64,000 nucleotides of DNA from positions 496,001 through 560,000 of the forward strand of contig NC_014165.1 in assembly GCF_000092645.1 (NCBI RefSeq), written 5' to 3'. Below, piece by piece: positions 1-64,000 of the stretch; positions within the stretch are counted from its first letter, which is position 1, and every line of letters begins with the position of its first letter. A program made the translations under genes and the position numbers. The notes under the pieces were generated by a model. That model saw nothing but the letters and a program-made list of their open reading frames with translations. It had not been told where the DNA came from and ran no database searches. The stretch comes from Thermobispora bispora DSM 43833. Lineage in GTDB: Bacteria; Actinomycetota; Actinomycetes; Streptosporangiales; Streptosporangiaceae.

Positions 1-18
1 CGAACACGAATCCGAGAT

Positions 19-37
19 ATCATCACGATATTATGAT
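19..37. promoter_or_regulatory. Inverted repeat, candidate ArsR/CmtR operator
   Basis: ATCAT (19-23) and ATGAT (33-37) form an inverted repeat with a 9-nt spacer, in an AT-rich stretch that overlaps the proposed start codon of the ArsR-family gene. ArsR repressors commonly bind such dyads in their own promoters. That this one is the autoregulatory operator is an inference from position. Confidence 0.45.
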
Positions 38-434
38 TGATTCCGAGACTGGAATGATCTCCCGGGAAGCGCTGGCACCCGCCGCCGCGCTGTTCCGGTC
101 GCTGGCCGACCCGGTGCGGCTGTCGATCGTGCAGCGGCTGGCGCGCGGCGAGGCCCGGGTCGTGGATCTCACCCGCGAGCTGGCGCTGCCGCAGTCCACG
201 GTCTCCAAGCACCTGGCCTGCCTGCGCGACTGCCGGCTGGTGGACTACCGGGCCGAGGGCCGGCAGTCCTTCTACTTCATCGCCACCCCGGAGCTGCTCG
301 ACCTGCTGCGCTCGGCCGAGGCCCTGCTCGCCGCGACCGACCAGGCGGTGGCGCTGTGTCCCACGTACGGCACGGCCTGCGCGGGCTCCCGGCCCGCGGA
401 GGCCCCGGCGGTGGGGGAGGGGACGGCCGGATGA
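33..434 (+). CDS. ArsR-family metal-sensing repressor, CmtR-like
   Basis: This is a 133-residue winged-helix ArsR/SmtB regulator, expected to dissociate from DNA when it binds a toxic metal. The fold is seen in LFRSLADPVRLSIVQRL and the recognition helix SVSTVSKHLACLRDC-type segment (residues about 52-67). Cys63 and Cys67 (CxxxC in the recognition helix) plus a C-terminal Cys109 match the cadmium/lead ligand layout of mycobacterial CmtR, so a soft-metal ligand is inferred. It overlaps the downstream cation transporter by ATGA, so the two are translationally coupled and the transporter is its likely target. The first ATG lies in a dyad; an in-frame ATG at 54 is an alternative start. Confidence 0.88.
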   Translation: MIDSETGMISREALAPAAALFRSLADPVRLSIVQRLARGEARVVDLTRELALPQSTVSKHLACLRDCRLVDYRAEGRQSFYFIATPELLDLLRSAEALLAATDQAVALCPTYGTACAGSRPAEAPAVGEGTAG

Positions 435-1153
435 CCGCGCTGACCGTGGGGCCGTCGCCGGAGCGCCGGGCCGTGCTGATGCGCCGGGTGCGGCTGCTCG
501 TGGCGGCGACCATCTCCTACAACGTCATCGAGGCGGTGGTGGCGATCGCCGCCGGGTCCGTGGCCTCCTCCGGCGCGCTGGTGGCGTTCGGGCTGGACTC
601 GGTGATCGAGGTGGCCTCGGCCGCGGCGGTGGCCTGGCAGTTCTCCGCGCGCGACCCGGAGGTGGTGGAGCGCCGGGAGCGGCGGGCGCTGCGGATGATC
701 GCGCTGTCCTTCTTCGCCCTCGCGCTGTACGTCTCCGTGGACTCGGTGGCCGCGCTGCTCGGGGGCGGCGAGGCCGAGCACTCCACGCCGGGGCTGATCC
801 TGGCGGCGCTCTCGCTGGTGATCATGCCGGTGCTGTCGTACGCCCAGCGGCGGGCCGGCCGGGAGCTCGGCTCGGCGAGCGCCGTCGCCGACTCCAAGCA
901 GACCCTGCTCTGCACGTACCTGTCGGCCGTGCTGCTGGCCGGGCTGGCGGTGAACAGCCTGTTCGGCTGGGCGTGGGCCGACCCGGTCGCGGCGCTGGTC
1001 ATCGCGGGCGTGGCGGTCAAGGAGGGCCTGGAGGCCTGGCGCGGCGACGCGTGCTGCCAGCCGCCGCTCCATCCCGCGGCGGCCCTGTCCGGGCGGGCGG
1101 ACGGAGAGCCCGGGTGCTCGGCCTGCGGGCCCGGCTGCGCGTGCTGCTCATGA
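431..1153 (+). CDS. Cation diffusion facilitator-like metal efflux protein with Cys-rich tail
   Basis: This 240-residue multi-pass membrane protein resembles the cation diffusion facilitator family (Zn/Cd/Co efflux). Family-like polar signatures are FGLDSVIE in the second membrane segment and VADSKQTLLCTY and WADPVAAL in the fifth and sixth. There is no long C-terminal cytoplasmic domain. Instead the protein ends in a tail with two Cys pairs and a CSACGPGCACC cluster. The ATG at 431 overlaps the end of the ArsR gene by 4 nt. Expression is probably induced by the metal that the upstream repressor senses. The exact metal cannot be read from the sequence, though Cys richness favours a soft metal such as Cd, Pb or Zn. 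Confidence 0.85.
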   Translation: MTALTVGPSPERRAVLMRRVRLLVAATISYNVIEAVVAIAAGSVASSGALVAFGLDSVIEVASAAAVAWQFSARDPEVVERRERRALRMIALSFFALALYVSVDSVAALLGGGEAEHSTPGLILAALSLVIMPVLSYAQRRAGRELGSASAVADSKQTLLCTYLSAVLLAGLAVNSLFGWAWADPVAALVIAGVAVKEGLEAWRGDACCQPPLHPAAALSGRADGEPGCSACGPGCACCS

Positions 1154-1187
1154 CCCGCGTCCCGCTCGATCGTGGTGAGGTGACCTC

Positions 1188-1814
1188 ATGGCGCTGACCG
1201 CGCTGGCCGTCTATCTGGTCTCGCTGGCGCTCGCGTTCGGCGTGCGGACCTGGGTGCAGTGGCGCCGGACCGGCGACACCGGGTTCCGCGGCGGCGGGCT
1301 GCGGCCGGGCAGCGTGCAGTGGTGGGCGCGGCTGCTGTTCATCGCTGCCCTGGTCGCGGTGGCGGCCGGCCCGGTGGCCGAGCTGGCCGGCCTGGCCGCG
1401 GTGCCCGCGCTGGACGTGCCGGTCGTCCGCGTGTCCGGCCTGATCCTCGCCCTGCTCGGCACGGCCGCCGTGCTGGCCGCGCAGGCGTCCATGGGCGCGT
1501 CCTGGCGGATCGGGGTGGACGAGTCCGAGCGCACCGACCTGGTGACCACCGGGGCGTTCGCGATGGTGCGCAACCCGATCTTCACCGCGATGATGATCAC
1601 CGCCGCGGGCCTGGCCGCCATGGTGCCGAACGTCGTCTCGCTCGCCGCCCTGGCGCTGACCGTGGTGTCGATCGAGGTCCAGGTGCGCGCGGTCGAGGAG
1701 CCGTACCTGCTGCGGGTGCACGGCGAGGCGTACGCGCGGTACGCGGCCAGGGTGGGCCGGTTCCTGCCCGGCCTGGGGCGCCTGCGCCGGTCCGGGGCGC
1801 CCGCCGGGCGCTGA
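1188..1814 (+). CDS. Isoprenylcysteine carboxyl methyltransferase-like membrane protein
   Basis: This is a 208-residue polytopic membrane protein of the ICMT/phospholipid methyltransferase-like family. The C-terminal signature is visible: a TTGAFAMVRNPIF stretch (R-NP motif), then EEPYLLRVHGEAYARYAARVGRF, the usual SAM-binding end of the family. At least four hydrophobic segments precede it. It starts at an ATG behind a GGTGAGGTG ribosome site, 34 nt after the transporter, so it is probably co-transcribed with the arsR-efflux pair. The substrate is unknown. Bacterial members are often found beside metal-efflux genes without a proven role. Confidence 0.8.
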   Translation: MALTALAVYLVSLALAFGVRTWVQWRRTGDTGFRGGGLRPGSVQWWARLLFIAALVAVAAGPVAELAGLAAVPALDVPVVRVSGLILALLGTAAVLAAQASMGASWRIGVDESERTDLVTTGAFAMVRNPIFTAMMITAAGLAAMVPNVVSLAALALTVVSIEVQVRAVEEPYLLRVHGEAYARYAARVGRFLPGLGRLRRSGAPAGR

Positions 1815-2035
1815 CCTGGGCGGGAGCAGGACCGGAAGTCGCAGGTCTCCGCCCCAGGCGGCCGAGGTGATCTTGCACCGACCGGCGGCGCGGCCGTACG
1901 GCCGGCCGGTGGCGGAGGGGCGTTCCCGGCGGTGACCGTCGACGTCGCCGCCCGCCGGAGCGCCGACGCGAGTGGTCAGTGCGGGCGGGGGAGCAGGCCA
2001 GGAGCTCGAGCAGGGCCCGGCCCTGGTCGCGAGCG

Positions 2036-3166
2036 TCAGTGTGGGCGGGGGAGCAGGGCCGGACGGGGGTGCCAGTCGCCGAGGTACTTCCTGGGGGTGT
2101 GCTCCGCGGCCTGTTGGGGGGTGAGCTGCGGCCGGTTCTCGGGCACGGGGATCGCAGCGCCCGGTCCCTTGTTGTGGAACTCGCCGAACCGTGCGTCCCG
2201 CCAGTGATACCCCGAGCTCATGTCCACGTACGGCGTGGCGGCGTCGATCGACGGGCCCATCCAGGTTTCGCGTACGACCAGAGACGGGACGGCGGTCGGG
2301 TCGCTGCTGGGCCGCCAGGGCCGGGCCAGGCCGAAGGACGCATCCGCCGCCGGCCCGTTGATCACGCAGTGCACCGCCAGGAAGCCGTGCGGGTTGGCGG
2401 CGGCCGTGCTCGGTGCGAACACGAAGCCGTACGGACGGAACGTCACGTCTCTCGCCAAGGTGGTCAGCTCGCATCGCTCGAAGACGGCGGTCGCGCGGCC
2501 GAAGACGAAGTCGACGTCCCCTTCGATGTAGCACTCGCGGTAGTACTGCCGGGCGAAGGTCGCCACATTGCGGGTGTCGGCGTACAGCGTGTCCTGATGG
2601 CCGAGGAAGCGGCACCGCTCGAAGTAGGAGCGGTCGCCCATGACCTTCGCCGCCACCGCCTGCGTGTCCGTGATCTCCGGATGGTCGGCCCGCAGCCAGT
2701 CGTTGGCGAACGTGACATGGGCGGCGGTGAAGCCGTCGGCCTGGATCGTGGCGGTGGCACTGCCACTGGTTCCGTACGTGCCGCCGTCCGGCTTGGGCGT
2801 GCCGGCCGCGTTGTCGTAGACGATCACCACGTCGCGTGCGTCGCCGGTGGCGCCGAGGAAGCACAGTCCGGTCTTGGCCTGCGGCACGAGGACGGTCTCC
2901 CGGTAGGTCCCGGCGGCGATCACCAAGGTCCAGCCCTCGGCCGGCGAGTCCGGGGTCGCGTCGACGGCGGCCTGCACGGTGGTGTAGTCACCCCGGCCCT
3001 GGCTGTCCACGTACAGCGTGCGGTCGTTCAGGCGGTGGCGGGGCGAGCCGTACCGGCCGAAGGGAGGCACGTGGGCGGCGCGCGCGGGTGACGCGAGGGC
3101 GAGACCCAGGATCCCGGCGGCACCGGCCAGCACCTGTCGTCGGCCGATCAGGGGGGTGTGCGACAT
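2036..3166 (-). CDS. Secreted pectinesterase (carbohydrate esterase family 8)
   Basis: This is a 376-residue pectin methylesterase that removes methyl esters from homogalacturonan outside the cell. The N terminus carries a twin-arginine signal (GRRQVLAGAAGILGLALASP, Ala-rich cleavage near residue 30). Family motifs follow in order: GTYRE (86-90), GHQDTLYAD with the catalytic Asp192, YIEGDVDFVFG with the nucleophile Asp219, and LARPWRP (LGRPW-type Arg). Length is normal for the family. ATG 3166 is preferred because a GGAG site lies 5 nt upstream; GTG 3169 is directly adjacent. It stands alone with no other pectin genes nearby, so it is probably a scavenging enzyme of a plant-debris degrader. 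Confidence 0.93.
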   Translation of the reverse strand: MSHTPLIGRRQVLAGAAGILGLALASPARAAHVPPFGRYGSPRHRLNDRTLYVDSQGRGDYTTVQAAVDATPDSPAEGWTLVIAAGTYRETVLVPQAKTGLCFLGATGDARDVVIVYDNAAGTPKPDGGTYGTSGSATATIQADGFTAAHVTFANDWLRADHPEITDTQAVAAKVMGDRSYFERCRFLGHQDTLYADTRNVATFARQYYRECYIEGDVDFVFGRATAVFERCELTTLARDVTFRPYGFVFAPSTAAANPHGFLAVHCVINGPAADASFGLARPWRPSSDPTAVPSLVVRETWMGPSIDAATPYVDMSSGYHWRDARFGEFHNKGPGAAIPVPENRPQLTPQQAAEHTPRKYLGDWHPRPALLPRPH

Positions 3167-3383
3167 CACGGCTCCGGTTGGTCACATATATGAACAGATT
3201 CCGTAGATGCGAACACCAGCACGGTAAATTTCGCCCTCAGCGGTGTCAATGACGGATGGGAATCGGTCCGGGGGCGGCCGCCGATCGTCAGGCCCTGCGC
3301 TCGCCGCCGACCGGTGCGGCGGGGTGGCCCGCTACACCACCGCGCACCTTCCACGGGTCGTGGGCAAGGACGTAGAAATGATC

Positions 3384-3416
3384 AAGGCCCGGGCCGGGAG
3401 TCCCGGCCCGGGCCTT
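3384..3416 (-). terminator. Strong GC hairpin after tRNA-Gly
   Basis: A perfect 15-bp inverted repeat (arms 3384-3398 and 3402-3416, 3-nt loop) lies immediately downstream of the encoded CCA end of the minus-strand tRNA. There is no long T tract, but actinobacterial terminators often lack one. Confidence 0.7.
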
Positions 3417-3420
3417 CGGC

Positions 3421-3495
3421 TGGAGCGGGTGACGGGAATCGAACCCGCGTTGTCAGCTTGGGAAGCTGATGTTCTGCCATTGAACTACACCCGCG
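3421..3495 (-). tRNA. tRNA-Gly (anticodon CCC), CCA encoded
   Basis: The reverse strand folds as a cloverleaf. The acceptor GCGGGTG pairs with CACCCGC and the discriminator base is T. The anticodon loop is TTCCCAA, giving anticodon CCC. The T arm contains GGTTCGATTCC. The plus-strand bases TGG at 3421-3423 are an encoded CCA. A TACAGT hexamer at 3528-3533 (minus) is a plausible -10, and a small hairpin (3501-3516) sits in the 5' leader. Confidence 0.95.
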
Positions 3496-3762
3496 TGGGG
3501 CGACCGTGAGGTCGCTCCGTCCCCATACTGTAGCGGAAACCTCGGGCGCGTGGTGCACGTCGTCATCGCGGAATGCGGCGGACGAGCGCGTCCCAGCGAC
3601 CGGTGGACGCTGGGTGAGGGTTCCGGCACCGCATGTCACGGTACGTGCCAATCGGCCGTTCTACCGCCAAACTTGGGCAATCGTGAGGGAAACCCGCATA
3701 CTATCGGGCACCGCGGAGAAGCCACCCAGGGGGACACCCTGGGCGGATTGCGGGCGGCCGAT

Positions 3763-3775
3763 TAGCCTTGCATTC
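3763..3775 (+). promoter_or_regulatory. Leaderless -10 promoter of dcd
   Basis: TAGCCT (3763-3768) is followed by a 7-nt spacer and then GTG. No Shine-Dalgarno sequence is present, so the transcript should begin at the start codon. The block is almost identical to the cysS promoter at 58084-58101. Confidence 0.65.
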
Positions 3776-4351
3776 GTGCTCCTATCCGACCGCGATCTGC
3801 GCGCCGAGATCGAATCGGGGCGGATCAAGATCGACCCGTGGGACCCCGAGATGTTGCAGCCGTCGAGCATCGACGTGCGGCTCGACCGGTATTTCCGGGT
3901 TTTCGAGAACCACCGGTACCCGCACATCGACCCGGCGGTGGAGCAGCCCGATCTGACCCGGCTGGTGGAACCGGTCGGTGACGAACCCTTCATCCTGCAT
4001 CCCGGCGAGTTCGTGCTCGCGAGCACATACGAGGTGATCAGCCTCCCCGACGACGTGGCGGCGCGCCTCGAGGGCAAGTCGAGCCTGGGCCGGCTCGGCC
4101 TGCTCACGCACTCCACCGCCGGCTTCATCGACCCCGGCTTCGAAGGGCACGTGACGTTGGAGCTCTCCAACGTGGCCACGCTGCCGATCAAGCTCTGGCC
4201 GGGCATGAAGATCGGCCAGCTCTGCATGTTCCGGCTCAGCTCGCCCGCCGAGTACCCGTACGGCTCACCGAGGTACGGCTCGCGCTACCAGGGGCAGCGC
4301 GGGCCGACGCCGAGCCGGTCCTACCTGAACTTTCACCGGACCAAGGTCTGA
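3776..4351 (+). CDS. dcd: dCTP deaminase
   Basis: This 191-residue enzyme deaminates dCTP to dUTP for thymidylate synthesis; some actinobacterial forms also hydrolyse dUTP. The trimeric dCTP deaminase/dUTPase fold is clear: [10 protein letters not shown] at the N terminus, [49 protein letters not shown] (catalytic region with the conserved Glu), and the C-terminal [15 protein letters not shown] closing tail. The GTG at 3776 is chosen because it gives the standard family length and sits 7 nt after a TAnnnT hexamer (leaderless). A longer open frame extends upstream but has no family similarity. Confidence 0.96.
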
Positions 4352-4496
4352 GTGGAACCGATCATGACGGGGGCCGCGTCAGCCTGGCATGTCCGGGTAA
4401 GACCGTTACAGGCGGGTTGCCGTGGGCTGAACTTCGTAATTCAGGTGGTTACCCGTACCCTTTCTGCGGACTGTCCCCCGCACCCTGGAGAACAAC

Positions 4497-5114
4497 GTGC
4501 GACTGCGTCTCACACCACGTGAGGACAGCTACTACGACTTGTTCGCGCACGCGGCCAACAACATCGTCACTGCCTCGCGTGTCCTCGTCGAGATCATCAG
4601 CGACGGCTCCGACCGGGAGGCGCTGGCGGAGAAGATGCGTGCCTGCGAGCACGCGGGTGACGAGCACACCCACGCGATCATGAATCGCCTCAATGAGAGT
4701 TTCATCACGCCCTTCGACCGCGAGGACATCTACCGCCTCGCGTCGAACCTCGACGACGTGATGGACTTCATGGAGGCGGCGGCCGACCTCATCGTGCTCT
4801 ACCAGATCGACCGGCTGCCCAGGGATGTCATCCAGCAGGTCGAGGTGCTCGAGCGGGCCGCCGAGCTCACCGCCGACGCCATGCCGCGCCTGCGCTCGAT
4901 GCAGCACCTCAACGGGTACTGGATCGAGATCAACCGGCTCGAGAACCAGGCGGACCAGATCTACCGCCGGCTGCTGGCGAAGCTCTTCAGCGGGGAGTAC
5001 GACGCGCTCACGGTCATGAAGATGCGTGAGGTGATCGAGCAGCTGGAGCTCGCCGCCGACGCGTTCGAGCACGTGGCGAACACGATCGAGTCGATCGCTG
5101 TCAAGGAAAGCTAA
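4497..5114 (+). CDS. DUF47 (PhoU-like) phosphate transport accessory protein
   Basis: This 205-residue all-helical protein belongs to the DUF47/TIGR00153 family, a PhoU-like group that almost always precedes Pit transporters. The start is GTG after a GGAGA site. Family features seen are the N-terminal RLTPREDSYYDLF, acidic-helix repeats (EHAGDEHTHAIMNRLNESF and DREDIYRLASNLDDVMDF), and a second matching half near the C terminus. The stop codon directly abuts the GTG of the transporter gene. The likely role is controlling or stabilising Pit-mediated phosphate uptake at the inner face of the membrane. Confidence 0.92.
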   Translation: MRLRLTPREDSYYDLFAHAANNIVTASRVLVEIISDGSDREALAEKMRACEHAGDEHTHAIMNRLNESFITPFDREDIYRLASNLDDVMDFMEAAADLIVLYQIDRLPRDVIQQVEVLERAAELTADAMPRLRSMQHLNGYWIEINRLENQADQIYRRLLAKLFSGEYDALTVMKMREVIEQLELAADAFEHVANTIESIAVKES

Positions 5115-6116
5115 GTGGAGCTCGCACTCGTCATCGGCGTCATCGTCATCGCCCTGATCTTCGACTACACCAACGGTTTCCATGACGCCGCCAACGCGAT
5201 CGCGACCTCGGTCTCGACCCGCGCGCTCACCCCGCGTACGGCGCTGATCATGGCAGCGGTGATGAACTTCATCGGGGCGCACCTCGGCACCTCGGTCGCC
5301 CAGACGGTCGGCAAGGGCATCATCGCCCCGCCGGACGGGCAGCAAGGCCTGCTCATCGTGGGCGGGGCGCTGATCGGTGCGATCCTGTGGAACCTCATCA
5401 CCTGGTACTTCGGCCTGCCCTCCTCCAGCAGCCACGCCCTGATCGGCGGCCTGGTCGGCTCGGCGCTCGCGGCCGGCGCCGGCGTCTCCTGGAGCGGCGT
5501 GGTGGAGAAGGTCGTGATCCCCATGATCCTGTCGCCCGTGATCGGCTTCACCCTGGGCGCGCTGATCATGATCGCGATCTTGTGGATCTTCCGGCGCTCG
5601 AACCCGCACCGGACCGGCAAGGGCTTCCGGTACGCCCAGACCGTCTCGGCCGCGGCGATGGCGCTCGGGCACGGCCTGCAGGACGCGCAGAAGACGATGG
5701 GCGTGATCTTCCTCGCCCTCGTGGTCGGGGGGTACGTGGCGCCCACCGACCCGATCCCCGAGTGGGTGATCACCATCGCGGCCGCGGCGATCTCGCTCGG
5801 CACGTACGCCGGGGGCTGGCGCATCATGCGCACGCTCGGCCGGCGCATCATCCACCTGAACGCCCCGGCCGGCTTCGCCGCCGAGATGGCGGCCGCCTCC
5901 GTGCTGTACGGCGCGGCCATGGGGTTCGGCGCCCCGATCTCCACCACCCACACCATCACCACCGCGATCATGGGGGTGGGGGCGACCCGGCGCCTGTCGG
6001 CGGTCCGCTGGGGCGTCGCCGGCAACATCGTCACCGCCTGGGTCCTGACGATCCCCGCCGCCGCCGTCGTCGCCGCCCTCTCCTACGGCCTGCTGCACCT
6101 GATCTTCCGCGTGTGA
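5115..6116 (+). CDS. pit: Low-affinity inorganic phosphate transporter, Pit family
   Basis: This 333-residue polytopic permease takes up metal-phosphate by proton symport. The duplicated PHO4 signature is present: DYTNGFHDAANAIATSVSTRAL near the N terminus and GFGAPISTTHTITTAIMGVGA in the second half, with the GLPSSSSHALIGGLVGSAL segment between them. About ten hydrophobic spans are visible. It starts at a GTG touching the DUF47 stop codon, so the two form an operon. The gene ends 1 nt before the convergent mshD stop codon. No convincing PHO box was seen upstream, consistent with constitutive housekeeping uptake. Confidence 0.95.
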   Translation: MELALVIGVIVIALIFDYTNGFHDAANAIATSVSTRALTPRTALIMAAVMNFIGAHLGTSVAQTVGKGIIAPPDGQQGLLIVGGALIGAILWNLITWYFGLPSSSSHALIGGLVGSALAAGAGVSWSGVVEKVVIPMILSPVIGFTLGALIMIAILWIFRRSNPHRTGKGFRYAQTVSAAAMALGHGLQDAQKTMGVIFLALVVGGYVAPTDPIPEWVITIAAAAISLGTYAGGWRIMRTLGRRIIHLNAPAGFAAEMAAASVLYGAAMGFGAPISTTHTITTAIMGVGATRRLSAVRWGVAGNIVTAWVLTIPAAAVVAALSYGLLHLIFRV

Positions 6117-6117
6117 C

Positions 6118-7005
6118 TCACCGCCGGTACATGACGTCCACGGTCCACCTGGTGAACCCGAGCGACTCGTAGAGCCTGACCGCCGCCGTGTTCGCCTCGT
6201 CCACGTAGAGCATCACCTGGTCCAGGCCGCGCGAGCGCAGATGGGCCAGGCCGGCGAGGGTGAGCGCCCGGCCGAGGCCGGTTCCCCGCTCCTCCGGGTC
6301 CACCCCCACCACGTACACCTCCCCGATCGGCCCGTCTGCGCCTTCCGCCTGCGCGTGGACCTTGGTCCAGTGGAAGCCCACGAGCGTGCCCGCACGCTCC
6401 GCGAGGAAGAACCCGGCCGGGTCGAACCAGGGCTCCTGCTGCCGCCGTTTGAGGTCCTCCAAGGTCCAGGAGCCCTGCTCGGGGTGGTCGGCGAAGGCCC
6501 GGGCGTTCAGGGCCAGCCACGCCTCCTCGTCCCGCCCCGGCTCGAAGGTGCGCAGCCGTACGCCCTCCGGGAGCTCTGGGGCGGGCAGCGGCGTGGTGAG
6601 CGGGCGGCGCATCCGCCACAGCGCCCGCGCCCGGGTCATGCCGAAGCCCGCGGCGAGCCGTGCCGCCGCCGGAAGGTCGCCGTGCGCCCACAGCCGCACG
6701 CCCTTGCCGCCGGTGTCGAGGACGGCCGCGAGCAGCCGGCCGCCGAGCCCGCGGCCGCGGAAGCCCGGGTGGACGACGAGCTCCCCGCTCGGGGGATCGG
6801 ACGGCTCCAGGTACGCGAACCCGGCCAGCTCATCACCGTCGTAGAGGAGCAGGAACCGGGCCCCGGACGGCCCGCCGTACCGCAGGGCGAGCAGCGTCTG
6901 CTCGTTGAGAGGGCGCACGCCGTCCGCTTCCGCGGCGGCCTCGGCGAGGGCGAGCACGGCCTCTTGATCGCCAGGAGTCTCCCGGATCTCCACGCGCACC
7001 GTCAT
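6118..7005 (-). CDS. mshD: Mycothiol synthase (two GNAT domains)
   Basis: This 295-residue enzyme transfers acetyl from acetyl-CoA to Cys-GlcN-Ins, the last step of mycothiol synthesis. Two tandem GNAT folds are seen. The N-terminal one (about 1-130) carries LVVHPGFRGRGLGGRLL. The C-terminal one (about 150-295) carries VYVVGVDPEERGTGLGRAL and VMLYVDEANTAAVRLYESLG. ATG 7005 is chosen over an upstream frame extension because a TAAGGT hexamer ends 7 nt before it (leaderless). Together with mshA at 47 kb this shows that the cell uses mycothiol as its low-molecular-weight thiol. Confidence 0.95.
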   Translation of the reverse strand: MTVRVEIRETPGDQEAVLALAEAAAEADGVRPLNEQTLLALRYGGPSGARFLLLYDGDELAGFAYLEPSDPPSGELVVHPGFRGRGLGGRLLAAVLDTGGKGVRLWAHGDLPAAARLAAGFGMTRARALWRMRRPLTTPLPAPELPEGVRLRTFEPGRDEEAWLALNARAFADHPEQGSWTLEDLKRRQQEPWFDPAGFFLAERAGTLVGFHWTKVHAQAEGADGPIGEVYVVGVDPEERGTGLGRALTLAGLAHLRSRGLDQVMLYVDEANTAAVRLYESLGFTRWTVDVMYRR

Positions 7006-7079
7006 GTTTCGCACCTTAGGCGATCGACCCGTCACGTGGCGCACAGCGGGGCACGTACGATCTGACTGATTCTTGGTGA

Positions 7080-7097
7080 AAAAACGTTACCGTTTTT
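7080..7097. promoter_or_regulatory. AT-rich palindrome upstream of the 5'-nucleotidase
   Basis: AAAAACG (7080-7086) and CGTTTTT (7091-7097) form a 7-bp palindrome with a 4-nt centre, 39 nt upstream of the nucleotidase start. An ACCGTTTT block recurs at 7118-7125. It could be an operator for phosphate or another signal. The binding protein is unknown. Confidence 0.35.
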
Positions 7098-7135
7098 GTC
7101 ATGCGTTGCTTAGATCACCGTTTTACCTTCGGGGC

Positions 7136-8872
7136 ATGACCAAAGCCTTTCTCACCCGGCTGGCGGTCGCCGGCACCGCCGTGGCGGGCGTCCTCGCCCT
7201 CGCCGCGCTCCCCGCGGGTGCCGACCCCGCACCGCAGAGCGCGTCCAAGGGCCGCGGAAACGGCGGCTCCAAACCGGACCACTCCGTGCCGGTACGCCTG
7301 CTCACCATCAACGACCTGCACGGGAACCTCGAACCCCCGACCGGCTCGAGCGGCCGCATCGTGGACGAGACCGGGCAGACCGTCGACGCCGGGGGCGCCG
7401 CCTACCTCGCCGCCCACCTGAAGCGGCTCCGCGACCGGAACACCCTCGTCGTCGCCGCCGGTGACCTCATCGGCGCCTCCCCGCTCATCTCCGCCGCCTA
7501 CCACGACGAGCCGACCGTCTCCCTGCTCGACAAGCTCGGCCTGGCGACCTCCGCGGCGGGCAACCACGAGTTCGACGAGGGGTACGCCGAGCTCAAGCGG
7601 ATCATGGACGGCGGCTGCCACCCCACCGACGGGTGCTCCCCCGCGGGCAAGTGGAAGGGCGCCCGCTTCGACTACCTCGCCGCGAACGTGGTCCGGGAGA
7701 AGAACGGCGCCGAGGCCCTGCCGCCGTACGTCATCAAGCAGGTCAACGGGGTGAAGATCGGCTTCATCGGCCTCGTCACCCAGACCACGCCGAGCATCGT
7801 CACCTCCTCCGGGATCCAGGGGCTGGAGTTCACCGACGAGGTGGAGGCGGCGAACCGGGTGTCGCGGCTGCTCGCCGCCAAGGGGGTGAAGGCCCAGGTG
7901 GTCCTGGTCCACGAGGGTGACCAGGTCGCCACCCCGCAGAGCCCCGACACCTGCCCGGTCGTGCCCGGCCCCGGCTCGCGGATCGCGGCCGGCCTCGACC
8001 CCGAGATCGACCTCGTCATCTCCGGCCACTCCCACCAGGCCTACATCTGCAAGATCAAGGACCCGGCGGGCCAGGACCGGTACCACACCCAGGGCTCGTC
8101 GTTCGGGCGGATCATCACCCAGATCGACTTCCGCGTCGACCGCAAGACGCGGGACGTCATCCGCTCGTCCGTGTCCGCCGACAACCACGTGGTGACCCGC
8201 ACCATCACCCCCGACCCCGAGGTCGAGGCGTACGTGCAGACCTGGAAGGAGCGGGTCTCCGTGGTCGCCAACCGGCCGGTGGGGAACATCACCGCCACCA
8301 TCGCCCGCGACCCGTCCGGGGCCGGGGAGTCCCCGCTCGGCAACCTGATCGCCGACGCCCAGCTCGAGGCGGCCCGGGAGGGCGGCGCCGAGATCGCGCT
8401 GATGAACCCCGGCGGTGTCCGCGCCGACCTCACCTACCCGGCCAGCGGGTCCGAGGGCGACGGGGTCGTGACGTACGGCGAGGCCTTCACGGTCCAGCCG
8501 TTCAACAACCTCGTGCAGGTGGTCACGCTCACCGGGGAGCAGCTCCGCCGGCTGCTCGAGCAGCAGTGGACCGAGTCCTACACCCGGGTGCTGCAGCCGT
8601 CGGCCTCGCTCACCTACACGGCCGACCTGACCAAGCCCATCGGCTCCCGGGTCTCCGACATCAAGATCAACGGCATCCCGGTGACCGACACCCAGCGGAT
8701 CCGGGTGGCGGCGAACAACTTCCTCATCGGCGGCGGCGACGGCTTCACCGTGTTCACCGAGGGCACGGAGCTGTGGAGCGGGCCGCTCGACATCGACGCG
8801 TTCGTCGCCTACCTCAGCGCCCACTCCCCGGTGGACCCGCCGGCCACGGACCGCATCACGTTCATCCGGTGA
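7136..8872 (+). CDS. Secreted 5'-nucleotidase / 2',3'-cyclic phosphodiesterase family enzyme
   Basis: This 578-residue exported metallophosphoesterase of the UshA/YfkN type releases nucleosides and phosphate from extracellular nucleotides. A Sec signal peptide (TRLAVAGTAVAGVLALAAL then AGA) is followed by the binuclear-metal motifs LLTINDLHGNLEP, AAGDLIGASPL, SAAGNHEFDEG, LVHEGDQ and SGHSHQAYIC. The C-terminal nucleotide-binding domain has ESPLGNLIADAQLEAA and NPGGVRADL. ATG 7136 is preferred: it begins the signal peptide and lies 6 nt after TACCTT, fitting a leaderless start. It probably scavenges phosphate together with the Pit system nearby. Confidence 0.94.
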   Translation: MTKAFLTRLAVAGTAVAGVLALAALPAGADPAPQSASKGRGNGGSKPDHSVPVRLLTINDLHGNLEPPTGSSGRIVDETGQTVDAGGAAYLAAHLKRLRDRNTLVVAAGDLIGASPLISAAYHDEPTVSLLDKLGLATSAAGNHEFDEGYAELKRIMDGGCHPTDGCSPAGKWKGARFDYLAANVVREKNGAEALPPYVIKQVNGVKIGFIGLVTQTTPSIVTSSGIQGLEFTDEVEAANRVSRLLAAKGVKAQVVLVHEGDQVATPQSPDTCPVVPGPGSRIAAGLDPEIDLVISGHSHQAYICKIKDPAGQDRYHTQGSSFGRIITQIDFRVDRKTRDVIRSSVSADNHVVTRTITPDPEVEAYVQTWKERVSVVANRPVGNITATIARDPSGAGESPLGNLIADAQLEAAREGGAEIALMNPGGVRADLTYPASGSEGDGVVTYGEAFTVQPFNNLVQVVTLTGEQLRRLLEQQWTESYTRVLQPSASLTYTADLTKPIGSRVSDIKINGIPVTDTQRIRVAANNFLIGGGDGFTVFTEGTELWSGPLDIDAFVAYLSAHSPVDPPATDRITFIR

Positions 8873-8900
8873 TCCGCCGGTTCATCCGGTGATCCACCGG
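8861..8900 (+). repeat. 20-bp tandem duplication spanning a stop codon
   Basis: Two 20-bp copies (8861-8880 and 8881-8900) differ at one base. The first copy contains the end and TGA stop (8870-8872) of the 5'-nucleotidase gene. Confidence 0.9.
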
Positions 8901-9013
8901 GCGGAAGAGCACGCGGCCTCCGCCCACGGCCGCTCCGGTCGCAGCTCCCGGGTGGTCCGCCCGCGGGTGGGCCACCCGACCTGCCGGGTGCCGGGCGTGG
9001 GCGCGCCCGCCGG

Positions 9014-9769
9014 TCAGGCGTGCTGCTCCTCGGGATTCTTCTCCCGGGCGGCCTCCCGGGCCTTCTCCCGGGCGACCTTGTTCTGCTGGTCCCCGCCCCG
9101 ATCGGGGACGAACCGGTAGCCGACGTTCCGCACCGTGCCGATCAGCGACTCGTACTCGCTGCCCAGCTTGGCCCGCAGCCGCCGGACGTGCACGTCCACG
9201 GTCCGGGTGCCGCCGAAGTAGTCGTACCCCCAGACCTCCTGCAGGAGCTGGGCCCGGGTGAACACCCGGCCCGGGTGCTGGGCGAGGTACTTCAGCAGCT
9301 CGAACTCCTTGAACGTGAGATCGAGCACCCGGCCGCGGATCCGCGCGGTGTACGTGGCCTCGTCGATGCTCAGGTCCCCGCTGCGGATCTCCCCCGGAGC
9401 CTTCTCCGCCTCGGAGGTGGAGAGCTTCCCGATGGCCAGCCGGAGCCGGGCCTCGACCTCGGCCGGGCCGGCGCTCTCCAGGACCACGTCGTCCACGCCC
9501 CACTCGGCGTTGATCGCGGCGAGGCTGCCCTCGGTCACGATGGCGATGAGCGGGGCGGTGAGCCCGGTGGTCCGCAGCAGGCGGCACAGGCTCTTGGCGT
9601 GGATCAGCTCCCGGCGCGCATCGACGAGGATCGCGTCGGCGGGCGGTGCGTCGATGAGCGCGCTGGCCTCTGCCGGGGCCACCCGCACCGGGTGGAGCAG
9701 CAGCCCGAGTGCGGGGAGTATCTCGGTGGAGGGCTCGAGCGCGTTGGTCAGCAGGAGCAGGTTGCTCAC
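9014..9769 (-). CDS. glnR: GlnR, orphan OmpR-type nitrogen regulator
   Basis: This 251-residue response-regulator-like protein controls nitrogen assimilation genes in actinomycetes. The N terminus [15 protein letters not shown] and the receiver residue Asp50 (ILVDARR) are characteristic of GlnR. The C-terminal winged helix ([20 protein letters not shown], then [14 protein letters not shown]) is very close to Streptomyces GlnR as I remember it. No kinase gene is adjacent, as expected for this orphan regulator. GTG 9769 has an AGGAGG site 5 nt upstream; a longer frame upstream is rejected. The C terminus carries an extra charged tail rich in Ala, Arg, Lys and Glu. Confidence 0.95.
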
Positions 9770-9916
9770 GCGCGCCTCCTCGAATCCGAACGTTCCGTCT
9801 GCGCCCGCCTTGCGACCGCCGGCGCAAACACATAAGGACCCGGGGGCGCCGTTGCCCAGGTCCCTTCTGTCGTAGGTTAGCTCAGCGGATCTGCGCTTCA
9901 CCTGTGGGTCTTCCGT

Positions 9917-9932
9917 GTTAAGAGCTCGTAAC
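9917..9932. promoter_or_regulatory. Candidate GlnR box between glnR and moaD
   Basis: GTTAA (9917-9921), six bases, then GTAAC (9928-9932) resemble the GlnR recognition pattern gTnAC-n6-GaAAC. The site is about 150 nt upstream of the glnR start, suggesting autoregulation. This is inferred from the pattern only. Confidence 0.4.
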
Positions 9933-9948
9933 AGGCGGATGGCTCACG

Positions 9949-9967
9949 CGATCACGTAATGTGATCG
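9949..9967. promoter_or_regulatory. 19-bp perfect inverted repeat over the moaD promoter
   Basis: CGATCAC and GTGATCG flank a 5-nt centre. The centre and right arm contain TAATGT (9957-9962), a plausible -10 for moaD. The architecture fits a repressor site, but the regulator is not identifiable from this window. Confidence 0.5.
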
Positions 9968-9995
9968 TCAAGGCAAAGGGGGAGGTGACCGGCGA

Positions 9996-10244
9996 ATGGC
10001 GAGCGGGACGGTCCGCTACTGGGCCGCGGCGAAGGACGCCGCCGGCGTCGCCGAGGAGCCCTTCGAGGCTGAGACCCTCGGGGAGCTGATCCGCCGGATC
10101 TCCGGCAATCCGGAGCTGGAGCGCGTGTTGCGGCGATCGTCGTTTCTCGTGAACGGGGCGCCCGCGGGCACCCGTGACCCCGGCACCATCCGCCTGCCGG
10201 AGGGCGCGGTCGTCGAGGTCCTCCCGCCCTTCGCCGGCGGGTGA
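9996..10244 (+). CDS. moaD: MoaD/ThiS-family sulfur carrier
   Basis: This 82-residue ubiquitin-like protein has the diagnostic C-terminal Gly-Gly (LPPFAGG), which is adenylated and thiocarboxylated to donate sulfur, most likely in molybdopterin synthesis. Beta-grasp features include VRYWAAAKDAAGV at the N terminus and RRSSFLVNG in the middle. The ATG has a GGGGGAGGTG site about 7 nt upstream. It stands alone, diverging from glnR; no MoaE or ThiG gene is adjacent, so MoaD versus ThiS or another carrier is not settled. Nitrate assimilation needs molybdopterin, which would fit the position beside glnR. Confidence 0.85.
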   Translation: MASGTVRYWAAAKDAAGVAEEPFEAETLGELIRRISGNPELERVLRRSSFLVNGAPAGTRDPGTIRLPEGAVVEVLPPFAGG

Positions 10245-10375
10245 GGCCGCGCGGCACGGCACACCGGCGTGGGCGGCGGACCGGCGCCGGCCCGGGCGTG
10301 CCCTCGCCCTTGGCGCACGAAACGGACCGGTGAGGCCCTAGTGTGGGGGCGACGCGTGCTTCCCGGAGGATTCGG

Positions 10376-11056
10376 ATGCGCAAGTTGCTCGTGTCGGTCT
10401 TCGTGCTCGCCGCCCTGCTCGTAGGCCTCGACCGGGTCGCCGTGGTGGGCGCCGAGCGGGAGATCGCCCGGCGAGTCCAGGCCGTCTTCGACCTCCCCGA
10501 CCCGGTCTCCGTGGACATCACGGGCTTTCCGTTCCTCACCCAGGCCCTCTCCGGGCGCCTCGAGGAGATCTCCCTGAGCGCCGGCGAGGTGACCAAGGCC
10601 GGGATCACGCTGTCGAGGATCGACGCCACCCTCGAGGGGGTCACCGCCCCGCTCGGCGAGCTGATCGAGGACAGCGCGAACGCCGATGTCCGGGCCGAGC
10701 GGATCACCGGCACCGCGGTGATCTCCATGAAGACGATCGCCGAGTTCGCGCCGCCCGGCATCCGGGTGACGGGCACCGGCGGCGACACCGTGAAGGTCTC
10801 CGGAAGGGTCACCGCGTTCGGGCAGCGGGTCCCGGTCGACGCCGAGATGAAGATCCACGTGGGGCGGGGGGAGATCCGCCTCACACCGGTCAGCGTCAAC
10901 GTCGGCGGCGGCATGCAGGTACCGAACGCGGAACGGCTCCTCACCTTCACCGTCCCCATCCCGAACCTCCCGCTGGGGCTCAAGGTCACCCGGGTGACGT
11001 CGACCTCCGATGGGCTCGCACTGACCGGGACGGCGACCGATGTCCGATTCCGCTGA
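10376..11056 (+). CDS. DUF2993 (LmeA-like) phospholipid-binding protein
   Basis: This 226-residue protein has an N-terminal membrane or signal segment (RKLLVSVFVLAALLVGLDRV) followed by a DUF2993 domain. Mycobacterial LmeA, of the same family, binds phospholipid and supports lipomannan maturation. Domain hallmarks are VSVDITGFPFLTQALSGRLEEI, repeated GRVTAFG and VNVGGGMQVP-type strands, and a closing TSDGLALTGTATDV. A GGAGGA site precedes ATG 10376. The 3' end overlaps the start of the downstream sigma factor by 17 nt, so the two genes are coupled. The function in this organism is inferred from the family. Confidence 0.85.
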   Translation: MRKLLVSVFVLAALLVGLDRVAVVGAEREIARRVQAVFDLPDPVSVDITGFPFLTQALSGRLEEISLSAGEVTKAGITLSRIDATLEGVTAPLGELIEDSANADVRAERITGTAVISMKTIAEFAPPGIRVTGTGGDTVKVSGRVTAFGQRVPVDAEMKIHVGRGEIRLTPVSVNVGGGMQVPNAERLLTFTVPIPNLPLGLKVTRVTSTSDGLALTGTATDVRFR

Positions 11057-11618
11057 ACCGGGGCGGGCCGGCGAACCGCCCGGCCCCGCCGTACGTGACA
11101 AGGGTGTGGGCACGGGAGCGGGCACCGGCGAGGAGCTCGTGCGGGCGCTCTTCGCCCACCACGCGGGGCCGTTGTACGGCTACGCGCTGCGGCTCACCGG
11201 TGATCCGGGCAAGGCGGAGGACGTGGTGCAGGAGACGCTGCTGCGGGCGTGGCGGCACCCCGCCGTCCTGGAGGGGCGCCCGGTGCGGGCATGGCTGTTC
11301 ACCGTCGCCCGCAACCTCGTGGTCGACCAGCACCGGGCGCGCCAGGCGCGACCCCAGGAGACCGGGGACGAGGCGCTCGCCCGGGTGCCCGCCGACGACG
11401 AGCTCGAGCGGGCGGTCGAGTCCTGGGAGATCGCCGAGGCGATCGCGTCGCTGCGCCCGGAGCACCGCGACGTGCTGCTGGAGGTGTACTACCGGGGGAA
11501 GTCGGTCAAGGAGGCGGCCGAGGCCCTCGGCATCCCGCCGGGCACGGTGAAATCACGGACCTACTACGCACTCCGGGCGCTCAAGCTCGCCCTGGAGGAA
11601 CGGGGGCTGGCGCCATGA
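11040..11618 (+). CDS. ECF RNA polymerase sigma factor
   Basis: This is a 192-residue extracytoplasmic-function sigma factor. Region 2 is seen as LYGYALRLTGDPGKAEDVVQ followed by WLFTVARNLVVDQHR. Region 4 is EHRDVLLEVYYRGKSVKEAA with a helix-turn-helix ending in GIPPGTVKSRTYYALRAL. The next gene, overlapping by ATGA, encodes a membrane anti-sigma factor with an H-C-C zinc motif, so activity is probably released by an envelope or redox signal. The start overlaps the DUF2993 gene. The arrangement resembles SigL/RslA-type pairs, but I cannot assign the subgroup with certainty. Confidence 0.93.
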   Translation: MSDSAEPGRAGEPPGPAVRDKGVGTGAGTGEELVRALFAHHAGPLYGYALRLTGDPGKAEDVVQETLLRAWRHPAVLEGRPVRAWLFTVARNLVVDQHRARQARPQETGDEALARVPADDELERAVESWEIAEAIASLRPEHRDVLLEVYYRGKSVKEAAEALGIPPGTVKSRTYYALRALKLALEERGLAP

Positions 11619-12391
11619 CGTGCGAGGAGACGAGGATGTCGCTCGGCGTCTACGTCCTCGGGGCGCTCGACGCCGACGAGGAGGCCGCGGTCCGGGCCCA
11701 CCTCGAGGCCTGCGCCGCCTGCCGGGCCGAGGCCGAGGAGCTCTCCGGGCTGACGCCCCTGCTCGCCCGGGTGACCGAGCGGGACATCGAGCAGGTGGGC
11801 GAGCCGCCCCGGGCCGTGCTCGACCGGCTGATCACCACGGCCGCGCGGCGCGGCCGCCGCCGGCGCCTGCTGCTCGCGCTCGCCGCCTCGGTCTCCGTGG
11901 TCGCCCTCGCCGGTACGGCATGGCTCACCGTCGCCCAGGGCGCCCGGAACGGCGCCGCCGAGAGCGCGGCGGACACGTCCACGGCGCAGACCGCGGACAT
12001 CAGCGCGGCGGACCGGCCCGAGATCGCTCTGGACCGGGCGTCCACTCCCGGCGATGGGCGGACCACGATGGCCACCGAGGCACGCGGCGCGAACGGCGAC
12101 ATGCGCGTCGCCGTACGGCTCATCCCGCGGGAAGGCGGGACCGAGGTCGTCGCCCGGGTCGCCGGCGTGCCCGCCGGAACGCTGTGCACCCTGCGCGCCA
12201 TCGGCACCGACGGCACGGTCGCCCCCGTGGGGAGCTGGTCGGTCGCGCCCGGGCTGTACCGCGAGGACAACGTGGTCTTCGAGGGGCGGACCGGCCTGCA
12301 GCTCCCCTACATCCAGCGGCTGGAGCTCACCGGGTCGGACGGCGACGTGCTCGTCACCGTGCCCGTACGGCACCGGCCCGGCCCGGGCTGA
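11615..12391 (+). CDS. Membrane anti-sigma factor with zinc-binding motif
   Basis: This is a 258-residue single-pass anti-sigma factor. The N-terminal cytoplasmic domain carries the ZAS motif His29-x3-Cys33-x2-Cys36 (HLEACAACRAE). A transmembrane helix (RRLLLALAASVSVVALAGTA) lies at about residues 95-115. The outer domain (about 150-258) is a beta-rich region like those in RskA/anti-SigK C termini (VAGVPAGTLCTLRAIG, and VVFEGRTGLQLPYIQRLEL). It is translationally coupled to the sigma gene and is the expected inhibitor of it. The extracytoplasmic part probably receives the signal, perhaps through proteolysis. Confidence 0.9.
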   Translation: MTCEETRMSLGVYVLGALDADEEAAVRAHLEACAACRAEAEELSGLTPLLARVTERDIEQVGEPPRAVLDRLITTAARRGRRRRLLLALAASVSVVALAGTAWLTVAQGARNGAAESAADTSTAQTADISAADRPEIALDRASTPGDGRTTMATEARGANGDMRVAVRLIPREGGTEVVARVAGVPAGTLCTLRAIGTDGTVAPVGSWSVAPGLYREDNVVFEGRTGLQLPYIQRLELTGSDGDVLVTVPVRHRPGPG

Positions 12392-12575
12392 CGCGCGTTC
12401 CGCGGCCGATGCTCACGCGGTCATGCGGTGCGGCGGCCGGCTCGGCCCGGGTTCGTCCGCAGGAGAACCGTACCCGGCCGGCGACCGCGGCAGGGCCGGA
12501 AGCGGTGACCTCGGCCCGCGAATCCGGCCCGGCCGGGAGGAATGAATCGCCGGCCGCGTAGAGTTTCTCACCGAT

Positions 12576-13103
12576 GTGGTGGGAGTCATCGTCCTCGCGG
12601 TCACGCTCGCCGTCGGCGTCGTCATCGGCCTGTTCCTGCGCCATCGGGACGGGAGGATGCGCACGGTGAGCGCTCCGGCATCCGATCAGGCGCCGCAGGA
12701 GCGGTCCCCCGGCGAGCCGTCGGCCGGGGCGACCGTGCTGACCAGCGAGGACATCGGCGCCGAGCTGGGGGAGCGGGCCACGCTCGTGCAGTTCTCCACC
12801 GCCTTCTGCCAGCCGTGCCGCGCCACCCGGGTGGTCCTCGGCGAGGTGGCCCGGATCGTGCCCGGGGTACGGCACGTGGAGATCGACGCCGAGTCCCGGC
12901 TCGACCTGGTCCGGCGGCTCGGCATCATGCGCACGCCGACCGTGCTTGTGCTCGACCGTTCGGGGAATGTTGTCAAGCGTGCCTCGGGCCGGCCTCGGAA
13001 GGTCGACGTGATCGCGGCATTGGGGGCGGTGGTGGACGATGACGCACCTCGTCCAGCTGCGGAGACGTCTCACGAGCCGTCTCAGCATTCGGACAAGGTG
13101 TGA
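12576..13103 (+). CDS. Membrane-anchored thioredoxin-like protein
   Basis: This 175-residue protein has an N-terminal hydrophobic helix (GVIVLAVTLAVGVVIGLFL) followed by a thioredoxin fold with the redox motif CQPC (VQFSTAFCQPCRATR) and the cis-Pro segment MRTPTVLVLD. The start is GTG 12576, downstream of a TAGAGT hexamer (12559-12564); GTG 12579 is an equally placed alternative. It lies just before the DUF4395/sulfurtransferase operon, a grouping common in actinobacteria, suggesting it reduces a sulfur or disulfide intermediate at the membrane. Orientation of the thioredoxin domain is not certain, because basic residues follow the helix. Confidence 0.88.
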   Translation: MVGVIVLAVTLAVGVVIGLFLRHRDGRMRTVSAPASDQAPQERSPGEPSAGATVLTSEDIGAELGERATLVQFSTAFCQPCRATRVVLGEVARIVPGVRHVEIDAESRLDLVRRLGIMRTPTVLVLDRSGNVVKRASGRPRKVDVIAALGAVVDDDAPRPAAETSHEPSQHSDKV

Positions 13104-13122
13104 CAGAACACGAGACAACAGG

Positions 13123-13128
13123 TACTGT
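13123..13128 (+). promoter_or_regulatory. -10 hexamer of the leader peptide transcript
   Basis: TACTGT lies 7 nt upstream of ATG 13136 and supports that codon, rather than the in-frame ATG at 13130, as both the transcription and translation start. Confidence 0.6.
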
Positions 13129-13135
13129 CATGGTC

Positions 13136-13219
13136 ATGACTTCCACGACAGAGCTGCTCACCAAGCGCCGCGCGGTCGACTACTGCCGCGTCGCCACTGC
13201 GCTCTGTCGCCTGGCCTGA
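13136..13219 (+). CDS. 27-residue Cys-containing leader peptide for the sulfur operon
   Basis: The peptide reads MTSTTELLTKRRAVDYCRVA then TALCRLA. It matches the actinobacterial putative leader peptide pattern (RR-x-VD-x-x-R-x-x-x-x-LCR) found ahead of sulfur and cysteine genes. Two Cys codons (TGC and TGT) sit near the end. The start is leaderless (TACTGT plus 7 nt). The TGA stop (13217-13219) lies inside a predicted stem that also covers the ribosome site of the next gene. Cysteine-dependent attenuation is inferred: stalling at the Cys codons would change exposure of the downstream site. Confidence 0.75.
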   Translation: MTSTTELLTKRRAVDYCRVATALCRLA

Positions 13220-13283
13220 GGGTGATTCCTGCGGCGTCCGCGTTCACGCTCACGTTCACGCCGCCGTCCGATCAACCTTCAGG
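13215..13283 (+). promoter_or_regulatory. Attenuator-like nested stems between leader peptide and DUF4395
   Basis: CCTGAGGG (13215-13222) can pair with CCTTCAGG (13276-13283), 8 bp with one G-U. This ties the leader stop codon to the AGGAG ribosome site (13281-13285). An inner hairpin pairs 13231-13237 with 13258-13264. The geometry suits translation-coupled control of the sulfur operon by ribosome position on the leader. Confidence 0.5.
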
Positions 13284-13295
13284 AGCATCCTCACG

Positions 13296-13706
13296 ATGCA
13301 GATCGACCCTCGAGGCCCCCGTTTCAGCGCGGTTATCACCACCCTCGTCCTCGCAGCCGTCCTGGTGACGGGCAGCGCGTGGCTGCTCGCCTTCCAGGCC
13401 CTGGTCTTCGTGCTCGGCATCTTCGACGCCTCGCCGTACGGGCTGATCTACAAGAGGCTCGTGCGCCCGCGGCTCGGACCGCCGAGCGAGCTCGAGGACG
13501 CGGCACCGCCACGGTTCGCTCAGGGTGTCGGGTCGGTGTTCGCGATCGCAGGTCTGATCGGGTTCGCAACAGGGATCACCCCGCTGGCCTACGGCGCGAC
13601 AGCAGCGGCATTGCTGGCCGCCTTCCTCAACGCAGCCTTCGGTCTCTGTCTCGGCTGCCAGATGTACCTGATCATTCGCCGTCTTCAACCTGGGAGAGTT
13701 CAATGA
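13296..13706 (+). CDS. DUF4395 membrane protein
   Basis: This is a 136-residue membrane protein of the DUF4395 family. It starts with QIDPRGPRFSA, typical of the family, and has hydrophobic segments at about 13-45 and 70-115. A Cys pair in GLCLGCQMYL lies near the C terminus and could take part in sulfur or redox chemistry. An AGGAG site lies 10 nt upstream of the ATG, within the attenuator stem. The gene overlaps the sulfurtransferase start by ATGA. The biochemical role is unknown; context points to sulfur transfer or sulfide handling at the membrane. Confidence 0.85.
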   Translation: MQIDPRGPRFSAVITTLVLAAVLVTGSAWLLAFQALVFVLGIFDASPYGLIYKRLVRPRLGPPSELEDAAPPRFAQGVGSVFAIAGLIGFATGITPLAYGATAAALLAAFLNAAFGLCLGCQMYLIIRRLQPGRVQ

Positions 13707-14542
13707 GCCGCTCTGCCGTTCTGGTGGATGCCGACTGGGTGGAAGCGAACCTCGACACGCCCGGCGTGGTGATCGTCGAGGTCGACGAGGACACGACCGC
13801 TTACGACAAGGGCCACATCCGCGGGGCCATCAAGCTCGACTGGAAGAAGGACCTGCAGGACCCGGTCCGCCGCGACTTCATCGACAAGGCCGGCTTCGAG
13901 GCCCTGCTGTCGGAGCGCGGCATCGCCAACGACGACACCGTGGTCCTCTACGGCGGCAACAACAACTGGTTCGCCGCCTACGCGTACTGGTACTTCAAGC
14001 TCTACGGCCACGAGAAGGTCAAGCTGCTCGACGGCGGCCGGAAGAAGTGGGAGCTGGAGTCCCGCGAGCTGGTCACCGAGGTGCCGCAGCGGCCGCGCAC
14101 CAACTACAAGGCCAAGGACCAGGACCTGTCCATCCGCGCGTTCCGTGACGACGTCATCAACGCGATCGGCAAGCTGAACCTGGTCGACGTGCGCTCGCCC
14201 GACGAGTTCGTCGGCAAGCTGCTCGCCCCGGCCCACCTGCCGCAGGAGCAGGCGCAGCGCCCGGGCCACGTGCCCACGGCCCGCAACATCCCGTGGTCCA
14301 AGGCCGTGAACGACGACGGCACCTTCAAGTCGGACGAGGAGCTGCGGAAGATCTACTCCGACGCCGGCGTCGACTTCAGCAAGGACACCATCGCGTACTG
14401 CCGGATCGGCGAGCGCTCGGCGCACACCTGGTTCGTGCTGCACGAGCTCCTCGACCTGCCGAACGTGAAGAACTACGACGGTTCCTGGACCGAGTACGGC
14501 TCGCTCGTGGGCGTGCCGATCGAGCTTGGGGAGGCCCGCTGA
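13703..14542 (+). CDS. Thiosulfate sulfurtransferase (rhodanese), two domains
   Basis: This is a 279-residue tandem rhodanese that moves sulfane sulfur from thiosulfate (or a similar donor) to an acceptor. The inactive N-terminal domain shows YDKGHIRGAIKLDWKKDLQD. The C-terminal domain has LVDVRSPDEFVGK and the active-site loop YCRIGERSAHTW with the catalytic Cys. It belongs to the SseA/CysA-type actinobacterial group. It is coupled to DUF4395 upstream (4-nt overlap) and DUF1416 downstream (1-nt overlap). Older names such as cysA refer to this enzyme and not to the sulfate ABC ATPase. Confidence 0.94.
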   Translation: MSRSAVLVDADWVEANLDTPGVVIVEVDEDTTAYDKGHIRGAIKLDWKKDLQDPVRRDFIDKAGFEALLSERGIANDDTVVLYGGNNNWFAAYAYWYFKLYGHEKVKLLDGGRKKWELESRELVTEVPQRPRTNYKAKDQDLSIRAFRDDVINAIGKLNLVDVRSPDEFVGKLLAPAHLPQEQAQRPGHVPTARNIPWSKAVNDDGTFKSDEELRKIYSDAGVDFSKDTIAYCRIGERSAHTWFVLHELLDLPNVKNYDGSWTEYGSLVGVPIELGEAR

Positions 14543-14841
14543 TGAGTCAGGGATGCGGAGCTCCGGCGCAGACCGTGACCCTTCCGGTGGGGGTCGATCT
14601 GTCGAGCCAGGCCATCATCCAGGGCGTGGTCACCGGCACCGGTGGCACCGCGTACGCCCGCCTGCTCGACCGCACGGGTGAGTTCGCCGGCGAGGTCGTC
14701 GTCTCCGATGAGGGGGTGTTCCGCTTCTTCGCCGCCCCCGGCCGGTGGACCGTCCGCATCATCGCGGCGGGCGGCGTCACCCGCGACGTCGAGGTGGAGG
14801 CCAAGCTCGGCGAGGTGACCCAGGTCTCCATCGACCTCTGA
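14542..14841 (+). CDS. DUF1416 small protein
   Basis: This 99-residue protein consists of a single beta-sandwich-like DUF1416 domain (VSDEGVFRFFAAPGRWTVRI in the middle) with an N-terminal Cys (SQGCGAP). It is nearly always encoded directly after the thiosulfate sulfurtransferase in actinobacteria, here with TGATG overlap. A role as sulfur acceptor or scaffold for the upstream enzyme is possible through the Cys, but this is an inference and the family has no established function. Confidence 0.88.
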   Translation: MSQGCGAPAQTVTLPVGVDLSSQAIIQGVVTGTGGTAYARLLDRTGEFAGEVVVSDEGVFRFFAAPGRWTVRIIAAGGVTRDVEVEAKLGEVTQVSIDL

Positions 14842-15326
14842 CACACCTCCTTCCTTCCCCGCACGCACGCCGGGCCGGTGCGTTCACCCATGGGCGCGCC
14901 GGCCTTCGGCGTTCCCCGGGGCAGGCACGCGGCCGGTCCAGGCCGAGAGCGAGCCGTACGCGTTGGGCCGCCGCCGGTTCGGCCGCTGCCGGTTCGGCCG
15001 GGACGGCATCCCCGGTGGCCGTCTCAGCCGCTCCTCGCGGACCGGGTGGAGTTCTGCGCGTTCCATGGGACGCGCGTTTTCTCAGCGGTCTGATCCGGTC
15101 CGAGGGCACGTGCGTCCCGGCGGTACGGCAGGCTCCGTGACCATGCCACGGTCATTCCGGACCGCGGTCACGCGCTCGCCCGTCGTGCAGCTTGACGAGC
15201 GTGTCTTCGCCTCGGTGACCAGGGAAATCGTCATGCGCGGCCGGGCCGTCGACCACCGCGACCGGTGCGGAGCGGGGATCATCGGCGGGTCGCCGGAAGC
15301 GGTCGCAGCCGGGCAGAGGCGCCCGA
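14842..15326. other. Intergenic region, no gene seen
   Basis: About 485 bp of GC-rich sequence with several overlapping open frames that lack ribosome sites, promoter hexamers and recognisable motifs. Short imperfect repeats of a GCCGGTTCGGCC-type block occur near 14970-15000. I see no convincing gene or RNA. Confidence 0.5.
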
Positions 15327-15339
15327 TAGTATGCGGCAG
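15327..15339 (+). promoter_or_regulatory. Leaderless -10 that also creates a false ATG
   Basis: TAGTAT (15327-15332) plus 7 nt leads to GTG 15340. The ATG at 15331 is made from the hexamer itself and is in frame, so automatic start calls may be three codons too long. Confidence 0.6.
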
Positions 15340-16695
15340 GTGTCCGGAACATCCGCGCATGCCGTCGCCGACCAGCCCGCCGTGCGCCGGAGACCGGCGT
15401 GGCTGCTCTCGCCGTACGCGTTACCGCTCCACGCGCTGCGCATCGCCGGAGCCTGTGCCTTACCGCTGATCATCTGGTTTTCCCTCGGCCGTGTCATCCG
15501 GTGGGGGCTCCTGCTCCTCGCGGCGACCATCTCGCACGGCGAGTGGTACCAGGCTCGGCTGGTCGTCGTGATGTTCCTGTTCACCCTGGTCGTGATGGCC
15601 TCGCTCGTCACGACCATCGGCATGCTCTACATCCTCCGCGGCGCCCTGATGGAGACCCAGGCCCGCCGCGCGGCGGGTGAGGCGCACGAGAGCCTGCTCA
15701 ACGCCCTCAACCGGACCGCGCTCGTGTTCTGCGGGATCTACCTGACCTGGGGGTTCCTCGCCGAGGACGCGCGCGACTTCATGAACATCGACCTGCTCCG
15801 GCAGCCCGACCGGATCTTCATCGACGCGTTCGCGGGCGAAGAGAGCACCGTGATGCGCGGGCTCATCGGCCTCGACCTCATTGTCTCCGCGGTGACCATG
15901 GCCGTGGCCTGGGTGGTGAAGACCCTCTTCGCCCGCCGTCACGAGGCCGGCCGCGGGCGGTTCTCCGGGGTGATCGCCACCTGCGGGGAGCTCGCTTTCG
16001 TGCTGTACGGGCTGAACGCGGTGACCACGGTCTTGGGCGCCCGGTCCGACTGGGTCGGCAGCCGGGTGGTCATCGTGGCCTGGCAGGAGTGGATGGAGAA
16101 GGCCAGGGAGAGCATCCCCGGGTGGAAGTCGGTCACCGACTTCATCGGGGAGGTCTGGCCGTACGTGGTCGACGCGCTCGTCCTCCCGCTCACCTGGCTG
16201 ACGGTCGGCATCCTGGTCTACGGCGCGTACGCGGAGGACACCCGCACCACGATCCGGGGGACGCCGCTGGAGCGCGCCGCGGCGCCCCTGGAGCGCCGCA
16301 CCCACGCCCTGACCCGGCGGGCGCTCGACAGGCTGACCGAGGGGTGGACGAGCCGCTGGATCCCGCTGCTCCATTCACTCCGGCTCACCATGCGCGGCGG
16401 CGCCCCGCTGTTCGGCATGTTCGCCCTGTGCTACGTGGGCCTGCACATCGGCGGCATCTACCTCGAGCGCGCCGGCCGGTACCTGCTGGACACCGGCGAG
16501 CCGTACTTCTGGATCTTCACCAGCGTGCCCATCGAGTTCGTGTCGGAGCTGATCGTCACGACGCTGAGCATGTGCCTGATCGCCGCGACCTTCGATCTCG
16601 CGGCCACCCGGGACCGGCTCGCCCGCGCGCAGGTCAGCGCCGGAAGCGCAGCACGTGATCGTTCCTCTCCTGAGACTTCGCCGCTGCCTTCATGA
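15340..16695 (+). CDS. Multi-pass membrane protein of unknown function
   Basis: This protein of about 451 residues has roughly eight hydrophobic segments, for example HALRIAGACALPLIIWFSLG, LVVVMFLFTLVVMASLVTTI, MRGLIGLDLIVSAVTMAVAW and SELIVTTLSMCLIAATFDLA. No known domain was recognised. GTG 15340 is preferred from the leaderless promoter; ATG 15331 is the alternative. The last 62 nt overlap, tail to tail, the end of the minus-strand operon. Position next to three anchored exported-domain proteins and a VirD4-like/HerA-like pair suggests it may be the channel or scaffold of a membrane complex, which is speculative. Confidence 0.8.
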   Translation: MSGTSAHAVADQPAVRRRPAWLLSPYALPLHALRIAGACALPLIIWFSLGRVIRWGLLLLAATISHGEWYQARLVVVMFLFTLVVMASLVTTIGMLYILRGALMETQARRAAGEAHESLLNALNRTALVFCGIYLTWGFLAEDARDFMNIDLLRQPDRIFIDAFAGEESTVMRGLIGLDLIVSAVTMAVAWVVKTLFARRHEAGRGRFSGVIATCGELAFVLYGLNAVTTVLGARSDWVGSRVVIVAWQEWMEKARESIPGWKSVTDFIGEVWPYVVDALVLPLTWLTVGILVYGAYAEDTRTTIRGTPLERAAAPLERRTHALTRRALDRLTEGWTSRWIPLLHSLRLTMRGGAPLFGMFALCYVGLHIGGIYLERAGRYLLDTGEPYFWIFTSVPIEFVSELIVTTLSMCLIAATFDLAATRDRLARAQVSAGSAARDRSSPETSPLPS

Positions 16696-18322
16696 AGTCT
16701 TCCGTCGACTGACCGGGCACGTCCCGGTAGGTGCTCGGCCGTACCAGCAGCTCGACCTCGTCGGCGACCTCAGGCGGGGCCACGCCGATGAACTCCATCC
16801 GGTAGGTCACGCCGATCCGGTTCTGCTCGGTCGACGGCGGGGTTTCGTTGCTGAGCTCCTCCATGCGCCAGGTACGGCCGGCCCGGTCGGTCAGCATGAC
16901 CTCCGGGGTGCCGTGGCGGATGGCGCCCTCCTGGTCGAGCGCGGTCCGGGTGATGACCGCCTTCAGCCACTTGCGATCGGTCGAGCCCGGTGAGCTGTCC
17001 GGCGGCGGGATCTCGAACAGGGTGGCCCGCCACTCCACGTGCTGCCAGACCATGGACTCGCCCTTCGGCACGATGTGCACGTGGTCGGCCGGGCGCCCGT
17101 ACCGGTACACGCTGTAGTGGAACCAGCCGGGCACGCCGACGGCGAGCGCGACGGAGAGCACGGCCGCGCCGCCGAGCAGGATGGTCCGGCGGGCCCGCGA
17201 CGTGCCCTTTCCGGTGCCGGGGGCCGCGCCCTCCTGGGCGGCGGCGCCGCTCTCCGCCGTGGCCGGCGGCTCCGGCCGCCCCGGCCCCTCGGCCTGCTGC
17301 GGCGGCTGCGGTGGCAGGGTCCGGGTGCCGCGCAGCGCGGGGAAGGGCTGGGTGGACCGGTCCTCGTCGTCCTCGGGCGGCCAGACCCGCTTGTCCTGCG
17401 GCGGGCGGACCCGGCTGGAGGCCGGTCTCGGCTCCTGGGCGGGCAGGCGCCCGCTGTAGGTGATGTCGGGCGATCCTTGGGACGGCAGCGGTCCGCTGTA
17501 GGTGATGTCACCGGGCTGGGGCTCGCCGCCGGGTTGCGGCCCTTGAGCGGGCAGGGGAGCGCCGTAGGTGACGTCGTCCGGTCGTGGTTCCCCGCCGGGC
17601 CGCCCGCCCTGCGGCGGGAGAGCGGCGCTGTACGTGATGTCCGGCGGGGGTGGCGTGCCATGAGCGCCCTCGCCCGGCTGGGCGCCCGGGACGGGCGGCG
17701 CGGGCTCGTAGGCGGGGTCGCCGGGCTGCGGCGGGAGCGCGGCGCCGTAGGTGATGTCGCCGGGCTGCGGCTCACCGCCGGGGTGTGATCCCTGCGGGGG
17801 CGGGGCGGCGCCGTAGGTGATGTCCGCCGGTTGGGTCCCAGAGGACGGCGCAGGAGTGGAATACCCGCCCTCTCCGGGCTGCTGCCCGTGCGACGGCGCA
17901 GGGGTGGGGTACCCGCCCTCCCCGGGCCGCTGCCCGTGCGACGGCGACGGGGCGGGGAACCCGCCTTCGCCCGGCTGCGCCGCCAGGGACGGGCCGGGCT
18001 GCGCCGCCGGGGGCGGAGAAGCGGGCGCGGAGTGCGGACCCTCGCCGGGCCGGGGGCCGTGCGGCTGCACGGGGAAGTGGTAGCCGAGGTCGCCACGGTG
18101 CCCGCCGGGGTGCGGCCCATACGGCAGGTCGGCCGGCCCGCCCTGGGGGTACGGCCCGTGCGCCGGCGCCCCGCCGCCCGGCGGCTGGGCGGGCATGCCG
18201 AAAGCGCCGGAGGTCCCGGCGGACGGATCGGCGTCGGACGGCCGGTCCGGCGGGAGGACGTACCACTCCTGCCCCTCCGGCGTGTTCCCGCTCGGTGTCC
18301 CGTTCCTCGGCGGCTGGCTCAT
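16634..18322 (-). CDS. Single-pass protein with long Pro/Gly-rich repeat region
   Basis: This 562-residue protein has three parts. Residues 1 to about 390 are low-complexity, rich in Pro, Gly and Gln, with six copies of a DITYxAxLP-type unit. A transmembrane helix follows (RRTILLGGAAVLSVALAVGV). A C-terminal extracytoplasmic domain of about 150 residues includes VEWRATLFEIPP, ELSNETPPSTEQNRIGVTYR and DEVELLVRPSTYR strands. ATG 18322 shares one base with the stop of the preceding gene. The outer domain looks like an Ig-type beta-sandwich similar in spirit to DUF4352, an inference. The repeat region could be a cytoplasmic docking or phase-separating tail. Confidence 0.78.
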   Translation of the reverse strand: MSQPPRNGTPSGNTPEGQEWYVLPPDRPSDADPSAGTSGAFGMPAQPPGGGAPAHGPYPQGGPADLPYGPHPGGHRGDLGYHFPVQPHGPRPGEGPHSAPASPPPAAQPGPSLAAQPGEGGFPAPSPSHGQRPGEGGYPTPAPSHGQQPGEGGYSTPAPSSGTQPADITYGAAPPPQGSHPGGEPQPGDITYGAALPPQPGDPAYEPAPPVPGAQPGEGAHGTPPPPDITYSAALPPQGGRPGGEPRPDDVTYGAPLPAQGPQPGGEPQPGDITYSGPLPSQGSPDITYSGRLPAQEPRPASSRVRPPQDKRVWPPEDDEDRSTQPFPALRGTRTLPPQPPQQAEGPGRPEPPATAESGAAAQEGAAPGTGKGTSRARRTILLGGAAVLSVALAVGVPGWFHYSVYRYGRPADHVHIVPKGESMVWQHVEWRATLFEIPPPDSSPGSTDRKWLKAVITRTALDQEGAIRHGTPEVMLTDRAGRTWRMEELSNETPPSTEQNRIGVTYRMEFIGVAPPEVADEVELLVRPSTYRDVPGQSTEDFMKAAAKSQERNDHVLRFRR

Positions 18323-18999
18323 CACTTCTTGTTCACCAGTGTGTGGTACTCCTCTGCCTCGTCGATCAGCCGAGCGGCGGCGCCGCCGGTGAGCCCGAGA
18401 TCGATCTCCGTCTCCGGCTGGTACAGGTCCACGACGAGGAGGCCGGCGGGCGGGGCGAAGACCAGCCGCGCCCCCGGGACGGCGTCCTTCGGCACCTCGT
18501 AGACGAGCACCCCGCTCGACCAGAGCCCCGGCTGGATCCACTTGCTGAACAGGGTGAGGCTGCTGTCGACCTTGTCCGTCGGCCAGTAGACGCGGTCATC
18601 CCTGGTGCGCAGGACCGGAGGGCTGCCCTGCGAGAGCCGGAACGGTTCGCGCACGCCCCGGGCGGAGATGTTCACCACCAGGAACAGGTTGCTGGTCCGG
18701 ACCTGGATCGTGTCGCCGACGCCGAAGTTCTTCGTGTCGACGGAGAGCGCGGCCTTGATCCAGTTCACCTTGACGCTGTACCGCGAGGTGTGCACCACCT
18801 CGCCGATCCGCCCGTGGACGGTCAGGTTGGAGAGCTGCTCCTCGTACGACGGCTCGAAGGTCTGCGCGTAGACCGCGGCCGCGGCGAGGGCGAGGCCGAT
18901 GAGCCCGCGGGCGATCCTCCGGCCGGCGCCCGCCTTGGCGGGCCGGGCCTCCGCGGCCGGTCCCTCCACGCTCGGGAGCTGCGGCTGCGTGACCGTCAT
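18322..18999 (-). CDS. Single-pass membrane protein with exported beta-rich domain
   Basis: This 225-residue protein has a short cytoplasmic N terminus, one hydrophobic helix (RRIARGLIGLALAAAAVYAQ) and an extracytoplasmic domain of about 160 residues rich in beta strands (GEVVHTSRYSVKVNWIKAAL, NLFLVVNISARGV, GVLVYEVPKDAVPGARLVFA). The pattern, ending in a strand that describes a released surface or field-limited modification of fold, is close to Ig-like DUF4352-type domains, but I do not recognise a named family. It overlaps its upstream gene by ATGA and its downstream gene by one base, so the three are a tight operon. Function unknown. Confidence 0.78.
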   Translation of the reverse strand: MTVTQPQLPSVEGPAAEARPAKAGAGRRIARGLIGLALAAAAVYAQTFEPSYEEQLSNLTVHGRIGEVVHTSRYSVKVNWIKAALSVDTKNFGVGDTIQVRTSNLFLVVNISARGVREPFRLSQGSPPVLRTRDDRVYWPTDKVDSSLTLFSKWIQPGLWSSGVLVYEVPKDAVPGARLVFAPPAGLLVVDLYQPETEIDLGLTGGAAARLIDEAEEYHTLVNKK

Positions 19000-19655
19000 T
19001 GCCCCTGCTCCTGCCGTACCGGAAGGGTGATGCGCGCCGCCACGGTGGGCGTGAACTCCTCGTCGTCCAACTCACCGGCGAGCCGCCATTGCCGCGTCTT
19101 GTCGCGGAGGCCGATCTCCTCGTACACGAAGCTGCCGACGTCGATGGTGATCTCGGAAGGGGCGGGGTCGGTGGGCTTGAGGTCGTACTTCACCACCACC
19201 GTCGTCGTGATGCCCGGGTGGAGCTGCCGGCTCTGGACGCCGTAGCTGAGCACGTAGACGCTCGGGCCGTACTCGGACTTGATCTCCGGGGCGATCCTGA
19301 GCAGTGAGCTGGCGAACTCCCCGAACCCCATGGACGGCTTGGCATCGGGCTTGGGGATGCCGCCGACCGGTGCGGTCTCGTTGCTCACGTTCTTGACCTT
19401 GAGCACGAGCTGCAGGCTGCGCTTGGGCGTGCCGTACCGGTCCTGTTCCGTGGTGTCGATCGCCTTGATGAACTGCGTGCTGAACCGGCCCTGATCGATG
19501 ATCTTCCCGGGGGCGACCTCGGGAGGCGGCTTCTCCGGCGCCTCCTGCAGGCCGCCGAGCAGCGCGGTGACGCCCAGGCCGGCAGCGGCGATCGCGATGG
19601 CTGCCGGGATGAGGATCGGGCGTCGGCGGCGCTTGCCTCCGCGGGATGAGGTCAT
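18996..19655 (-). CDS. Single-pass membrane protein, first gene of the exported-domain operon
   Basis: This 219-residue protein begins with a basic stretch (RGGKRRRRP), a hydrophobic helix (ILIPAAIAIAAAGLGVTALL) and an exported domain with SLQLVLKVKNVSNETAP and QLHPGITTTVVVKYDL strands. These resemble DUF4352-like (telokin-like) sandwiches, whose usual pattern is a conserved-vocabulary VKVxNxS motif. ATG 19655 lies 8 nt after a TACCAT hexamer on the minus strand, so it is probably leaderless. An upstream in-frame extension is rejected. It heads a three-gene operon transcribed away from the VirD4-like gene. Confidence 0.8.
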   Translation of the reverse strand: MTSSRGGKRRRRPILIPAAIAIAAAGLGVTALLGGLQEAPEKPPPEVAPGKIIDQGRFSTQFIKAIDTTEQDRYGTPKRSLQLVLKVKNVSNETAPVGGIPKPDAKPSMGFGEFASSLLRIAPEIKSEYGPSVYVLSYGVQSRQLHPGITTTVVVKYDLKPTDPAPSEITIDVGSFVYEEIGLRDKTRQWRLAGELDDEEFTPTVAARITLPVRQEQGQ

Positions 19656-19799
19656 GCCAAGGGATGGTAGTACGACGCCCTTGCGGCACTTGCCGGATCT
19701 ATGGCACGGCCATGGGAGAAATACGTCTGAATGGCGAGAAGCCCACACCGGTGAGGCGTGGAGATCCTAGGCTGGGATCGAGGCGGACATGGAGGGCTC

Positions 19800-21716
19800 G
19801 TGGGCGACCCGCACCCTGATCATGCCCAGCTTCAGGCTGATCGGATATACCTGGGCTGGCAGTATGCGCAGTTATATCCGGATCCCGGACCGCCGCCCAA
19901 GCGTCCTCCCAGGGAAGAGATCCCCGAAGAGCCGCTCGACGACGAGTGGTTACGCCGCCAGCGGTTTCAGGAGGATCTGTTCAACCGTCCGGTCCGGCTG
20001 CTGCGCACCTCGGCGGCGATGATCGCCGCCCTCATCCTCCTCCTCGGCGTCACCGGGGTGCTGATGTGGCCCCTCGTCCTGCTCGGCCTCGCCGCGGCCG
20101 GCGGTGTCGCGCTCATCTGCAGTTACGCGATCTACAAGGGCAGGCGCACCGTGGACGCGCGGATCGAGGAGCGCCGGGAGCGGCTCCAGCGCGAGCGGGA
20201 GCGCCGGAAGCGGGAGCTCCTCGCCGCCGAGGAGGAGCACGCGGCGAAATACCGGGAGTGGGCTGAGCGGAAACGCCGGTACGAGGAGCAGGTGACCTGG
20301 TATGCGGTTACCGTGCCCGACGACATCGACCGGATCGACGTGGCCGGCGGCACCCTCGCCGGATGGTCCGCCCTGATCACCTTGGTCGGCGCCACCCGGC
20401 TCCACAGCGGGGGCGATCTGACCGTCCTCGACCTCTCCGAGGGGGCGATCGCAACGGACCTCATCGAGCTCGCCAGGCGCGGCGGCGACAAGCCGCTCGT
20501 CTGGGTGCTCCCGGCCGACCTGCCGCGCCTCGACCTGGGCGCGCGGCTGGGGCCGGAGGCCTTCGCCGACGTGCTCGCGCACGTGGTGAGCGTGAGCGAG
20601 GAGACGGGGAGGGACATCGGGTTCGACAACGCGATTCTGGAGCGGGTGCTCCAGGTTCTCGGCGAGGACGCGACCATCAGCCAGGTGACCGCCGCGCTGC
20701 GGGCCCTCGCGCAGGTGGGCGACCCGCGCGATGACATGCGGCGCGGCCTGCTCACCGCGGCCCAGCTCGAGCGGATCGGCACGCTCTTCGGCCGCGGGGT
20801 GGCCGACCGGGTGGTCATCGAGCGGGCCTGGGCCATGGAGTCCCAGCTCCGGAAGCTGGAGCCGCTCGGCTCGGAGGCGGTGCCCCTGCCCCCCGCCCGC
20901 CTGCGGGTGATCAGCATGGACCGGCAGGCGGGGGTGTTCGGGAACCGGGTCCTGGGCACCTACGTGGCCACCGCGCTGACCCACCTGCTCCGCAGGTCGC
21001 CGGCGAACCGGCGGCCCTGGGACCACACGATCATCGTCGCGGGGGCCGACAAGCTCCGGGGCGACGTGCTCGACCGGCTCATGGACGCCTGCGAGACGTC
21101 GCGCACCGGGCTGGTGTTCACCTACCGCACCCTCACCCCGACCGTGCGGGAGCGCCTGGGCCGCGGCCACGCCGCCGTCGCCTTCATGCGCCTCGGCAAC
21201 GCCGAGGACGCCCGGGTGGCGAGCGAGCACATCGGCACCGGGCACCGCCTGGAGCTCGCCCGGCTCACCGAGCGGCTCAGCGCGTCCGCGGGCGGGATGG
21301 CCGGCCGGTACACGTCGACCGTCGGTCCGCAGCAGGCCTCGGCCGGGGAGCGGAGCGAGGGCGATCTCCGGGAGGACATCACCCGGTCGACCGAGTGGGG
21401 GCGGCGGGCCACGGAGGTCGCGCACGGGGCGCCGCACCTGTCGCGCGAGTTCCTGGTGGAGCCGCACCAGCTCCAGCAGCTCCCCACCACCTCGGTCATC
21501 GTCACGCACGCCACGGCCGAAGGCCGCCGGGTACGGCTCGCCGACGCCAACCCGGCGATCCTGACGTTCCCCAAGAGCACGCTCCGCGACATCGATGAGG
21601 TGTTGCGGGCCCTGCCCGACGGTGGAGAGGAAGAGGCGTCCCCCGCCGGCGCGGACGCCCCGCCGCCCAACCTGGGGCCACCGCCGCCCCGGCTCGACTG
21701 GCGGAAGCGACCATGA
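19800..21716 (+). CDS. Membrane-anchored VirD4/TraG-like pseudo-ATPase (inferred)
   Basis: This protein is about 638 residues. A double hydrophobic segment (residues about 70-110; MIAALILLLGVTGVLMWPLV) is followed by a charged coiled coil (about 118-165). A large domain follows whose landmarks match VirD4/TraG/FtsK-type coupling proteins but with catalytic residues lost: GGTLAGWS at 183-190 sits where a Walker A would be (Trp189 in place of Lys), and HTIIVAGADKL (409-419) where Walker B would be (Gly-Ala in place of Asp-Glu). The LGNAEDARVASEHIGTGHR region fits the same fold. GTG 19800 follows a GGAGGG site; GTG 19758 is an alternative. It is 96 nt upstream of an intact ATPase. Confidence 0.7.
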   Translation: MGDPHPDHAQLQADRIYLGWQYAQLYPDPGPPPKRPPREEIPEEPLDDEWLRRQRFQEDLFNRPVRLLRTSAAMIAALILLLGVTGVLMWPLVLLGLAAAGGVALICSYAIYKGRRTVDARIEERRERLQRERERRKRELLAAEEEHAAKYREWAERKRRYEEQVTWYAVTVPDDIDRIDVAGGTLAGWSALITLVGATRLHSGGDLTVLDLSEGAIATDLIELARRGGDKPLVWVLPADLPRLDLGARLGPEAFADVLAHVVSVSEETGRDIGFDNAILERVLQVLGEDATISQVTAALRALAQVGDPRDDMRRGLLTAAQLERIGTLFGRGVADRVVIERAWAMESQLRKLEPLGSEAVPLPPARLRVISMDRQAGVFGNRVLGTYVATALTHLLRRSPANRRPWDHTIIVAGADKLRGDVLDRLMDACETSRTGLVFTYRTLTPTVRERLGRGHAAVAFMRLGNAEDARVASEHIGTGHRLELARLTERLSASAGGMAGRYTSTVGPQQASAGERSEGDLREDITRSTEWGRRATEVAHGAPHLSREFLVEPHQLQQLPTTSVIVTHATAEGRRVRLADANPAILTFPKSTLRDIDEVLRALPDGGEEEASPAGADAPPPNLGPPPPRLDWRKRP

Positions 21717-21812
21717 CACCGTTCACATTGGGTAACGGCATCGTCAACCGGGCTGTGTCGGCGTGTTCGGTGAAGGAATCTCTCCCCAGTTCGTCGTCAC
21801 CTGAGGGGTCTC

Positions 21813-24800
21813 ATGCATCCGTTCCCCTTGAGCGGGCCGTGGTACCGGATCCAGGCGATCACCGCCCCCGCGCGTAGCCCGTCCGCGGAGTGGGACTTCG
21901 TCACCGTGCTTCCCGCCGTCCTCTCCGCGGCGCAGCGGAACCGGCCGTTCGTCATCGGCTGGCTGTCGCGAGGGGCGGGGGCGCCGTTAGAGCTGATCAC
22001 GAACGCGGGGCCGCTGGAGCCGCCCCGCCAGCCCAAGCGCGCCGCCACGACCGGCGACCCGCCGCCCGCGGGCCCGCAGCCGCTGCTCTTCCCCGGCGGC
22101 GCGCGGGGCGTGGAGATCGGCGACGACTGGCTCGCCGATCTGGCCGACCTGGTGTGGACGCCGTGCCCGGGCCGGCAGGCGCCGCCGCTGCAGGGCCGGG
22201 CGGGGACGGACGCCGAGTCCGGCCGGCCGACGCTGTTCGAGTCGACGCTGGTCACCCTCATGTCCCGGCCGTTCGCCTGGCTGGTGATCGCCGAGCCGAC
22301 CGACCTGCTCGACGCGGAGATCGCCCACCTGCGCACCCAGCTCAACGTGCTCCGGCAGTACGGCGACGCCTCCGAGCGGTCGCGGTTCGACGTGGAGCGG
22401 GCGGAGCGGCGCATGCAGGAGCTCGACGCGTTCCGCGAGGCCGGGCTGTGGAACGTGCGCGTGCTCGCCGGCGCGGCGAACGCCGAGGAGCTGCGGCAGA
22501 TCGCCCCGGTGCTGGTGGGCTCCGTGGAGATGAGCCACCACCCCTACCGGCTGCGCACCGCCCTGTCCGGGGCGGGCCTGGCCGGGAAGGACTCCGGCCC
22601 GGGCGCCGGCCCGGTGTACGCCTTCACCGAGGCGCTCTCCCTCGACCTGCGCGACCCCACCGACGGGGCGGCCACCCCGTTCGCGGCCACGGCCGGGGCG
22701 CTCGCCGCGCTCGCCGGGCTGCCGCACCGGGAGGTGCCCGGGGTGCGGGTGCTCGACGCGGGCTTCTTCGACGTGACGAGCGAGGCCGAGGTCGACGGCA
22801 GCTCCGAGGTGATCGATCTCGGGACGATCGTGGACGGCCAGGACCGGCCGGTGGGAACGTTCCGCGTGCCGCTCTCCACGATCAACCGCCACGTGTTCGT
22901 GACCGGCGCCACCGGGTCGGGCAAGTCGCAGACGGTGCGGCACCTGCTCGAGCAGCTCACCGAGGCGGGGATCCCGTGGCTCGCGATCGAGCCGGCCAAG
23001 TCCGAGTACGCGGCGATGGCCGGCCGGATCGAGCACCTCGCCCCGCTGACCGTGATCAACCCGTCGGCGCCCGACAACGTGCCGATCAGCGTCAACCCGC
23101 TCGCGCCCGAGCCGGGCTACCCGGTGCAGGCGCACATCGACATGGTCCGCGCGCTCTTCATGGCCGCGTTCGACGCCGAGGAGCCGTTCCCGCAGATCAT
23201 GTCGCTGGCGCTGCAACGGGTCTACGAGGCCAACGGCTGGGACGTGGTCACCGGGGCCGGCATCCCCGGGGCGGCGGTGCAGCCGGCCGTGCCCACGCTT
23301 GAGCAGCTCCAGCAGCACGCCCTCGAGGTGATCCAGGAGATCGGCTACGGCAACGAGGTGCAGGCCGACGTCGAGGGCTTCATCAGCCTGCGGCTGCGCA
23401 GCCTGCGGGTGGGGAGCGCCGGCCGGTTCTTCGAGGGCGGCCACCCCGCGGACATCGGCGGGCTGCTCCAGCGGAACGTGGTGCTCGCGATCGAGGACGT
23501 GGCCAACGACGAGGACAAGGCGTTCCTCATGGGCACGCTGATCATCCGGATCGTGGAGCACCTGCGGATGCGCGCCCGGCAGGAGCCGCGGGAGGAGCTG
23601 GCCGGGGGCCTCCGGCACGTGATCGTGATCGAGGAGGCGCACCGGCTGCTGCGGAACCGCGGCGCGGGCCGGGCCTCCACCCACGCGGTCGAGCTGCTCG
23701 CCGGGATGCTCGCCGAGATCCGGGCGTACGGCGAGGGCATCATCGTGGCCGAGCAGATCCCGACCAAGCTCGTCTCCGACGTGGTGAAGAACACCGCGCT
23801 CAAGATCGTGCACCGGCTGCCGGCCGAGGACGACCGGCGGCTCGTCGGGGCGGCGATGAACCTGAGCGAGGACCAGTCCCGCCAGGTCGTCTCGCTGCGG
23901 CCCGGGTACGCGGCGGTGTTCGCCGACGGCATGGACCGCCCGCTTCGGGTGAAGATCCCTCTGGGGGAGGACCGGGAGCGGCCGATGCTCAGCCCGGTGC
24001 CGCCGATCCGGGGCCGCCGGTCGGCCGCCTGCGGGCGCGAGTGCCGTACCGGGAAGGCGTGCACCCTGGTCGAGCTGCGGGAGGCGGACCTGCTCGCCGC
24101 CGCCCCCGAGTGGGCGTGGCTGCGGATCTGGACCGACACGGTGATCCTGGCCTTCGTGACGAACCGGCCGCTGCCGGGGGTGCCGCGGGTGCTCGCCGAC
24201 ATCTGGGCCGAGCTGCCGCCGCGGCGCCGGGAGTGCCTGCTCGCCACGCTGATCGAGCGCTCGGTCTCCCGCCGCGCCTGGTCGCTGCGCACCTGGTTCG
24301 ACCCGGCGCTGCTGACCGAGCGGGCCGCGGAGGTCGCGGCCGGGCTGCTCGACCCGGAGAGCGTGGAGGGCGAGCTGCCGCCCATGCGGCCGGGCGACCG
24401 GCCGGGCCCGTCGTGGGTGATCCCGCAGGTGCGCTGGCTGCACGAGGTGGAGCGGCTCTTCCCGTACGGCCGGCCCGCCCCGGACCTGCGCGACCCGGCG
24501 CCGCCCATGGAGTATCCGCTGTTCGGCACCGACCCGGCCGGGCGGCCGTACCCGCACCCCGGGGTGAACGGGTCGGTCCAGCCCGAGGGCAAGGGGGAGG
24601 GCGCCGTGGCCGTGGGGGCGCGGGTCGAGCTGCTCGGCCACCGGGCCAAGGCGCTCCGCCACCACCCGCTGTCGATGGAGGTCGACCGCAACCGGGCGCT
24701 CGCCTGGCGGGTGATCCTCGGCGACGACGAGCACGAGGGGATCCAGCGGGACATCACCATCGTCGCGATCGGGGTCGAGCCGCATGAGCGGCTCCGGTTC

Positions 24801-24917
24801 GTGGCGCAGACGATGGGCGCCTCGTGGCTGGAGACGGTCCTGTCGTGGCCGCGGCGCTTCGTCCTCCCGTTCGACGGTGACGCGCCGACGGAACTTTCCT
24901 TCCCTGATGCGGGATGA
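21813..24917 (+). CDS. Large HerA/VirB4-like (DUF87) P-loop ATPase
   Basis: This is a 1034-residue ATPase of the HerA-FtsK superfamily. The N-terminal part (1-340) is family-specific. Walker A is GATGSGKS (365-372) and Walker B is HVIVIEEAHRLLRN (602-615, Glu607-Glu608). After it come AEQIPTKLVSDVVKNTALKI and the HRLPAEDDRR segment that is typical of HerA/VirB4 sensor regions. A Cys cluster (CGRECRTGKAC) follows near residue 735, perhaps a metal site, then a C-terminal region of about 280 residues of unknown fold. It could pump or remodel DNA or drive secretion. It is the probable motor of the neighbouring membrane proteins. Confidence 0.85.
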   Translation: MHPFPLSGPWYRIQAITAPARSPSAEWDFVTVLPAVLSAAQRNRPFVIGWLSRGAGAPLELITNAGPLEPPRQPKRAATTGDPPPAGPQPLLFPGGARGVEIGDDWLADLADLVWTPCPGRQAPPLQGRAGTDAESGRPTLFESTLVTLMSRPFAWLVIAEPTDLLDAEIAHLRTQLNVLRQYGDASERSRFDVERAERRMQELDAFREAGLWNVRVLAGAANAEELRQIAPVLVGSVEMSHHPYRLRTALSGAGLAGKDSGPGAGPVYAFTEALSLDLRDPTDGAATPFAATAGALAALAGLPHREVPGVRVLDAGFFDVTSEAEVDGSSEVIDLGTIVDGQDRPVGTFRVPLSTINRHVFVTGATGSGKSQTVRHLLEQLTEAGIPWLAIEPAKSEYAAMAGRIEHLAPLTVINPSAPDNVPISVNPLAPEPGYPVQAHIDMVRALFMAAFDAEEPFPQIMSLALQRVYEANGWDVVTGAGIPGAAVQPAVPTLEQLQQHALEVIQEIGYGNEVQADVEGFISLRLRSLRVGSAGRFFEGGHPADIGGLLQRNVVLAIEDVANDEDKAFLMGTLIIRIVEHLRMRARQEPREELAGGLRHVIVIEEAHRLLRNRGAGRASTHAVELLAGMLAEIRAYGEGIIVAEQIPTKLVSDVVKNTALKIVHRLPAEDDRRLVGAAMNLSEDQSRQVVSLRPGYAAVFADGMDRPLRVKIPLGEDRERPMLSPVPPIRGRRSAACGRECRTGKACTLVELREADLLAAAPEWAWLRIWTDTVILAFVTNRPLPGVPRVLADIWAELPPRRRECLLATLIERSVSRRAWSLRTWFDPALLTERAAEVAAGLLDPESVEGELPPMRPGDRPGPSWVIPQVRWLHEVERLFPYGRPAPDLRDPAPPMEYPLFGTDPAGRPYPHPGVNGSVQPEGKGEGAVAVGARVELLGHRAKALRHHPLSMEVDRNRALAWRVILGDDEHEGIQRDITIVAIGVEPHERLRFVAQTMGASWLETVLSWPRRFVLPFDGDAPTELSFPDAG

Positions 24918-24949
24918 GCGGGGGCGGATCGCCGCAATAGGATCTCGAC

Positions 24950-26224
24950 ATGAGTCAGCTTCCGTTGCGGGCGCAGCTCGCCACCGCGCTGGGCCGTACC
25001 GCCGCGACCCTGTCCCGGGCCACCGGCCGCGGCGACGGCTCGGTGATCGGCGGCAGGATCGGGCTCATGCTCGACCCGGACCTGCTGCGCAAGCTGGCGG
25101 CGCACCGCAAGCTCGCCCTGGTCAGCGCGACGAACGGGAAGACCACGACGACCCGCTTGATCGCCGCGGCCCTGCAGGAGCTGGGCGAGGTGGCGACCAA
25201 CGCCTTCGGGGCGAACATGCCGGCGGGTCACGTGACGGCCCTCGCCTCGGCCAAGAACGCGCCGTACGGCGTGCTCGAGGTGGACGAGAAGTACCTCCCC
25301 GAGGTGCTCGACACCACCGGGGCGCAGGTCGTCTGCCTGATGAACCTCAGCCGCGACCAGATGGACCGGGCCGCCGAGATCTGGCTGCTGGCCCAGAAGT
25401 GGCGCCGGGCGCTCAGCGGCAAGCCCGCCCACGCGATCGCCAACTGCGATGACCCGCTGGTGGCCTGGGCCGCCAGCACCGCCGCCCGGGTCACCTGGGT
25501 GGCGGCCGGGCAGCGCTGGCGGGAGGACTCATGGTGCTGCCCGGAGTGCGGCGGCCCGCTCGACCGCCCCGAGCCGGGGACGATCGGCCAGGGGATCGGG
25601 GTCTCGTCGGCCGCCGGCGCCATGTGGGCCTGCCGGGAGTGCACCTTCCACCGCCCGGAGCCGAACTGGGTGCTCGACGGTGAGGAGGTCATCGACCCCC
25701 GGGGCACGCGCTGGCGGCTGGACCTGCAGCTTCCCGGCCAGGCGAACCGGTCGAACGCGGCGATGGCCCTCGCGGTCGCGGCCGCCTTCGGCCTGGAGCC
25801 CGCCCGGGCCCTGCCCCGGCTGCGCACGGTGACCTCGGTGGCCGGGCGGTACACCACGGTCGAGCGGGACGGCCGGGTGCTGCGGCTGCTGCTCGCCAAG
25901 AACCCCGCGGGCTGGCTCGAGGCATTCGACGTGACCGACCCCGCGCTTCCGGTGATCCTCTCGGTCAACGCCCAGGTGCCGGACGGCCGCGACACCTCCT
26001 GGCTGTGGGACGTCGACTACGGCGTGCTCAAGGGCCGCCCCGTGGTCGTCACCGGCGAGCGCCGGCTCGACCTGGCGCTCCGGCTCCACGTGGCCGGGGT
26101 GCCGTTCCAGCTGTGCGACTCGTTCGGTGAGGCGGTCTCCGCCGTGCCCGCCGGCCGGGTCGACGTGATCGCCAACTACACCGCGTTCCAGCAGATCCGA
26201 GCGGAGTTCGGCCGTGCAGTCTGA
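24950..26224 (+). CDS. murT: Lipid II isoglutaminyl synthase, Mur-ligase subunit MurT
   Basis: This is a 424-residue Mur-ligase-like protein that, with GatD, amidates the alpha-carboxyl of D-Glu in lipid II. The ATP motif TNGKTTTT is at residues 61-68. The central domain carries VLEVDEKYLPEV and a four-Cys ribbon (CPEC and CREC) characteristic of MurT. The C-terminal domain is DUF1727, with WLWDVDY as a family mark and the late NYTAFQQIR segment. The start is leaderless: TAGGAT (24938-24943) plus 6 nt. The 3' end overlaps gatD by 11 nt. This is a housekeeping cell-wall function of Gram-positive bacteria. Confidence 0.95.
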   Translation: MSQLPLRAQLATALGRTAATLSRATGRGDGSVIGGRIGLMLDPDLLRKLAAHRKLALVSATNGKTTTTRLIAAALQELGEVATNAFGANMPAGHVTALASAKNAPYGVLEVDEKYLPEVLDTTGAQVVCLMNLSRDQMDRAAEIWLLAQKWRRALSGKPAHAIANCDDPLVAWAASTAARVTWVAAGQRWREDSWCCPECGGPLDRPEPGTIGQGIGVSSAAGAMWACRECTFHRPEPNWVLDGEEVIDPRGTRWRLDLQLPGQANRSNAAMALAVAAAFGLEPARALPRLRTVTSVAGRYTTVERDGRVLRLLLAKNPAGWLEAFDVTDPALPVILSVNAQVPDGRDTSWLWDVDYGVLKGRPVVVTGERRLDLALRLHVAGVPFQLCDSFGEAVSAVPAGRVDVIANYTAFQQIRAEFGRAV

Positions 26225-26921
26225 CCTGTGCCTCGTCTGGATCTATCCCGACCTGCTCAGCACCTACGGCGACCAGGGCAACGTTCTGGTGCTCGAGCAC
26301 CGGGCGCGGGCCCGGGGGATCCCGGCCCGGACGATCCACGTCCGCTCCTCCGACCCGGTCCCCCAGCAGGGGCACATCTACCTGATCGGAGGCGGTGAGG
26401 ACCGGCCCCAGATCCTCGCCACCGAGCGGCTGCGCCGGGACGGCGGCCTGCACGCCGCGGTCGCCAACGGCGCGGTGGTGTTCGCGGTCTGCGCGGGTTA
26501 CCAGCTCATCGGCCGGGTGTACGCCGGGGACGAGGGCCAGCCGGTGGAGGGCGTCGGCCTGCTCGACATCAGCTCCGGCCGCGGCCAGCGGCGGGCCGTG
26601 GGCGAGCTCGCCGCCGAGCCCGACCCCGCGCTCGGCCTGCCCACGCTCACCGGGTTCGAGAACCACATGGGGGTGACCACGCTCGGCCCCGGGGTGCGGC
26701 CGCTCGCCCGCACGGTCGCCGGGGTCGGCAACGGCGACGGCACCGAGGGGTGCTACGCGGGGCGGGTGGTCGGCACCTACATGCACGGCCCGGCGCTCGC
26801 CCGCAACCCCGCCCTGGCCGACCTGCTGCTGAGCTGGGTCGTGGGGGCGCTCCCGCCCATGGACGACACGTGGTACGAGCGGCTGCGCCAGGAGCGGCTC
26901 GCCGCCGTGCTCTCCAAGTGA
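26214..26921 (+). CDS. gatD: Lipid II isoglutaminyl synthase, glutaminase subunit GatD
   Basis: This 235-residue class I glutamine amidotransferase releases ammonia from Gln for MurT. The nucleophile is Cys93 in AVCAGYQLIG and the catalytic His is His190 in YMHGPALARNP. The N terminus WIYPDLLSTYGDQGN is typical of GatD. It starts with GTG inside the end of murT, so the two subunits are co-translated. The family length is matched. Confidence 0.95.
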   Translation: MQSDLCLVWIYPDLLSTYGDQGNVLVLEHRARARGIPARTIHVRSSDPVPQQGHIYLIGGGEDRPQILATERLRRDGGLHAAVANGAVVFAVCAGYQLIGRVYAGDEGQPVEGVGLLDISSGRGQRRAVGELAAEPDPALGLPTLTGFENHMGVTTLGPGVRPLARTVAGVGNGDGTEGCYAGRVVGTYMHGPALARNPALADLLLSWVVGALPPMDDTWYERLRQERLAAVLSK

Positions 26922-27294
26922 CGGAACGCCGCGGCCCGGTGGGCCTTCGGTACGGCGCCGCCGGGGAGCGCCGCCGCGCCGTGGCGCGGACCGGCTGAGG
27001 CGGCCGCGCCGCGGCCCCGCTCCCGGTCCTTGCCGGCGGCGGAGGCGCGCCGGAGATGCCCCTCCGGGCCGAGGGCGCGCGGGGAGGCGTGGGCAGGCCG
27101 GCGCGGCCTCACCCGTGGTCTCTCCATGGCGCCACCGGGCGTACCCGGGAGCTCAGCGCGTGGCCGTCACGGAGCAGCGCGAGCAGGCCGGTGCGGTCCC
27201 GCGCGTGGTCCCTCCGCCGCGGTGCCGGGGCGTACCCGGGAGCCCAAGTGCGCGGCCGTGAATGGGCGACCGGGCCGGTGCCGGCACGGCCGCC
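26922..27294. other. Intergenic region with a degenerate 90-bp duplication
   Basis: About 370 bp without a credible gene. Two imperfect copies of a block of about 90 bp, starting at CGTGGTC 27114 and 27204 and sharing a GGGCGTACCCGGGAGC core (27137-27152 and 27228-27243), lie in tandem. Open frames across it look like noise. Confidence 0.5.
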
Positions 27295-27657
27295 TCAGTA
27301 GACGAGGGCCTGCGCCCCCTCGGCGAGCACCTCTTCGACGAACGTGGGCGCGCCCGCGATCCGGATCCCCTCGATCACGTCGTCCACGGTGATCCCGCGG
27401 CGGGCGGCGCACTGGGTGCACAGGGTGACCTTGCCACCGGTGAGCACCGCATCGAGCAGGTCCTCCAGCGGGGTCGCCTCCGGCAGGCGGAACTCCTTCG
27501 CCCGGCCGGGGAGCGCGAACCAGGCGGACTCGCCGGTGAGCCAGAGCGAGACCGGGACACCGCTCGCCACCGCGGCCGCCGCCACGGTGAAGGCCTGGTT
27601 GCACCGCTCGGGCGCGTCCATGCCCGCCGTCACCTTGATCACAAGAGAGCGTGCCAT
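27295..27657 (-). CDS. DsrE/DsrF-family sulfur relay-type protein
   Basis: This 120-residue protein of the DsrE-like fold (LVIKVTAGMDAPERCNQAF at the N terminus; CTQCAARRGI in the middle) has the position-conserved Cys pair used by some members for persulfide transfer. It begins at ATG 27657, 6 nt after a TAGGCT hexamer, so it is leaderless. It is a single gene, transcribed against its neighbours. Actinobacterial members are mostly uncharacterised. A sulfur-related or peroxiredoxin-like role is inferred from the fold and Cys residues only. Confidence 0.85.
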   Translation of the reverse strand: MARSLVIKVTAGMDAPERCNQAFTVAAAAVASGVPVSLWLTGESAWFALPGRAKEFRLPEATPLEDLLDAVLTGGKVTLCTQCAARRGITVDDVIEGIRIAGAPTFVEEVLAEGAQALVY

Positions 27658-28034
27658 GCTCGCAGCCTAGTCCGGCCCCGCCGCCCTCGGTGGAGCGGCC
27701 GCCGTGTCCGCCGGATCGGCTCCCGGATCGGTGGACGCATGGCATCGGTGGACGCCGGGCATCTGTGAACGCCGGACGGGGGCGGCCGATGGCGTGCGGC
27801 CACCGATCCGCGGCATCCAGGCCACCTTTGCCGGTGCTCATGCCCGTGGGCCGGGCGGGATGCCGGTGGGGCGGGCGGGATGCCGGCGCCCGCCGGCCGT
27901 ACCGCAGCCGCGGGGCGTCCGCGCCGGCGGCGGTGACGTGCCGATCGCGCCCGCGCCGGCGGCGAGGGCATGCGCCGCGTCGCCGGGTCGGCCGTACGGC
28001 CCGTAGCCATGCCGCGGGCACCCGTCCGGGCCTC
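27658..28034. other. Intergenic region with short direct repeats
   Basis: About 380 bp between divergent leaderless genes. It contains short direct repeats (a CGGTGGACGC-type unit near 27730-27760 and GGGCGGGATGCCGG twice near 27855-27890) but no convincing gene. Confidence 0.5.
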
Positions 28035-28047
28035 TAGGCTCGGGTGC

Positions 28048-28545
28048 ATGGACGTTCACCCCGAGCTCGAACCGATCGCATTCCTCCTCGGCCGCTGGGA
28101 AGGCGCGGGTGTGATCGGTTATCCCACGATCGAGAGCGCGAACTTCGGCCAGGAGGTGGTGTTCGGGCACAACGGGAAACCGTTCCTGACCTACCAGAGC
28201 CGCACCTGGCTGCTCGACAGGGACGGCAACCGGGTGCGCCCGCTGGCCATGGAGTCCGGCTTCTGGCGGATGCTGCCCGACCGGCAGGTCGAGGTCTGTC
28301 TCAGCCACCCGACGGGCATCGTGGAGATCTACGTCGGCGAGGTCGTCTTCCACAAGATCGAGCTGCACACCGACGTGGTCGCCCGTACCGTGACCGCGAA
28401 GGAGTACAACGCCGGGCGCCGGCTCTACGGCCTGGTCAACGGCAACCTCATGTACGCCTTCGACATGGCGGCGATGGGCCAGTCGCTCCAGGCGCACGCC
28501 TCGGCCGAGCTGAAGAAGGTGGCGGACTTCGTCCCCGGCGAGTGA
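28048..28545 (+). CDS. Nitrobindin (FABP-like heme protein)
   Basis: This 165-residue beta-barrel protein of the nitrobindin/DUF1794 family binds heme b and can isomerise peroxynitrite. Signatures are IAFLLGRWEGAGV at the N terminus (GxWxGxG motif), YQSRTWLLD and MESGFWRM in the middle, and a proximal heme-binding His in the last third (ELHTDVVAR or HASAELKKVA; which one is not certain). The start is leaderless, TAGGCT (28035-28040) plus 7 nt. It precedes a Fur-family gene, an order I recall from other actinobacteria. Confidence 0.9.
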   Translation: MDVHPELEPIAFLLGRWEGAGVIGYPTIESANFGQEVVFGHNGKPFLTYQSRTWLLDRDGNRVRPLAMESGFWRMLPDRQVEVCLSHPTGIVEIYVGEVVFHKIELHTDVVARTVTAKEYNAGRRLYGLVNGNLMYAFDMAAMGQSLQAHASAELKKVADFVPGE

Positions 28546-28898
28546 CCCCGCCCGCGGCGTGGGAAGCGCCGGAGTGGGCCTGCGGGTGGAGAAGCGTGAA
28601 GAACCCCGGGCGCGCTTCCGCCGGAGGCGGGCCGGTTGGACCTGGGCCGAGAGCGTGCTCGGCCACCGGCTGCCCGGGGTCCGGTGCCTGCTGTGGATTC
28701 GCCGGGACGTCACCGACATCCAGGCGGAGGCCTAGACGGGGGCGTCCTAGCGGACAGTCACCTCGCCGGTCCGATAACTGTCGATCATTGTCTGGACCAC
28801 CTCCTTTCTGGCGTGCTTGCACGCTATGCGACCGGATCCGGAAGGGCAATCGAATATTCCGCCGATCCGGGCGCAGGACTCCCAGAGGCGGCGAACCG
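28546..28898. other. Intergenic region with a palindromic operator candidate
   Basis: About 350 bp upstream of fur. GCGTGC-TT-GCACGC (28811-28824) is a perfect 6-bp palindrome about 75 nt upstream of the fur -10. Near 28775 an imperfect dyad (GATAACTG..CATTGTC) is weakly Fur-box-like. No gene was recognised. Confidence 0.4.
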
Positions 28899-28910
28899 TA
28901 AACTCGGGTC

Positions 28911-29321
28911 ATGGCCAAGGCATGGCACGAGGAACTGCGGGCGCGCGGTTACCGGATCACCCCTCAGCGGCAGCTCGTGCTCGAAGCGGTCGCCAAGCTG
29001 GGGCACGCGACGCCGGAGGACATCTGTGCCGAGGTCCGGGAGACGGCACGCGGGATCAACATCTCGACCGTCTACCGCACGCTCGAGCTCCTTGAGAAGC
29101 TCGGCCTGGTCACGCACACGCACCTCAACCGGAACGCCCCCACCTATCACCTGGCCTCCGAGGCCGATCACGTGCACCTCGTCTGCCGGGGCTGCGGGGA
29201 GGTGACGGAGGTCTCGCCGGACATGGCCGCGGGGCTCGTGTCGAGCCTCGAGGAGAAGCTCGGTTTCGAGACCGATATCAGTCACCTCACCGTCTACGGC
29301 CACTGCCGTAACTGCCGTTGA
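28911..29321 (+). CDS. Fur-family metalloregulator
   Basis: This is a 136-residue ferric-uptake-type repressor. The N-terminal winged helix has YRITPQRQLVLEAV and NISTVYRTLELLEKLGLV. The dimerisation domain contains the HVHLVCRGCGEVTEV metal motif and ends in two Cys (GHCRNCR), giving CxxC pairs for structural zinc. Subtype (Fur, Zur or Nur) is not decided by sequence alone; the second CxxC at the C terminus is common in Zur and Fur of actinobacteria. The start is leaderless: TAAACT (28899-28904) plus 6 nt. Confidence 0.92.
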   Translation: MAKAWHEELRARGYRITPQRQLVLEAVAKLGHATPEDICAEVRETARGINISTVYRTLELLEKLGLVTHTHLNRNAPTYHLASEADHVHLVCRGCGEVTEVSPDMAAGLVSSLEEKLGFETDISHLTVYGHCRNCR

Positions 29322-29418
29322 TTCTTCGTAATTTTTATCTAATTTGTCATGGTTTGTCCTATATTGTCGTGCCTGTACTGTGGCGCCAAGGGGGCATTGC
29401 CGGCGCTGAGGAGTAGTA

Positions 29419-30258
29419 GTGACCGTCCAGGCAGAAGCAGCCATCCGGCGCACCAAGGAACTCTTCCTGGAGCAAGACGGACGGCTGCTCGATCAATGGT
29501 CCGAAAAGGCGAACATCTCCGCCGATGAGCTCCGCGAGCTCTACCGTGCCCTGCGCACCGCGCTCTCCGGCAAGGAAGAGGACTTCACCGACGTACGCGG
29601 GCTGCTCGCCGAGTTCTCCCGGACCCGGGTCCGGCAGGGGTACACGCCCTCGGAAACCGCGCGGACGGTGTTCGCGCTCAAGGACGCGATGTACGAGATC
29701 GTCGAGGCCGACGGCAGCCCCGAGGCGCTCCGCGGGTTCGCGTGGTTCTCGCGGCTCGTCGACGACCTCGGCCTGTTCACCTTCGAGACCTTCTCCAACG
29801 CCCGGGAGAAGATCATCCTTGACCAGACCGAGCAGCTCCTGGAGCTCTCCACGCCCGTGGTGAAGCTGTGGGAGGGCATCGTCGCGGTGCCGCTCGTCGG
29901 CACCCTCGACTCGGCCCGGACCCAGGTCGTGATGGAGAAGCTGCTGCAGACCCTGATGGAGACGGGCTCACAGCACGCCGTCATCGACATCACCGGGGTC
30001 CCGGCCGTGGACACCCAGGTCGCCCACCACCTGCTGAAGACGGTGATGGCGGCCCGGCTGATGGGCGCCGAGTGCGTGATCTCCGGGATCCGCCCGCAGA
30101 TCGCGCACACCATCGTCACGCTCGGCATCGAGTTCGGTGACATCGTCACCAAGGCCTCGCTCGCCGACGCGCTGGCGCACGCGCTCCGCAGAAGCGGCGC
30201 CGAGATCAAGGTCAACGGCCGCCGGCCCGACGAGGAAGAGACCGAGAGCAGCCCATGA
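29419..30258 (+). CDS. rsbR: RsbR-type stressosome protein (RsbRD-STAS)
   Basis: This 279-residue protein has an N-terminal helical RsbRD-type sensory domain (about 1-140) and a C-terminal STAS domain (about 150-265) with IDITGVPAVDTQVAHHLLKT. In stressosomes RsbR binds RsbS, captures RsbT and releases it when the signal arrives; the STAS Thr residues are the phosphorylation targets. GTG 29419 follows a GAGGAG site. The region upstream is AT-rich (29322-29385), which marks a regulated promoter. First gene of a six-gene operon in which every junction overlaps or nearly overlaps. Confidence 0.9.
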   Translation: MTVQAEAAIRRTKELFLEQDGRLLDQWSEKANISADELRELYRALRTALSGKEEDFTDVRGLLAEFSRTRVRQGYTPSETARTVFALKDAMYEIVEADGSPEALRGFAWFSRLVDDLGLFTFETFSNAREKIILDQTEQLLELSTPVVKLWEGIVAVPLVGTLDSARTQVVMEKLLQTLMETGSQHAVIDITGVPAVDTQVAHHLLKTVMAARLMGAECVISGIRPQIAHTIVTLGIEFGDIVTKASLADALAHALRRSGAEIKVNGRRPDEEETESSP

Positions 30259-30617
30259 CCCGCCCGCCGATCCTGAAGCTGGGCGACATCCTGATCGTCT
30301 CGATCCAGACCGACCTCGACGACCAGGAGGCCGTGGCGCTTCAGGACGACCTCGCGGAGGCCGCCGTCGCCTCGGGGGCGCGCGGCGTCATCATCGACAT
30401 CACCGCCGTCGACGTCGTCGACTCCTTCATCGGCCGCACCTTCGCCACCATCGCCGCCATCACCCGCATCCTCGACGCGGAGACCGTGGTGGTCGGCATG
30501 CAGCCGGCCGTCGCGATCACGATGGTGGAACTGGGGCTCTCCATGGGCGGGGTGCGCACCGCCCTCAACCTCACCCAGGCCATCGAGATGCTCAACCATG
30601 CCCGGAGCCCTGGGTGA
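30255..30617 (+). CDS. rsbS: RsbS-type stressosome STAS protein
   Basis: This 120-residue single STAS domain protein has the phosphorylatable Ser57 in VDVVDSFIGR, equivalent to the Ser59 region of Bacillus RsbS. It opens with PILKLGDILIVSIQTDL, diagnostic of RsbS. It overlaps rsbR by ATGA and rsbT by GTGA. RsbS forms the stressosome core with RsbR and holds RsbT until it is phosphorylated. Confidence 0.93.
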   Translation: MTRPPILKLGDILIVSIQTDLDDQEAVALQDDLAEAAVASGARGVIIDITAVDVVDSFIGRTFATIAAITRILDAETVVVGMQPAVAITMVELGLSMGGVRTALNLTQAIEMLNHARSPG

Positions 30618-31018
30618 GCACCGAGCCGCAGGAACTGACCATCGCCACCAACGGCGACATCGTCCAGGCGCGCCGGCAAGTCCGGATCGCCGCGGCGGAG
30701 CTGGGGCTGTCGCTGGTCGACCAGACCAAGGTGGTGACCGTGGCGAGCGAGCTGGCCCGGAACGCCCTGGTGCACGCGGGCGGCGGCCACATGCGGGTCG
30801 AGGTCGTGCACAACGGACCCCGCCGGGGCCTTCGGCTGACCGTGGTCGATGAAGGGCCCGGCATCGAGGACATCGAGCAGGCGCTGACCGAGGGCTTCAG
30901 CACCGCCAACGGCCTCGGGCTGGGCCTCAGCGGGTCGCGCCGCCTCGTCGACGAATTCGACCTGGTCTCGGCACCCCAGCAGGGCACGCGGGTGACGGTG
31001 ATCAAATGGGCGCGGTGA
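30614..31018 (+). CDS. rsbT: RsbT-type serine/threonine kinase
   Basis: This is a 134-residue GHKL-type kinase. The N box is ASELARNALVHAG, followed by the ATP lid VVDEGPGIEDIEQALTEGFS and GLGLGLSGSRRLVDEF, typical of RsbT. It phosphorylates RsbR and RsbS and then, once free, activates a downstream phosphatase. GTG 30614 overlaps the rsbS stop codon. In Bacillus the RsbT target is RsbU; here the PP2C protein at 33682 or another phosphatase is the candidate target. Confidence 0.93.
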   Translation: MSTEPQELTIATNGDIVQARRQVRIAAAELGLSLVDQTKVVTVASELARNALVHAGGGHMRVEVVHNGPRRGLRLTVVDEGPGIEDIEQALTEGFSTANGLGLGLSGSRRLVDEFDLVSAPQQGTRVTVIKWAR

Positions 31019-32010
31019 TGGACGGCCGGGCGGACGTGTGGATCCGCACCGAGGACCCGAGCGCGGTCGGTGCGGTCCGCCGGGCCGCGGCCGAGCTCGC
31101 CAGGGAGGCCGGTTTCGACGCGACCCGGACCGGTGAGGTCGGGGTGGCCGTGACCGAGGCCGTCTCGAACCTGGTCAAGCACGCGGTGGACGGCGTCGTC
31201 CTGCTCCGCCCGCACCCGGAGATGGCCCGCGCGGTGGAGCTCGTGGCCATCGACAGCGGGCCCGGCATCGCCGACCTCGGTCAGGCGCTGCGCGACGGCT
31301 ACTCCACCACCGGCACCCTGGGGATCGGCCTGGGGGCGATCCGGCGCCTCGCCTCACGGCTGGACGCCTACTCCCTCCCGGGCCGGGGCAGCGTGCTCGT
31401 GGCGGTCTTCACCCCGCACGGCATGCCGGCGCCGCCGCAGCGGTGCAGCGGGCTGTGCCGCCCGATCGGGGAGGAGGTGGTGTGCGGGGACGCCTTCGCG
31501 TTCGTGGCGACCGAGGACTCGGTGATCGTCACCGTCTGCGACGGGCTGGGGCACGGCGGTGCCGCGGCACAGGCGTCCCAGCAGGCGGTACGGATCTTCC
31601 TCAAGCAGCCGCACATGTCACCCGCCGAGATCCTGGAGCGCGTCCACCGCGGGCTGGGGCAGACCAGGGGCGGCGCGGTCGCGGTCGGCCTGGTGCGGCC
31701 GGGGTCGGTGTCCTTCGCCGGGCTGGGCAACGTCTCCGGGTTGATCGTCACCGCCGAGGGCAAGGTGGCGATGACCTCCCAGCCGGGGATCGCCGGCCAC
31801 CCGGGCGGGCTCACGCACCAGTACGAGTACCCGCTGCCGCAGCACGCGGTCGTGGTCTTCCACTCCGACGGTCTCTCGGACCGCTGGGAGCCCACGACCT
31901 TCCCCGGCCTGCTCACCCACTCGCCGGCCGTCATCTGCGCCACCCTGCTGCGCGATGTGGGCACCCGGCGGGACGACGCGTGCGTGGTGGCGGTGAGGGC
32001 GCGGCCATGA
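31006..32010 (+). CDS. Fused RsbT/RsbW-like kinase and RsbX/SpoIIE-like phosphatase
   Basis: This 334-residue protein joins two stressosome activities. Residues about 1-130 are a second GHKL domain (TEAVSNLVKHAV, DSGPGIADLGQALRDGYS, GTLGIGLGAIRRL). Residues about 140-334 are an RsbX-like PP2C domain (GEEVVCGDAFAF, VTVCDGLGHGGAAAQAS, VFHSDGLSDRW). RsbX resets the stressosome by dephosphorylating RsbR and RsbS, so one chain may both phosphorylate and dephosphorylate. The ATG at 31006 overlaps rsbT by 13 nt; ATG 31018, overlapping the rsbT stop by one base, is an alternative. Confidence 0.9.
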   Translation: MGAVMDGRADVWIRTEDPSAVGAVRRAAAELAREAGFDATRTGEVGVAVTEAVSNLVKHAVDGVVLLRPHPEMARAVELVAIDSGPGIADLGQALRDGYSTTGTLGIGLGAIRRLASRLDAYSLPGRGSVLVAVFTPHGMPAPPQRCSGLCRPIGEEVVCGDAFAFVATEDSVIVTVCDGLGHGGAAAQASQQAVRIFLKQPHMSPAEILERVHRGLGQTRGGAVAVGLVRPGSVSFAGLGNVSGLIVTAEGKVAMTSQPGIAGHPGGLTHQYEYPLPQHAVVVFHSDGLSDRWEPTTFPGLLTHSPAVICATLLRDVGTRRDDACVVAVRARP

Positions 32011-33689
32011 CCGGTGAGGAGATCACCCGGGTCGGCTTCGGGGATGACCAGGACGCCTTCGCCATCCGGCGCCTCGCCCGGGAGATCGCCGAACGGGTGG
32101 GGCTGGAGGCGCAGGACCGGATCCGGATGGCCACCGCGCTCAGCGAGATCGTCCGGGAGGTGCTCGCGCTCGGCGGAGAGGGGGTCGTGATCATCAGCCT
32201 CACCGAGGAGAGCCTGATCATGACGGTGGACTACCGCGTCGGCGAGGACCTGCGGCAGAGCGAGGGGATGGCGCTCGCCGGGCGTCTGGTCGACGAGGTC
32301 GTCCACGCCGAGCCCGGGAGCATCACCCTGGTCAAGCGCGTGCCGGCCCACGTCGCCCGGCGCTCGCCGGCCGAGGTCCGCGCCGGCCTGTCACCCGTGG
32401 TGCGGGTCACCGCCATGGACGAGCTGCGGGAGCAGAACCGGGAGCTCGCCGGCACCCTGGAGGAGGGGCAGCGGCTCAACGTCGAGCTGACCGAGACGAA
32501 CAAGGGCATCCTGGCGCTGTACAACCAGCTCTCGGCCGAGCTGGAGGAGACCAACCGCGGCGTGGTCGCGCTCTACGCCGAGCTGGAGGAGAAGTCCGCC
32601 CGGCTCCGGGAGCTGGCCGAGGCCCGGCAGCGGTTCTGGGTGAGCGTCAGCCACGAGCTCCGCACCCCGCTCAACTCGATCATCGGGCTGGTACGGCTGC
32701 TGCTCGGCCCGGGCGGGGAGCCGCTCAGCGAGGAGCAGGAGCACCAGATCCGGCTGATCGGCTCCTCGGCCGAGACGCTGCTGGCCATGGTGAGCGAACT
32801 GCTCGACATGGCCAAGGCCGAGTCCGGGCGGATCCAGCCGCAGCCGGTGGCCGTCGATGTGGCGGCCCTGGCCGAGGAGGTGTGCACGGCCCTGCGTCCG
32901 GCCGCGCCCCACCGGGTGGCCCTGATCGTCGACGTGGCCGCCGACGTGGGCGAGATGTTCGCCGACAAGGCGATCCTCGCCCGGATCCTGCACAACCTGC
33001 TCTACAACGCGCTGAAGTTCACCTACGAGGGCGAGGTACGGCTCAGCGTCCGCCTCGACCCGGACGCGGGCGACGTCGTCTTCACCGTCGCCGACACCGG
33101 GATCGGCATCCCGGCCAAGTACCTGGAGCGGGTCTTCGAGGAGTTCTTCCAGGTCCCCGGGCCGGTGGCGGTCAAGGCCGAAGGGAGCGGGCTCGGCCTG
33201 CCGTACGCGCGGCGGCTCGCCGAGGCGCTCGGCGGCACGCTCACGCTGACCAGCCGGGAGGGCGAGGGCACGACCGCCACGCTCCGCGTGCCGCGGCGGA
33301 TGGCGCGGCCGGAGGTGAACCGGGTGCTGATCGCGGACGGCGACGCCGGGTTCCGCGCCGCGGCCCGGCGGCTGCTGACCGGCTTCGCCACCCACGTGAT
33401 GGAGGCCGCCGACGGGATCACCGCCCTGCAGCTCATGACCGCGCACCCGCCGGACGTGGTGTTGATCGACGAGTTCCTGCCGCGGATGGACGGCGCCACC
33501 CTGCTGCAGCGGATGGCCGAGGCCGCGCGGCTCCGCGACGTCCCGGTGGTGGTCGTCGGCTACCCCTCCCAGCAGGCGGACCGGGGATTTCCGGTCCTGA
33601 GCCGGCAGGAGCTCGACCGGGACCGGCTGCTCGCGACGATCCGGGCGGTCCGGGCCGCCCGAACGGGTGGGGGGCCGGAGCATGGGTGA
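32007..33689 (+). CDS. Hybrid histidine kinase with N-terminal GHKL domain
   Basis: This 560-residue protein has an unusual order. An RsbT/RsbW-like ATPase domain (about 1-115, MATALSEIVREVLALGG) is followed by a heptad-rich coiled coil (about 138-205), HisKA with His216 (WVSVSHELRTPLNSIIGLVR), HATPase (about 330-440; NLLYNALKFT, then DTGIGIP and GSGLGLPYARRLAEALGG), and a C-terminal receiver (about 445-550) whose acceptor is the Asp in VVLIDEFLPRMDG. There is no membrane segment, so it senses a cytoplasmic cue, probably stressosome state. It overlaps its neighbours by ATGA and 8 nt. Confidence 0.9.
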   Translation: MTGEEITRVGFGDDQDAFAIRRLAREIAERVGLEAQDRIRMATALSEIVREVLALGGEGVVIISLTEESLIMTVDYRVGEDLRQSEGMALAGRLVDEVVHAEPGSITLVKRVPAHVARRSPAEVRAGLSPVVRVTAMDELREQNRELAGTLEEGQRLNVELTETNKGILALYNQLSAELEETNRGVVALYAELEEKSARLRELAEARQRFWVSVSHELRTPLNSIIGLVRLLLGPGGEPLSEEQEHQIRLIGSSAETLLAMVSELLDMAKAESGRIQPQPVAVDVAALAEEVCTALRPAAPHRVALIVDVAADVGEMFADKAILARILHNLLYNALKFTYEGEVRLSVRLDPDAGDVVFTVADTGIGIPAKYLERVFEEFFQVPGPVAVKAEGSGLGLPYARRLAEALGGTLTLTSREGEGTTATLRVPRRMARPEVNRVLIADGDAGFRAAARRLLTGFATHVMEAADGITALQLMTAHPPDVVLIDEFLPRMDGATLLQRMAEAARLRDVPVVVVGYPSQQADRGFPVLSRQELDRDRLLATIRAVRAARTGGGPEHG

Positions 33690-35271
33690 CACGCGGGCCA
33701 CGGTGCTGGTGGTCGACGACACGCCCACCAAGCGGTACATCCTGTCGAGCTGGCTCCGCCGGGCCGGGCACCGGGTGGTGGAGGCCACCGGCGGCGGCGA
33801 GGCGCTGTTCCTCGTCGGGGAGGTCAAGCCCGACCTCGTCGTCCTCGACATCCGCATGCCCGACATCAGCGGATTCGAGGTGTGCGAGCGGATCAAGGGC
33901 GACCCGGCGACCGCCGCCATCCCGGTCATCCAGGTGTCGGCGGCCGCGATCGCCGCGTCCGACCGTACCGAGGGCCTGGAGCGCGGGGCGGACGCGTACC
34001 TGACCGAGCCGATCGAGCCGGACGAGTTCACCGCGACCGTCGAGGCCACGCTGCGCTACTACTGGGCGCGGCGGCGGGCCGAGCGGATGGCCGCGCGGCT
34101 CGCCCAGCTCGTCGAGATCACGCTGCGGATCAACGAGGCGGAGACCTTCGACGAGGTGCTCCGGGTGGCGGCCGGCGGGGCCGCGCAGATGCTGGAGCGG
34201 CCCGCGGGCCTGCTCGCGCTCGCCCCGAACGGGAAGACACGCGCCTACATCGCCCGGCCGGGCCGGGAGACCACGGCCATGTCCGCCACTCCGGGCAGCC
34301 TCGACCGGCTCACCGGCCGCTCCCTGGGGGAGGCGGCCGGGGTGCGGCTGCTCGAAACCGGCGTGGACGAGTGGACGCGGATCGTGCCGGGCTGCGGGAT
34401 CACCTCCGGCGTGCGGGGCGTGGTGTGCCGGACCAAGACCGGCCGGCCGCCGGTCTACCTCGGCGTGGCGAGCCGGCCGCCCATGGACGAGGGCGACACG
34501 AACCTCCTCCGCCAGCTCGGGCAGGCGCTCGCCCTGGCCGTGGACGCGCTGCGGGCGTACACCGAGGAGCACACGATCGCGCTCACCCTGCAGCGCAGCC
34601 TGCTGCCCAGGCGCGTCCCCGACATCCCCGGCCTGCGGATCAGCGTCCGCTACCAGCCGGCCGCCAAGGAGGTGGGCGGGGACTTCTACGAGGTCCTGCC
34701 GCTCGGCGAGCGGGTGCTGGTCGCGCTCGGCGACGTCCAGGGCCACTCCCTGCACGCGGCGACCGTGATGGCGGAGCTGCGGCACGCCCTGCGCGCCTCG
34801 CTGCTCGACAAGGTCGACCCGGCGCATTCGATGGGGCTGCTCAACACGGTGCTGCGCCGCTACCACCCGCTGATCACGGCGACCGTCTGCCTGCTGCTCA
34901 TCGCGCCGGCCACCGGGGAGGTGGAGCTGGTCAACGCCGGGCACATCCCGCCGCTGCTCGCCGGGAAGGACGCGCGATACCACCCGTTCGGCGACCTGAT
35001 GCTCGGCGTCACCGACGAGACCTACCGCGTGGAACGGCTGATCCTGCCCGAGGACGGCACCATCCTGCTCTTCACCGACGGGCTGATCGAGGACCGGGGC
35101 CGGATGCTCGACGACGGCCTGGAGACCGCCCGGCGGCTCGCCGAGGACGTGGGCGACGACCTCGACGCGTTCTGCGACCGGCTCATCGGCGCGTTCGGCG
35201 CCCGGGAGGACGACTTCGCCCTCGTCGCGGTGCGCCGCACCGGAGAGCGGAAGCCGTACCCGAGCGAATAG
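33682..35271 (+). CDS. Response regulator with GAF and SpoIIE/PP2C phosphatase domains
   Basis: This 529-residue protein has a receiver (1-125, acceptor Asp56 in LVVLDIRMPDISGFE), a GAF-like domain (about 140-290), and a SpoIIE/RsbU-type phosphatase (about 300-520; LQRSLLPRRVPDIPGL, KEVGGDFYEVLPL, VALGDVQGHSLHAAT, LLFTDGLIEDRG). Such proteins dephosphorylate anti-anti-sigma factors and so activate a stress sigma factor. It is the likely output of the kinase encoded just upstream. No anti-sigma, anti-anti-sigma or sigma-B gene is present here, so the final target is elsewhere. ATG 33682 is chosen; GTG 33667 is possible. The stop codon lies within the ygfZ -10. Confidence 0.92.
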   Translation: MGDTRATVLVVDDTPTKRYILSSWLRRAGHRVVEATGGGEALFLVGEVKPDLVVLDIRMPDISGFEVCERIKGDPATAAIPVIQVSAAAIAASDRTEGLERGADAYLTEPIEPDEFTATVEATLRYYWARRRAERMAARLAQLVEITLRINEAETFDEVLRVAAGGAAQMLERPAGLLALAPNGKTRAYIARPGRETTAMSATPGSLDRLTGRSLGEAAGVRLLETGVDEWTRIVPGCGITSGVRGVVCRTKTGRPPVYLGVASRPPMDEGDTNLLRQLGQALALAVDALRAYTEEHTIALTLQRSLLPRRVPDIPGLRISVRYQPAAKEVGGDFYEVLPLGERVLVALGDVQGHSLHAATVMAELRHALRASLLDKVDPAHSMGLLNTVLRRYHPLITATVCLLLIAPATGEVELVNAGHIPPLLAGKDARYHPFGDLMLGVTDETYRVERLILPEDGTILLFTDGLIEDRGRMLDDGLETARRLAEDVGDDLDAFCDRLIGAFGAREDDFALVAVRRTGERKPYPSE

Positions 35272-35281
35272 CCTGGGAGCC

Positions 35282-36340
35282 ATGCGGAGCCCACTGCTGG
35301 ACGCCCTAGGCGCGGTCCCCGGTGAGCGGCCGGACGAGACCGTCGCCGCCCACTACGGAGACCCCTACGCCGAGCAGCGCGCGCTCGTGCGCGGGGAGGC
35401 GCTCACCGACCGGAGCAACCGGGGGGTGGTGCGCGTCTCCGGTCCCGATCGGCTGAGCTGGCTCAACAGCCTCAGCTCGCAGAAGCTCGACACCCTCCGG
35501 CCCGGCGTCCCCACCCAGACGCTGATCCTCGACCCGCACGGCAGGATCGAGCACCACCTCACCCTGGTGGACGACGGGACGGCGGTGTGGGCGCACGTGG
35601 AGCCGGGCACCGCGGCGGACCTGATCGCCTTCCTGGAGAAGATGCGGTTCATGCTCCGGGTCGAGATCGAGGACCGGACCGCCGAGTACGCGGTGGTCTC
35701 GGTGGGCGCGCCCGGCACCGAACCGGCGCCGCGCACCCTCCCGGAGGGCATCATCGCGATCGGCGGCGACCTGCTCGTGCCGCGCGACCGGCTCGCCGGG
35801 ATCGCCGATGAGCTCGGGCTGCGGCTCGCCGGGCTGTGGGCGTACGAGGCGCTGCGGATCGCCGCGCACATCCCCCGCCTGGGCTTCGAGACCGACCACA
35901 AGACCATCCCCCACGAGGTCGGCTGGATCGAGAAGGCGGTCCACCTCAACAAGGGCTGCTACCGGGGCCAGGAGACGGTCGCCCGGGTGCACAACCTCGG
36001 CCACCCGCCGCGCCGGCTCGTCTTCCTCCACCTCGACGGCAGCGTCGACATCCTGCCGCCGCACGGCGCCCCGGTCACGCTCGCCGGCCCGGCCGCGGCC
36101 GCCGGGGAGCCCGGGGCGGAGCCGGACGCCGGCGACCGTGGGCAGGTGGGGTTCGTCGGCTCGTCGGCCCGGCACTACGAGCTCGGCCCGATCGCCCTCG
36201 CCCTGGTGAAGCGGACGGTGCCGGTCGACGCACCGCTGCTCGCGGGTGGAGTGGCCGCGTCGCAGGAGGTCATCGTGCCGCCGGACGCCGGGCGGAACGT
36301 GAAGATCGACCCCGCCCTGGCGCGCCGCCGCCTCCGCTGA
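35282..36340 (+). CDS. ygfZ: YgfZ/GcvT-family folate-binding protein
   Basis: This 352-residue protein helps repair or assemble Fe-S clusters in a folate-dependent way. The diagnostic motif is KGCYRGQETVARVHNLGHP, which has the conserved redox Cys. Earlier landmarks are RVSGPDRLSWLNSLSSQ and the barrel strands up to TLILDPHGRI. The start is leaderless, with TAGCCT at 35269-35274 plus 7 nt; the first three bases of the hexamer are the stop codon of the phosphatase gene. It probably neighboured fur ancestrally, with the stress operon now in between. The end lies in a tandem duplication. Confidence 0.93.
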   Translation: MRSPLLDALGAVPGERPDETVAAHYGDPYAEQRALVRGEALTDRSNRGVVRVSGPDRLSWLNSLSSQKLDTLRPGVPTQTLILDPHGRIEHHLTLVDDGTAVWAHVEPGTAADLIAFLEKMRFMLRVEIEDRTAEYAVVSVGAPGTEPAPRTLPEGIIAIGGDLLVPRDRLAGIADELGLRLAGLWAYEALRIAAHIPRLGFETDHKTIPHEVGWIEKAVHLNKGCYRGQETVARVHNLGHPPRRLVFLHLDGSVDILPPHGAPVTLAGPAAAAGEPGAEPDAGDRGQVGFVGSSARHYELGPIALALVKRTVPVDAPLLAGGVAASQEVIVPPDAGRNVKIDPALARRRLR

Positions 36341-36381
36341 GGACCGCCCGGCGGGCGCCTGAGGACCGCCCGGCGGGCGCC
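36338..36381 (+). repeat. 22-bp perfect tandem duplication spanning the ygfZ stop codon
   Basis: Copies 36338-36359 and 36360-36381 are identical. The first begins with the TGA stop of ygfZ. Confidence 0.95.
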
Positions 36382-36537
36382 GTCCACGGGCGCCCGCCCG
36401 CGCGCGGGAGTGCCCGCCGGCGCGGGCCCGCCGGCCGTGCGCCGCGCCGTCGCGCGGCGGTGAGGCGGAGGCCGATCCGGTCCCGCACGTGCGGGCCGCG
36501 GCGGTCAGGCATCCCATCCGGCAGGGCCGCGCGGCGG

Positions 36538-36978
36538 TCAGGCCGAAGGCGCGTCGACGTGGAGGACCAGGGTGACCGGGCCGTCGTTGGTCAAGGTCAC
36601 CTTCATGTCCGCGCCGAACACCCCGGTCTCCACCCGGGCGCCGAGCGCGCGCAGCTCCTCGACCACCGCGTCGACCAGCGGCTCGGCCACCGGGGCCGGC
36701 GCCGCCGCCTGCCAGGTGGGCCGGCGGCCCCGCCGGGCGTCGCCGTACAGGGTGAACTGGCTGATCACGAGCAGGGGCGCGTTCAGGTCGGAGCAGGACT
36801 TCTCCCCGTGGAGGATGCGCAGCCCCCACAGCTTGGCCGCGAGCCGCGCCGCCTCCGCCCGCCCATCGGTGTGGGTGACTCCGACGAGGACGAGCAGGCC
36901 CGGCTCGTCGATCGCCCCCACGACCTTGCCGTCGACCGTCACAGACGCCGAAGTGACCCGTTGCACGACCGCACGCAT
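36538..36978 (-). CDS. dtd: D-aminoacyl-tRNA deacylase
   Basis: This is a 146-residue enzyme that hydrolyses D-aminoacyl (and Gly-mischarged) tRNAs. The active-site motif [16 protein letters not shown] and the Gly-cisPro motif [11 protein letters not shown] are both present. The N terminus [17 protein letters not shown] is standard, so ATG 36978 is used and a longer frame upstream is rejected. It is convergent with ygfZ and lies next to other housekeeping genes. Confidence 0.95.
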
Positions 36979-37203
36979 GGCCCCGAATTGTGCCACGCCA
37001 TGCCGTACGGCCATGCGGCCGGCCGGGTCCGGGATCCGGGGCGCCGCGCGCCGGTCCCGGATCCCCGGGCGTGGTCACCGGTCCCGGGTGCCCTGAGGCC
37101 GGCCGCGGCCGGCTCGGTGACCGCCGGCGCAGCGATCGGCAGACCGGCCGCCCACCGGGAGCGGCCGGACGGGTCCCCTCGGCGCGTGCATAGACTGCTC
37201 GGC

Positions 37204-38142
37204 ATGCCTGAGCTGGTCGTCGAGGTGGTCCGTTCGGGGTTCGTGGAGTGCGTGCACCGCGTGCGGGTGCACGTCGTGGACGCGCAGGGGGAACCGGTCA
37301 TGGTGCGCGGGGACACCGCGGCCCTCGCCTCCCCGCGCTCCGCGATGAAACCCCTGCAGGCGCTCGCCATGCTCCGCCACGGCCTGCCGCTCACCGGCGA
37401 GCTGCTCGCGCTCGCCTGCTCCAGCCACTGCGGGGAGGCCTTCCACGTCGACGGGGTGCGGAAGATCCTGGCGTCGGCCGGGCTCGACGAGTCCGCCCTG
37501 CGCTGCCCCCCGGACCTGCCGTACGACGAGGAGTCGCGGCTGCGGGTGATCCGTTCGGGCGGCACCGCGGAGCGGATCTACATGAACTGCTCCGGCAAGC
37601 ACGCGGCGATGCTCGCCACCTGCGCGGTGAACGGCTGGCCGCTCGACAGCTACCTGCACCCCGGCCACCCGCTGCAGCGGGCGATCCGCGCCGCCGTGGA
37701 GGAGTTCACCGGGGAGCGGATCGCGGCGACCGGGGTCGACGGCTGCGGGGCGCCGCTGCTGTTCGTGTCGATGACCGGGGTGGTGCGGGCCTACCGCCGG
37801 CTCGTGCTCGCCGAGGGCGGGCCGGAGCGGCGGATCGCGGACGCCATGCGCGCCCATCCGGAGTGGACCACGGGTACGGCCCGGCCGGAGACCGTGCTGA
37901 TGCGGGCGATCCCGGGGCTGCTGGTCAAGTCCGGGGCCGAGGGGTTCGTGGTCTGGGCGCACTCCGACGGCCGCGCCGGCGCGGTGAAGGTCGAGGACGG
38001 CGGGGAACGGGCGCGGATGCCGGCGACCGTGGCGGCCCTGCGCGCCGCCGGGCTGGACGCGCCCGAGCTCGCCGGGCTCGCGACCGCCCCGCTCTTCGGC
38101 GGCGGCGAGCCGGTCGGCGAGGTCCGGGTCCGGCCGGCCTGA
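37204..38142 (+). CDS. L-asparaginase II family protein
   Basis: This 312-residue member of the bacterial asparaginase II-type family (Pfam PF06089), unrelated to E. coli AnsB, probably hydrolyses Asn to Asp and ammonia. Conserved blocks are LASPRSAMKPLQALAMLRHG, YMNCSGKHAAMLATCAVNGW and TGVDGCGAPLLFVSM. The start is leaderless: TAGACT (37191-37196) plus 7 nt. Cytoplasmic, as no signal peptide is present. Confidence 0.9.
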   Translation: MPELVVEVVRSGFVECVHRVRVHVVDAQGEPVMVRGDTAALASPRSAMKPLQALAMLRHGLPLTGELLALACSSHCGEAFHVDGVRKILASAGLDESALRCPPDLPYDEESRLRVIRSGGTAERIYMNCSGKHAAMLATCAVNGWPLDSYLHPGHPLQRAIRAAVEEFTGERIAATGVDGCGAPLLFVSMTGVVRAYRRLVLAEGGPERRIADAMRAHPEWTTGTARPETVLMRAIPGLLVKSGAEGFVVWAHSDGRAGAVKVEDGGERARMPATVAALRAAGLDAPELAGLATAPLFGGGEPVGEVRVRPA

Positions 38143-38191
38143 CGGAGCCTTCGGCGTACCGCTCGCGCGGCCGCGCACCGCACCTCTTCGA

Positions 38192-38286
38192 TCGGTATCA
38201 AATGGATATTTGATATATGTCGAAAAATTTTTTATTCAATGATATGATAGCCAAAATTACAAAAATTAGGCGGTAGTTTCTCCGTC
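38192..38286. promoter_or_regulatory. AT-rich promoter island with 8-bp palindrome
   Basis: About 95 bp of strikingly AT-rich DNA. TATCAAAT (38196-38203) and ATTTGATA (38208-38215) are a perfect palindrome with a 4-nt centre. A run of A and T tracts follows (38223-38262). TAGTTT (38274-38279) lies 7 nt before the methyltransferase ATG. Likely a regulator and/or Lsr2-type nucleoid protein target, inferred from composition. Confidence 0.6.
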
Positions 38287-39165
38287 ATGCGAAATGACGG
38301 AGAACCGAGCATGACCGCGCTCATGGCCGCGGCGGCCCGGGCGGCGCATCTGATCGTCGATGAAGAGCCGCACATCTTCCGCGACACCCTGGCCTACCGG
38401 TTGCTCGGCGAGCGGGCCGAGACGCTGGTGGGCTTCCACCGTGCCCATGGCACGGAGCCGGTCCTCGCGGGCGCCCGGACCGCGGCGGTCACGCGCAGCC
38501 GCTACACGGAGGACCGGCTGACCGAGGCGATCGGCCGCGGAATCGGCCAGTACGTGATCCTCGGCGCCGGGCTGGATTCGTTCGCCTACCGGTCCCCGTA
38601 CGCCGGGAAGATCCGCGTCTTCGAGGTCGATCACCCGGACACCCAGGGGTGGAAGCGCGCGCTGCTCACCGCGAGCGGGATCCCCACGCCGCCCTCGCTG
38701 CGCTTCGTCCCGGCCGATCTGGAAGAGCAATTCGACCGTCTCGCGTACGGCGGGCTGGACCCCTCCCGGCCGGCGTTCGTGAGCTGGCTCGGTGTCACCA
38801 TGTACCTCACCCGCGGTGCGGTGGAGCGGACGCTCGCGTGGCTCGGCCGCCTCGCGCCCGGCACGGAGCTCGTCGTGGAGTACCTGCTCCCCGAGGCGCT
38901 GTGGGACGCCGCCGGCCGGGAGTACGCGGAGCACGTCCGGGCGGCCGCGGCCGGATTCGGGGAACCATGGGTGACCTTCTTCGCCCCCGAGGAGATGTCC
39001 GCCCTGCTGGAGAGGCACGGGTTCGAGGTGATCGAGCAGGCACGGCAGCGCGAGGCGATCGACGCCGCCCTGTGGCACCGGTCCGATTCGCTGAGCGCCT
39101 GCGACCTGTCGGTCTTCGCCCATGCCCGGGTACGCCGCGATCCGGCCGCGGGCGGCGGCGCCTGA
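38287..39165 (+). CDS. SAM-dependent methyltransferase, LCMT/PPM-like family
   Basis: This 292-residue class I methyltransferase is of the leucine-carboxyl-methyltransferase-like type widespread in mycobacteria and other actinobacteria. The SAM site is YVILGAGLDSFAYRSPY, followed by RVFEVDHPDTQGWKRALL, FVPADLEEQFDRLAYGG and a FVSWLGVTMYLTRGAV segment. The substrate is unknown; family members modify polyketide, lipid or carboxyl groups. The promoter is leaderless within an AT-rich island (a TAGTTT hexamer, 7 nt). An internal ATG at 38311 with GGAG upstream is another start. The unusual promoter suggests conditional expression or acquisition by transfer. Confidence 0.88.
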   Translation: MRNDGEPSMTALMAAAARAAHLIVDEEPHIFRDTLAYRLLGERAETLVGFHRAHGTEPVLAGARTAAVTRSRYTEDRLTEAIGRGIGQYVILGAGLDSFAYRSPYAGKIRVFEVDHPDTQGWKRALLTASGIPTPPSLRFVPADLEEQFDRLAYGGLDPSRPAFVSWLGVTMYLTRGAVERTLAWLGRLAPGTELVVEYLLPEALWDAAGREYAEHVRAAAAGFGEPWVTFFAPEEMSALLERHGFEVIEQARQREAIDAALWHRSDSLSACDLSVFAHARVRRDPAAGGGA

Positions 39166-39413
39166 CTCCTCCGCGGCCGGCGCCGGTTCGCCGATCCCGC
39201 CCACCGGCGTCGGATGTGGCGCGCCCCACCGGCGCCGGCCGGGGCGCCGGTGGGACGGGCACGCGCTCGCGACGCCGCACCGCCGCGCGCGGGCTCGCCG
39301 GCCGCCGGCCAGGCCCGGGCGCCATCGCCGGCCCGGCGGCCTCCGCCGGCGCGCCGGGCGGACCTCCCGGCCGCAGGCGCCCGCGCGGGCGGGTTCGCCG
39401 GCCGCGGCGCGGG

Positions 39414-41027
39414 CTACAGCGAGCGGAACCGGCGGCTGGCGGAGATCGCGCCGGAGGTGGTCACCGTGAACGTCCGCATCGAGTCGGCGAACTTCGACAG
39501 ATCCCACTCGGCGGGGCCCTGGTACCAGTACAGGTGGTCCGCCCGCTCGCCGTTGCCGGTGAACGAGCTCACCACCCTCGCCCAGGGGTCCACGTTGTCG
39601 AAGATCACGGCGTACGGCAGATAGCGGGAGAACAGCTCGATCCGTCGCTCCGGCGGCACGTCGTCGATACCGCCCTCCGCCAGGTACCGGCGGAAGCCCA
39701 GGGTGTGCGCGAGGGCCGCCGACCCCTTCGCGGTCTTCGCCGGCATGAACTGCCCGCCGTACGCGAGCGCCGCGCCGGCGATGATCACGGCGAGGCCGAG
39801 CAGTCCGTACGTGGTGAACCAGGCGAGCAGCACGGTGCCCAGCACGCCGATCACGATCGTGATGATCCCCAGGGTGGTCCACCGGGAGCGGACGGAGTCG
39901 GGCCGCCTGGCGAACCAGCCCTGCCGTACCACGTCCTCGTAGAGCGCGTCCCGGACCGCGTCGAGCCTCTCGGCGAACGAGCCGTGGAGCTCCGACAGCA
40001 GCACCGAGTCCCGGCCGTCGAAGAGCGCGTCGTAGAGGGCGCGCTCGTAGGGGAGGAGCTCGTCGACCCGGGCGCCGGGCAGCTTGACCAGCCGCCAGTC
40101 CGGGGCGTCGTACGCCTGCCGGGGCTGCTCGTCGATCCGCAGGTAGCCGCGGACCGCGAGGTCGAGGATGGTGGCGGTGACGTCGACGACGTCCGCCTGC
40201 TCGTCGATGAGGGTGCCGATCTGTCCCGGCCGCACGCCGTCGGGCGGGGTGAACACGCCGTTCCGGTGCCCGCTCAGCGGGCCGGACTCGGTGCTGATCA
40301 CCCGGGCGTCCCGGCCGCGGGTCCAGTAGAGGAGGCCGACGCCGCCGAGGAGGACCACGAGCAGCGCGGCGAGCGCCGTACCGGTGACCGCGTTCAGGGT
40401 GAAGGCGGTGGAGAGCTCGAACCGGCGCTCCAGGATCGGCTGGGCCTTGGCCGCCCCCTGGGGGAAGCCGACGGCGACGGTGAGGAGCTCACCGGCGCGG
40501 AGGTTCTGCTGCTCGAACGTGGCCGAGGCGCCGGTGTGGTCCATCGAGGCCGAGGTGCAGCCGATGACGGAGGACGGCGGCCCGGCGAAACAGGACAGGT
40601 GGTGGATGGGCTGAGGGCCGGTGACCGTGACCGTGGCGCTCTCGGCGGGGCCCGCCACGGGGAACCAGCGCAGCTCCACGCTGCCGGGCAGCGGGGTGAC
40701 CGCACCGGTGACGTCGTACTCCACCGTGCCGCTCTTGGCCATCGTCAGGGTCTGCCCGTCGAACGAGGCGCCCTTGACGTTCGAGATCCGGTAGAGCCGG
40801 TCGCGGGTGTCGTCGTACCGGGTGCGGGTGATGAGCTTGCGCTGGACCGGTCCGCCGGCGAGGGTGACCGACTCCTTGACGTGGAGCACGCCGTCGGTGC
40901 GCAACTCCATCGTCACCTCGGTGGCGGTGATCCGGCCCGGCGCCTCGTCGGCATGGGCCGGAGCCGCCGCAAGGACGGCAAAGGGGAGCAAGATCAACAA
41001 TCTTAATCGGCGTGCCAAATTCACCAC
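39414..41027 (-). CDS. DUF2207 membrane protein
   Basis: This 537-residue protein has a signal peptide (RRLRLLILLPFAVLAAAPAHA), an extracytoplasmic DUF2207 domain (about 30-230; ITATEVTMELRTDGVLHVKE), a helix at about 240-260 (TALAALLVVLLGGVGLLYW), a cytoplasmic region, two further helices (IITIVIGVLGTVLLAWFTTY and the next) and a C-terminal tail with a YAVIFDNVDPWA motif common in this family. GTG 41027 lies 8 nt after TAAGGT on the minus strand. Function is unknown; it diverges from corA across only 60 bp. Confidence 0.88.
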   Translation of the reverse strand: MVNLARRLRLLILLPFAVLAAAPAHADEAPGRITATEVTMELRTDGVLHVKESVTLAGGPVQRKLITRTRYDDTRDRLYRISNVKGASFDGQTLTMAKSGTVEYDVTGAVTPLPGSVELRWFPVAGPAESATVTVTGPQPIHHLSCFAGPPSSVIGCTSASMDHTGASATFEQQNLRAGELLTVAVGFPQGAAKAQPILERRFELSTAFTLNAVTGTALAALLVVLLGGVGLLYWTRGRDARVISTESGPLSGHRNGVFTPPDGVRPGQIGTLIDEQADVVDVTATILDLAVRGYLRIDEQPRQAYDAPDWRLVKLPGARVDELLPYERALYDALFDGRDSVLLSELHGSFAERLDAVRDALYEDVVRQGWFARRPDSVRSRWTTLGIITIVIGVLGTVLLAWFTTYGLLGLAVIIAGAALAYGGQFMPAKTAKGSAALAHTLGFRRYLAEGGIDDVPPERRIELFSRYLPYAVIFDNVDPWARVVSSFTGNGERADHLYWYQGPAEWDLSKFADSMRTFTVTTSGAISASRRFRSL

Positions 41028-41035
41028 GAGGTAGC

Positions 41036-41079
41036 ACCTTAGCGTCGTCCCGCCCGGCGGGCCGGGATCTCGATAGGCT
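41036..41079. promoter_or_regulatory. Divergent leaderless promoters for DUF2207 and corA
   Basis: TAAGGT on the minus strand (41041-41036) and TAGGCT on the plus strand (41074-41079) each lie 8 nt from their GTG starts (41027 and 41088). The 60-bp intergenic gap must hold both promoters, so their upstream halves overlap or compete. Confidence 0.55.
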
Positions 41080-41087
41080 TGCCGGAC

Positions 41088-42056
41088 GTGGCACGTTCCC
41101 GGCTGTACCGCAACGGGGCGCTGGCGGCGGAGGGCTTCCCGGCCGCCGAGGTCGCCGGCCTGATCCGGGATCCGTCGGCGGTGGTGTGGCTCGACCTGTG
41201 CGCGCCCGGCCGGGAGGAGCTCGAGGCCCTCGGCGCGGAGCTGGGCGTCCACGAGCTCGCCGTGGAGGACGCGGTCAAGCGCCGGCAGCGGCCGAAGCTC
41301 GACGCCTACGACGGGCACCTCTTCCTCAGCGTGCACGCCGCCCGGTTCGACGCGGGGTCGGGCGGGCTGCGCGTCGCCGAGGCGGCCGCGTTCGTCGCCC
41401 GCAACGTCCTGGTGACCGTCCGGGAGCCGGACTTCCCGATCGACGAGGTGGTCCGCAGGTGGGACGAACAAGCGGGCCTCGCGGCGCACGGGGTGATGTT
41501 CCTCCTGTACGGCCTGCTCGACTACGTGGTGGACACCCACTTCGACGCGGTCGAGCGGATCGACGACGAGGTCGAGGCGCTGGAGGAGACGGTCTTCGGC
41601 GACGGGCCGGTGACCCCGGCGGATCAGCGGCGCGCGTACCGGATCCGCAAGAGCCTGGTGCGGCTGCGCCGGATCGTGGTGCCGATGCGCGAGGTGGTGA
41701 ACGGCCTCATGCGGCGGGAGGAGGAGCTCGGCGACGGCCGCATGCGGCCGTACCTGCTGGACGTGTACGACCACGTGCTGCGGGCCACCGAGTGGACGGA
41801 GTCCCTCCGCGAGCTGCTGGCCGACATCCGGGAGGCGCACCTGACCATGCAGGGCAACCGGATGAACATGATCATGAAGCGGGTGACGAGCTGGGCGGCG
41901 ATCATCGCCGTGCCCACGCTGATCACCGGGTTCTACGGGCAGAACCTGCCCTTCCCCGGGTTCGGCCAGGTGTGGGGGTTCTGGGTGTCCAACGCGCTGA
42001 TCGTGATCGCCTCGGTCACCCTCTACCTGACGTTCCGCAGCCGCGACTGGCTGTGA
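41088..42056 (+). CDS. corA: CorA-family divalent cation channel with GQN filter
   Basis: This 322-residue protein has the CorA plan: a cytoplasmic funnel domain (1-255), a long stalk helix with LTMQGNRMNMIMKRVTSWAA, and two C-terminal membrane helices. The loop between them reads GFYGQNLPFPG, that is GQN in place of the canonical GMN selectivity motif. It probably carries Mg2+ or another divalent ion, but the change could shift selectivity. GTG 41088 is used on the basis of the leaderless promoter, in preference to TTG 41079. Confidence 0.9.
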   Translation: MARSRLYRNGALAAEGFPAAEVAGLIRDPSAVVWLDLCAPGREELEALGAELGVHELAVEDAVKRRQRPKLDAYDGHLFLSVHAARFDAGSGGLRVAEAAAFVARNVLVTVREPDFPIDEVVRRWDEQAGLAAHGVMFLLYGLLDYVVDTHFDAVERIDDEVEALEETVFGDGPVTPADQRRAYRIRKSLVRLRRIVVPMREVVNGLMRREEELGDGRMRPYLLDVYDHVLRATEWTESLRELLADIREAHLTMQGNRMNMIMKRVTSWAAIIAVPTLITGFYGQNLPFPGFGQVWGFWVSNALIVIASVTLYLTFRSRDWL

Positions 42057-42071
42057 CCCGTTCCCGGGCGA

Positions 42072-42413
42072 TCACCAGGGGCCGTACGGGCCCTCGCTTC
42101 CGCCGCTGCGGTACATGGTGACCGCGGGCTTCACGTCGGCGAGGTAGATGCCGGAGGCGATGATGGCGGCGATGGTGAAGATGTTCGGCAGCCCGGTCCC
42201 GATCCCGCCGTAGTTGACGGCGGCGGCGAAGGTGAACAGCGTCGCGAAACCCAGGATGATCAGCCAGAGCTGCTTGGTCTGCTTGCCCGCCGCGGCGAAG
42301 GCTCGCGCCGGAATCCGCACCGCGTGCACGAGCGCCCAGACGGACATGACGAAGGCCGTGACCGAGATCAGCCAAAAGATAAGGCTCAAAATGCTGTTCA
42401 CCGGTCCGAACAT
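42072..42413 (-). CDS. DUF2516 membrane protein
   Basis: This 113-residue three-helix membrane protein (ILSLIFWLISVTAFVMSVWA, LWLIILGFATLFTFAAAV, IFTIAAIIASGIYLADVKPA) of the DUF2516 family corresponds to Rv0476 of M. tuberculosis by family and by position after the HBHA-like gene. It starts at ATG 42413 with a GGGAGAG site. Function unknown. Confidence 0.87.
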   Translation of the reverse strand: MFGPVNSILSLIFWLISVTAFVMSVWALVHAVRIPARAFAAAGKQTKQLWLIILGFATLFTFAAAVNYGGIGTGLPNIFTIAAIIASGIYLADVKPAVTMYRSGGSEGPYGPW

Positions 42414-42624
42414 GGACTCTCCCGCACGGTCATGGTCATGGACGTCCCCAAGACTAATGCGCGCTCCCAGGAGGTGCGCCAGACCGGATCCCGTGGCGGG
42501 AGCCCGGGACACCGGCCGGATCGCGCGGGCGGGCCGCCGCCTCCGGAACCGGATCCGCGCGGTCCCCGGCGGCGGGGCACACGGAGGACGCAGGGCGGCA
42601 CGGCCCGCCGCCCGGAACGCGAAC

Positions 42625-42646
42625 GACCCGCCCCGGAGGGCGGGTC
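42625..42646 (-). terminator. GC hairpin between the HBHA-like and DUF2516 genes
   Basis: GACCCGCCC and GGGCGGGTC form a perfect 9-bp stem with a 4-nt loop, 21 nt beyond the stop codon of the HBHA-like gene. There is no clear T tract. Confidence 0.6.
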
Positions 42647-42666
42647 ATCCTCAGTTCCGGACCACG

Positions 42667-43050
42667 TCAGCGCCGCGACCCGGCCTTGGCGCGGGTGCTC
42701 TTCTTGCTCTGCTCGGCGGCGCCGCGCTCGGCCTCCTTGGCGGCCGCGGAGAACTCGCGCGCGGCGGACTGGGCGACCTTGGTGAGCTCGCGCGCGGTCT
42801 CGCCGCTCACCCGGCCCACGACCCGCTGGCCGCGCGCGGCCAGCTCGTCGTAGAGCCGCGTGAGGCGCTGCGCCGCGGAGTCGGCGTACTTGCGCGCCTT
42901 CTCGGGCATGTCCCGGGCCACGGTCTCCGCCTTGCCCTGCACGGTGAGCGCGTACGACCGCGCCTTCTCCAGGGCGAGATCGCCGGCGCCGGTGAGGGCG
43001 TAGAACGGTTTCGAGCGTGTGATCTTCTTGACCTCGGTCGCGAGGGTCAT
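42667..43050 (-). CDS. HBHA-like helical protein with basic tail
   Basis: This 127-residue protein is mostly amphipathic helix (KPFYALTGAGDLALEKARSY, then ARKYADSAAQRLTRLYDELA) and ends in an Ala/Lys/Arg-rich tail (AAEQSKKSTRAKAGSRR). This matches the plan of mycobacterial heparin-binding hemagglutinin (HbhA, Rv0475): a coiled coil and a Lys-rich C terminus. The gene sits between an XRE regulator and DUF2516, the same order as Rv0474-Rv0475-Rv0476. It is shorter than HbhA and the tail is modest, so adhesion is not implied; a lipid or cell-pole role seems more likely in a saprophyte. Confidence 0.8.
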   Translation of the reverse strand: MTLATEVKKITRSKPFYALTGAGDLALEKARSYALTVQGKAETVARDMPEKARKYADSAAQRLTRLYDELAARGQRVVGRVSGETARELTKVAQSAAREFSAAAKEAERGAAEQSKKSTRAKAGSRR

Positions 43051-43053
43051 CGG

Positions 43054-43491
43054 CTATCCTTCCTGCGATTCCGGTGTGACGCCGTCACGCGAGGAGGCCG
43101 GGTCGCCATCCCCGAGAGGCTCAGCCGATGGCCGCGGCTGAGCGGAGGCGGCCCGGTTCTCCTTGCGGAACGATTCGTAGATGTCGATGAGGACCTGGCG
43201 CTGCCGGGGGGTGAGCGTCATGTCGGCACGGATCGCGGTCAGCACGTCGCTGGTGCCGTCGCCGTTCTCGATGAGGCCCGCCCGCTCGTAGAGCGCCTGG
43301 GCCGAGATGCTCAGCGCCTTGGCGATCTGGTTCAGGATCTCGGCGCTGGGCTTGCGCAGACCTCGCTCCACCTGGCTGAGGTAGGGGGTGGACACGCTCG
43401 CCTGGGCGGCGAGCTGGCGCAGCGAGATCTTCGCCTGCTGCCGCTGCTGACGGATGAACTCACCAAGCGAGCCGACCTTCGGCAGTTCCAT
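43054..43491 (-). CDS. XRE-family transcriptional regulator (Rv0474-like)
   Basis: This is a 145-residue protein with an N-terminal Cro/C1 helix-turn-helix (IRQQRQQAKISLRQLAAQAS, VSTPYLSQVERGLRKPSAEI) and a short helical C-terminal domain ending in an acidic disordered tail. A GGAGGC site lies upstream of ATG 43491. It is followed 3 nt later by the HBHA-like gene, which it probably regulates together with itself. Confidence 0.92.
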   Translation of the reverse strand: MELPKVGSLGEFIRQQRQQAKISLRQLAAQASVSTPYLSQVERGLRKPSAEILNQIAKALSISAQALYERAGLIENGDGTSDVLTAIRADMTLTPRQRQVLIDIYESFRKENRAASAQPRPSAEPLGDGDPASSRDGVTPESQEG

Positions 43492-43511
43492 GCCTCCAGT
43501 CTGCCTCGCCC

Positions 43512-43550
43512 TGTTTGCAGTTGCAACCGTAATGTATAACTAAAGCAAAC
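43512..43550. promoter_or_regulatory. Nested inverted repeats in the XRE gene promoter
   Basis: An outer pair GTTTGC (43512-43517) and GCAAAC (43545-43550) encloses the palindrome GTTGCAAC (43519-43526). A TATACAT -10-like element on the minus strand lies between them (about 43533-43538). Well placed for autoregulation by the XRE protein. Confidence 0.5.
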
Positions 43551-43558
43551 GCTGGCGT

Positions 43559-44473
43559 TCAGCCGGGGAGGAACCACAGGGCCGGCGCGGAGGCGGCGAG
43601 GGCGACCGAGGCGGCGAGCAGCAGGAACCGCTGGGCCGGCGGCAGCGCGGACTGCGGACGGAGCAGCCGCTCCACCCGGGCCATCACGCTCTCGGCGGCC
43701 GAGGCGCCGAGCGCACCCTGCGGAACGGGCACCGCGGCCGTGCCGAACCGGAGCAGCGCGCTGGCCAGCCGCTTGGGGCAGCACCGCTGCCGGGCACGGT
43801 CGTCGGCGGCCATCTCGACCAGCAGCTCGACCGAGGCCTGCGCGTCCCGGACCAGCCCGGACCAGGGCAGGGCCCGGCGGAGCGCGCCGAACGGCAGCAG
43901 CACGAGGTCGTGCCGCTCGCGCACGTGCGCGGCCTCATGGGCGAGGACGGCGTCCAGCTCGCCGGGGGAGAGCAGGCTCAGCGTGCCGTCGCTGATCACG
44001 ACCTGGGACTTCAGCCCGGGCACGCAGTACGCGGCCGCGGCCGGGAAGTCCACGACGCGCACGCCGGGGACCGACGGGTCCTCCCGCGCGATCAGCGCGA
44101 GCAGGTCACGATGCCGCCGCCGGGCCCGCAGCGTCTGCACCGCCGCCACGATCGGCACGGCGATCAGCACGGCGAGCAGGGCCAGGCCCAGGACCAGGGC
44201 GGTGAGCCGCGCCACGTCGTGCGGGCTCTCCACCCCGCCGTACTCCGGCGCGGTGACCATGGCGGCCATGCCGTAGAACACGCCCTTGCCGTACGGCTCG
44301 AGGGCGAACGCGAGCAGCGCGCCGATGGTGGCGAGCCCCCAGGCGACGCCGATCGCCTGCCACAGGAGGATCCCGATGTGCGGGGCTCGGTGGGTCCACT
44401 TGGCCGCGGTCAGCCGCTTGGCGGCGAGCACACAGCCCATCGCCAGCGCAGCTAACACAGCCGCGGCTATCAC
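43559..44473 (-). CDS. M56-family (BlaR1-like) membrane metalloprotease
   Basis: This 304-residue protein has four hydrophobic segments and a gluzincin motif HEAAHVRERHD (residues about 180-190) followed by a helix that would supply the third zinc ligand. The sensor domain found at the C terminus of BlaR1 is absent, as in most actinobacterial M56 proteins. GTG 44473 overlaps the BlaI-type repressor stop by 4 nt. It probably cleaves or inactivates that repressor in response to a signal; which signal is unknown. Confidence 0.9.
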   Translation of the reverse strand: MIAAAVLAALAMGCVLAAKRLTAAKWTHRAPHIGILLWQAIGVAWGLATIGALLAFALEPYGKGVFYGMAAMVTAPEYGGVESPHDVARLTALVLGLALLAVLIAVPIVAAVQTLRARRRHRDLLALIAREDPSVPGVRVVDFPAAAAYCVPGLKSQVVISDGTLSLLSPGELDAVLAHEAAHVRERHDLVLLPFGALRRALPWSGLVRDAQASVELLVEMAADDRARQRCCPKRLASALLRFGTAAVPVPQGALGASAAESVMARVERLLRPQSALPPAQRFLLLAASVALAASAPALWFLPG

Positions 44474-44826
44474 CGCTTCTCCAGCTCCATCAGTGCCTTG
44501 CGCAGGACCTCGGCCTCCGCCCCGGAGACCGAGCGGGCGAAGTGGGTGAGCGCGGCGTGGCGGTCACCGGTGAGGTCGAGGGCTTCGAGCATGAGCTCGG
44601 CGACGTACGCGTCCCGGCTCGCCGCCGGCTGGTACCGCCAGGCGCGGCCGTCGCGGGTGCGGTTGAGGAACCCCTTGCGGACGAGCCGGTCGAGAACGGT
44701 CATCACCGTGGTCGGCGCGAGTTCGCGGTCCTCGATCCGGCGGCCTACCTCGCGGGCGGTCAACGGAGTCTCCGCCGCCCACAGAATGTTCATGATGACG
44801 CGCTCGAGCTCACCCAGTCCTCTCAC
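44470..44826 (-). CDS. BlaI/CopY-family repressor
   Basis: This is a 118-residue winged-helix repressor (LGELERVIMNILWAAETPLT, TTVMTVLDRLVRKGFLNRTR). The second half is the dimerisation region and cleavage substrate. The start is GTG 44826, 7 nt after TACCCT (44839-44834), leaderless. It forms an operon with the M56 protease. No beta-lactamase or copper gene is close by, so the regulon must be looked for elsewhere. Confidence 0.92.
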   Translation of the reverse strand: MRGLGELERVIMNILWAAETPLTAREVGRRIEDRELAPTTVMTVLDRLVRKGFLNRTRDGRAWRYQPAASRDAYVAELMLEALDLTGDRHAALTHFARSVSGAEAEVLRKALMELEKR

Positions 44827-44877
44827 GTTAGTTAGGGTACCTGCGTTTCCGCACCCTCCGGCTGGGAGGTTTCCGCA

Positions 44878-45393
44878 ATGGCGCTCATTCTCGTTCAGGG
44901 CGATATCACGCAGCAGCGCGTGGACGCCATCGTGAACGCGGCGAACTCCTCGCTTCTCGGCGGCGGCGGCGTGGACGGGGCGATCCACCGCCGGGGCGGC
45001 CCCCAGATTCTCGAGGAATGCCGCATCTGGCGCGCGACCCAGTACCCGGACGGCCTGCCGACCGGGAAGGCCGTGGCCACCACGGCGGGGCGGCTGCCCG
45101 CGCGGTGGGTGATCCACACCGTGGGGCCCGTGTATTCGCGGAGCGAGGACCGTTCGCACCTGCTCGCCTCCTGCTACCGCGAATCGCTCCGCATCGCGGA
45201 CGCCCTCGGCGCGCGGACCGTTGCCTTTCCCGCCATCTCCACCGGCGCCTTCGGCTGGCCCATGGAGGACGCCGCCCGGATCGCGCTCACGACCGTACGG
45301 CGGGCCGACCCCGGCATCGACGAGGTGCGGTTCGTGCTTTTCGACGCCGAGGCCTATTCCGTGTTCGAGCGCGTGCTGAAGGAGATCAAATGA
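44878..45393 (+). CDS. Macro-domain ADP-ribose hydrolase
   Basis: This 171-residue single macro domain protein of the MacroD/YmdB type probably removes ADP-ribose from O-acetyl-ADP-ribose or modified proteins. Binding motifs are GDITQQRVDAIVNAANSSLL, GGGGVDGAIHRRGG and FPAISTGAFGWPM. A GGGAGG site precedes ATG 44878. It diverges from blaI. A sirtuin that makes O-acetyl-ADP-ribose is encoded at 62 kb, so the two could act in one pathway. Confidence 0.93.
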   Translation: MALILVQGDITQQRVDAIVNAANSSLLGGGGVDGAIHRRGGPQILEECRIWRATQYPDGLPTGKAVATTAGRLPARWVIHTVGPVYSRSEDRSHLLASCYRESLRIADALGARTVAFPAISTGAFGWPMEDAARIALTTVRRADPGIDEVRFVLFDAEAYSVFERVLKEIK

Positions 45394-45460
45394 GCGGGCG
45401 GGGAATTCCCCGGTCCGGCGCGCCCGGGAATTCCCCTCGCGATTGATCTCCGCGGGCCGG

Positions 45461-46327
45461 TCACGGGGCCACGGCCGACCAGGGGAGGGTGAGCTCGCCG
45501 AGCCGCCACCGGGAGCGCCCGCCGAGCGGGGGCGCGGTGGCCACCGGCCAGTCCCGCGCGAGCAGCTCGGCCGTCTTGATCCACCGCTGCCGCATGCCGA
45601 ACGCGCCGAACGGCGCGCACGCGGCCCACGCCCGGTCCCAGTCGGTGAGGAAGGCGTGGATCCGCTCCCCGGGGACGTTGCGGTGGATCAGCGTCTTCGG
45701 CAGGCGCTCGGCGAGATCCGACGGGCGCTCGAAGCCGGTGAACCGCGCCGCGAACGTGAGCGTCCGTGGCCCCTCGGCGCCGAGGGCCACCCAGGTGGCC
45801 CGGTGGCCGACCTCCGAGCAGGTGCCCTCGACGATCACGCCGTCCGGGTGGATGCCGGAACGCAGCAGGTCCCAGTGGGCCCAGGCCGCCTCCTCCTCGT
45901 ACTGCCGCAGCACGTTGAACGCGCGCACCAGCAGCGGCGGCCGGCCGACCGGCAGCTCGAAGCCCCCGAGGGTGAACGAGAGCCCTTCCCGCTCGTACGG
46001 CTTGGCCGCGGCGACCCGGGCCGGGTCGATCTCGACGCCCACGACCTCCACGCTCGGGCACACCCGCCGCAGCCGGGTGAACAGCTCCAGCGTGGTGACG
46101 TGGGACGCGCCGAAGCCGAGGTCCACCACGAGGGGCGGCGCGGCCGAGCGCAGCAGCGGGCCGTACACCGCGGCGATCCACCGGTCGCAGCGGCGGAGCC
46201 GGTTCTGCCCCGTGGTGCCGCGGGTGATCATCCCGATCGGGCGGGCCCGCGCACCGGCCCGCGATCGTGGATCGAGGACGTGCGCGCCCCGGCCGGCCCG
46301 CCGGTCCGCCGGTGCGGTGAGGCTCAT
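45461..46327 (-). CDS. Class I SAM-dependent methyltransferase, substrate unknown
   Basis: This 288-residue protein has a SAM-binding segment PPLVVDLGFGASHVTTLELF and VEVVGVEIDPARVAAA, with a later FNVLRQYEEEAAWAHW stretch. ATG 46327 overlaps the stop of the SDR gene by 4 nt. No specific substrate motif was recognised. Operon with the SDR suggests joint modification of a small molecule. Confidence 0.85.
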   Translation of the reverse strand: MSLTAPADRRAGRGAHVLDPRSRAGARARPIGMITRGTTGQNRLRRCDRWIAAVYGPLLRSAAPPLVVDLGFGASHVTTLELFTRLRRVCPSVEVVGVEIDPARVAAAKPYEREGLSFTLGGFELPVGRPPLLVRAFNVLRQYEEEAAWAHWDLLRSGIHPDGVIVEGTCSEVGHRATWVALGAEGPRTLTFAARFTGFERPSDLAERLPKTLIHRNVPGERIHAFLTDWDRAWAACAPFGAFGMRQRWIKTAELLARDWPVATAPPLGGRSRWRLGELTLPWSAVAP

Positions 46328-47076
46328 GCGTCCTGGGTCACCCGGTGCACCTTGTGCTGCGCCGCCTGGGCGCGCGGCCGTACCACGATCTGGTCGATGT
46401 TCACGTGCGGGGGACGGGTGACCGCGAAGGCGATCACGTCGGCGATGTCGTCCGCGGTGAGCGGGTCCGGCACGCCCTCGTAGACCTTGGCCGCCCGCTC
46501 GGCGTCGCCCCGGAAGCGGGTGAGCGAGAACTCCTCGGTCTTCACCATGCCCGGGGCCACCTCGATCACCCGGACCGGCCGGCCGCACAGCTCGAGCCGG
46601 AGCGTCGCGGCCATCGAGGCCTGGGCGTGCTTGGCCGCGCAGTATCCGCCCCCGCCCTCGTACGAGACGTGCCCGGCGACCGAGGTGACGAGCACCAGCA
46701 CGCCGTCCCCGGACTCGATCAGCTTCGGCAGCAGCGCCCGGGTCATCCGGAACGTGCCGAGCACGTTCACGTCGTACATGCGCTGCCAGTCCTCGACGCT
46801 CCCCTCGGCGACCGGCTCCAGCCCGATCGCGCCGCCCGCGTTGTTCACCAGCACGTCGCAGCGGTCGAGCGAGGCGGCGAGGGCGTCGACGGACTCCTGG
46901 GAGGTGACGTCGAGCGTCACCGGGATGATCCCGTCGACCTCGGCGGCGAGCTTCTCCAGGCGATCCCGCCGCCGCGCCCCGGCCACGACCTGGTACCCCT
47001 CGGCGGCGAGCCTGCGGGCCGTCGCCGCGCCGATCCCGCTGCTCGCGCCGGTCACCACCGCAGTCTTCTTCGTCAC
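46324..47076 (-). CDS. Short-chain dehydrogenase/reductase
   Basis: This 250-residue classical SDR has the cofactor motif TGASSGIGAATARRLA, NNAG at LVNNAGGAIGLEP, and the catalytic Ser-Tyr-Lys as VTSVAGH and YCAAKHAQ. GTG 47076 is supported by a GGAAGGA site about 7 nt upstream. It sits opposite mshA like Rv0484c does in M. tuberculosis. NADP preference is suggested by Arg residues after the first strand (GARRRDRL). Confidence 0.92.
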   Translation of the reverse strand: MTKKTAVVTGASSGIGAATARRLAAEGYQVVAGARRRDRLEKLAAEVDGIIPVTLDVTSQESVDALAASLDRCDVLVNNAGGAIGLEPVAEGSVEDWQRMYDVNVLGTFRMTRALLPKLIESGDGVLVLVTSVAGHVSYEGGGGYCAAKHAQASMAATLRLELCGRPVRVIEVAPGMVKTEEFSLTRFRGDAERAAKVYEGVPDPLTADDIADVIAFAVTRPPHVNIDQIVVRPRAQAAQHKVHRVTQDA

Positions 47077-47209
47077 CCCACAGTCCTTCCGCGTCGTCTT
47101 CCGCTCCGGCTGAGCCGATCCTCCCATTGGCCGCTTTCCGAGCGATCTGACGGTCCAGGGGAATCTCGTGAGACTTCTTAGGGTTATCAGCCTTTCGGAG
47201 GTGGTTCGG

Positions 47210-48496
47210 GTGGCGGCCAGACGGCGTCGGGTCAACCGAGTGGCGACGATCAGCGTACACACGTCCCCGCTGGACCAGCCCGGGACGGGCGATGCGGGCG
47301 GAATGAACGTCTACATCGTCGAGGTCGCCAGACGCCTCGCCGACCTCGGCATCGAGGTGGAGATCTTCACCCGCCGGACCGCCCGCGACCTGCCGCCGGC
47401 CGTCGAGCTCCACCCGGGCGTCCTCGTCCGGCACGTCACGGCCGGGCCGTACGAGGAGCTGGACCGGGCCGACCTCCCCGGGCAGCTCTGCAGCTTCCTC
47501 TCCGGCGTGCTGCGCACCGAGGCGATGTACGAGCCCGGGCGCTACGACGTGATCCACTCGCACTACTGGCTCTCCGGGCAGGTCGGCTGGCTCGCCAAGG
47601 AGCGCTGGGGCGTGCCGCTCGTGCACACCATGCACACCATGGCCAAGGTGAAGAACCTGCGGCTCGCCGAGGGCGACAAGCCGGAGCCCGCGATCCGCGT
47701 GCTCGGCGAGGAGCAGGTCGTCGACGTCGCCGACCGGCTGGTCGCCAACACGGTGACCGAGGCGCGGGAGCTGATCGAGCTGTACCACGCGCCGCCGGAG
47801 CGGGTCACCGTGGTCAACCCGGGCGTCAACCTGAACATCTTCCGGCCCGCACCGAAGGCCGCGGCCCGCCGCCGCCTCGGCCTGCCCGCGGACGCGCGGG
47901 TGCTCCTCTTCGTCGGCCGCATCCAGCCGCTCAAGGCCCCCGATGTGATGCTCAGGGCCGCCGCCATCATGATCGCCGAGCGGCCCGAGCTGCGGTCCCG
48001 GCTGATCGTCGCCTGCGTGGGCGGCCCCAGCGGCAACGGGCTCGCCCGCCCGTCCCTCCTCGCCGACCTCGCCGCCGAGCTCGGGATCGCCGACGTGGTG
48101 CGGCTCGAGCCGCCCGCCCCGCAGCCCGAGCTGGCCGACTGGTACCGGGCCGCCGACCTCACCGTGGTGCCGTCGCACAACGAGTCGTTCGGGCTGGTCG
48201 CGTTGGAGTCCCAGGCGTGCGGCACGCCGGTCGCCGCGGCCTCGGTCGGCGGGCTGCGCACCGCCGTACGGCACGGCGTCTCCGGCGTGCTCGTCGACGG
48301 GCACGACCCGCGGCAGTGGGCCGCCTCCCTCGCCGAGCTGCTCGACGACCCGGACCGCCTCGCCGCGCTCTCCGCCGGCGCGGTACGGCACGCCGCCCGG
48401 TTCGGCTGGTCGGCCACGGCCGCCCGGCTCGCCGAGGTCTACACGGAGGCCCTGGAGCGGGTCCACCGCACCGTCCCGGTCGGGGCCAACTCCTAG
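47210..48496 (+). CDS. mshA: D-inositol-3-phosphate glycosyltransferase, mycothiol pathway
   Basis: This is a GT-B (GT4) glycosyltransferase of about 428 residues that makes GlcNAc-inositol phosphate, the first step to mycothiol. The N-terminal [20 protein letters not shown] loop and [12 protein letters not shown] are hallmark MshA segments. The C-terminal donor site has [15 protein letters not shown] and [20 protein letters not shown] (E-x7-E motif). GTG 47210 is chosen because GGAGG lies 8 nt upstream; GTG 47168 and 47201 are alternatives. Followed by ybjN and gpm as in M. tuberculosis. Confidence 0.95.
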
Positions 48497-48526
48497 CGGT
48501 TCAGCGCCGGCTCGTAGGGTGGAACC

Positions 48527-49048
48527 ATGAGGTCGGACCTGGAAGGCGTGATCGAGTCGGCGCTTGCCGCGGCCGTGCTCTCGTACGAGCGCCCGAGGCC
48601 CGGGGCCTTCCTCGTGAAGCTCCCCGGGCAGCACAAGCTCGCCACCATGACCTGGCTCATCCTCGGCGACCAGGCGCTCAACATCGAGGCGTTCTTCTGC
48701 CGCAAGCCGGACGAGAACCACGCCGAGTTCTACCGGTGGCTGCTCCGGAAGAACGGGTCGATGTACGGCGTGCACTTCGCCCTCGACGAGATCGGCGACG
48801 TGTACCTCGTCGGCCGGATCCCGATCGACGCGGTGACGCCGGAGGAGATCGACCGGCTGCTCGGGTGCGTGCTCACCTACGCGGACGAGTCGTTCGAGCG
48901 CGCCATCGAGCTGGGGTTCGCCTCCTCGATCCGCCGCGAGTGGGAGTGGCGCGTCAAGCGGGGGCGAGTCTTTGGCCAACCTCCGGCCGTTCGCCCGGGT
49001 CGTCGAGGCCGGCTCGGGGAGTTGACGCCCGGACGATCGATCCGGTGA
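48527..49048 (+). CDS. YbjN-domain protein, probable 3' frameshift
   Basis: This 173-residue YbjN-family protein (Rv0487-like by position) belongs to a fold related to the type III secretion chaperones; its function is unknown. Family features are [40 protein letters not shown] and [13 protein letters not shown]. After that point the reading frame becomes Arg/Pro-rich. Skipping one G in the G5 run at 48960-48964 gives [17 protein letters not shown] and a stop at 49023-49025 (165 residues), which looks far more like the family C terminus. The start is leaderless: TAGGGT (48515-48520) plus 6 nt. Confidence 0.85.
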
Positions 49049-49081
49049 GCCGCGGGCCGATCGACCCGTCAGGCCGCGGGG
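49034..49081 (+). repeat. Imperfect 24-bp tandem duplication near the ybjN end
   Basis: Copies 49034-49057 and 49058-49081 match at about 18 of 24 positions. The first contains the currently open TGA stop (49046-49048) of the ybjN frame. Confidence 0.55.
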
Positions 49082-49107
49082 AGGCGCGTCCCCATAGGAT
49101 GGGCGCC

Positions 49108-49851
49108 ATGGCGACTTTGGTCCTGCTGCGGCACGGCGAGAGCGAATGGAACCTCAAGGGGCTGTTCACCGGCTGGGTGGACGTCACCCTCTCACCGGCG
49201 GGTGAGGAAGAGGCCCGCAGGGGCGGGCGGCTCCTCGTCGAGAAGGGCATCTACCCGGACGTGGTGCACACCTCCGTGCTCACCCGTGCGATCAAGACGG
49301 CGAACCTCGCTCTCGAGGCGGCCGGCCTGCTGTGGCTCCCCGTGAAGCGCTCCTGGCGGCTGAACGAGCGTCACTACGGCGCGCTGCAGGGCAAGGACAA
49401 GGCGCAGACCCGCGCCCAGTTCGGTGACGAGCAGTTCATGCTCTGGCGCCGCTCCTACGACGTGCCGCCGCCGCCGATCGCCGACGACGACGAGTTCTCC
49501 CAGCGCGGCGACCGCCGGTACGCGAACCTGCCGCCCGAGCTCATCCCGCGGACCGAGTGCCTCAAGGACGTGGTCGCGCGGCTGCTGCCGTACTGGTACG
49601 ACGAGATCGTCCCGGACCTCGCCGCGGGCAAGACCGTGCTGGTGGTGGCGCACGGCAACTCGCTGCGCGCCCTCGTCAAGCACCTGGAGGGCATCAGCGA
49701 CCAGGACATCGTCGGGCTGAACATCCCGACGGGCATCCCGCTCCGTTACGAGCTCGACGAGAACTTCCGGCCGAAGGGCCCGGGCGAGTACCTCGACCCC
49801 GAGGCCGCCAAGGCCGCGATCGAGGCGGTCGCCAACCAGGGGAAGAAGTAA
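49108..49851 (+). CDS. gpmA: 2,3-bisphosphoglycerate-dependent phosphoglycerate mutase
   Basis: This is a 247-residue glycolytic mutase interconverting 3- and 2-phosphoglycerate. The phospho-His motif is [20 protein letters not shown], followed by [16 protein letters not shown] and [23 protein letters not shown] 49108 is preferred over the in-frame ATG 49099, which is part of the TAGGAT hexamer (49095-49100). Same order (mshA, ybjN, gpm, then two-component system) as M. tuberculosis. Confidence 0.96.
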
Positions 49852-50442
49852 CCGCCGCGACGGCCGGCCCAGGCGCGGGGCGGGCGGGCCCGGGCCGGCC
49901 GATGATCATCACGCCCCGCGCGGCGGGGCGCATCGGCTCGTCTCCCTCGCCGCGGAGCTCGCGGTACGGCGTGCCCACCCGGCCGGTGGCGGAGATGAGC
50001 GCCACGGCGAAGCCGGACCGCCGGCCGGATGCGGCGCGCCGGCGGGTGGCGCGCGCACGCGATCGTTGGGCTGCGCGCAGCCGATCGTGAGGCTTCGGTG
50101 GTGGGGCGGTCCCCGGTGCGTCGCGTGGCCCGCCCCACCGGGCCGGGCGTGGGCGAGGCGTGTTCCGAAGTCCCAGCCCCCGAACCAGGGCTTCGCCGGG
50201 GCCGCGTCCCGCGGGTCGCGGCCGCCTCGGTGTCCAAGGTTCATTTCTCCGCGGCGCGACCGGAGGTGCGCCGCGCCGAGTGAGGTTGGGTTCCCCGCGG
50301 CGGCCGGGGATGCCGGGATCCCCTGCGGCATCGCGGGTGGAGGTCAGGCGTCGCCGGCCGGAGAAGGCTCAGCCGGATGGCCTCGCCTCCGGGCCGTACC
50401 GGCGGGCCACCGGCGCCGGGCCGCCATCGCCCGTGAGCGGGC
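49852..50442. other. Intergenic region of 591 bp with one stem-loop
   Basis: Between the convergent gpm and phoU genes. A hairpin with stem GGCTGC/GCAGCC (50069-50082), extended by CGATCG arms (50060-50065 and 50082-50087), may end transcription. Other open frames are Arg/Ala/Pro-rich and lack start signals. No gene seen. Confidence 0.5.
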
Positions 50443-51099
50443 TCAGCCCGCGCCATCGGCGTCGCGGTCGCCGGTGGCCAGGTAGATCACGTCCTGGGCG
50501 ATCCGCACGGCGTGATCGGCGTACCGCTCGTAGTACCGGCCGATGAGCGTGACGTCGATCGCCGCCTCGACGCCGTGCGGCCAGTCCGCGGAGAGCAGGA
50601 CGCGGAAGAGCCGCCGGTGCAGCCGGTCCATCTCGTCGTCTTCCTTGACCAGCCGCCTGGCGAGATCCACATCGCGCGACTCGATCACGGAGGCGGTCTT
50701 GCTGATCAGATCCTCGGCGATCGCCCCCATCTCGGCGATGGTGTCCCGCACCTCGGCCGGGACCGCCGGCTCGGGATGGCGCATTCGCGCGATCTTGGCG
50801 ATGCGCTCCGCGTGATCGCCCATCCGCTCGAGATCCGCCGAGATGCGCAGAGCGGTGATCACGGTGCGCAGATCGACCGCCACGGGCTGCTGGGTGGCGA
50901 GCAGCAGCTGGATCGAGGAGTCGACCTCCGCGTAGCGCCGGTCGATCTCCGCATCGTCGGCGATCACGCTCTCCGCCAGCGCCAGGTCGGCGCCGAGCAG
51001 CGCCGTCGTCCCCCGGGACATGGCCGACCGCACGAACCTGCACATCTCGAGAAGGCGCGCGGTGAGGGCATTGAGCTCTTCGTGATAGGCGTCGCGCAT
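50443..51099 (-). CDS. phoU: PhoU phosphate-signalling protein
   Basis: This is a 218-residue protein with two three-helix PhoU repeats (LMRMGDHAERIAKIAR-type motif as LERMGDHAERIAKIAR near 91-106, and GRYYERYADHAVRIAQDVIY near 187-206). It signals phosphate status from the Pst system to PhoR and limits Pho activation. ATG 51099 lies 6 nt after TAGCGT (51111-51106), leaderless. A three-unit PHO box lies just upstream, so PhoP probably controls it. Confidence 0.95.
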   Translation of the reverse strand: MRDAYHEELNALTARLLEMCRFVRSAMSRGTTALLGADLALAESVIADDAEIDRRYAEVDSSIQLLLATQQPVAVDLRTVITALRISADLERMGDHAERIAKIARMRHPEPAVPAEVRDTIAEMGAIAEDLISKTASVIESRDVDLARRLVKEDDEMDRLHRRLFRVLLSADWPHGVEAAIDVTLIGRYYERYADHAVRIAQDVIYLATGDRDADGAG

Positions 51100-51117
51100 G
51101 CCGCCACGCTATTCAGG

Positions 51118-51150
51118 AAATGGTTAACGCCACCTGACCGCAATATGAAC
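51118..51150 (-). promoter_or_regulatory. PHO box: three 11-bp direct repeat units
   Basis: On the minus strand the units are GTTCATATTGC (51150-51140), GGTCAGGTGGC (51139-51129) and GTTAACCATTT (51128-51118). They match the Streptomyces PhoP direct-repeat-unit pattern, with a conserved GTTCA-type core and 11-bp period. The block covers the -35 region of phoU (its -10 is at 51106-51111) and lies upstream of phoRP on the other strand. Confidence 0.8.
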
Positions 51151-51221
51151 ATTTCCGGAAACGCGTGCGGGGCGCCATTTGCACGTGATGATCAGCGAAA
51201 AAGCGGCATAGCATGCTGAGA

Positions 51222-52388
51222 GTGAATGAGTTGCTGGCGAGCCTGGCGGCGATGGGCGGATTCCTCGTCGGCGCGTTCGTCATGCTCGCGATCGTCCGGA
51301 CCCTGGAGTTCAGCATGCGCCAGCGCGATCGGGGGGACGACCTGGCGCCGGGGGTCGCCTCCGTCCTCGCCGTCCTGCCATCCTCCGCCGTGGTGCTCGA
51401 CCGCGACGACCGCGTGCTCCGGGCGAGCCCGGCGGCACGCGCGTTCGGCCTGGTGCGCGGCGACACCCTGATGGCCGCCGAGCTCCTCGCCATGGCGCGG
51501 AAGGTCCGCCGGGACGGGGAGATCCGGGAGAGCGAGATCGAGACCAGGGGCGGCAGGTTCGGGCAGGACACCACGACCTTCGCGGTCCGGGTGGCCCCGC
51601 TCGGCACCGACGGGCAGGTGCTCGTCCTCGCCGAGGACCAGACCGAGCGGCAGCGGGTCGAGGCGGTCCGCCGGGACTTCGTGGCGAACGTCAGCCACGA
51701 GCTGAAGACCCCGGTCGGCGCGCTCAGCCTGCTCGCGGAGACGGTCATGGCGGCGGCCGACGACCCCGAGGCGGTGCGGCGCTTCGCCGGCCGGATGCAG
51801 CACGAGGCGGCTCGCCTCACCAACCTCATCCAGGACCTGATCACGCTCTCCCGGATCCAGGGCGGGGAGCCCATCCCCTCACCGGCCCCGGTCCTGGTCG
51901 ACGACGTCATCCGGGAGGCGATCGACCGGTGCAACACCAAGGCCTCGGCCAAGGGCATTCAGCTCGTCACCGCCGGTGCCCAGGGCCTGCAGGTGTGGGG
52001 CGACGATGACCTGCTGGTCACCGCGCTCCGCAACCTGATCGACAACGCCATCGCGTACAGCCCCGAGAAGACCCGGGTCGTGGTGAGCTCCCGGTCCGCG
52101 CACGGGCACGTGGAGGTGAGCGTGGCGGACCAGGGCATCGGCATCCCCGAGGAGGCCCAGCAGCGCATCTTCGAGCGGTTCTTCCGGGTGGACGCCGCCC
52201 GGTCGCGGGCCACCGGCGGCACCGGGCTCGGGCTCGCGATCGTCAAGCACGTCGCCGTCGCGCACGGCGGCGAGGTCACGGTGTGGAGCAAGGAAGGCTC
52301 CGGATCGACGTTCACCCTCCGGCTCCCGGCGTACGCCGGTGAGCCCGCCTCATCCCGAACCGACACCCCTGTGGAGGCCGCTCAGTGA
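51222..52388 (+). CDS. phoR: Phosphate sensor histidine kinase PhoR (SenX3-like)
   Basis: This is a kinase of about 388 residues with one hydrophobic N-terminal segment (about 8-28), a PAS-like domain (about 45-140), HisKA with His159 (FVANVSHELKTPVGALSLL) and HATPase (NLIDNAIAYSP, DQGIGIP, GGTGLGLAIVKH). The start GTG 51222 lies 7 nt after TAGCAT (51209-51214). ATG 51213 is created by the hexamer and is probably false. It overlaps phoP by GTGA. With phoU divergent, this is the standard actinomycete phosphate-starvation module. Confidence 0.95.
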   Translation: MNELLASLAAMGGFLVGAFVMLAIVRTLEFSMRQRDRGDDLAPGVASVLAVLPSSAVVLDRDDRVLRASPAARAFGLVRGDTLMAAELLAMARKVRRDGEIRESEIETRGGRFGQDTTTFAVRVAPLGTDGQVLVLAEDQTERQRVEAVRRDFVANVSHELKTPVGALSLLAETVMAAADDPEAVRRFAGRMQHEAARLTNLIQDLITLSRIQGGEPIPSPAPVLVDDVIREAIDRCNTKASAKGIQLVTAGAQGLQVWGDDDLLVTALRNLIDNAIAYSPEKTRVVVSSRSAHGHVEVSVADQGIGIPEEAQQRIFERFFRVDAARSRATGGTGLGLAIVKHVAVAHGGEVTVWSKEGSGSTFTLRLPAYAGEPASSRTDTPVEAAQ

Positions 52389-53074
52389 CCCGCGTGCTCG
52401 TCGTCGAGGACGAAGAGTCGTTCTCCGACGCCTTGTCGTACATGCTGCGCAAAGAGGGGTTCGAGGTCGCGGTCGCGGCCAGCGGACCCGAGGCGCTGGA
52501 GGTCTTCGACCGCGAGGGCGCCGACCTCGTCCTGCTCGATCTCATGCTCCCGGGCCTGCCGGGGACCGAGGTGTGCCGCTCGCTCCGGCAGAGGTCGAAG
52601 GTACCGGTGATCATGCTCACCGCGAAGGACAGCGAGATCGACAAGATCGTGGGCCTGGAGCTCGGCGCGGACGACTATGTGACGAAGCCGTTCTCCTCCC
52701 GGGAGCTGGTGGCGCGGATCCGCGCCGTGCTCCGCCGCCGGGGCGACGCCGAGGAGCCCTCGTCCTCGGTGCTCGCGGCCGGTCCGGTCCGGATGGACGT
52801 CGACCGGCACGTGGTGACCGTGCGCGGGGAGAAGGTCCAGCTCCCGCTGAAGGAGTTCGAGCTGCTCGAGGTGCTGCTCCGCAACGCCGGGCGGGTGCTC
52901 ACCCGCGGCCAGCTCATCGACCGGGTCTGGGGCGCCGACTACGTGGGCGACACCAAGACGCTCGACGTGCACATCAAGCGGCTGCGGGCCAAGATCGAGC
53001 CCGATCCGTCCAAGCCCCGGTACATCCTCACCGTCCGCGGCCTGGGCTACAAGTTCGAGACCGCGGAGAACTGA
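52385..53074 (+). CDS. phoP: Response regulator PhoP (RegX3-like)
   Basis: This is a 229-residue OmpR-family regulator. The receiver acceptor is Asp52 in LVLLDLMLPGLPGTE. The C-terminal winged helix contains LPLKEFELLEVLLRNAGRVL and TLDVHIKRLRAKIEPDPSKP. It binds PHO boxes like the one at 51118-51150. GTG 52385 overlaps the end of phoR. The stop codon is within a 22-bp tandem duplication. Confidence 0.96.
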   Translation: MTRVLVVEDEESFSDALSYMLRKEGFEVAVAASGPEALEVFDREGADLVLLDLMLPGLPGTEVCRSLRQRSKVPVIMLTAKDSEIDKIVGLELGADDYVTKPFSSRELVARIRAVLRRRGDAEEPSSSVLAAGPVRMDVDRHVVTVRGEKVQLPLKEFELLEVLLRNAGRVLTRGQLIDRVWGADYVGDTKTLDVHIKRLRAKIEPDPSKPRYILTVRGLGYKFETAEN

Positions 53075-53106
53075 CCCCGGAAACGCGGAGAACCGACCCC
53101 GGAAAC
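53063..53106 (+). repeat. 22-bp tandem duplication spanning the phoP stop codon
   Basis: Copies 53063-53084 and 53085-53106 differ only at the T of the TGA stop (C in the second copy). Confidence 0.93.
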
Positions 53107-53170
53107 GATGAGGGGCGTACGGCGGTGCCGTACGCCCCAGGCCGTTCAGATCTCGCCGCCCGGTGCGGCC

Positions 53171-53779
53171 TCACGGCTCGGTGGTCGGGGAAGGCGAGGG
53201 CTCCGGGGTCTCCGTCGGGGTGGCCGCGGTCTCGGTCGGCTGGGGCGCCGGCGGGAGCGTGGCGAACTCACGGCTGCGCGTCACGACCGGCACGGTGAGC
53301 GGGATCTCGCCGGCGTTCTGGAACTGCAGCCTGAGCTGGATGTACTCACCGCCCCGCAGCGGCTGCTTCAGACCCTGCAGCAGCGCCCCGGTCGTCCGGG
53401 CGAGCCCCTCCGAGGTCACCTGGACCGGGCCGGGCAGCGTGACCTGCGTGGCCTTCTGCTCGTCAGGGGTGACCGCGGTCAGGGTGTCCGTGCCCCCGCT
53501 GGTGGTGAGGGTGAGGTAGAGCGGAGCCGAGCCGCCGGCCGCGATCTGCGCCCCCGAGTCGGGCCCGAGGATGAAGGCCTGGGGCACCTGGATGCCCTTC
53601 ACTTCGTACGGATTGCTGAACGGTCCGTCGGACTCGGCGCTAATCAGGACACCGGCCTCGGTGGGAGCGTACGGTTTGTTGGTGTTGGCGGTGAAACCGG
53701 CGCCACACGCGGCCAGGGCAGGGATGACGGCGGCGAGAAGCGCTCCTGCGGCGATCGCCCTGCGTCTGCTGCTGGTCAC
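53171..53779 (-). CDS. PCu(A)C-like lipoprotein lacking the usual copper ligands
   Basis: This is a 202-residue lipoprotein with signal RRRAIAAGALLAAVIPALAA and lipobox Cys (LAAC). The mature domain aligns in outline with PCuAC/DUF461 copper chaperones: LYLTLTTSGGTDTL, then LLQGLKQPLRGGEYIQLRLQ and FQNAGEIPLTVPV. The Met/His copper ligands of that family are missing, so it may have another ligand. The C terminus is Pro/Thr/Glu-rich. GTG 53779 has an AAGGAGA site upstream. It is between phoP and carD, facing away from carD. Confidence 0.78.
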   Translation of the reverse strand: MTSSRRRAIAAGALLAAVIPALAACGAGFTANTNKPYAPTEAGVLISAESDGPFSNPYEVKGIQVPQAFILGPDSGAQIAAGGSAPLYLTLTTSGGTDTLTAVTPDEQKATQVTLPGPVQVTSEGLARTTGALLQGLKQPLRGGEYIQLRLQFQNAGEIPLTVPVVTRSREFATLPPAPQPTETAATPTETPEPSPSPTTEP

Positions 53780-54016
53780 GGTGCAAGTCTCCTTGGTACG
53801 CACGTAGATGGGCAGCACACACCTTATCCACGCCCACGGGAGGTCTGGTGGGCGCTCCCCGCCGGTACGGCGGTCGCGCCCCGGGTTGACAGCGGTGCAG
53901 GTCACGCCATGTACCGAAATGCCGGTTCACATCGTTGACGGCCTGTCAAGACCCAAAACGCGGCTTTGACCTGCAGTTATGTTCCTTTCACTGTTCCGGG
54001 GGGCGCGAGGCGCGTG

Positions 54017-54030
54017 GTACTCTCGAGTAC
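54017..54030. promoter_or_regulatory. GTACTC-TC-GAGTAC palindrome ahead of carD
   Basis: A 6-bp palindrome with 2-nt centre lies 22 nt upstream of the carD ATG, and GTACTC recurs at 54041-54046. Could be an operator or part of the promoter (TACTCT at 54018-54023). Confidence 0.35.
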
Positions 54031-54051
54031 AGCGGAAGGGGTACTCGTCAC

Positions 54052-54543
54052 ATGACTTTCAAGGTCGGCGACACGGTCGTCTACCCCCACCATGGGGCTG
54101 CTCGCATTGAGGCCATCACCACCCGCACCATCAACGGTCAGGAGAAGACCTACTTGGTGCTGAAGGTCGACAAGGGCGACCTTACCGTGCAGGTTCCCGC
54201 GGAGAACGCAGAACTCGTCGGGGTGCGCGATGTCGTGGGCCAGGAGGGCCTCGAGCGCGTCTTCGACGTGCTGCGGATGCCGCACACGGAGGAACCGACC
54301 AACTGGTCGCGGCGCTACAAGGCCAACCTTGAGAAGCTGGCGTCCGGTGACGTCAACAAGGTGGCCGAGGTCGTCCGTGACCTGTACCGGCGGGACAAGG
54401 AGCGCGGCCTCTCGGCCGGTGAGAAGCGAATGCTCGCTAAGGCGCGGCAGATCCTGGTGAGCGAGCTGGCGCTGGCCGAGAACACCAACGAGGACAAGGC
54501 CGAGGCCCTGCTCGACGAGGTGCTGAACTCGGCGAGGTGCTGA
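54052..54543 (+). CDS. carD: CarD-family RNA polymerase-binding regulator
   Basis: This is a 163-residue essential actinobacterial transcription factor that stabilises open complexes at rRNA and other promoters. The N-terminal RNAP-interaction domain is [20 protein letters not shown] and the C-terminal DNA-binding helices contain [17 protein letters not shown] with the conserved Trp. It has normal length. A GGAAGGGG site lies about 11 nt upstream. Followed after 25 nt by ispF. Confidence 0.96.
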
Positions 54544-54568
54544 TCTCCTGAACGCGACGGCACCACGG

Positions 54569-55030
54569 GTGGGTATCGGAGTCGATGTCCATCCGTTCTC
54601 TCCCGGAAGAGAGCTCTACCTCGCCGGTCTGCACTGGCCGGGTGAGCCCGGACTGGCCGGTCACTCCGATGGGGATGCGGCGGCACACGCGTGCTGTGAC
54701 GCCCTCCTCTCCGCCGCGGGACTCGGCGACCTCGGCGGATTGTTCGGTACGGCCGACCCACGCTGGGCGGGGGCGTCCGGTGCCGTGCTCCTGGAGGAGA
54801 CGGCCCGGAGAGTGCGAGCCGCCGGATTCGAGATCGGCAATCTGGCGGTCCAGATCATCGGCAACCGCCCTAAGGTGGCGCCACGCCGTGCCGAGGCGGA
54901 GAAGGCCCTGGGCGCGGCCGCCGGTGCACCGGTGAGCGTGGCCGCGACCACCACGGACGGCCTTGGCTTGACGGGAAGGGGCGAGGGCATCGCGGCGATC
55001 GCCACCGCCATCGTCTTCCCCCGGTCTTAA
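54569..55030 (+). CDS. ispF: 2-C-methyl-D-erythritol 2,4-cyclodiphosphate synthase
   Basis: This is a 153-residue enzyme of the MEP isoprenoid pathway. Metal-binding GVDVHPF, the [15 protein letters not shown] segment, DLGGLFG and the [13 protein letters not shown] signature are all visible. It lacks a separate ispD next to it: the usual actinobacterial order is carD-ispD-ispF-cysS-rlmB. GTG 54569 gives the standard N terminus. No good ribosome site is seen, so translation may depend on carD. Confidence 0.93.
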
Positions 55031-55229
55031 GGACCTAACCGCATACGTCAACCGCATCAACGCCTGGGTGTCCTCTTAAGGCGTGAGGCGGCGGCTCAAC
55101 GAGGCGCGGGACGAGCCGTCGCCTCTTTTCTTTTTCCCGGTTTCTCCTCTCCCATCGGCATATTTCCCGGGCTGGGGGTACATCCACACCGCGGCCCTCA
55201 GGGGCGCCCCTGCAGACCGGGAGGTCGAG

Positions 55230-55505
55230 ATGACGGCGATTATCGGCGCGATCATCATAGGCGCCATCGTTGGCGTGATCGCGCGCTTGCTGCTGCCGGG
55301 TAAGCAGCAGATCACCTGGGTGTGGACGATCGCCATCGGCATCGTCGCCGCCCTGATCGGCACCGCCCTCGCTCAGGTCATGGGCGTGGCGACGACCCCT
55401 GGCATCGACTGGATCGAGCTCTTCATGCAGATCCTGCTCGCGGTCGTGGGTGTCGCCCTGTTCAGCGGAATCCGGGGCCGGAGCCGGGGCAGGTCACGCG
55501 TCTAA
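55230..55505 (+). CDS. GlsB/YeaQ/YmgE-family small membrane protein
   Basis: This 91-residue protein has three hydrophobic helices (AIIGAIIIGAIVGVIARLLL, WTIAIGIVAALIGTALA, LFMQILLAVVGVALFSGI) with the family's GxIARLLLPG motif. It ends in a basic tail. GGGAGG lies about 6 nt upstream of ATG 55230. Members are linked to general or acid stress, but the function is unproven. Confidence 0.88.
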   Translation: MTAIIGAIIIGAIVGVIARLLLPGKQQITWVWTIAIGIVAALIGTALAQVMGVATTPGIDWIELFMQILLAVVGVALFSGIRGRSRGRSRV

Positions 55506-55522
55506 CCGGCAGTGACGGGTGT

Positions 55523-55549
55523 CCGGCGGGCAAGCGTCCGCCGGGCTTT
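55523..55549 (+). terminator. Hairpin terminator after the GlsB-type gene
   Basis: CCGGCGG (55523-55529) and CCGCCGG (55538-55544) form a stem followed by GCTTTCG, 20 nt after the stop codon. Confidence 0.6.
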
Positions 55550-55881
55550 CGTATGTGAGCGGGTCACGCGGATCCGGGCGGCCGGCGATGCCGGCCCGCC
55601 CGGTCACGGCGGCACGCACCCCGGACGCCCGGCGGTCGTCGAAGCGGTGCTCGGCGCCAGGGCGGCCCAGAACGAGCCGATGGTCACGGCCTGGCAGGCC
55701 TCGGCGGACGCGGGCGTCGTGCGGCGTCGCCCGGCGGCCCGGCACATCCGAGACCCGCAGGGGACGCCCCCCGAAGACCTGGCCGGCCGGCCCAGGAGAC
55801 CCGGTCGCCCGGCACACCGGCTTCGGCGACCTTCTGACGGACCGGCCCCGGTTCACCACCAGCCAAGCCGCCCGCGACGGC
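55550..55881. other. Intergenic region, no gene seen
   Basis: About 330 bp between the terminator of the GlsB-type gene and the convergent DUF2637 gene. Open frames here are continuations of noise frames opposite the DUF2637 tail. No motif recognised. Confidence 0.45.
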
Positions 55882-57465
55882 TCAGCGGGGCGGCCGGGGC
55901 GTGCTCCGCATCCGGCCCGAGGGCGGCTGGAGCGGGACCGTGGGCTCTGCGGAGGAGTCCTCGGGCTGTGCGCCGGGTTCTTCGGTGGCGGGCTGCGCCG
56001 CCTGCTCCGCCTTGGCGGCCCGTCCCCGGCGGGGCCTCCGGACCGGCTGGGTGTCCTCTGCCTCGGGCTGCGCCGGTGCGCCGCCGGTCTCCGGATCCGC
56101 GGCCGAACCGGACGCGGTCTCAGCCCTCGCGGACGGGGATGCCGCCGGCTCCGTGGACGAGGCCGGTGCCGACGGGGAGGCATCGGCCGTGGCCTGCTCC
56201 GCGGCCTCCTGGGACCGCTTCGGGTAGACGAGCACGTCGCCCTTGGGCGGGCGCCTGAGGTCGCCCCAGCGGAGCGGCCGGGTACGCCCGGGCGCCTGGG
56301 CCGGATCCGGCTCCGGGGCCTCGGCGGCGGCCTCCGGGGCTTCGGCGGCGGCCGCAGACCGGCGCGCCCTCGCGGACCGTGCCCTCGCAGACCCCGTGTC
56401 GGACCCGTCCTCGCGGCGATCCCCGCCGGCCGGCTGAGCCTCCGCCTCGGGCGCCTGCGGGGATTCCGGTTGAGGCGCGGTCCGGGCCGCGCTCTCGGCC
56501 GGCTCGGCGGCCTCGGGCTCGGGTGACGGCGTGCCCGCATCCGCCACGGGGGCGGTGGCCGGGGCCGGCTCCGCACCGGGCGTGGCGGCGTCGTGCGGCT
56601 CCTGCCGGCCGGGGGAGGCCGTGCCGGTCTCCGCCGCCGGGTCCGCCGGGGCCGGGCTCTCCGCGCCGGACGGCTCGTGGGAAGGGGGCTCCGTGGCGTC
56701 CGGGCCGCCGGCGGGCCGGTCCGGGGGCTCGGCCGCGGCGTGCTCGTCTCCGGAGGGCTCTGAAGCGGCGAGGGCGGTGCCGGAGGCGGTGGGCTCATCC
56801 GCCTGCGCCGCCGGCCGTACCTCTGCCGTCTCGGCGTCCGCGGTGCGGTCGCCGGCCGGTCCCTGCGCGTCTCCGGCGTCCCGCGCCTGCGGGCCGGCCT
56901 GCCGTACCTCTGCGGGCGGCTCGGCGGGCTCCGGCCGCGCGGGCTCGAACGGCAACAGGTCGTCGGCGCCGGCCGTACCGTCCGGCTCGACCCGGTTCGC
57001 CCGCGCGTGCGCGAGCAGGAGCAGCAGCAGCCATAAGCCGATCGCGAGCATCACCCACGGCAGGAGCGCGATCACGATCGAGGCGGTGTGGGGGTCGAGG
57101 GTGAGGCCGGCCGCCATGGTGCTCGTCGTCGCGGCGGCCGCGACCAGCAGCACGCACAGGACGAACCCCGCCTGGAACAGCAGCAGCCGGGACCCGCCGC
57201 GCACCAGTGGCAGGGTCAGCAGCGCCACGGCGAGGAGGACGTCGAACGCCGCGGGGTAGAGGGCCGCGAGCTCGGCCGGGGCGCCCCCGGCCAGGGCGAA
57301 CGCGCGCAGGTCGTCGAAGGAGAGCGCGCAGGCCGCCACGGTCAGCGCGGCCAGGGCGAGGGAGGCGGCGCCGATCGCGAGGCGCCGCAGCACCGTTGCG
57401 AACGCGGACGGCCGGCGTGCGGGGGGTTCGGCGACGCCGGGTCGAGCGGGGGGGATGGCGTCCAT
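55882..57465 (-). CDS. DUF2637-type membrane protein with long disordered tail
   Basis: This is a 527-residue protein. The N-terminal third has four hydrophobic helices (LRRLAIGAASLALAALTVAA, YPAAFDVLLAVALLTLPLV, LFQAGFVLCVLLVAAAATTS, IVIALLPWVMLAIGLWLLLL) with the DUF2637 pattern. The remaining 350 residues are Ala/Pro/Glu-rich and low in complexity, with one recognisable short island GRTRPLRWGDLRRPPKGDVL. The DUF is common in actinobacteria and on their plasmids, near transfer genes. A TAGGCT hexamer lies 9 nt before ATG 57465. Function unknown. Confidence 0.8.
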   Translation of the reverse strand: MDAIPPARPGVAEPPARRPSAFATVLRRLAIGAASLALAALTVAACALSFDDLRAFALAGGAPAELAALYPAAFDVLLAVALLTLPLVRGGSRLLLFQAGFVLCVLLVAAAATTSTMAAGLTLDPHTASIVIALLPWVMLAIGLWLLLLLLAHARANRVEPDGTAGADDLLPFEPARPEPAEPPAEVRQAGPQARDAGDAQGPAGDRTADAETAEVRPAAQADEPTASGTALAASEPSGDEHAAAEPPDRPAGGPDATEPPSHEPSGAESPAPADPAAETGTASPGRQEPHDAATPGAEPAPATAPVADAGTPSPEPEAAEPAESAARTAPQPESPQAPEAEAQPAGGDRREDGSDTGSARARSARARRSAAAAEAPEAAAEAPEPDPAQAPGRTRPLRWGDLRRPPKGDVLVYPKRSQEAAEQATADASPSAPASSTEPAASPSARAETASGSAADPETGGAPAQPEAEDTQPVRRPRRGRAAKAEQAAQPATEEPGAQPEDSSAEPTVPLQPPSGRMRSTPRPPR

Positions 57466-57597
57466 GACGATGGGAGCCTACAGAATCGGACCGATAGATC
57501 CAGCGTTCCCAAGACACCGGATGCGCCGATGACCCGGGCGAGGCCTTCGGGGCGGTGGCATGATCGGGCTTGTCGGCGCCGATCAGAGGGAGGAACG

Positions 57598-57975
57598 TTG
57601 CTGCCGGACTCCGCCCGTGAGCTCTTCGACGGTGTCAACCACGCGACCGTCGCGTGCCTCAACCCGGACGGCTCGCCGCACACCTCGGTGGTCTGGGTGA
57701 AGACGGACGGCGGCGACATCCTCTTCTCCACGGTGAAGGGCCGCCGCAAGCACCGGAACATCCTCCGGGACCCGCGCGTGTCGATCCTCGTCATGGACTC
57801 CGGGAATCCGTATCGGTACGCCGAGGTCCGCGGAATCGCGACCATGATCGACGATCCGGAGGCGGATCTGATTCAGGAGCTTTCCCGCAAGTACACGGGC
57901 CGGCCGTGGGATGTCCACCCGGACGGCGAGCGGGTAATCGTGCGAATCACGCCGAAAAAGGTATTCGTGCGTTGA
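57598..57975 (+). CDS. PPOX-class F420-dependent enzyme-like protein
   Basis: This 125-residue split-barrel flavin/F420-binding protein of the pyridoxamine 5'-phosphate oxidase-like family has NHATVACLNPDGSPHTSVVW, KGRRKHRNILRDPRVSILVM and the C-terminal RVIVRITPKKVFV typical of F420-binding members (TIGR03618-like). It starts at a rare TTG (57598) with a GGGAGG site 4-9 nt upstream. The substrate is unknown. Confidence 0.87.
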   Translation: MLPDSARELFDGVNHATVACLNPDGSPHTSVVWVKTDGGDILFSTVKGRRKHRNILRDPRVSILVMDSGNPYRYAEVRGIATMIDDPEADLIQELSRKYTGRPWDVHPDGERVIVRITPKKVFVR

Positions 57976-58085
57976 GTGGTGCCGATGGGCAGGTCGAGGG
58001 CTCCCGGGGTGGTGTGACGCGGCCCCGGACGCCAGCCGTCCGGGTCATGACTCCACAAGTAGGCCTGTCCTGTGCGAATAGGCAT

Positions 58086-58098
58086 TAGCCTTGCCTTT
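58086..58098 (+). promoter_or_regulatory. Leaderless promoter of cysS
   Basis: TAGCCT plus a 7-nt spacer ahead of GTG. It matches the dcd promoter at 16 of 18 positions across hexamer, spacer and start codon. Confidence 0.65.
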
Positions 58099-59493
<1,395 letters not shown>

Positions 59494-59515
59494 CGCCGGC
59501 CGTAGGCTAGGTCCC

Positions 59516-60484
59516 ATGGCGCGAAAGACTTCAGGGAAGCCCGCGAAGAAGCAGAAGGGCTCCGGCGGCAAGATCAGGGGCTCCCTGGAGGGCCGTGGGC
59601 CGACGCCGCCCGCTCACATGCGGCACTGGTACAAGGAGCGGGTCCGGGCCGCCGAACGGCAACGCAAGGCCGCAGCCGCCGCTCAGGCGCCCGCCCTCGC
59701 CCGCACGCCGAGCCGTCCCTTCCTCGAGGAGGGGGCGGAGATCATCGCCGGCCGCAACCCGGTGGTCGAGGCGCTGCGCGCGGACATTCCGGCCCGCGTG
59801 CTGTACGTGGCCTACCGCATCGACACCGACGACCGGGTCCGTGAGGCGATCAAGATCGCGGCGGACCGGGACATCCCGATGGTCGAGGTCTCCCGGGACC
59901 GGCTCGACCAGCTCACCGGCGGCGCCGTGCACCAGGGCATCGGGCTCGAGATCCCGCCGTACGAGTACGCCCACCCGGACGACCTGGTGGAGGCGGCCCA
60001 CCAGGCGGGCGAGGTGCCGCTGATCGTCGCGCTCGACGGCGTGACCGACCCCCGGAACCTCGGGGCGATCGCCCGCTCGGCGGCGGCCTTCGGGGCGCAC
60101 GGGATCGTCGTGCCCTCCCGCCGGTCGGTCGGGGTCACCTCCGGGGCGTGGAAGACGTCCGCCGGCACCCTCGCCACTCTCCCGGTCGCCCGCGCCTCCA
60201 ACCTCACCCAGACCCTCAAGGCGTACCGCAAGGAAGGCCTGTTCGTGGTCGGGCTGGACGGCGACGCCAAGGAGGAGATCGCGGACAACACGCTCCTCAC
60301 CGAACCGCTCGTGCTGGTCGTCGGCTCGGAGGGCAAGGGCCTCTCCCGGCTGGTGCGCGAGACCTGCGACATGCTGGCCCGCATCCCCATGGGGGAGAGG
60401 GTCGAGTCGCTCAACGCCGGCGTGGCGGCCGGGATCGCGCTCTACGAGATCGCCCGGCGGCGTCGTCAAGCGGTGACACAGTGA
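59516..60484 (+). CDS. rlmB: 23S rRNA (guanosine-2'-O-)-methyltransferase
   Basis: This is a 322-residue SPOUT-class TrmH-family enzyme. A basic N-terminal extension (RKTSGKPAKKQKGSGGKIRG) is followed by the substrate-binding domain (EIIAGRNPVVEALRADIP) and the knotted SAM domain (ALDGVTDPRNLGAIARSAAA, VVGSEGKGLSRLVRETCD, GERVESLNAGVAAGIALYEI). The start is leaderless: TAGGCT (59503-59508) plus 7 nt. It directly follows cysS, as in many actinobacteria. Confidence 0.95.
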   Translation: MARKTSGKPAKKQKGSGGKIRGSLEGRGPTPPAHMRHWYKERVRAAERQRKAAAAAQAPALARTPSRPFLEEGAEIIAGRNPVVEALRADIPARVLYVAYRIDTDDRVREAIKIAADRDIPMVEVSRDRLDQLTGGAVHQGIGLEIPPYEYAHPDDLVEAAHQAGEVPLIVALDGVTDPRNLGAIARSAAAFGAHGIVVPSRRSVGVTSGAWKTSAGTLATLPVARASNLTQTLKAYRKEGLFVVGLDGDAKEEIADNTLLTEPLVLVVGSEGKGLSRLVRETCDMLARIPMGERVESLNAGVAAGIALYEIARRRRQAVTQ

Positions 60485-60523
60485 CGTGGCCTTCCTCGGC
60501 CTACTAAACTCTTGTGATGACAC

Positions 60524-60596
60524 GCCGCCTTAGCTCAACCGGCAGAGCATCTGTCTTGTAAACAGAAGGTCTGGGGTTCGAGTCCCCAAGGCGGCT
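60524..60596 (+). tRNA. tRNA-Thr (anticodon TGT)
   Basis: A complete cloverleaf: acceptor GCCGCCT/AGGCGGC, D arm GCTC-GAGC, anticodon stem TCTGT/ACAGA with loop CTTGTAA (anticodon TGT), T arm TGGGG-TTCGAGT-CCCCA, discriminator T. CCA is not encoded. TAAACT (60505-60510) upstream is a likely -10. Confidence 0.96.
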
Positions 60597-60606
60597 CTCG
60601 CAGGTG

Positions 60607-60640
60607 AGGCCCCTGGCCCGTGGTCCGGGGGCCTTTATTC
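60607..60640 (+). terminator. Intrinsic terminator after tRNA-Thr
   Basis: AGGCCCCTGG (60607-60616) pairs with CCGGGGGCCT, followed by TTTATT. A classical hairpin with a T tract, a few bases after the tRNA. Confidence 0.85.
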
Positions 60641-61635
60641 GTGTCCGGGATCTTTGCGCGCCGCTCATGCGATCCGCCGGCATGGCGGACCTGATCGTGA
60701 GCGTCCCCTGCAGTTGAGGATCACGGCGTTCGTCCGGGCGACGATGGTGTGGGCGCGGCCGGGCCGAGCGGTGTGGGCGCGGCCCGGCCGAGCGGTGTGG
60801 GCGCGGCCCGGCCGAGCGGCGATGCGGGGATGCCCGAGTCTGCCGGGCGCGGCCTCGACGTGATCCGTTCAGCGGTTCATCGCCGTGTCCCGGTGGCGTC
60901 CGGAGCGCGGTGCCACGTCAGCGCGGTCGCGAGACCTGACGGCGGATCGGCTTTCTCGTCTCTGTGAAACGCCCATCATGATCCGTGCATGTGCCTAAGC
61001 TCCCGCTAAGTCCACGAAGAGGGGCATTTCCGCCCGCCGGCTGTGACCTCTGATTCGGCAAGCTTTACGGGCGACCATGGGTGCTCAAGTCTGTCTCGCG
61101 GCCGGGCCCCTGTGCAGAGATGTGGTCTGTATTTCGGATCACCGCTGGGCCACAGCTCGCTGACCATGATCTGCCCCGGTGGTCGCCAGGCAGCACAGGT
61201 CAGGGATGACGGTTCAGGGTCACTCACCCCTGAGCCGATGAGCTCGGTCGGGCGGAGAGCCGCATAGCGGCTGGTAGGTGATCATCTACCGGGCCGGCGT
61301 GCGCTGCATCACCCTTGATCAGCGGTGGGTGGCCTTCAGAAATGCACGCTGGAAGACGCCGCGTTCCGCCCCGGTCGGCCTATCCGAGATTCGCGGCTGT
61401 GGGATCGCGACGTGGCGGCCTTGATTCGTCCCTTTTCGCTACTCCGGTTCGCCATTTCCGGGGGATCTACCCCGGATGTCGTTGGAAGTTCTGCTCACCG
61501 GCCGGTGAAACACGGGCGAACCGCCGCGTCGCGGTAAATCGAGCGGCGGCCGCGCATCGGCGATGCCGGTGAGCCGTTGTCCCCGGGCTTCATGTTCCGC
61601 CCCGATCGACGTGATCGGAGCGAGCCCTCAGCCGG
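60641..61635. other. About 1 kb without recognisable genes
   Basis: The region has a 24-bp tandem repeat near its start and a slightly lower GC content in 61000-61500. Open frames are short and have neither start signals nor familiar motifs. It could hold decayed sequence, since a gene remnant lies right after it. Confidence 0.5.
60748..60819 (+). repeat. 24-bp tandem repeat, three copies
   Basis: Units 60748-60771, 60772-60795 and 60796-60819 differ at one position. A small open frame would read VGAARPSG three times, but no start signal supports translation. Confidence 0.9.
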
Positions 61636-61991
61636 TGAGACCTTGGGTGATCGAGGCGGTGCGCGGCCTGTGCGCACCCCTGGTCGACGGCCGGGTGGTG
61701 CCCGAGCACGTGGAACTCGCCCGCGACGGCTCCGTGCGGAGACGCCGGCCCGCCCGCCAGGCCTTCGCGGCCAGGTTCGACCCGGTACGACGGGCGGTGG
61801 TCGAGGAGGAGACGGCTGAACCGCCCCATCTGGACACCGAGCGGCTCGACGCGGTCCGGGTGAGCGTGCTACGGGCCGCCCAGGTGCTCGGCACTCCGGT
61901 GGACATCGAGTGGAGCTGGCACCCGGCCACCGGGTTGACCATCCTGCAGGCCCGGCCGATCACCGGCCGCCGCAGCGCCCTGGGCCCCTGA
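61636..61991 (+). pseudogene. Remnant of a PEP synthase/PPDK-type ATP-binding domain
   Basis: About 118 residues match the end of the PEP/pyruvate-binding (PPDK N-terminal) domain: a VIEAVRGLCAPLVDGRVVPE segment resembles the GLGE-x-VVSGRV block, and VDIEWSWHPATGLTILQARPIT is the family's closing motif. A full domain needs over 300 residues before this and the swivelling and catalytic domains are absent, so this is an internal fragment. It lies after a gene-free kilobase, as expected of decay. A short open frame from 61563 covers it. Confidence 0.75.
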
Positions 61992-62030
61992 ACGCGGCCG
62001 CGCCGCGCCCGGGCGCCGGACGGCGCCTCC

Positions 62031-62924
62031 TCACCAGGCCGCGTCGAGCCTGGCGAGCAACCGGGGGAGCGCCGAGCCGAGCCGGGCGTCGATGGTGACC
62101 AGGGCGTGGGCGTCGCCCCGGGTCGGGCCCTGATTGATGATCGCGATGGGGATCCCGTGATCGGCGGCGTGCCGTACGAGCCGGTACCCGGACATCACCG
62201 CGAGCGAGGAGCCGAGGACGAGCAGCAGCCCGGCGCGCTCGGCCAGCTCCAGACAGGCCGCGACCCGGTCCCGGGGCACGTTCTCCCCGAAGAACACCAC
62301 GTCGGGCTTGAGCACCCCGCCGCAGGACGCGCAGTCCACCACCCGGAAGCCCGCGATCTCCTCGTCGGAGAGCTCGACGTCCCCGTCCGGGTTGACGGCG
62401 CCGGCCCGGGCGGTCCACCCGGGGTTGGCCTCCCGGAGCCGCCGGTCGAGCACCTCCCGCGGGGTGCGCTCACCGCAGCCGAGGCACCGCACCCGGCTGA
62501 GGCTGCCGTGGAGCTCGATGACGTCCCGGGCTCCGGCCGCCTGGTGGAGGCCGTCGACGTTCTGCGTGATGATCCCGGCGACCAGGCCGCGGCGCTGCAG
62601 CTCGGCCACGGCGTGGTGGCCGGCGTTGGGGCGGGCCTCGGCCATGTGCCGCCAGCCGAGGTGGCTGCGCGCCCAGTACCGCCGGCGGGCCGCCGCGCTG
62701 CCGATGAACGTCTGGTACGTCATCGGCTGGGACCGGCGCAGCCGGCCGTTGACCCCGCGGTAGTCCGGGATGCCGGACTCGGTGGACAGGCCGGCCCCGC
62801 TCAGCACGACCACCTCGCCGTCCGCGACGAGGTCGGCGAGCAGCCCCATGGGATCGACGGTGCACGGCCGCGCGTGCGCCGTGCCGACGCCGCCGGCCGC
62901 GAGTCCGTCCGCCACCTCGGTCAC
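62031..62924 (-). CDS. Sirtuin, NAD-dependent protein deacylase
   Basis: This is a 297-residue SIR2-family enzyme. NAD-binding motifs LSGAGLSTESGIPDYRG and ITQNVDGLHQAAG, the catalytic His in IELHGSL, and two zinc CxxC pairs (CLGC and CASC) are present. It deacylates lysines using NAD and yields O-acyl-ADP-ribose, a substrate of the macro-domain protein at 44.9 kb. GTG 62924 is the outermost start; an internal ATG at 62849, before GLLADLVADGE, is possible. Confidence 0.94.
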   Translation of the reverse strand: MTEVADGLAAGGVGTAHARPCTVDPMGLLADLVADGEVVVLSGAGLSTESGIPDYRGVNGRLRRSQPMTYQTFIGSAAARRRYWARSHLGWRHMAEARPNAGHHAVAELQRRGLVAGIITQNVDGLHQAAGARDVIELHGSLSRVRCLGCGERTPREVLDRRLREANPGWTARAGAVNPDGDVELSDEEIAGFRVVDCASCGGVLKPDVVFFGENVPRDRVAACLELAERAGLLLVLGSSLAVMSGYRLVRHAADHGIPIAIINQGPTRGDAHALVTIDARLGSALPRLLARLDAAW

Positions 62925-63107
62925 CGCTCCATGGTGCCCCAGGTTCGCGGCAGGAGGTACCCGGCAGGCCGCTCACCGGGCGAACCGCCAGGTCTCACCG
63001 CCCCCTCCCGGCGGCATCCCCACCGTGCCGCATATCGCGGAAGAAGTGACCGTCCGCATGGTGGGACGCATGGGCCTCAAGCGACGGGAGTGGTTCTCCC
63101 GGGTGAT

Positions 63108-63120
63108 TAAGCTACGGAAC
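63108..63120 (+). promoter_or_regulatory. Leaderless promoter of the HxlR gene
   Basis: TAAGCT (63108-63113) plus a 7-nt spacer ahead of GTG 63121. Confidence 0.6.
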
Positions 63121-63576
63121 GTGCCAAGGGAGGCTCGGCCGCGCGAGTGCTCCATTGCCGACACATTGGACCTGGTCGGCGAGCGGTGGAGTCTGCTGGT
63201 GATCCGCGAGATCAGCTACGGCGTGCGGCGCTTCGACGGCATCGTGCGCCACACCGGCGCTCCCCGGGACATCCTCACCACTCGCCTGCGCAAGCTAGAG
63301 GCCGCCGGGGTGATCCGGCGGGAACAGTACCGGGATCACCCGGTTCGCTACGAGTACCACCTGACGCCCGCGGGTGCCGAGCTGTTCGACGTCCTGCTGA
63401 TGCTGATGAAGTGGGGCGACCGGCATCTCAACTCCGGTGACCCGCCGGTCCGGTGGCACCACTCCTGCGGGGAGGTCCTCGACCCCGTGGTGGTCTGCCG
63501 CCACTGCGGCGGCGAGGCCCGTACGGGTGCGCATTCCCCCATCGGCCGGGGCGTCGCCACCCCGGAGCGGATCTGA
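63121..63576 (+). CDS. HxlR-family transcriptional regulator
   Basis: This 151-residue winged-helix regulator has the HxlR pattern: CSIADTLDLVGERWSLLVIR at the N terminus, FDGIVRHTGAPRDILTTRLR as the recognition region, and YHLTPAGAELFDVL. A C-terminal extension carries two Cys pairs or a Cys-His set (HHSCGEVLDPVVVCRHCGG) that could bind zinc. GTG 63121 is leaderless. It diverges from the sirtuin, and its target is not evident here. Confidence 0.92.
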   Translation: MPREARPRECSIADTLDLVGERWSLLVIREISYGVRRFDGIVRHTGAPRDILTTRLRKLEAAGVIRREQYRDHPVRYEYHLTPAGAELFDVLLMLMKWGDRHLNSGDPPVRWHHSCGEVLDPVVVCRHCGGEARTGAHSPIGRGVATPERI

Positions 63577-63919
63577 CCGCGGAGGGAACGGCGCGAGGCC
63601 CCGCGGCCACCGGGCCCACCCGAGGCGGCCCGGCGTGCCCGCGTGCACCCGGGTAGGCAGCCCACCATGCCCCGGCCGCCGGGCGCACCCGGCGCCCGGG
63701 ATGATGCGCGCCACATTTGTGATCTTCGCGGATCCGGCGCCGAGCGCGGTTCGTCGTAATTGATGTGGGGGACGGCACGTCCGGTACAAAGCGGACGGCC
63801 GTGCGGCTCACCGGCTCGGGCGGCGTTCCGGAGAACTCCGCGCGCCGCTCGCTTGGCGACGGGTTTGCCCGCGGCACGCCGGGCCTTGAAATCCCAGGTC
63901 GGGGCAGTGGGGCGGCACA
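63577..63919. other. Intergenic region with one GC hairpin
   Basis: About 340 bp. CCGGGCGC (63679-63686) and GCGCCCGG (63692-63699) form a stem-loop that may end the HxlR transcript. No other gene was seen. Confidence 0.45.
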
Positions 63920-63931
63920 TAATGGGGGGCG

Positions 63932-64000
63932 ATGGAGGCGGAGGGTGTCGGCGCGGTCGACGTCAGCGTGGTCGTGCCAGCGTACGGCTCCCGCACGTCT
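63932..64000 (+). CDS. Family 2 glycosyltransferase, N-terminal fragment (cut by window end)
   Basis: The last 69 nt encode MEAEGVGAVDVSVVVPAYGS and a few more residues. DVSVVVPAYGS is the first strand of GT-A glycosyltransferases of family 2. A TAATGG element lies 6 nt upstream of ATG 63932. Everything after the first 23 residues is outside the window. Confidence 0.7.
   Translation, partial: MEAEGVGAVDVSVVVPAYGSRTS

What the first reader, a model, noticed from the sequence alone, without database searches (positions are those of the whole stretch)
15340..24917. Candidate undescribed membrane machine: HerA/VirB4-like motor, inactive VirD4-like partner and four membrane proteins
Six neighbouring genes have no settled function but compatible parts: an intact P-loop motor (21813-24917, Walker A GATGSGKS and Walker B with Glu-Glu), a membrane-anchored relative of VirD4/TraG with lost catalytic residues (19800-21716), three anchored exported-domain proteins in one overlapping operon (16634-19655), and a polytopic protein (15340-16695). 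None of the usual conjugation, ESX or T4SS genes (relaxase, VirB8/B10, EccB-E) is near. A motor plus coupling-type scaffold plus extracytoplasmic domains is the layout of a transport or envelope-spanning machine. A DNA-handling or defence role is also open because HerA motors occur there.
Basis: partly seen in the sequence, partly recalled or inferred. Interest (0 to 1): 0.8.

Follow-up and report, generated by a model that had tools for sequence, protein, structure and literature searches.

The report
Two-ATPase engine linked to toxins
The region holds a tightly paired molecular engine (a working ATPase and a membrane-bound partner with a dead ATP site) whose relatives in other soil bacteria sit directly in front of toxin-and-immunity gene pairs, so it looks like a toxin-export machine that nobody has yet described properly.

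Summary
F (21813-24917) is an intact HerA/VirB4-type ATPase. E (19800-21716) is a membrane-anchored protein with the TrwB/VirD4 coupling-protein fold, whose Walker A lysine is replaced by tryptophan in 78 of 78 relatives. E and F are a true pair: outside this lineage E lies beside F in 30 of 31 loci with a close F, and in 0 of 8 with a distant one.

The six-gene 'system' holds only partly. Genes A-D (15340-19655) sit beside E-F in most Streptosporangiaceae (63 of 69 loci carry all four), but are separable there and have no detectable relatives at any other E-F locus tested.

The main result lies outside the window. [quoted passage not shown] Same toxin goes with same partner family. Best reading: E-F is the energising core of a T4SS-like export machine for toxins. 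In this genome no toxin is adjacent, so its cargo here is unknown.

The parts
21813..24917 (+). F, 1034 aa: intact HerA/VirB4-clade ATPase; unknown N-terminal domain (1-300), motor (about 300-725), C-terminal region with an invariant Cys triad
   Evidence: Pfam HerA_C 6.5e-10, DUF87 1.7e-7; PDB profile hit HerA 5.2e-10; VIA-align Z 15-16 to DndH, VirB4, HerA
22905..22928 (+). Walker A of F, GATGSGKS (residues 365-372)
   Evidence: 80 of 81 sequences identical
23616..23651 (+). Walker B of F, HVIVIEEAHRLL (residues 602-613)
   Evidence: EEAHRLL pattern in 81 of 81
24030..24062 (+). Cys triad of F (C740, C744, C750), possible metal site
   Evidence: invariant in alignment A2 including distant relatives; pattern in 80 of 81
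19800..21716 (+). E, 638 aa: membrane-anchored protein of TrwB/VirD4 coupling-protein fold, ATP site lost
   Evidence: TrwB ranks 1-5, Z 9.3-9.8 over about 250 residues; profile alignment to TrwB (weak); beside F in 30 of 31 outside loci
20013..20153 (+). N-terminal membrane segment(s) of E (residues 72-118)
   Evidence: hydropathy peak at residues 77-95; helices in the model; the two-helix reading is mine
20346..20369 (+). Degenerate P-loop of E, GGTLAGWS (residues 183-190): Trp in place of the Walker A Lys
   Evidence: GGTxxGW in 78 of 78, GxxxxGK[ST] in 0 of 78; aligned on TrwB GATGTGK
18996..19655 (-). D, 219 aa: one membrane segment plus exported domain, unknown family
   Evidence: conserved in 74 relatives; hydrophobic segment 14-32
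18322..18999 (-). C, 225 aa: putative anchored exported protein, sub-threshold DUF4352
   Evidence: DUF4352 E 3.6e-5, 24.5 bits against a cut-off of 25.9; conserved in 73 relatives
16634..18322 (-). B, 562 aa: Pro-rich disordered N-terminus, one membrane segment (381-399), exported domain
   Evidence: conserved in 64 relatives; hydropathy
15340..16695 (+). A, 451 aa: polytopic membrane protein, unknown family, convergent with B
   Evidence: six hydrophobic segments; no family match; conserved in 67 relatives

Best explanation
E and F form the energising core of a T4SS-like protein-export machine of actinobacteria. F is the working HerA/VirB4-type ATPase. E is a membrane-anchored coupling protein of the TrwB/VirD4 fold that has lost ATP binding and most likely serves as docking platform for F and for cargo. 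In several lineages the cargo is a set of toxins with a long disordered N-terminus and an exchangeable C-terminal toxin domain, most of them made with a small partner that protects the producer. Shown here: the E-F pairing, the ATPase motifs and their loss in E, the fold match, and the toxin and partner genes behind F in relatives. Inferred: export, docking, immunity, ring assembly, and that the copy in this genome does the same kind of job with cargo encoded elsewhere, perhaps with A-D as lineage-specific envelope parts.
For: E-F co-segregation: 30 of 31 loci against 0 of 8, in varied gene orders. TrwB/VirD4 fold of E and HerA/VirB4 fold of F. Gene directly behind F in relatives: ADP-ribosyltransferase twice (2.1e-24, 3.5e-28), calpain (7.1e-11), EndoU (4.7e-23), RelA/SpoT-like (4.4e-4), barnase-like RNase (5.1e-4), lipase-like, with 4-base overlaps in L111, L152, L153, L154. 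Same toxin, same partner family: ART partners 7e-14, EndoU partners 1e-19 to 1e-23. EndoU found in 1 of 98 sampled genomes, and that genome carries E-F and two orphan EndoU+partner pairs. Toxins lack a signal-like or membrane segment.
Against: No secretion data. No toxin gene beside E-F in the window or the Streptosporangiaceae loci inspected. About eleven syntenic f17 loci and several others also lack a toxin neighbour. No VirB3, VirB6, VirB8 or other channel part recognised. Toxin N-termini share composition but no clear conserved signal domain. Models of E and F have low confidence (pLDDT 57 and 50).
Confidence: 0.52

Rival explanations
1. E-F with its effector is an intracellular defence system (like HerA-SIR2 or HerA-DUF4297): the ATPase senses phage or plasmid DNA and activates or releases a toxin that stops the infected cell; the small protein is an antitoxin.
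For: F's nearest solved structures include defence HerAs; weak PADLOC matches mad8 and HerA; the S. antimycoticus locus lies next to ABC-three-component genes and DUF6615.
Against: The partner E is a membrane-anchored coupling-protein fold; variable toxin domains behind a disordered leader with matching partner families, and toxin+partner pairs away from E-F, fit secretion better; the window's copy has no effector gene adjacent.
Confidence: 0.17
2. In Streptosporangiaceae E-F and A-D form a cell-envelope machine (wall or surface-protein assembly) unrelated to toxins; the toxin-linked copies elsewhere are a separate specialisation of the same engine.
For: High conservation at one chromosomal place, usually next to MurT-GatD; A-D are anchored proteins with exported domains; no toxin adjacent; YkuD-type proteins near the f17 copies.
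Against: A-D absent at E-F loci elsewhere and separable in the family; MurT-GatD adjacency may be only synteny; no functional data.
Confidence: 0.22
3. E-F is a DNA-transfer or DNA-processing apparatus (conjugation remnant).
For: Both proteins belong to the FtsK/HerA/TrwB fold group whose members pump DNA; several copies are on plasmids.
Against: No relaxase or other transfer gene in the block or neighbours scanned; E is ATP-dead in the relatives examined; toxin genes overlap F in unrelated loci.
Confidence: 0.08

Closest known systems
VirB4/VirD4 (TrwK/TrwB) ATPases of type IV secretion systems, including bacteria-killing T4SSs
   Same: E has the TrwB fold and F the VirB4/HerA fold; toxin and partner genes nearby in relatives, as in antibacterial T4SSs
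   Different: E has no Walker A Lys; no VirB3, VirB6, VirB8, VirB10 or relaxase recognised; only two proteins are shared by all loci; F scores far below T4SS ATPase cut-offs
HerA-type ATPases of archaeal DNA repair and anti-phage defence (HerA-SIR2, HerA-DUF4297, MADS mad8)
   Same: Motor domain of F
   Different: F is far below HerA equivalog cut-offs (43.6 bits against 800), has other N- and C-terminal regions and pairs with an anchored inactive partner
Type VII (ESX/Ess) secretion with EccC/EssC
   Same: FtsK/HerA-superfamily motor exporting toxins from Gram-positive cells; F's model also matches EccC and EssC at Z about 10-11
   Different: From general knowledge EccC/EssC carries several ATPase domains in one membrane protein and exports WXG100/LXG proteins; here motor and anchored partner are separate and no WXG or LXG family matched the toxins
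Streptomyces albireticuli alarmone-synthetase locus with TrwB, TrwK and TrwI genes (PMC12691689)
   Same: A signal-less alarmone synthetase beside TrwB/TrwK-like genes; our S. antimycoticus locus has a RelA/SpoT-like toxin behind E-F
   Different: One sentence in that paper; not shown to be the same family, and no TrwI-like gene was identified at our loci
Polymorphic toxin systems (PMC3482391)
   Same: Variable C-terminal toxin domains with cognate partner genes
   Different: The leader is disordered rather than a known trafficking domain; the 2012 survey's listed export routes do not include an E-F pair in the passages searched

Membership tests
HerA/VirB4 clade of the FtsK-HerA superfamily (F) | Walker A and Walker B with catalytic acidic residues | tested here: met
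   80 of 81 and 81 of 81
HerA/VirB4 clade of the FtsK-HerA superfamily (F) | HerA/VirB4 fold and profile similarity | tested here: met
   PDB profile E 5e-10; Z 15-16
HerA equivalog | Curated NCBIfam score | tested here: not met
   43.6 bits against a cut-off of 800
Type IV coupling protein, VirD4/TrwB (E) | TrwB-like nucleotide-binding fold | tested here: met
   TrwB ranks 1-5, Z 9.3-9.8, low-confidence model, unrelated helical rows at Z about 8
Type IV coupling protein, VirD4/TrwB (E) | Working Walker A | tested here: not met
   0 of 78
Type IV coupling protein, VirD4/TrwB (E) | N-terminal membrane anchor | tested here: met
   hydrophobic segment 77-95
Type IV secretion system | VirB3, VirB6, VirB8 or relaxase partners | tested here: inconclusive
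   no family match for A-D; sequence methods can miss Gram-positive VirB proteins
Type IV secretion system | Cargo leaves the cell in an E/F-dependent way | not testable with these tools
   needs an experiment
Polymorphic toxin system (relatives of E-F) | Exchangeable C-terminal toxin domains with cognate partner genes at one locus type | tested here: met
Polymorphic toxin system (window's own locus) | Toxin gene adjacent | tested here: not met
   MurT-GatD follow F; no toxin domain in the six genes; none behind F in inspected relatives
Known anti-phage system (PADLOC) | Recognised system composition | tested here: not met
   only weak HerA/mad8 matches for F, none for E

The most novel reading that the evidence does not exclude
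E-F is the core of an undescribed secretion system of Gram-positive mycelial bacteria, in which an ATP-dead coupling protein is a fixed receptor and a separate HerA-type motor supplies energy. It serves several toxins encoded as scattered toxin-partner pairs, and in Streptosporangiaceae it is a fixed chromosomal machine with its own anchored envelope parts A-D.
Probability: 0.35. Interest if true: 0.88.

Novelty: new variant of a known kind. Interest (0 to 1): 0.74.

Why it matters
[quoted passage not shown] A two-protein, T4SS-like motor encoded directly in front of toxin and partner genes in Streptomyces and other actinobacteria would make that question testable in a laboratory Streptomyces. 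It would also suggest how toxins without signal peptides leave these cells, and it offers a natural coupling protein that has lost its own ATP site, which bears on what coupling proteins do.

Tried and rejected
(1) Intein in Microtetraspora F (longer ORFs): rejected; the extra length in L075 is low-complexity sequence in a variable C-terminal linker; the other Microtetraspora copies were not aligned. (2) A-D as part of the E-F core: rejected outside Streptosporangiaceae, as profiles of A-D find nothing at the other loci. (3) C and D, or B and D, as relatives of each other: profile comparisons not significant. (4) E and F as sequence relatives of each other: nothing significant; the link is at fold level. 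(5) A as VirB6: no match. (6) AlphaFold models of E and F came out poor from shallow alignments; Foldseek for E alone gave VirB4 at E 0.19, so the VIA-align ranking was used instead. (9) A shared N-terminal signal motif in the toxins: an ERKAxLLDxRA repeat is present in the two orphan EndoU toxins only; other N-terminal similarities are compositional.
Full report
Setting. The window is bases 496001-560000 of a single 4,189,976-base genome, 70-76% G+C. From memory that length fits Thermobispora bispora, which I did not verify; the closest relatives found are Streptosporangiaceae. I call the six genes A (15340-16695 +), B (16634-18322 -), C (18322-18999 -), D (18996-19655 -), E (19800-21716 +) and F (21813-24917 +). 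MurT-like (24950-26224) and GatD-like (26214-26921) genes follow on the same strand.

Observation. All six genes are real. Their starts and sequences are conserved across Streptosporangiaceae genera: F at about 73-88% identity, E at 65-79%, A-D much faster-evolving. F keeps GATGSGKS in 80 of 81 and the EE Walker B in 81 of 81 sequences; E has GGTxxGW[ST] in 78 of 78 and never GxxxxGK[ST].

What F is. Pfam gives HerA_C (6.5e-10) and DUF87. A profile of F and relatives reaches Sulfolobus HerA at 5e-10 and several defence HerAs. The predicted model is poor overall (pLDDT 50), but residues of about 300-725 align to DndH-C, VirB4 and HerA at Z 15-16. F is far below the curated cut-offs for HerA equivalogs, so it is a separate branch. 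Three cysteines (740, 744, 750) are invariant even in distant relatives.

What E is. No Pfam, NCBIfam or PADLOC family matches. Its model (pLDDT 57) matches the conjugative coupling protein TrwB in ranks 1 to 5 (Z 9.3-9.8, about 250 residues within 205-591), then a Legionella coupling-complex protein (8.5), VirB4 (8.1) and, lower, HerA and Cag-beta. Unrelated helical rows appear at about Z 8, so the margin is modest. A sequence profile of 13 diverse E proteins aligns to TrwB in two collinear places, the P-loop and the C-terminus; E's GGTxxGW falls on TrwB's GATGTGK, with Trp on the Lys (E 0.12, not significant by itself). Together these support an ATP-dead TrwB/VirD4-fold protein.

E and F are a pair. 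E matches were found beside F in the Streptosporangiaceae loci that reach far enough upstream. Outside the near relatives I scored 39 loci with F or an F-like gene. Of the 31 with an F score of at least 395 bits, 30 have E in the same stretch; of the 8 below 345 bits, none has. Gene order varies (E before F, after F, or divergent), which argues against mere synteny.

A-D. Of 69 Streptosporangiaceae loci with at least 7.7 kb upstream of E, 63 carry all four, five carry some and one none; in six the block lies 1.5-5.4 kb away from E. Profiles of A-D find nothing at other E-F loci. They match no T4SS part by sequence; C has a sub-threshold DUF4352 domain. A-D are a lineage-specific neighbour whose link to E-F is plausible but unproven.

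The toxin link. At accessory E-F loci elsewhere the gene directly behind F is a toxin-type protein. S. clavuligerus plasmid (L152): ADP-ribosyltransferase, 2.1e-24, plus a 134-aa gene. Genome G324 (L156): ADP-ribosyltransferase, 3.5e-28, plus a 134-aa gene. S. antimycoticus plasmid (L154): RelA/SpoT-like, 4.4e-4 and below Pfam's cut-off, then a 94-aa gene and an HD_4 hydrolase, 2.2e-21. Genome G243 (L120): calpain-type protease, 7.1e-11, plus a DUF6406 protein. Nocardia plasmid (L153): lipase-like, with a GHSLG motif visible in the sequence (weak family scores), plus an ankyrin protein. Genome G056 (L111): barnase-like RNase, 5.1e-4 and below cut-off; no small partner was identified. Genome G380 (L169): EndoU nuclease, 4.7e-23, plus a 121-aa gene. 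Genome G278 (L157): a C-terminus that I read as papain-like, without a family match, plus a 77-aa gene. F and the toxin gene overlap by 4 bases in L111, L152, L153 and L154; in L120 the gap is about 280 bases. The N-termini are long and low in complexity, acidic in seven of the eight (net charge -31 to -101; the EndoU one -3), and these proteins have no strongly hydrophobic segment.

The small genes behave like immunity genes. The partners of the two ADP-ribosyltransferases are homologous (7e-14), and so are the partners of three EndoU toxins (1e-19 to 1e-23). EndoU is rare in this class: 1 of 98 genomes, and that one (G038) carries E-F and has two EndoU+partner pairs elsewhere on its chromosome, whose sequences align with the E-F-linked EndoU along nearly the whole length. 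Cargo of an E-F machine could thus be encoded away from it, which would reconcile the toxin link with the window's locus, where no toxin is adjacent. I could not search this genome for all toxin classes; EndoU is absent.

Mechanism, step by step. (i) F assembles as an ATPase ring: inferred from HerA and VirB4. (ii) E anchors it at the membrane and, being unable to use ATP, acts as receptor or scaffold: inferred from fold and motif loss. (iii) The toxin, held harmless by its partner (inferred from gene pairing), is recognised through its disordered N-terminus (inferred) and driven out (inferred). The outer part of the path is unknown. A YkuD-type L,D-transpeptidase-like protein lies near f17 copies and A-D lie near the window's copy; either could act on the wall, which is speculation.

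Prior knowledge. The 2012 polymorphic-toxin survey lists T7SS with its FtsK/HerA ATPase; the passages I searched describe no E-F-type system (PMC3482391). A 2025 paper mentions one S. albireticuli alarmone synthetase beside TrwB, TrwK and TrwI genes (PMC12691689), which may be this system seen once. A 2025 T4SS review calls effector export by Gram-positive T4SSs a long-standing question (PMC12857230). Subscription papers and most preprints were not searchable, so a fuller description may exist.

Limits. Loci were chosen by F hits; several whole-genome searches failed; the models are shallow; taxon names of G handles are hidden, so reading f18 as Streptomyces and f17 as Frankiaceae is my guess; no experiment was done.

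Noticed in passing
G000:C1:36816-38615 (L118:15798-17645, - strand), outside the window: A second E-type gene in the same genome, closer to the plasmid-borne E of S. antimycoticus (44% identity) than to the window's E, with no F beside it; possibly the remnant of a lost toxin-type locus.
   Followed up: partly
L177:6098-9238, L178:6083-9196, L114:9184-12384 (-): A sister clade of ~1040-aa DUF87 ATPases without E; on two plasmids each is preceded by a ~130-aa gene. Possibly another system.
   Followed up: no
L176:5518-7059 and 7127-8619: On a Streptomyces plasmid a zeta-toxin domain is fused to the C-terminal part of an F-like protein, followed by a protein with an acidic low-complexity N-terminus and a HEAT-like small protein.
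   Followed up: partly
L158:6267-12206: A divergent E-F pair in the window's GTDB family followed by a 113-aa acidic, low-complexity protein with no toxin domain, resembling a toxin leader alone.
   Followed up: partly
L113:11971-12840, L172:5855-6931 (-), L166:11346-12308: Near f17 E-F loci lie YkuD-type L,D-transpeptidase-like proteins, and in L166 an AbiEi-type regulator gene behind E.
   Followed up: partly
window 24950-26921 (+): MurT/GatD-like pair (lipid II amidation) follows F in most relatives, but not in three Nonomuraea loci (L034, L035, L041); a functional tie was not tested.
   Followed up: partly
window 9014-9901 (-), 28911-29321 (+), 29419-30258 (+), 31006-32010 (+): Ordinary neighbours: GlnR-type regulator, FUR-family regulator, RsbRD/STAS protein and an HATPase-SpoIIE protein.
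   Followed up: no
L188 / G000:C1:3242146-3243135 (-): A shorter HerA-type ATPase is the only other F-like match in this genome (27% identity over the motor).
   Followed up: no
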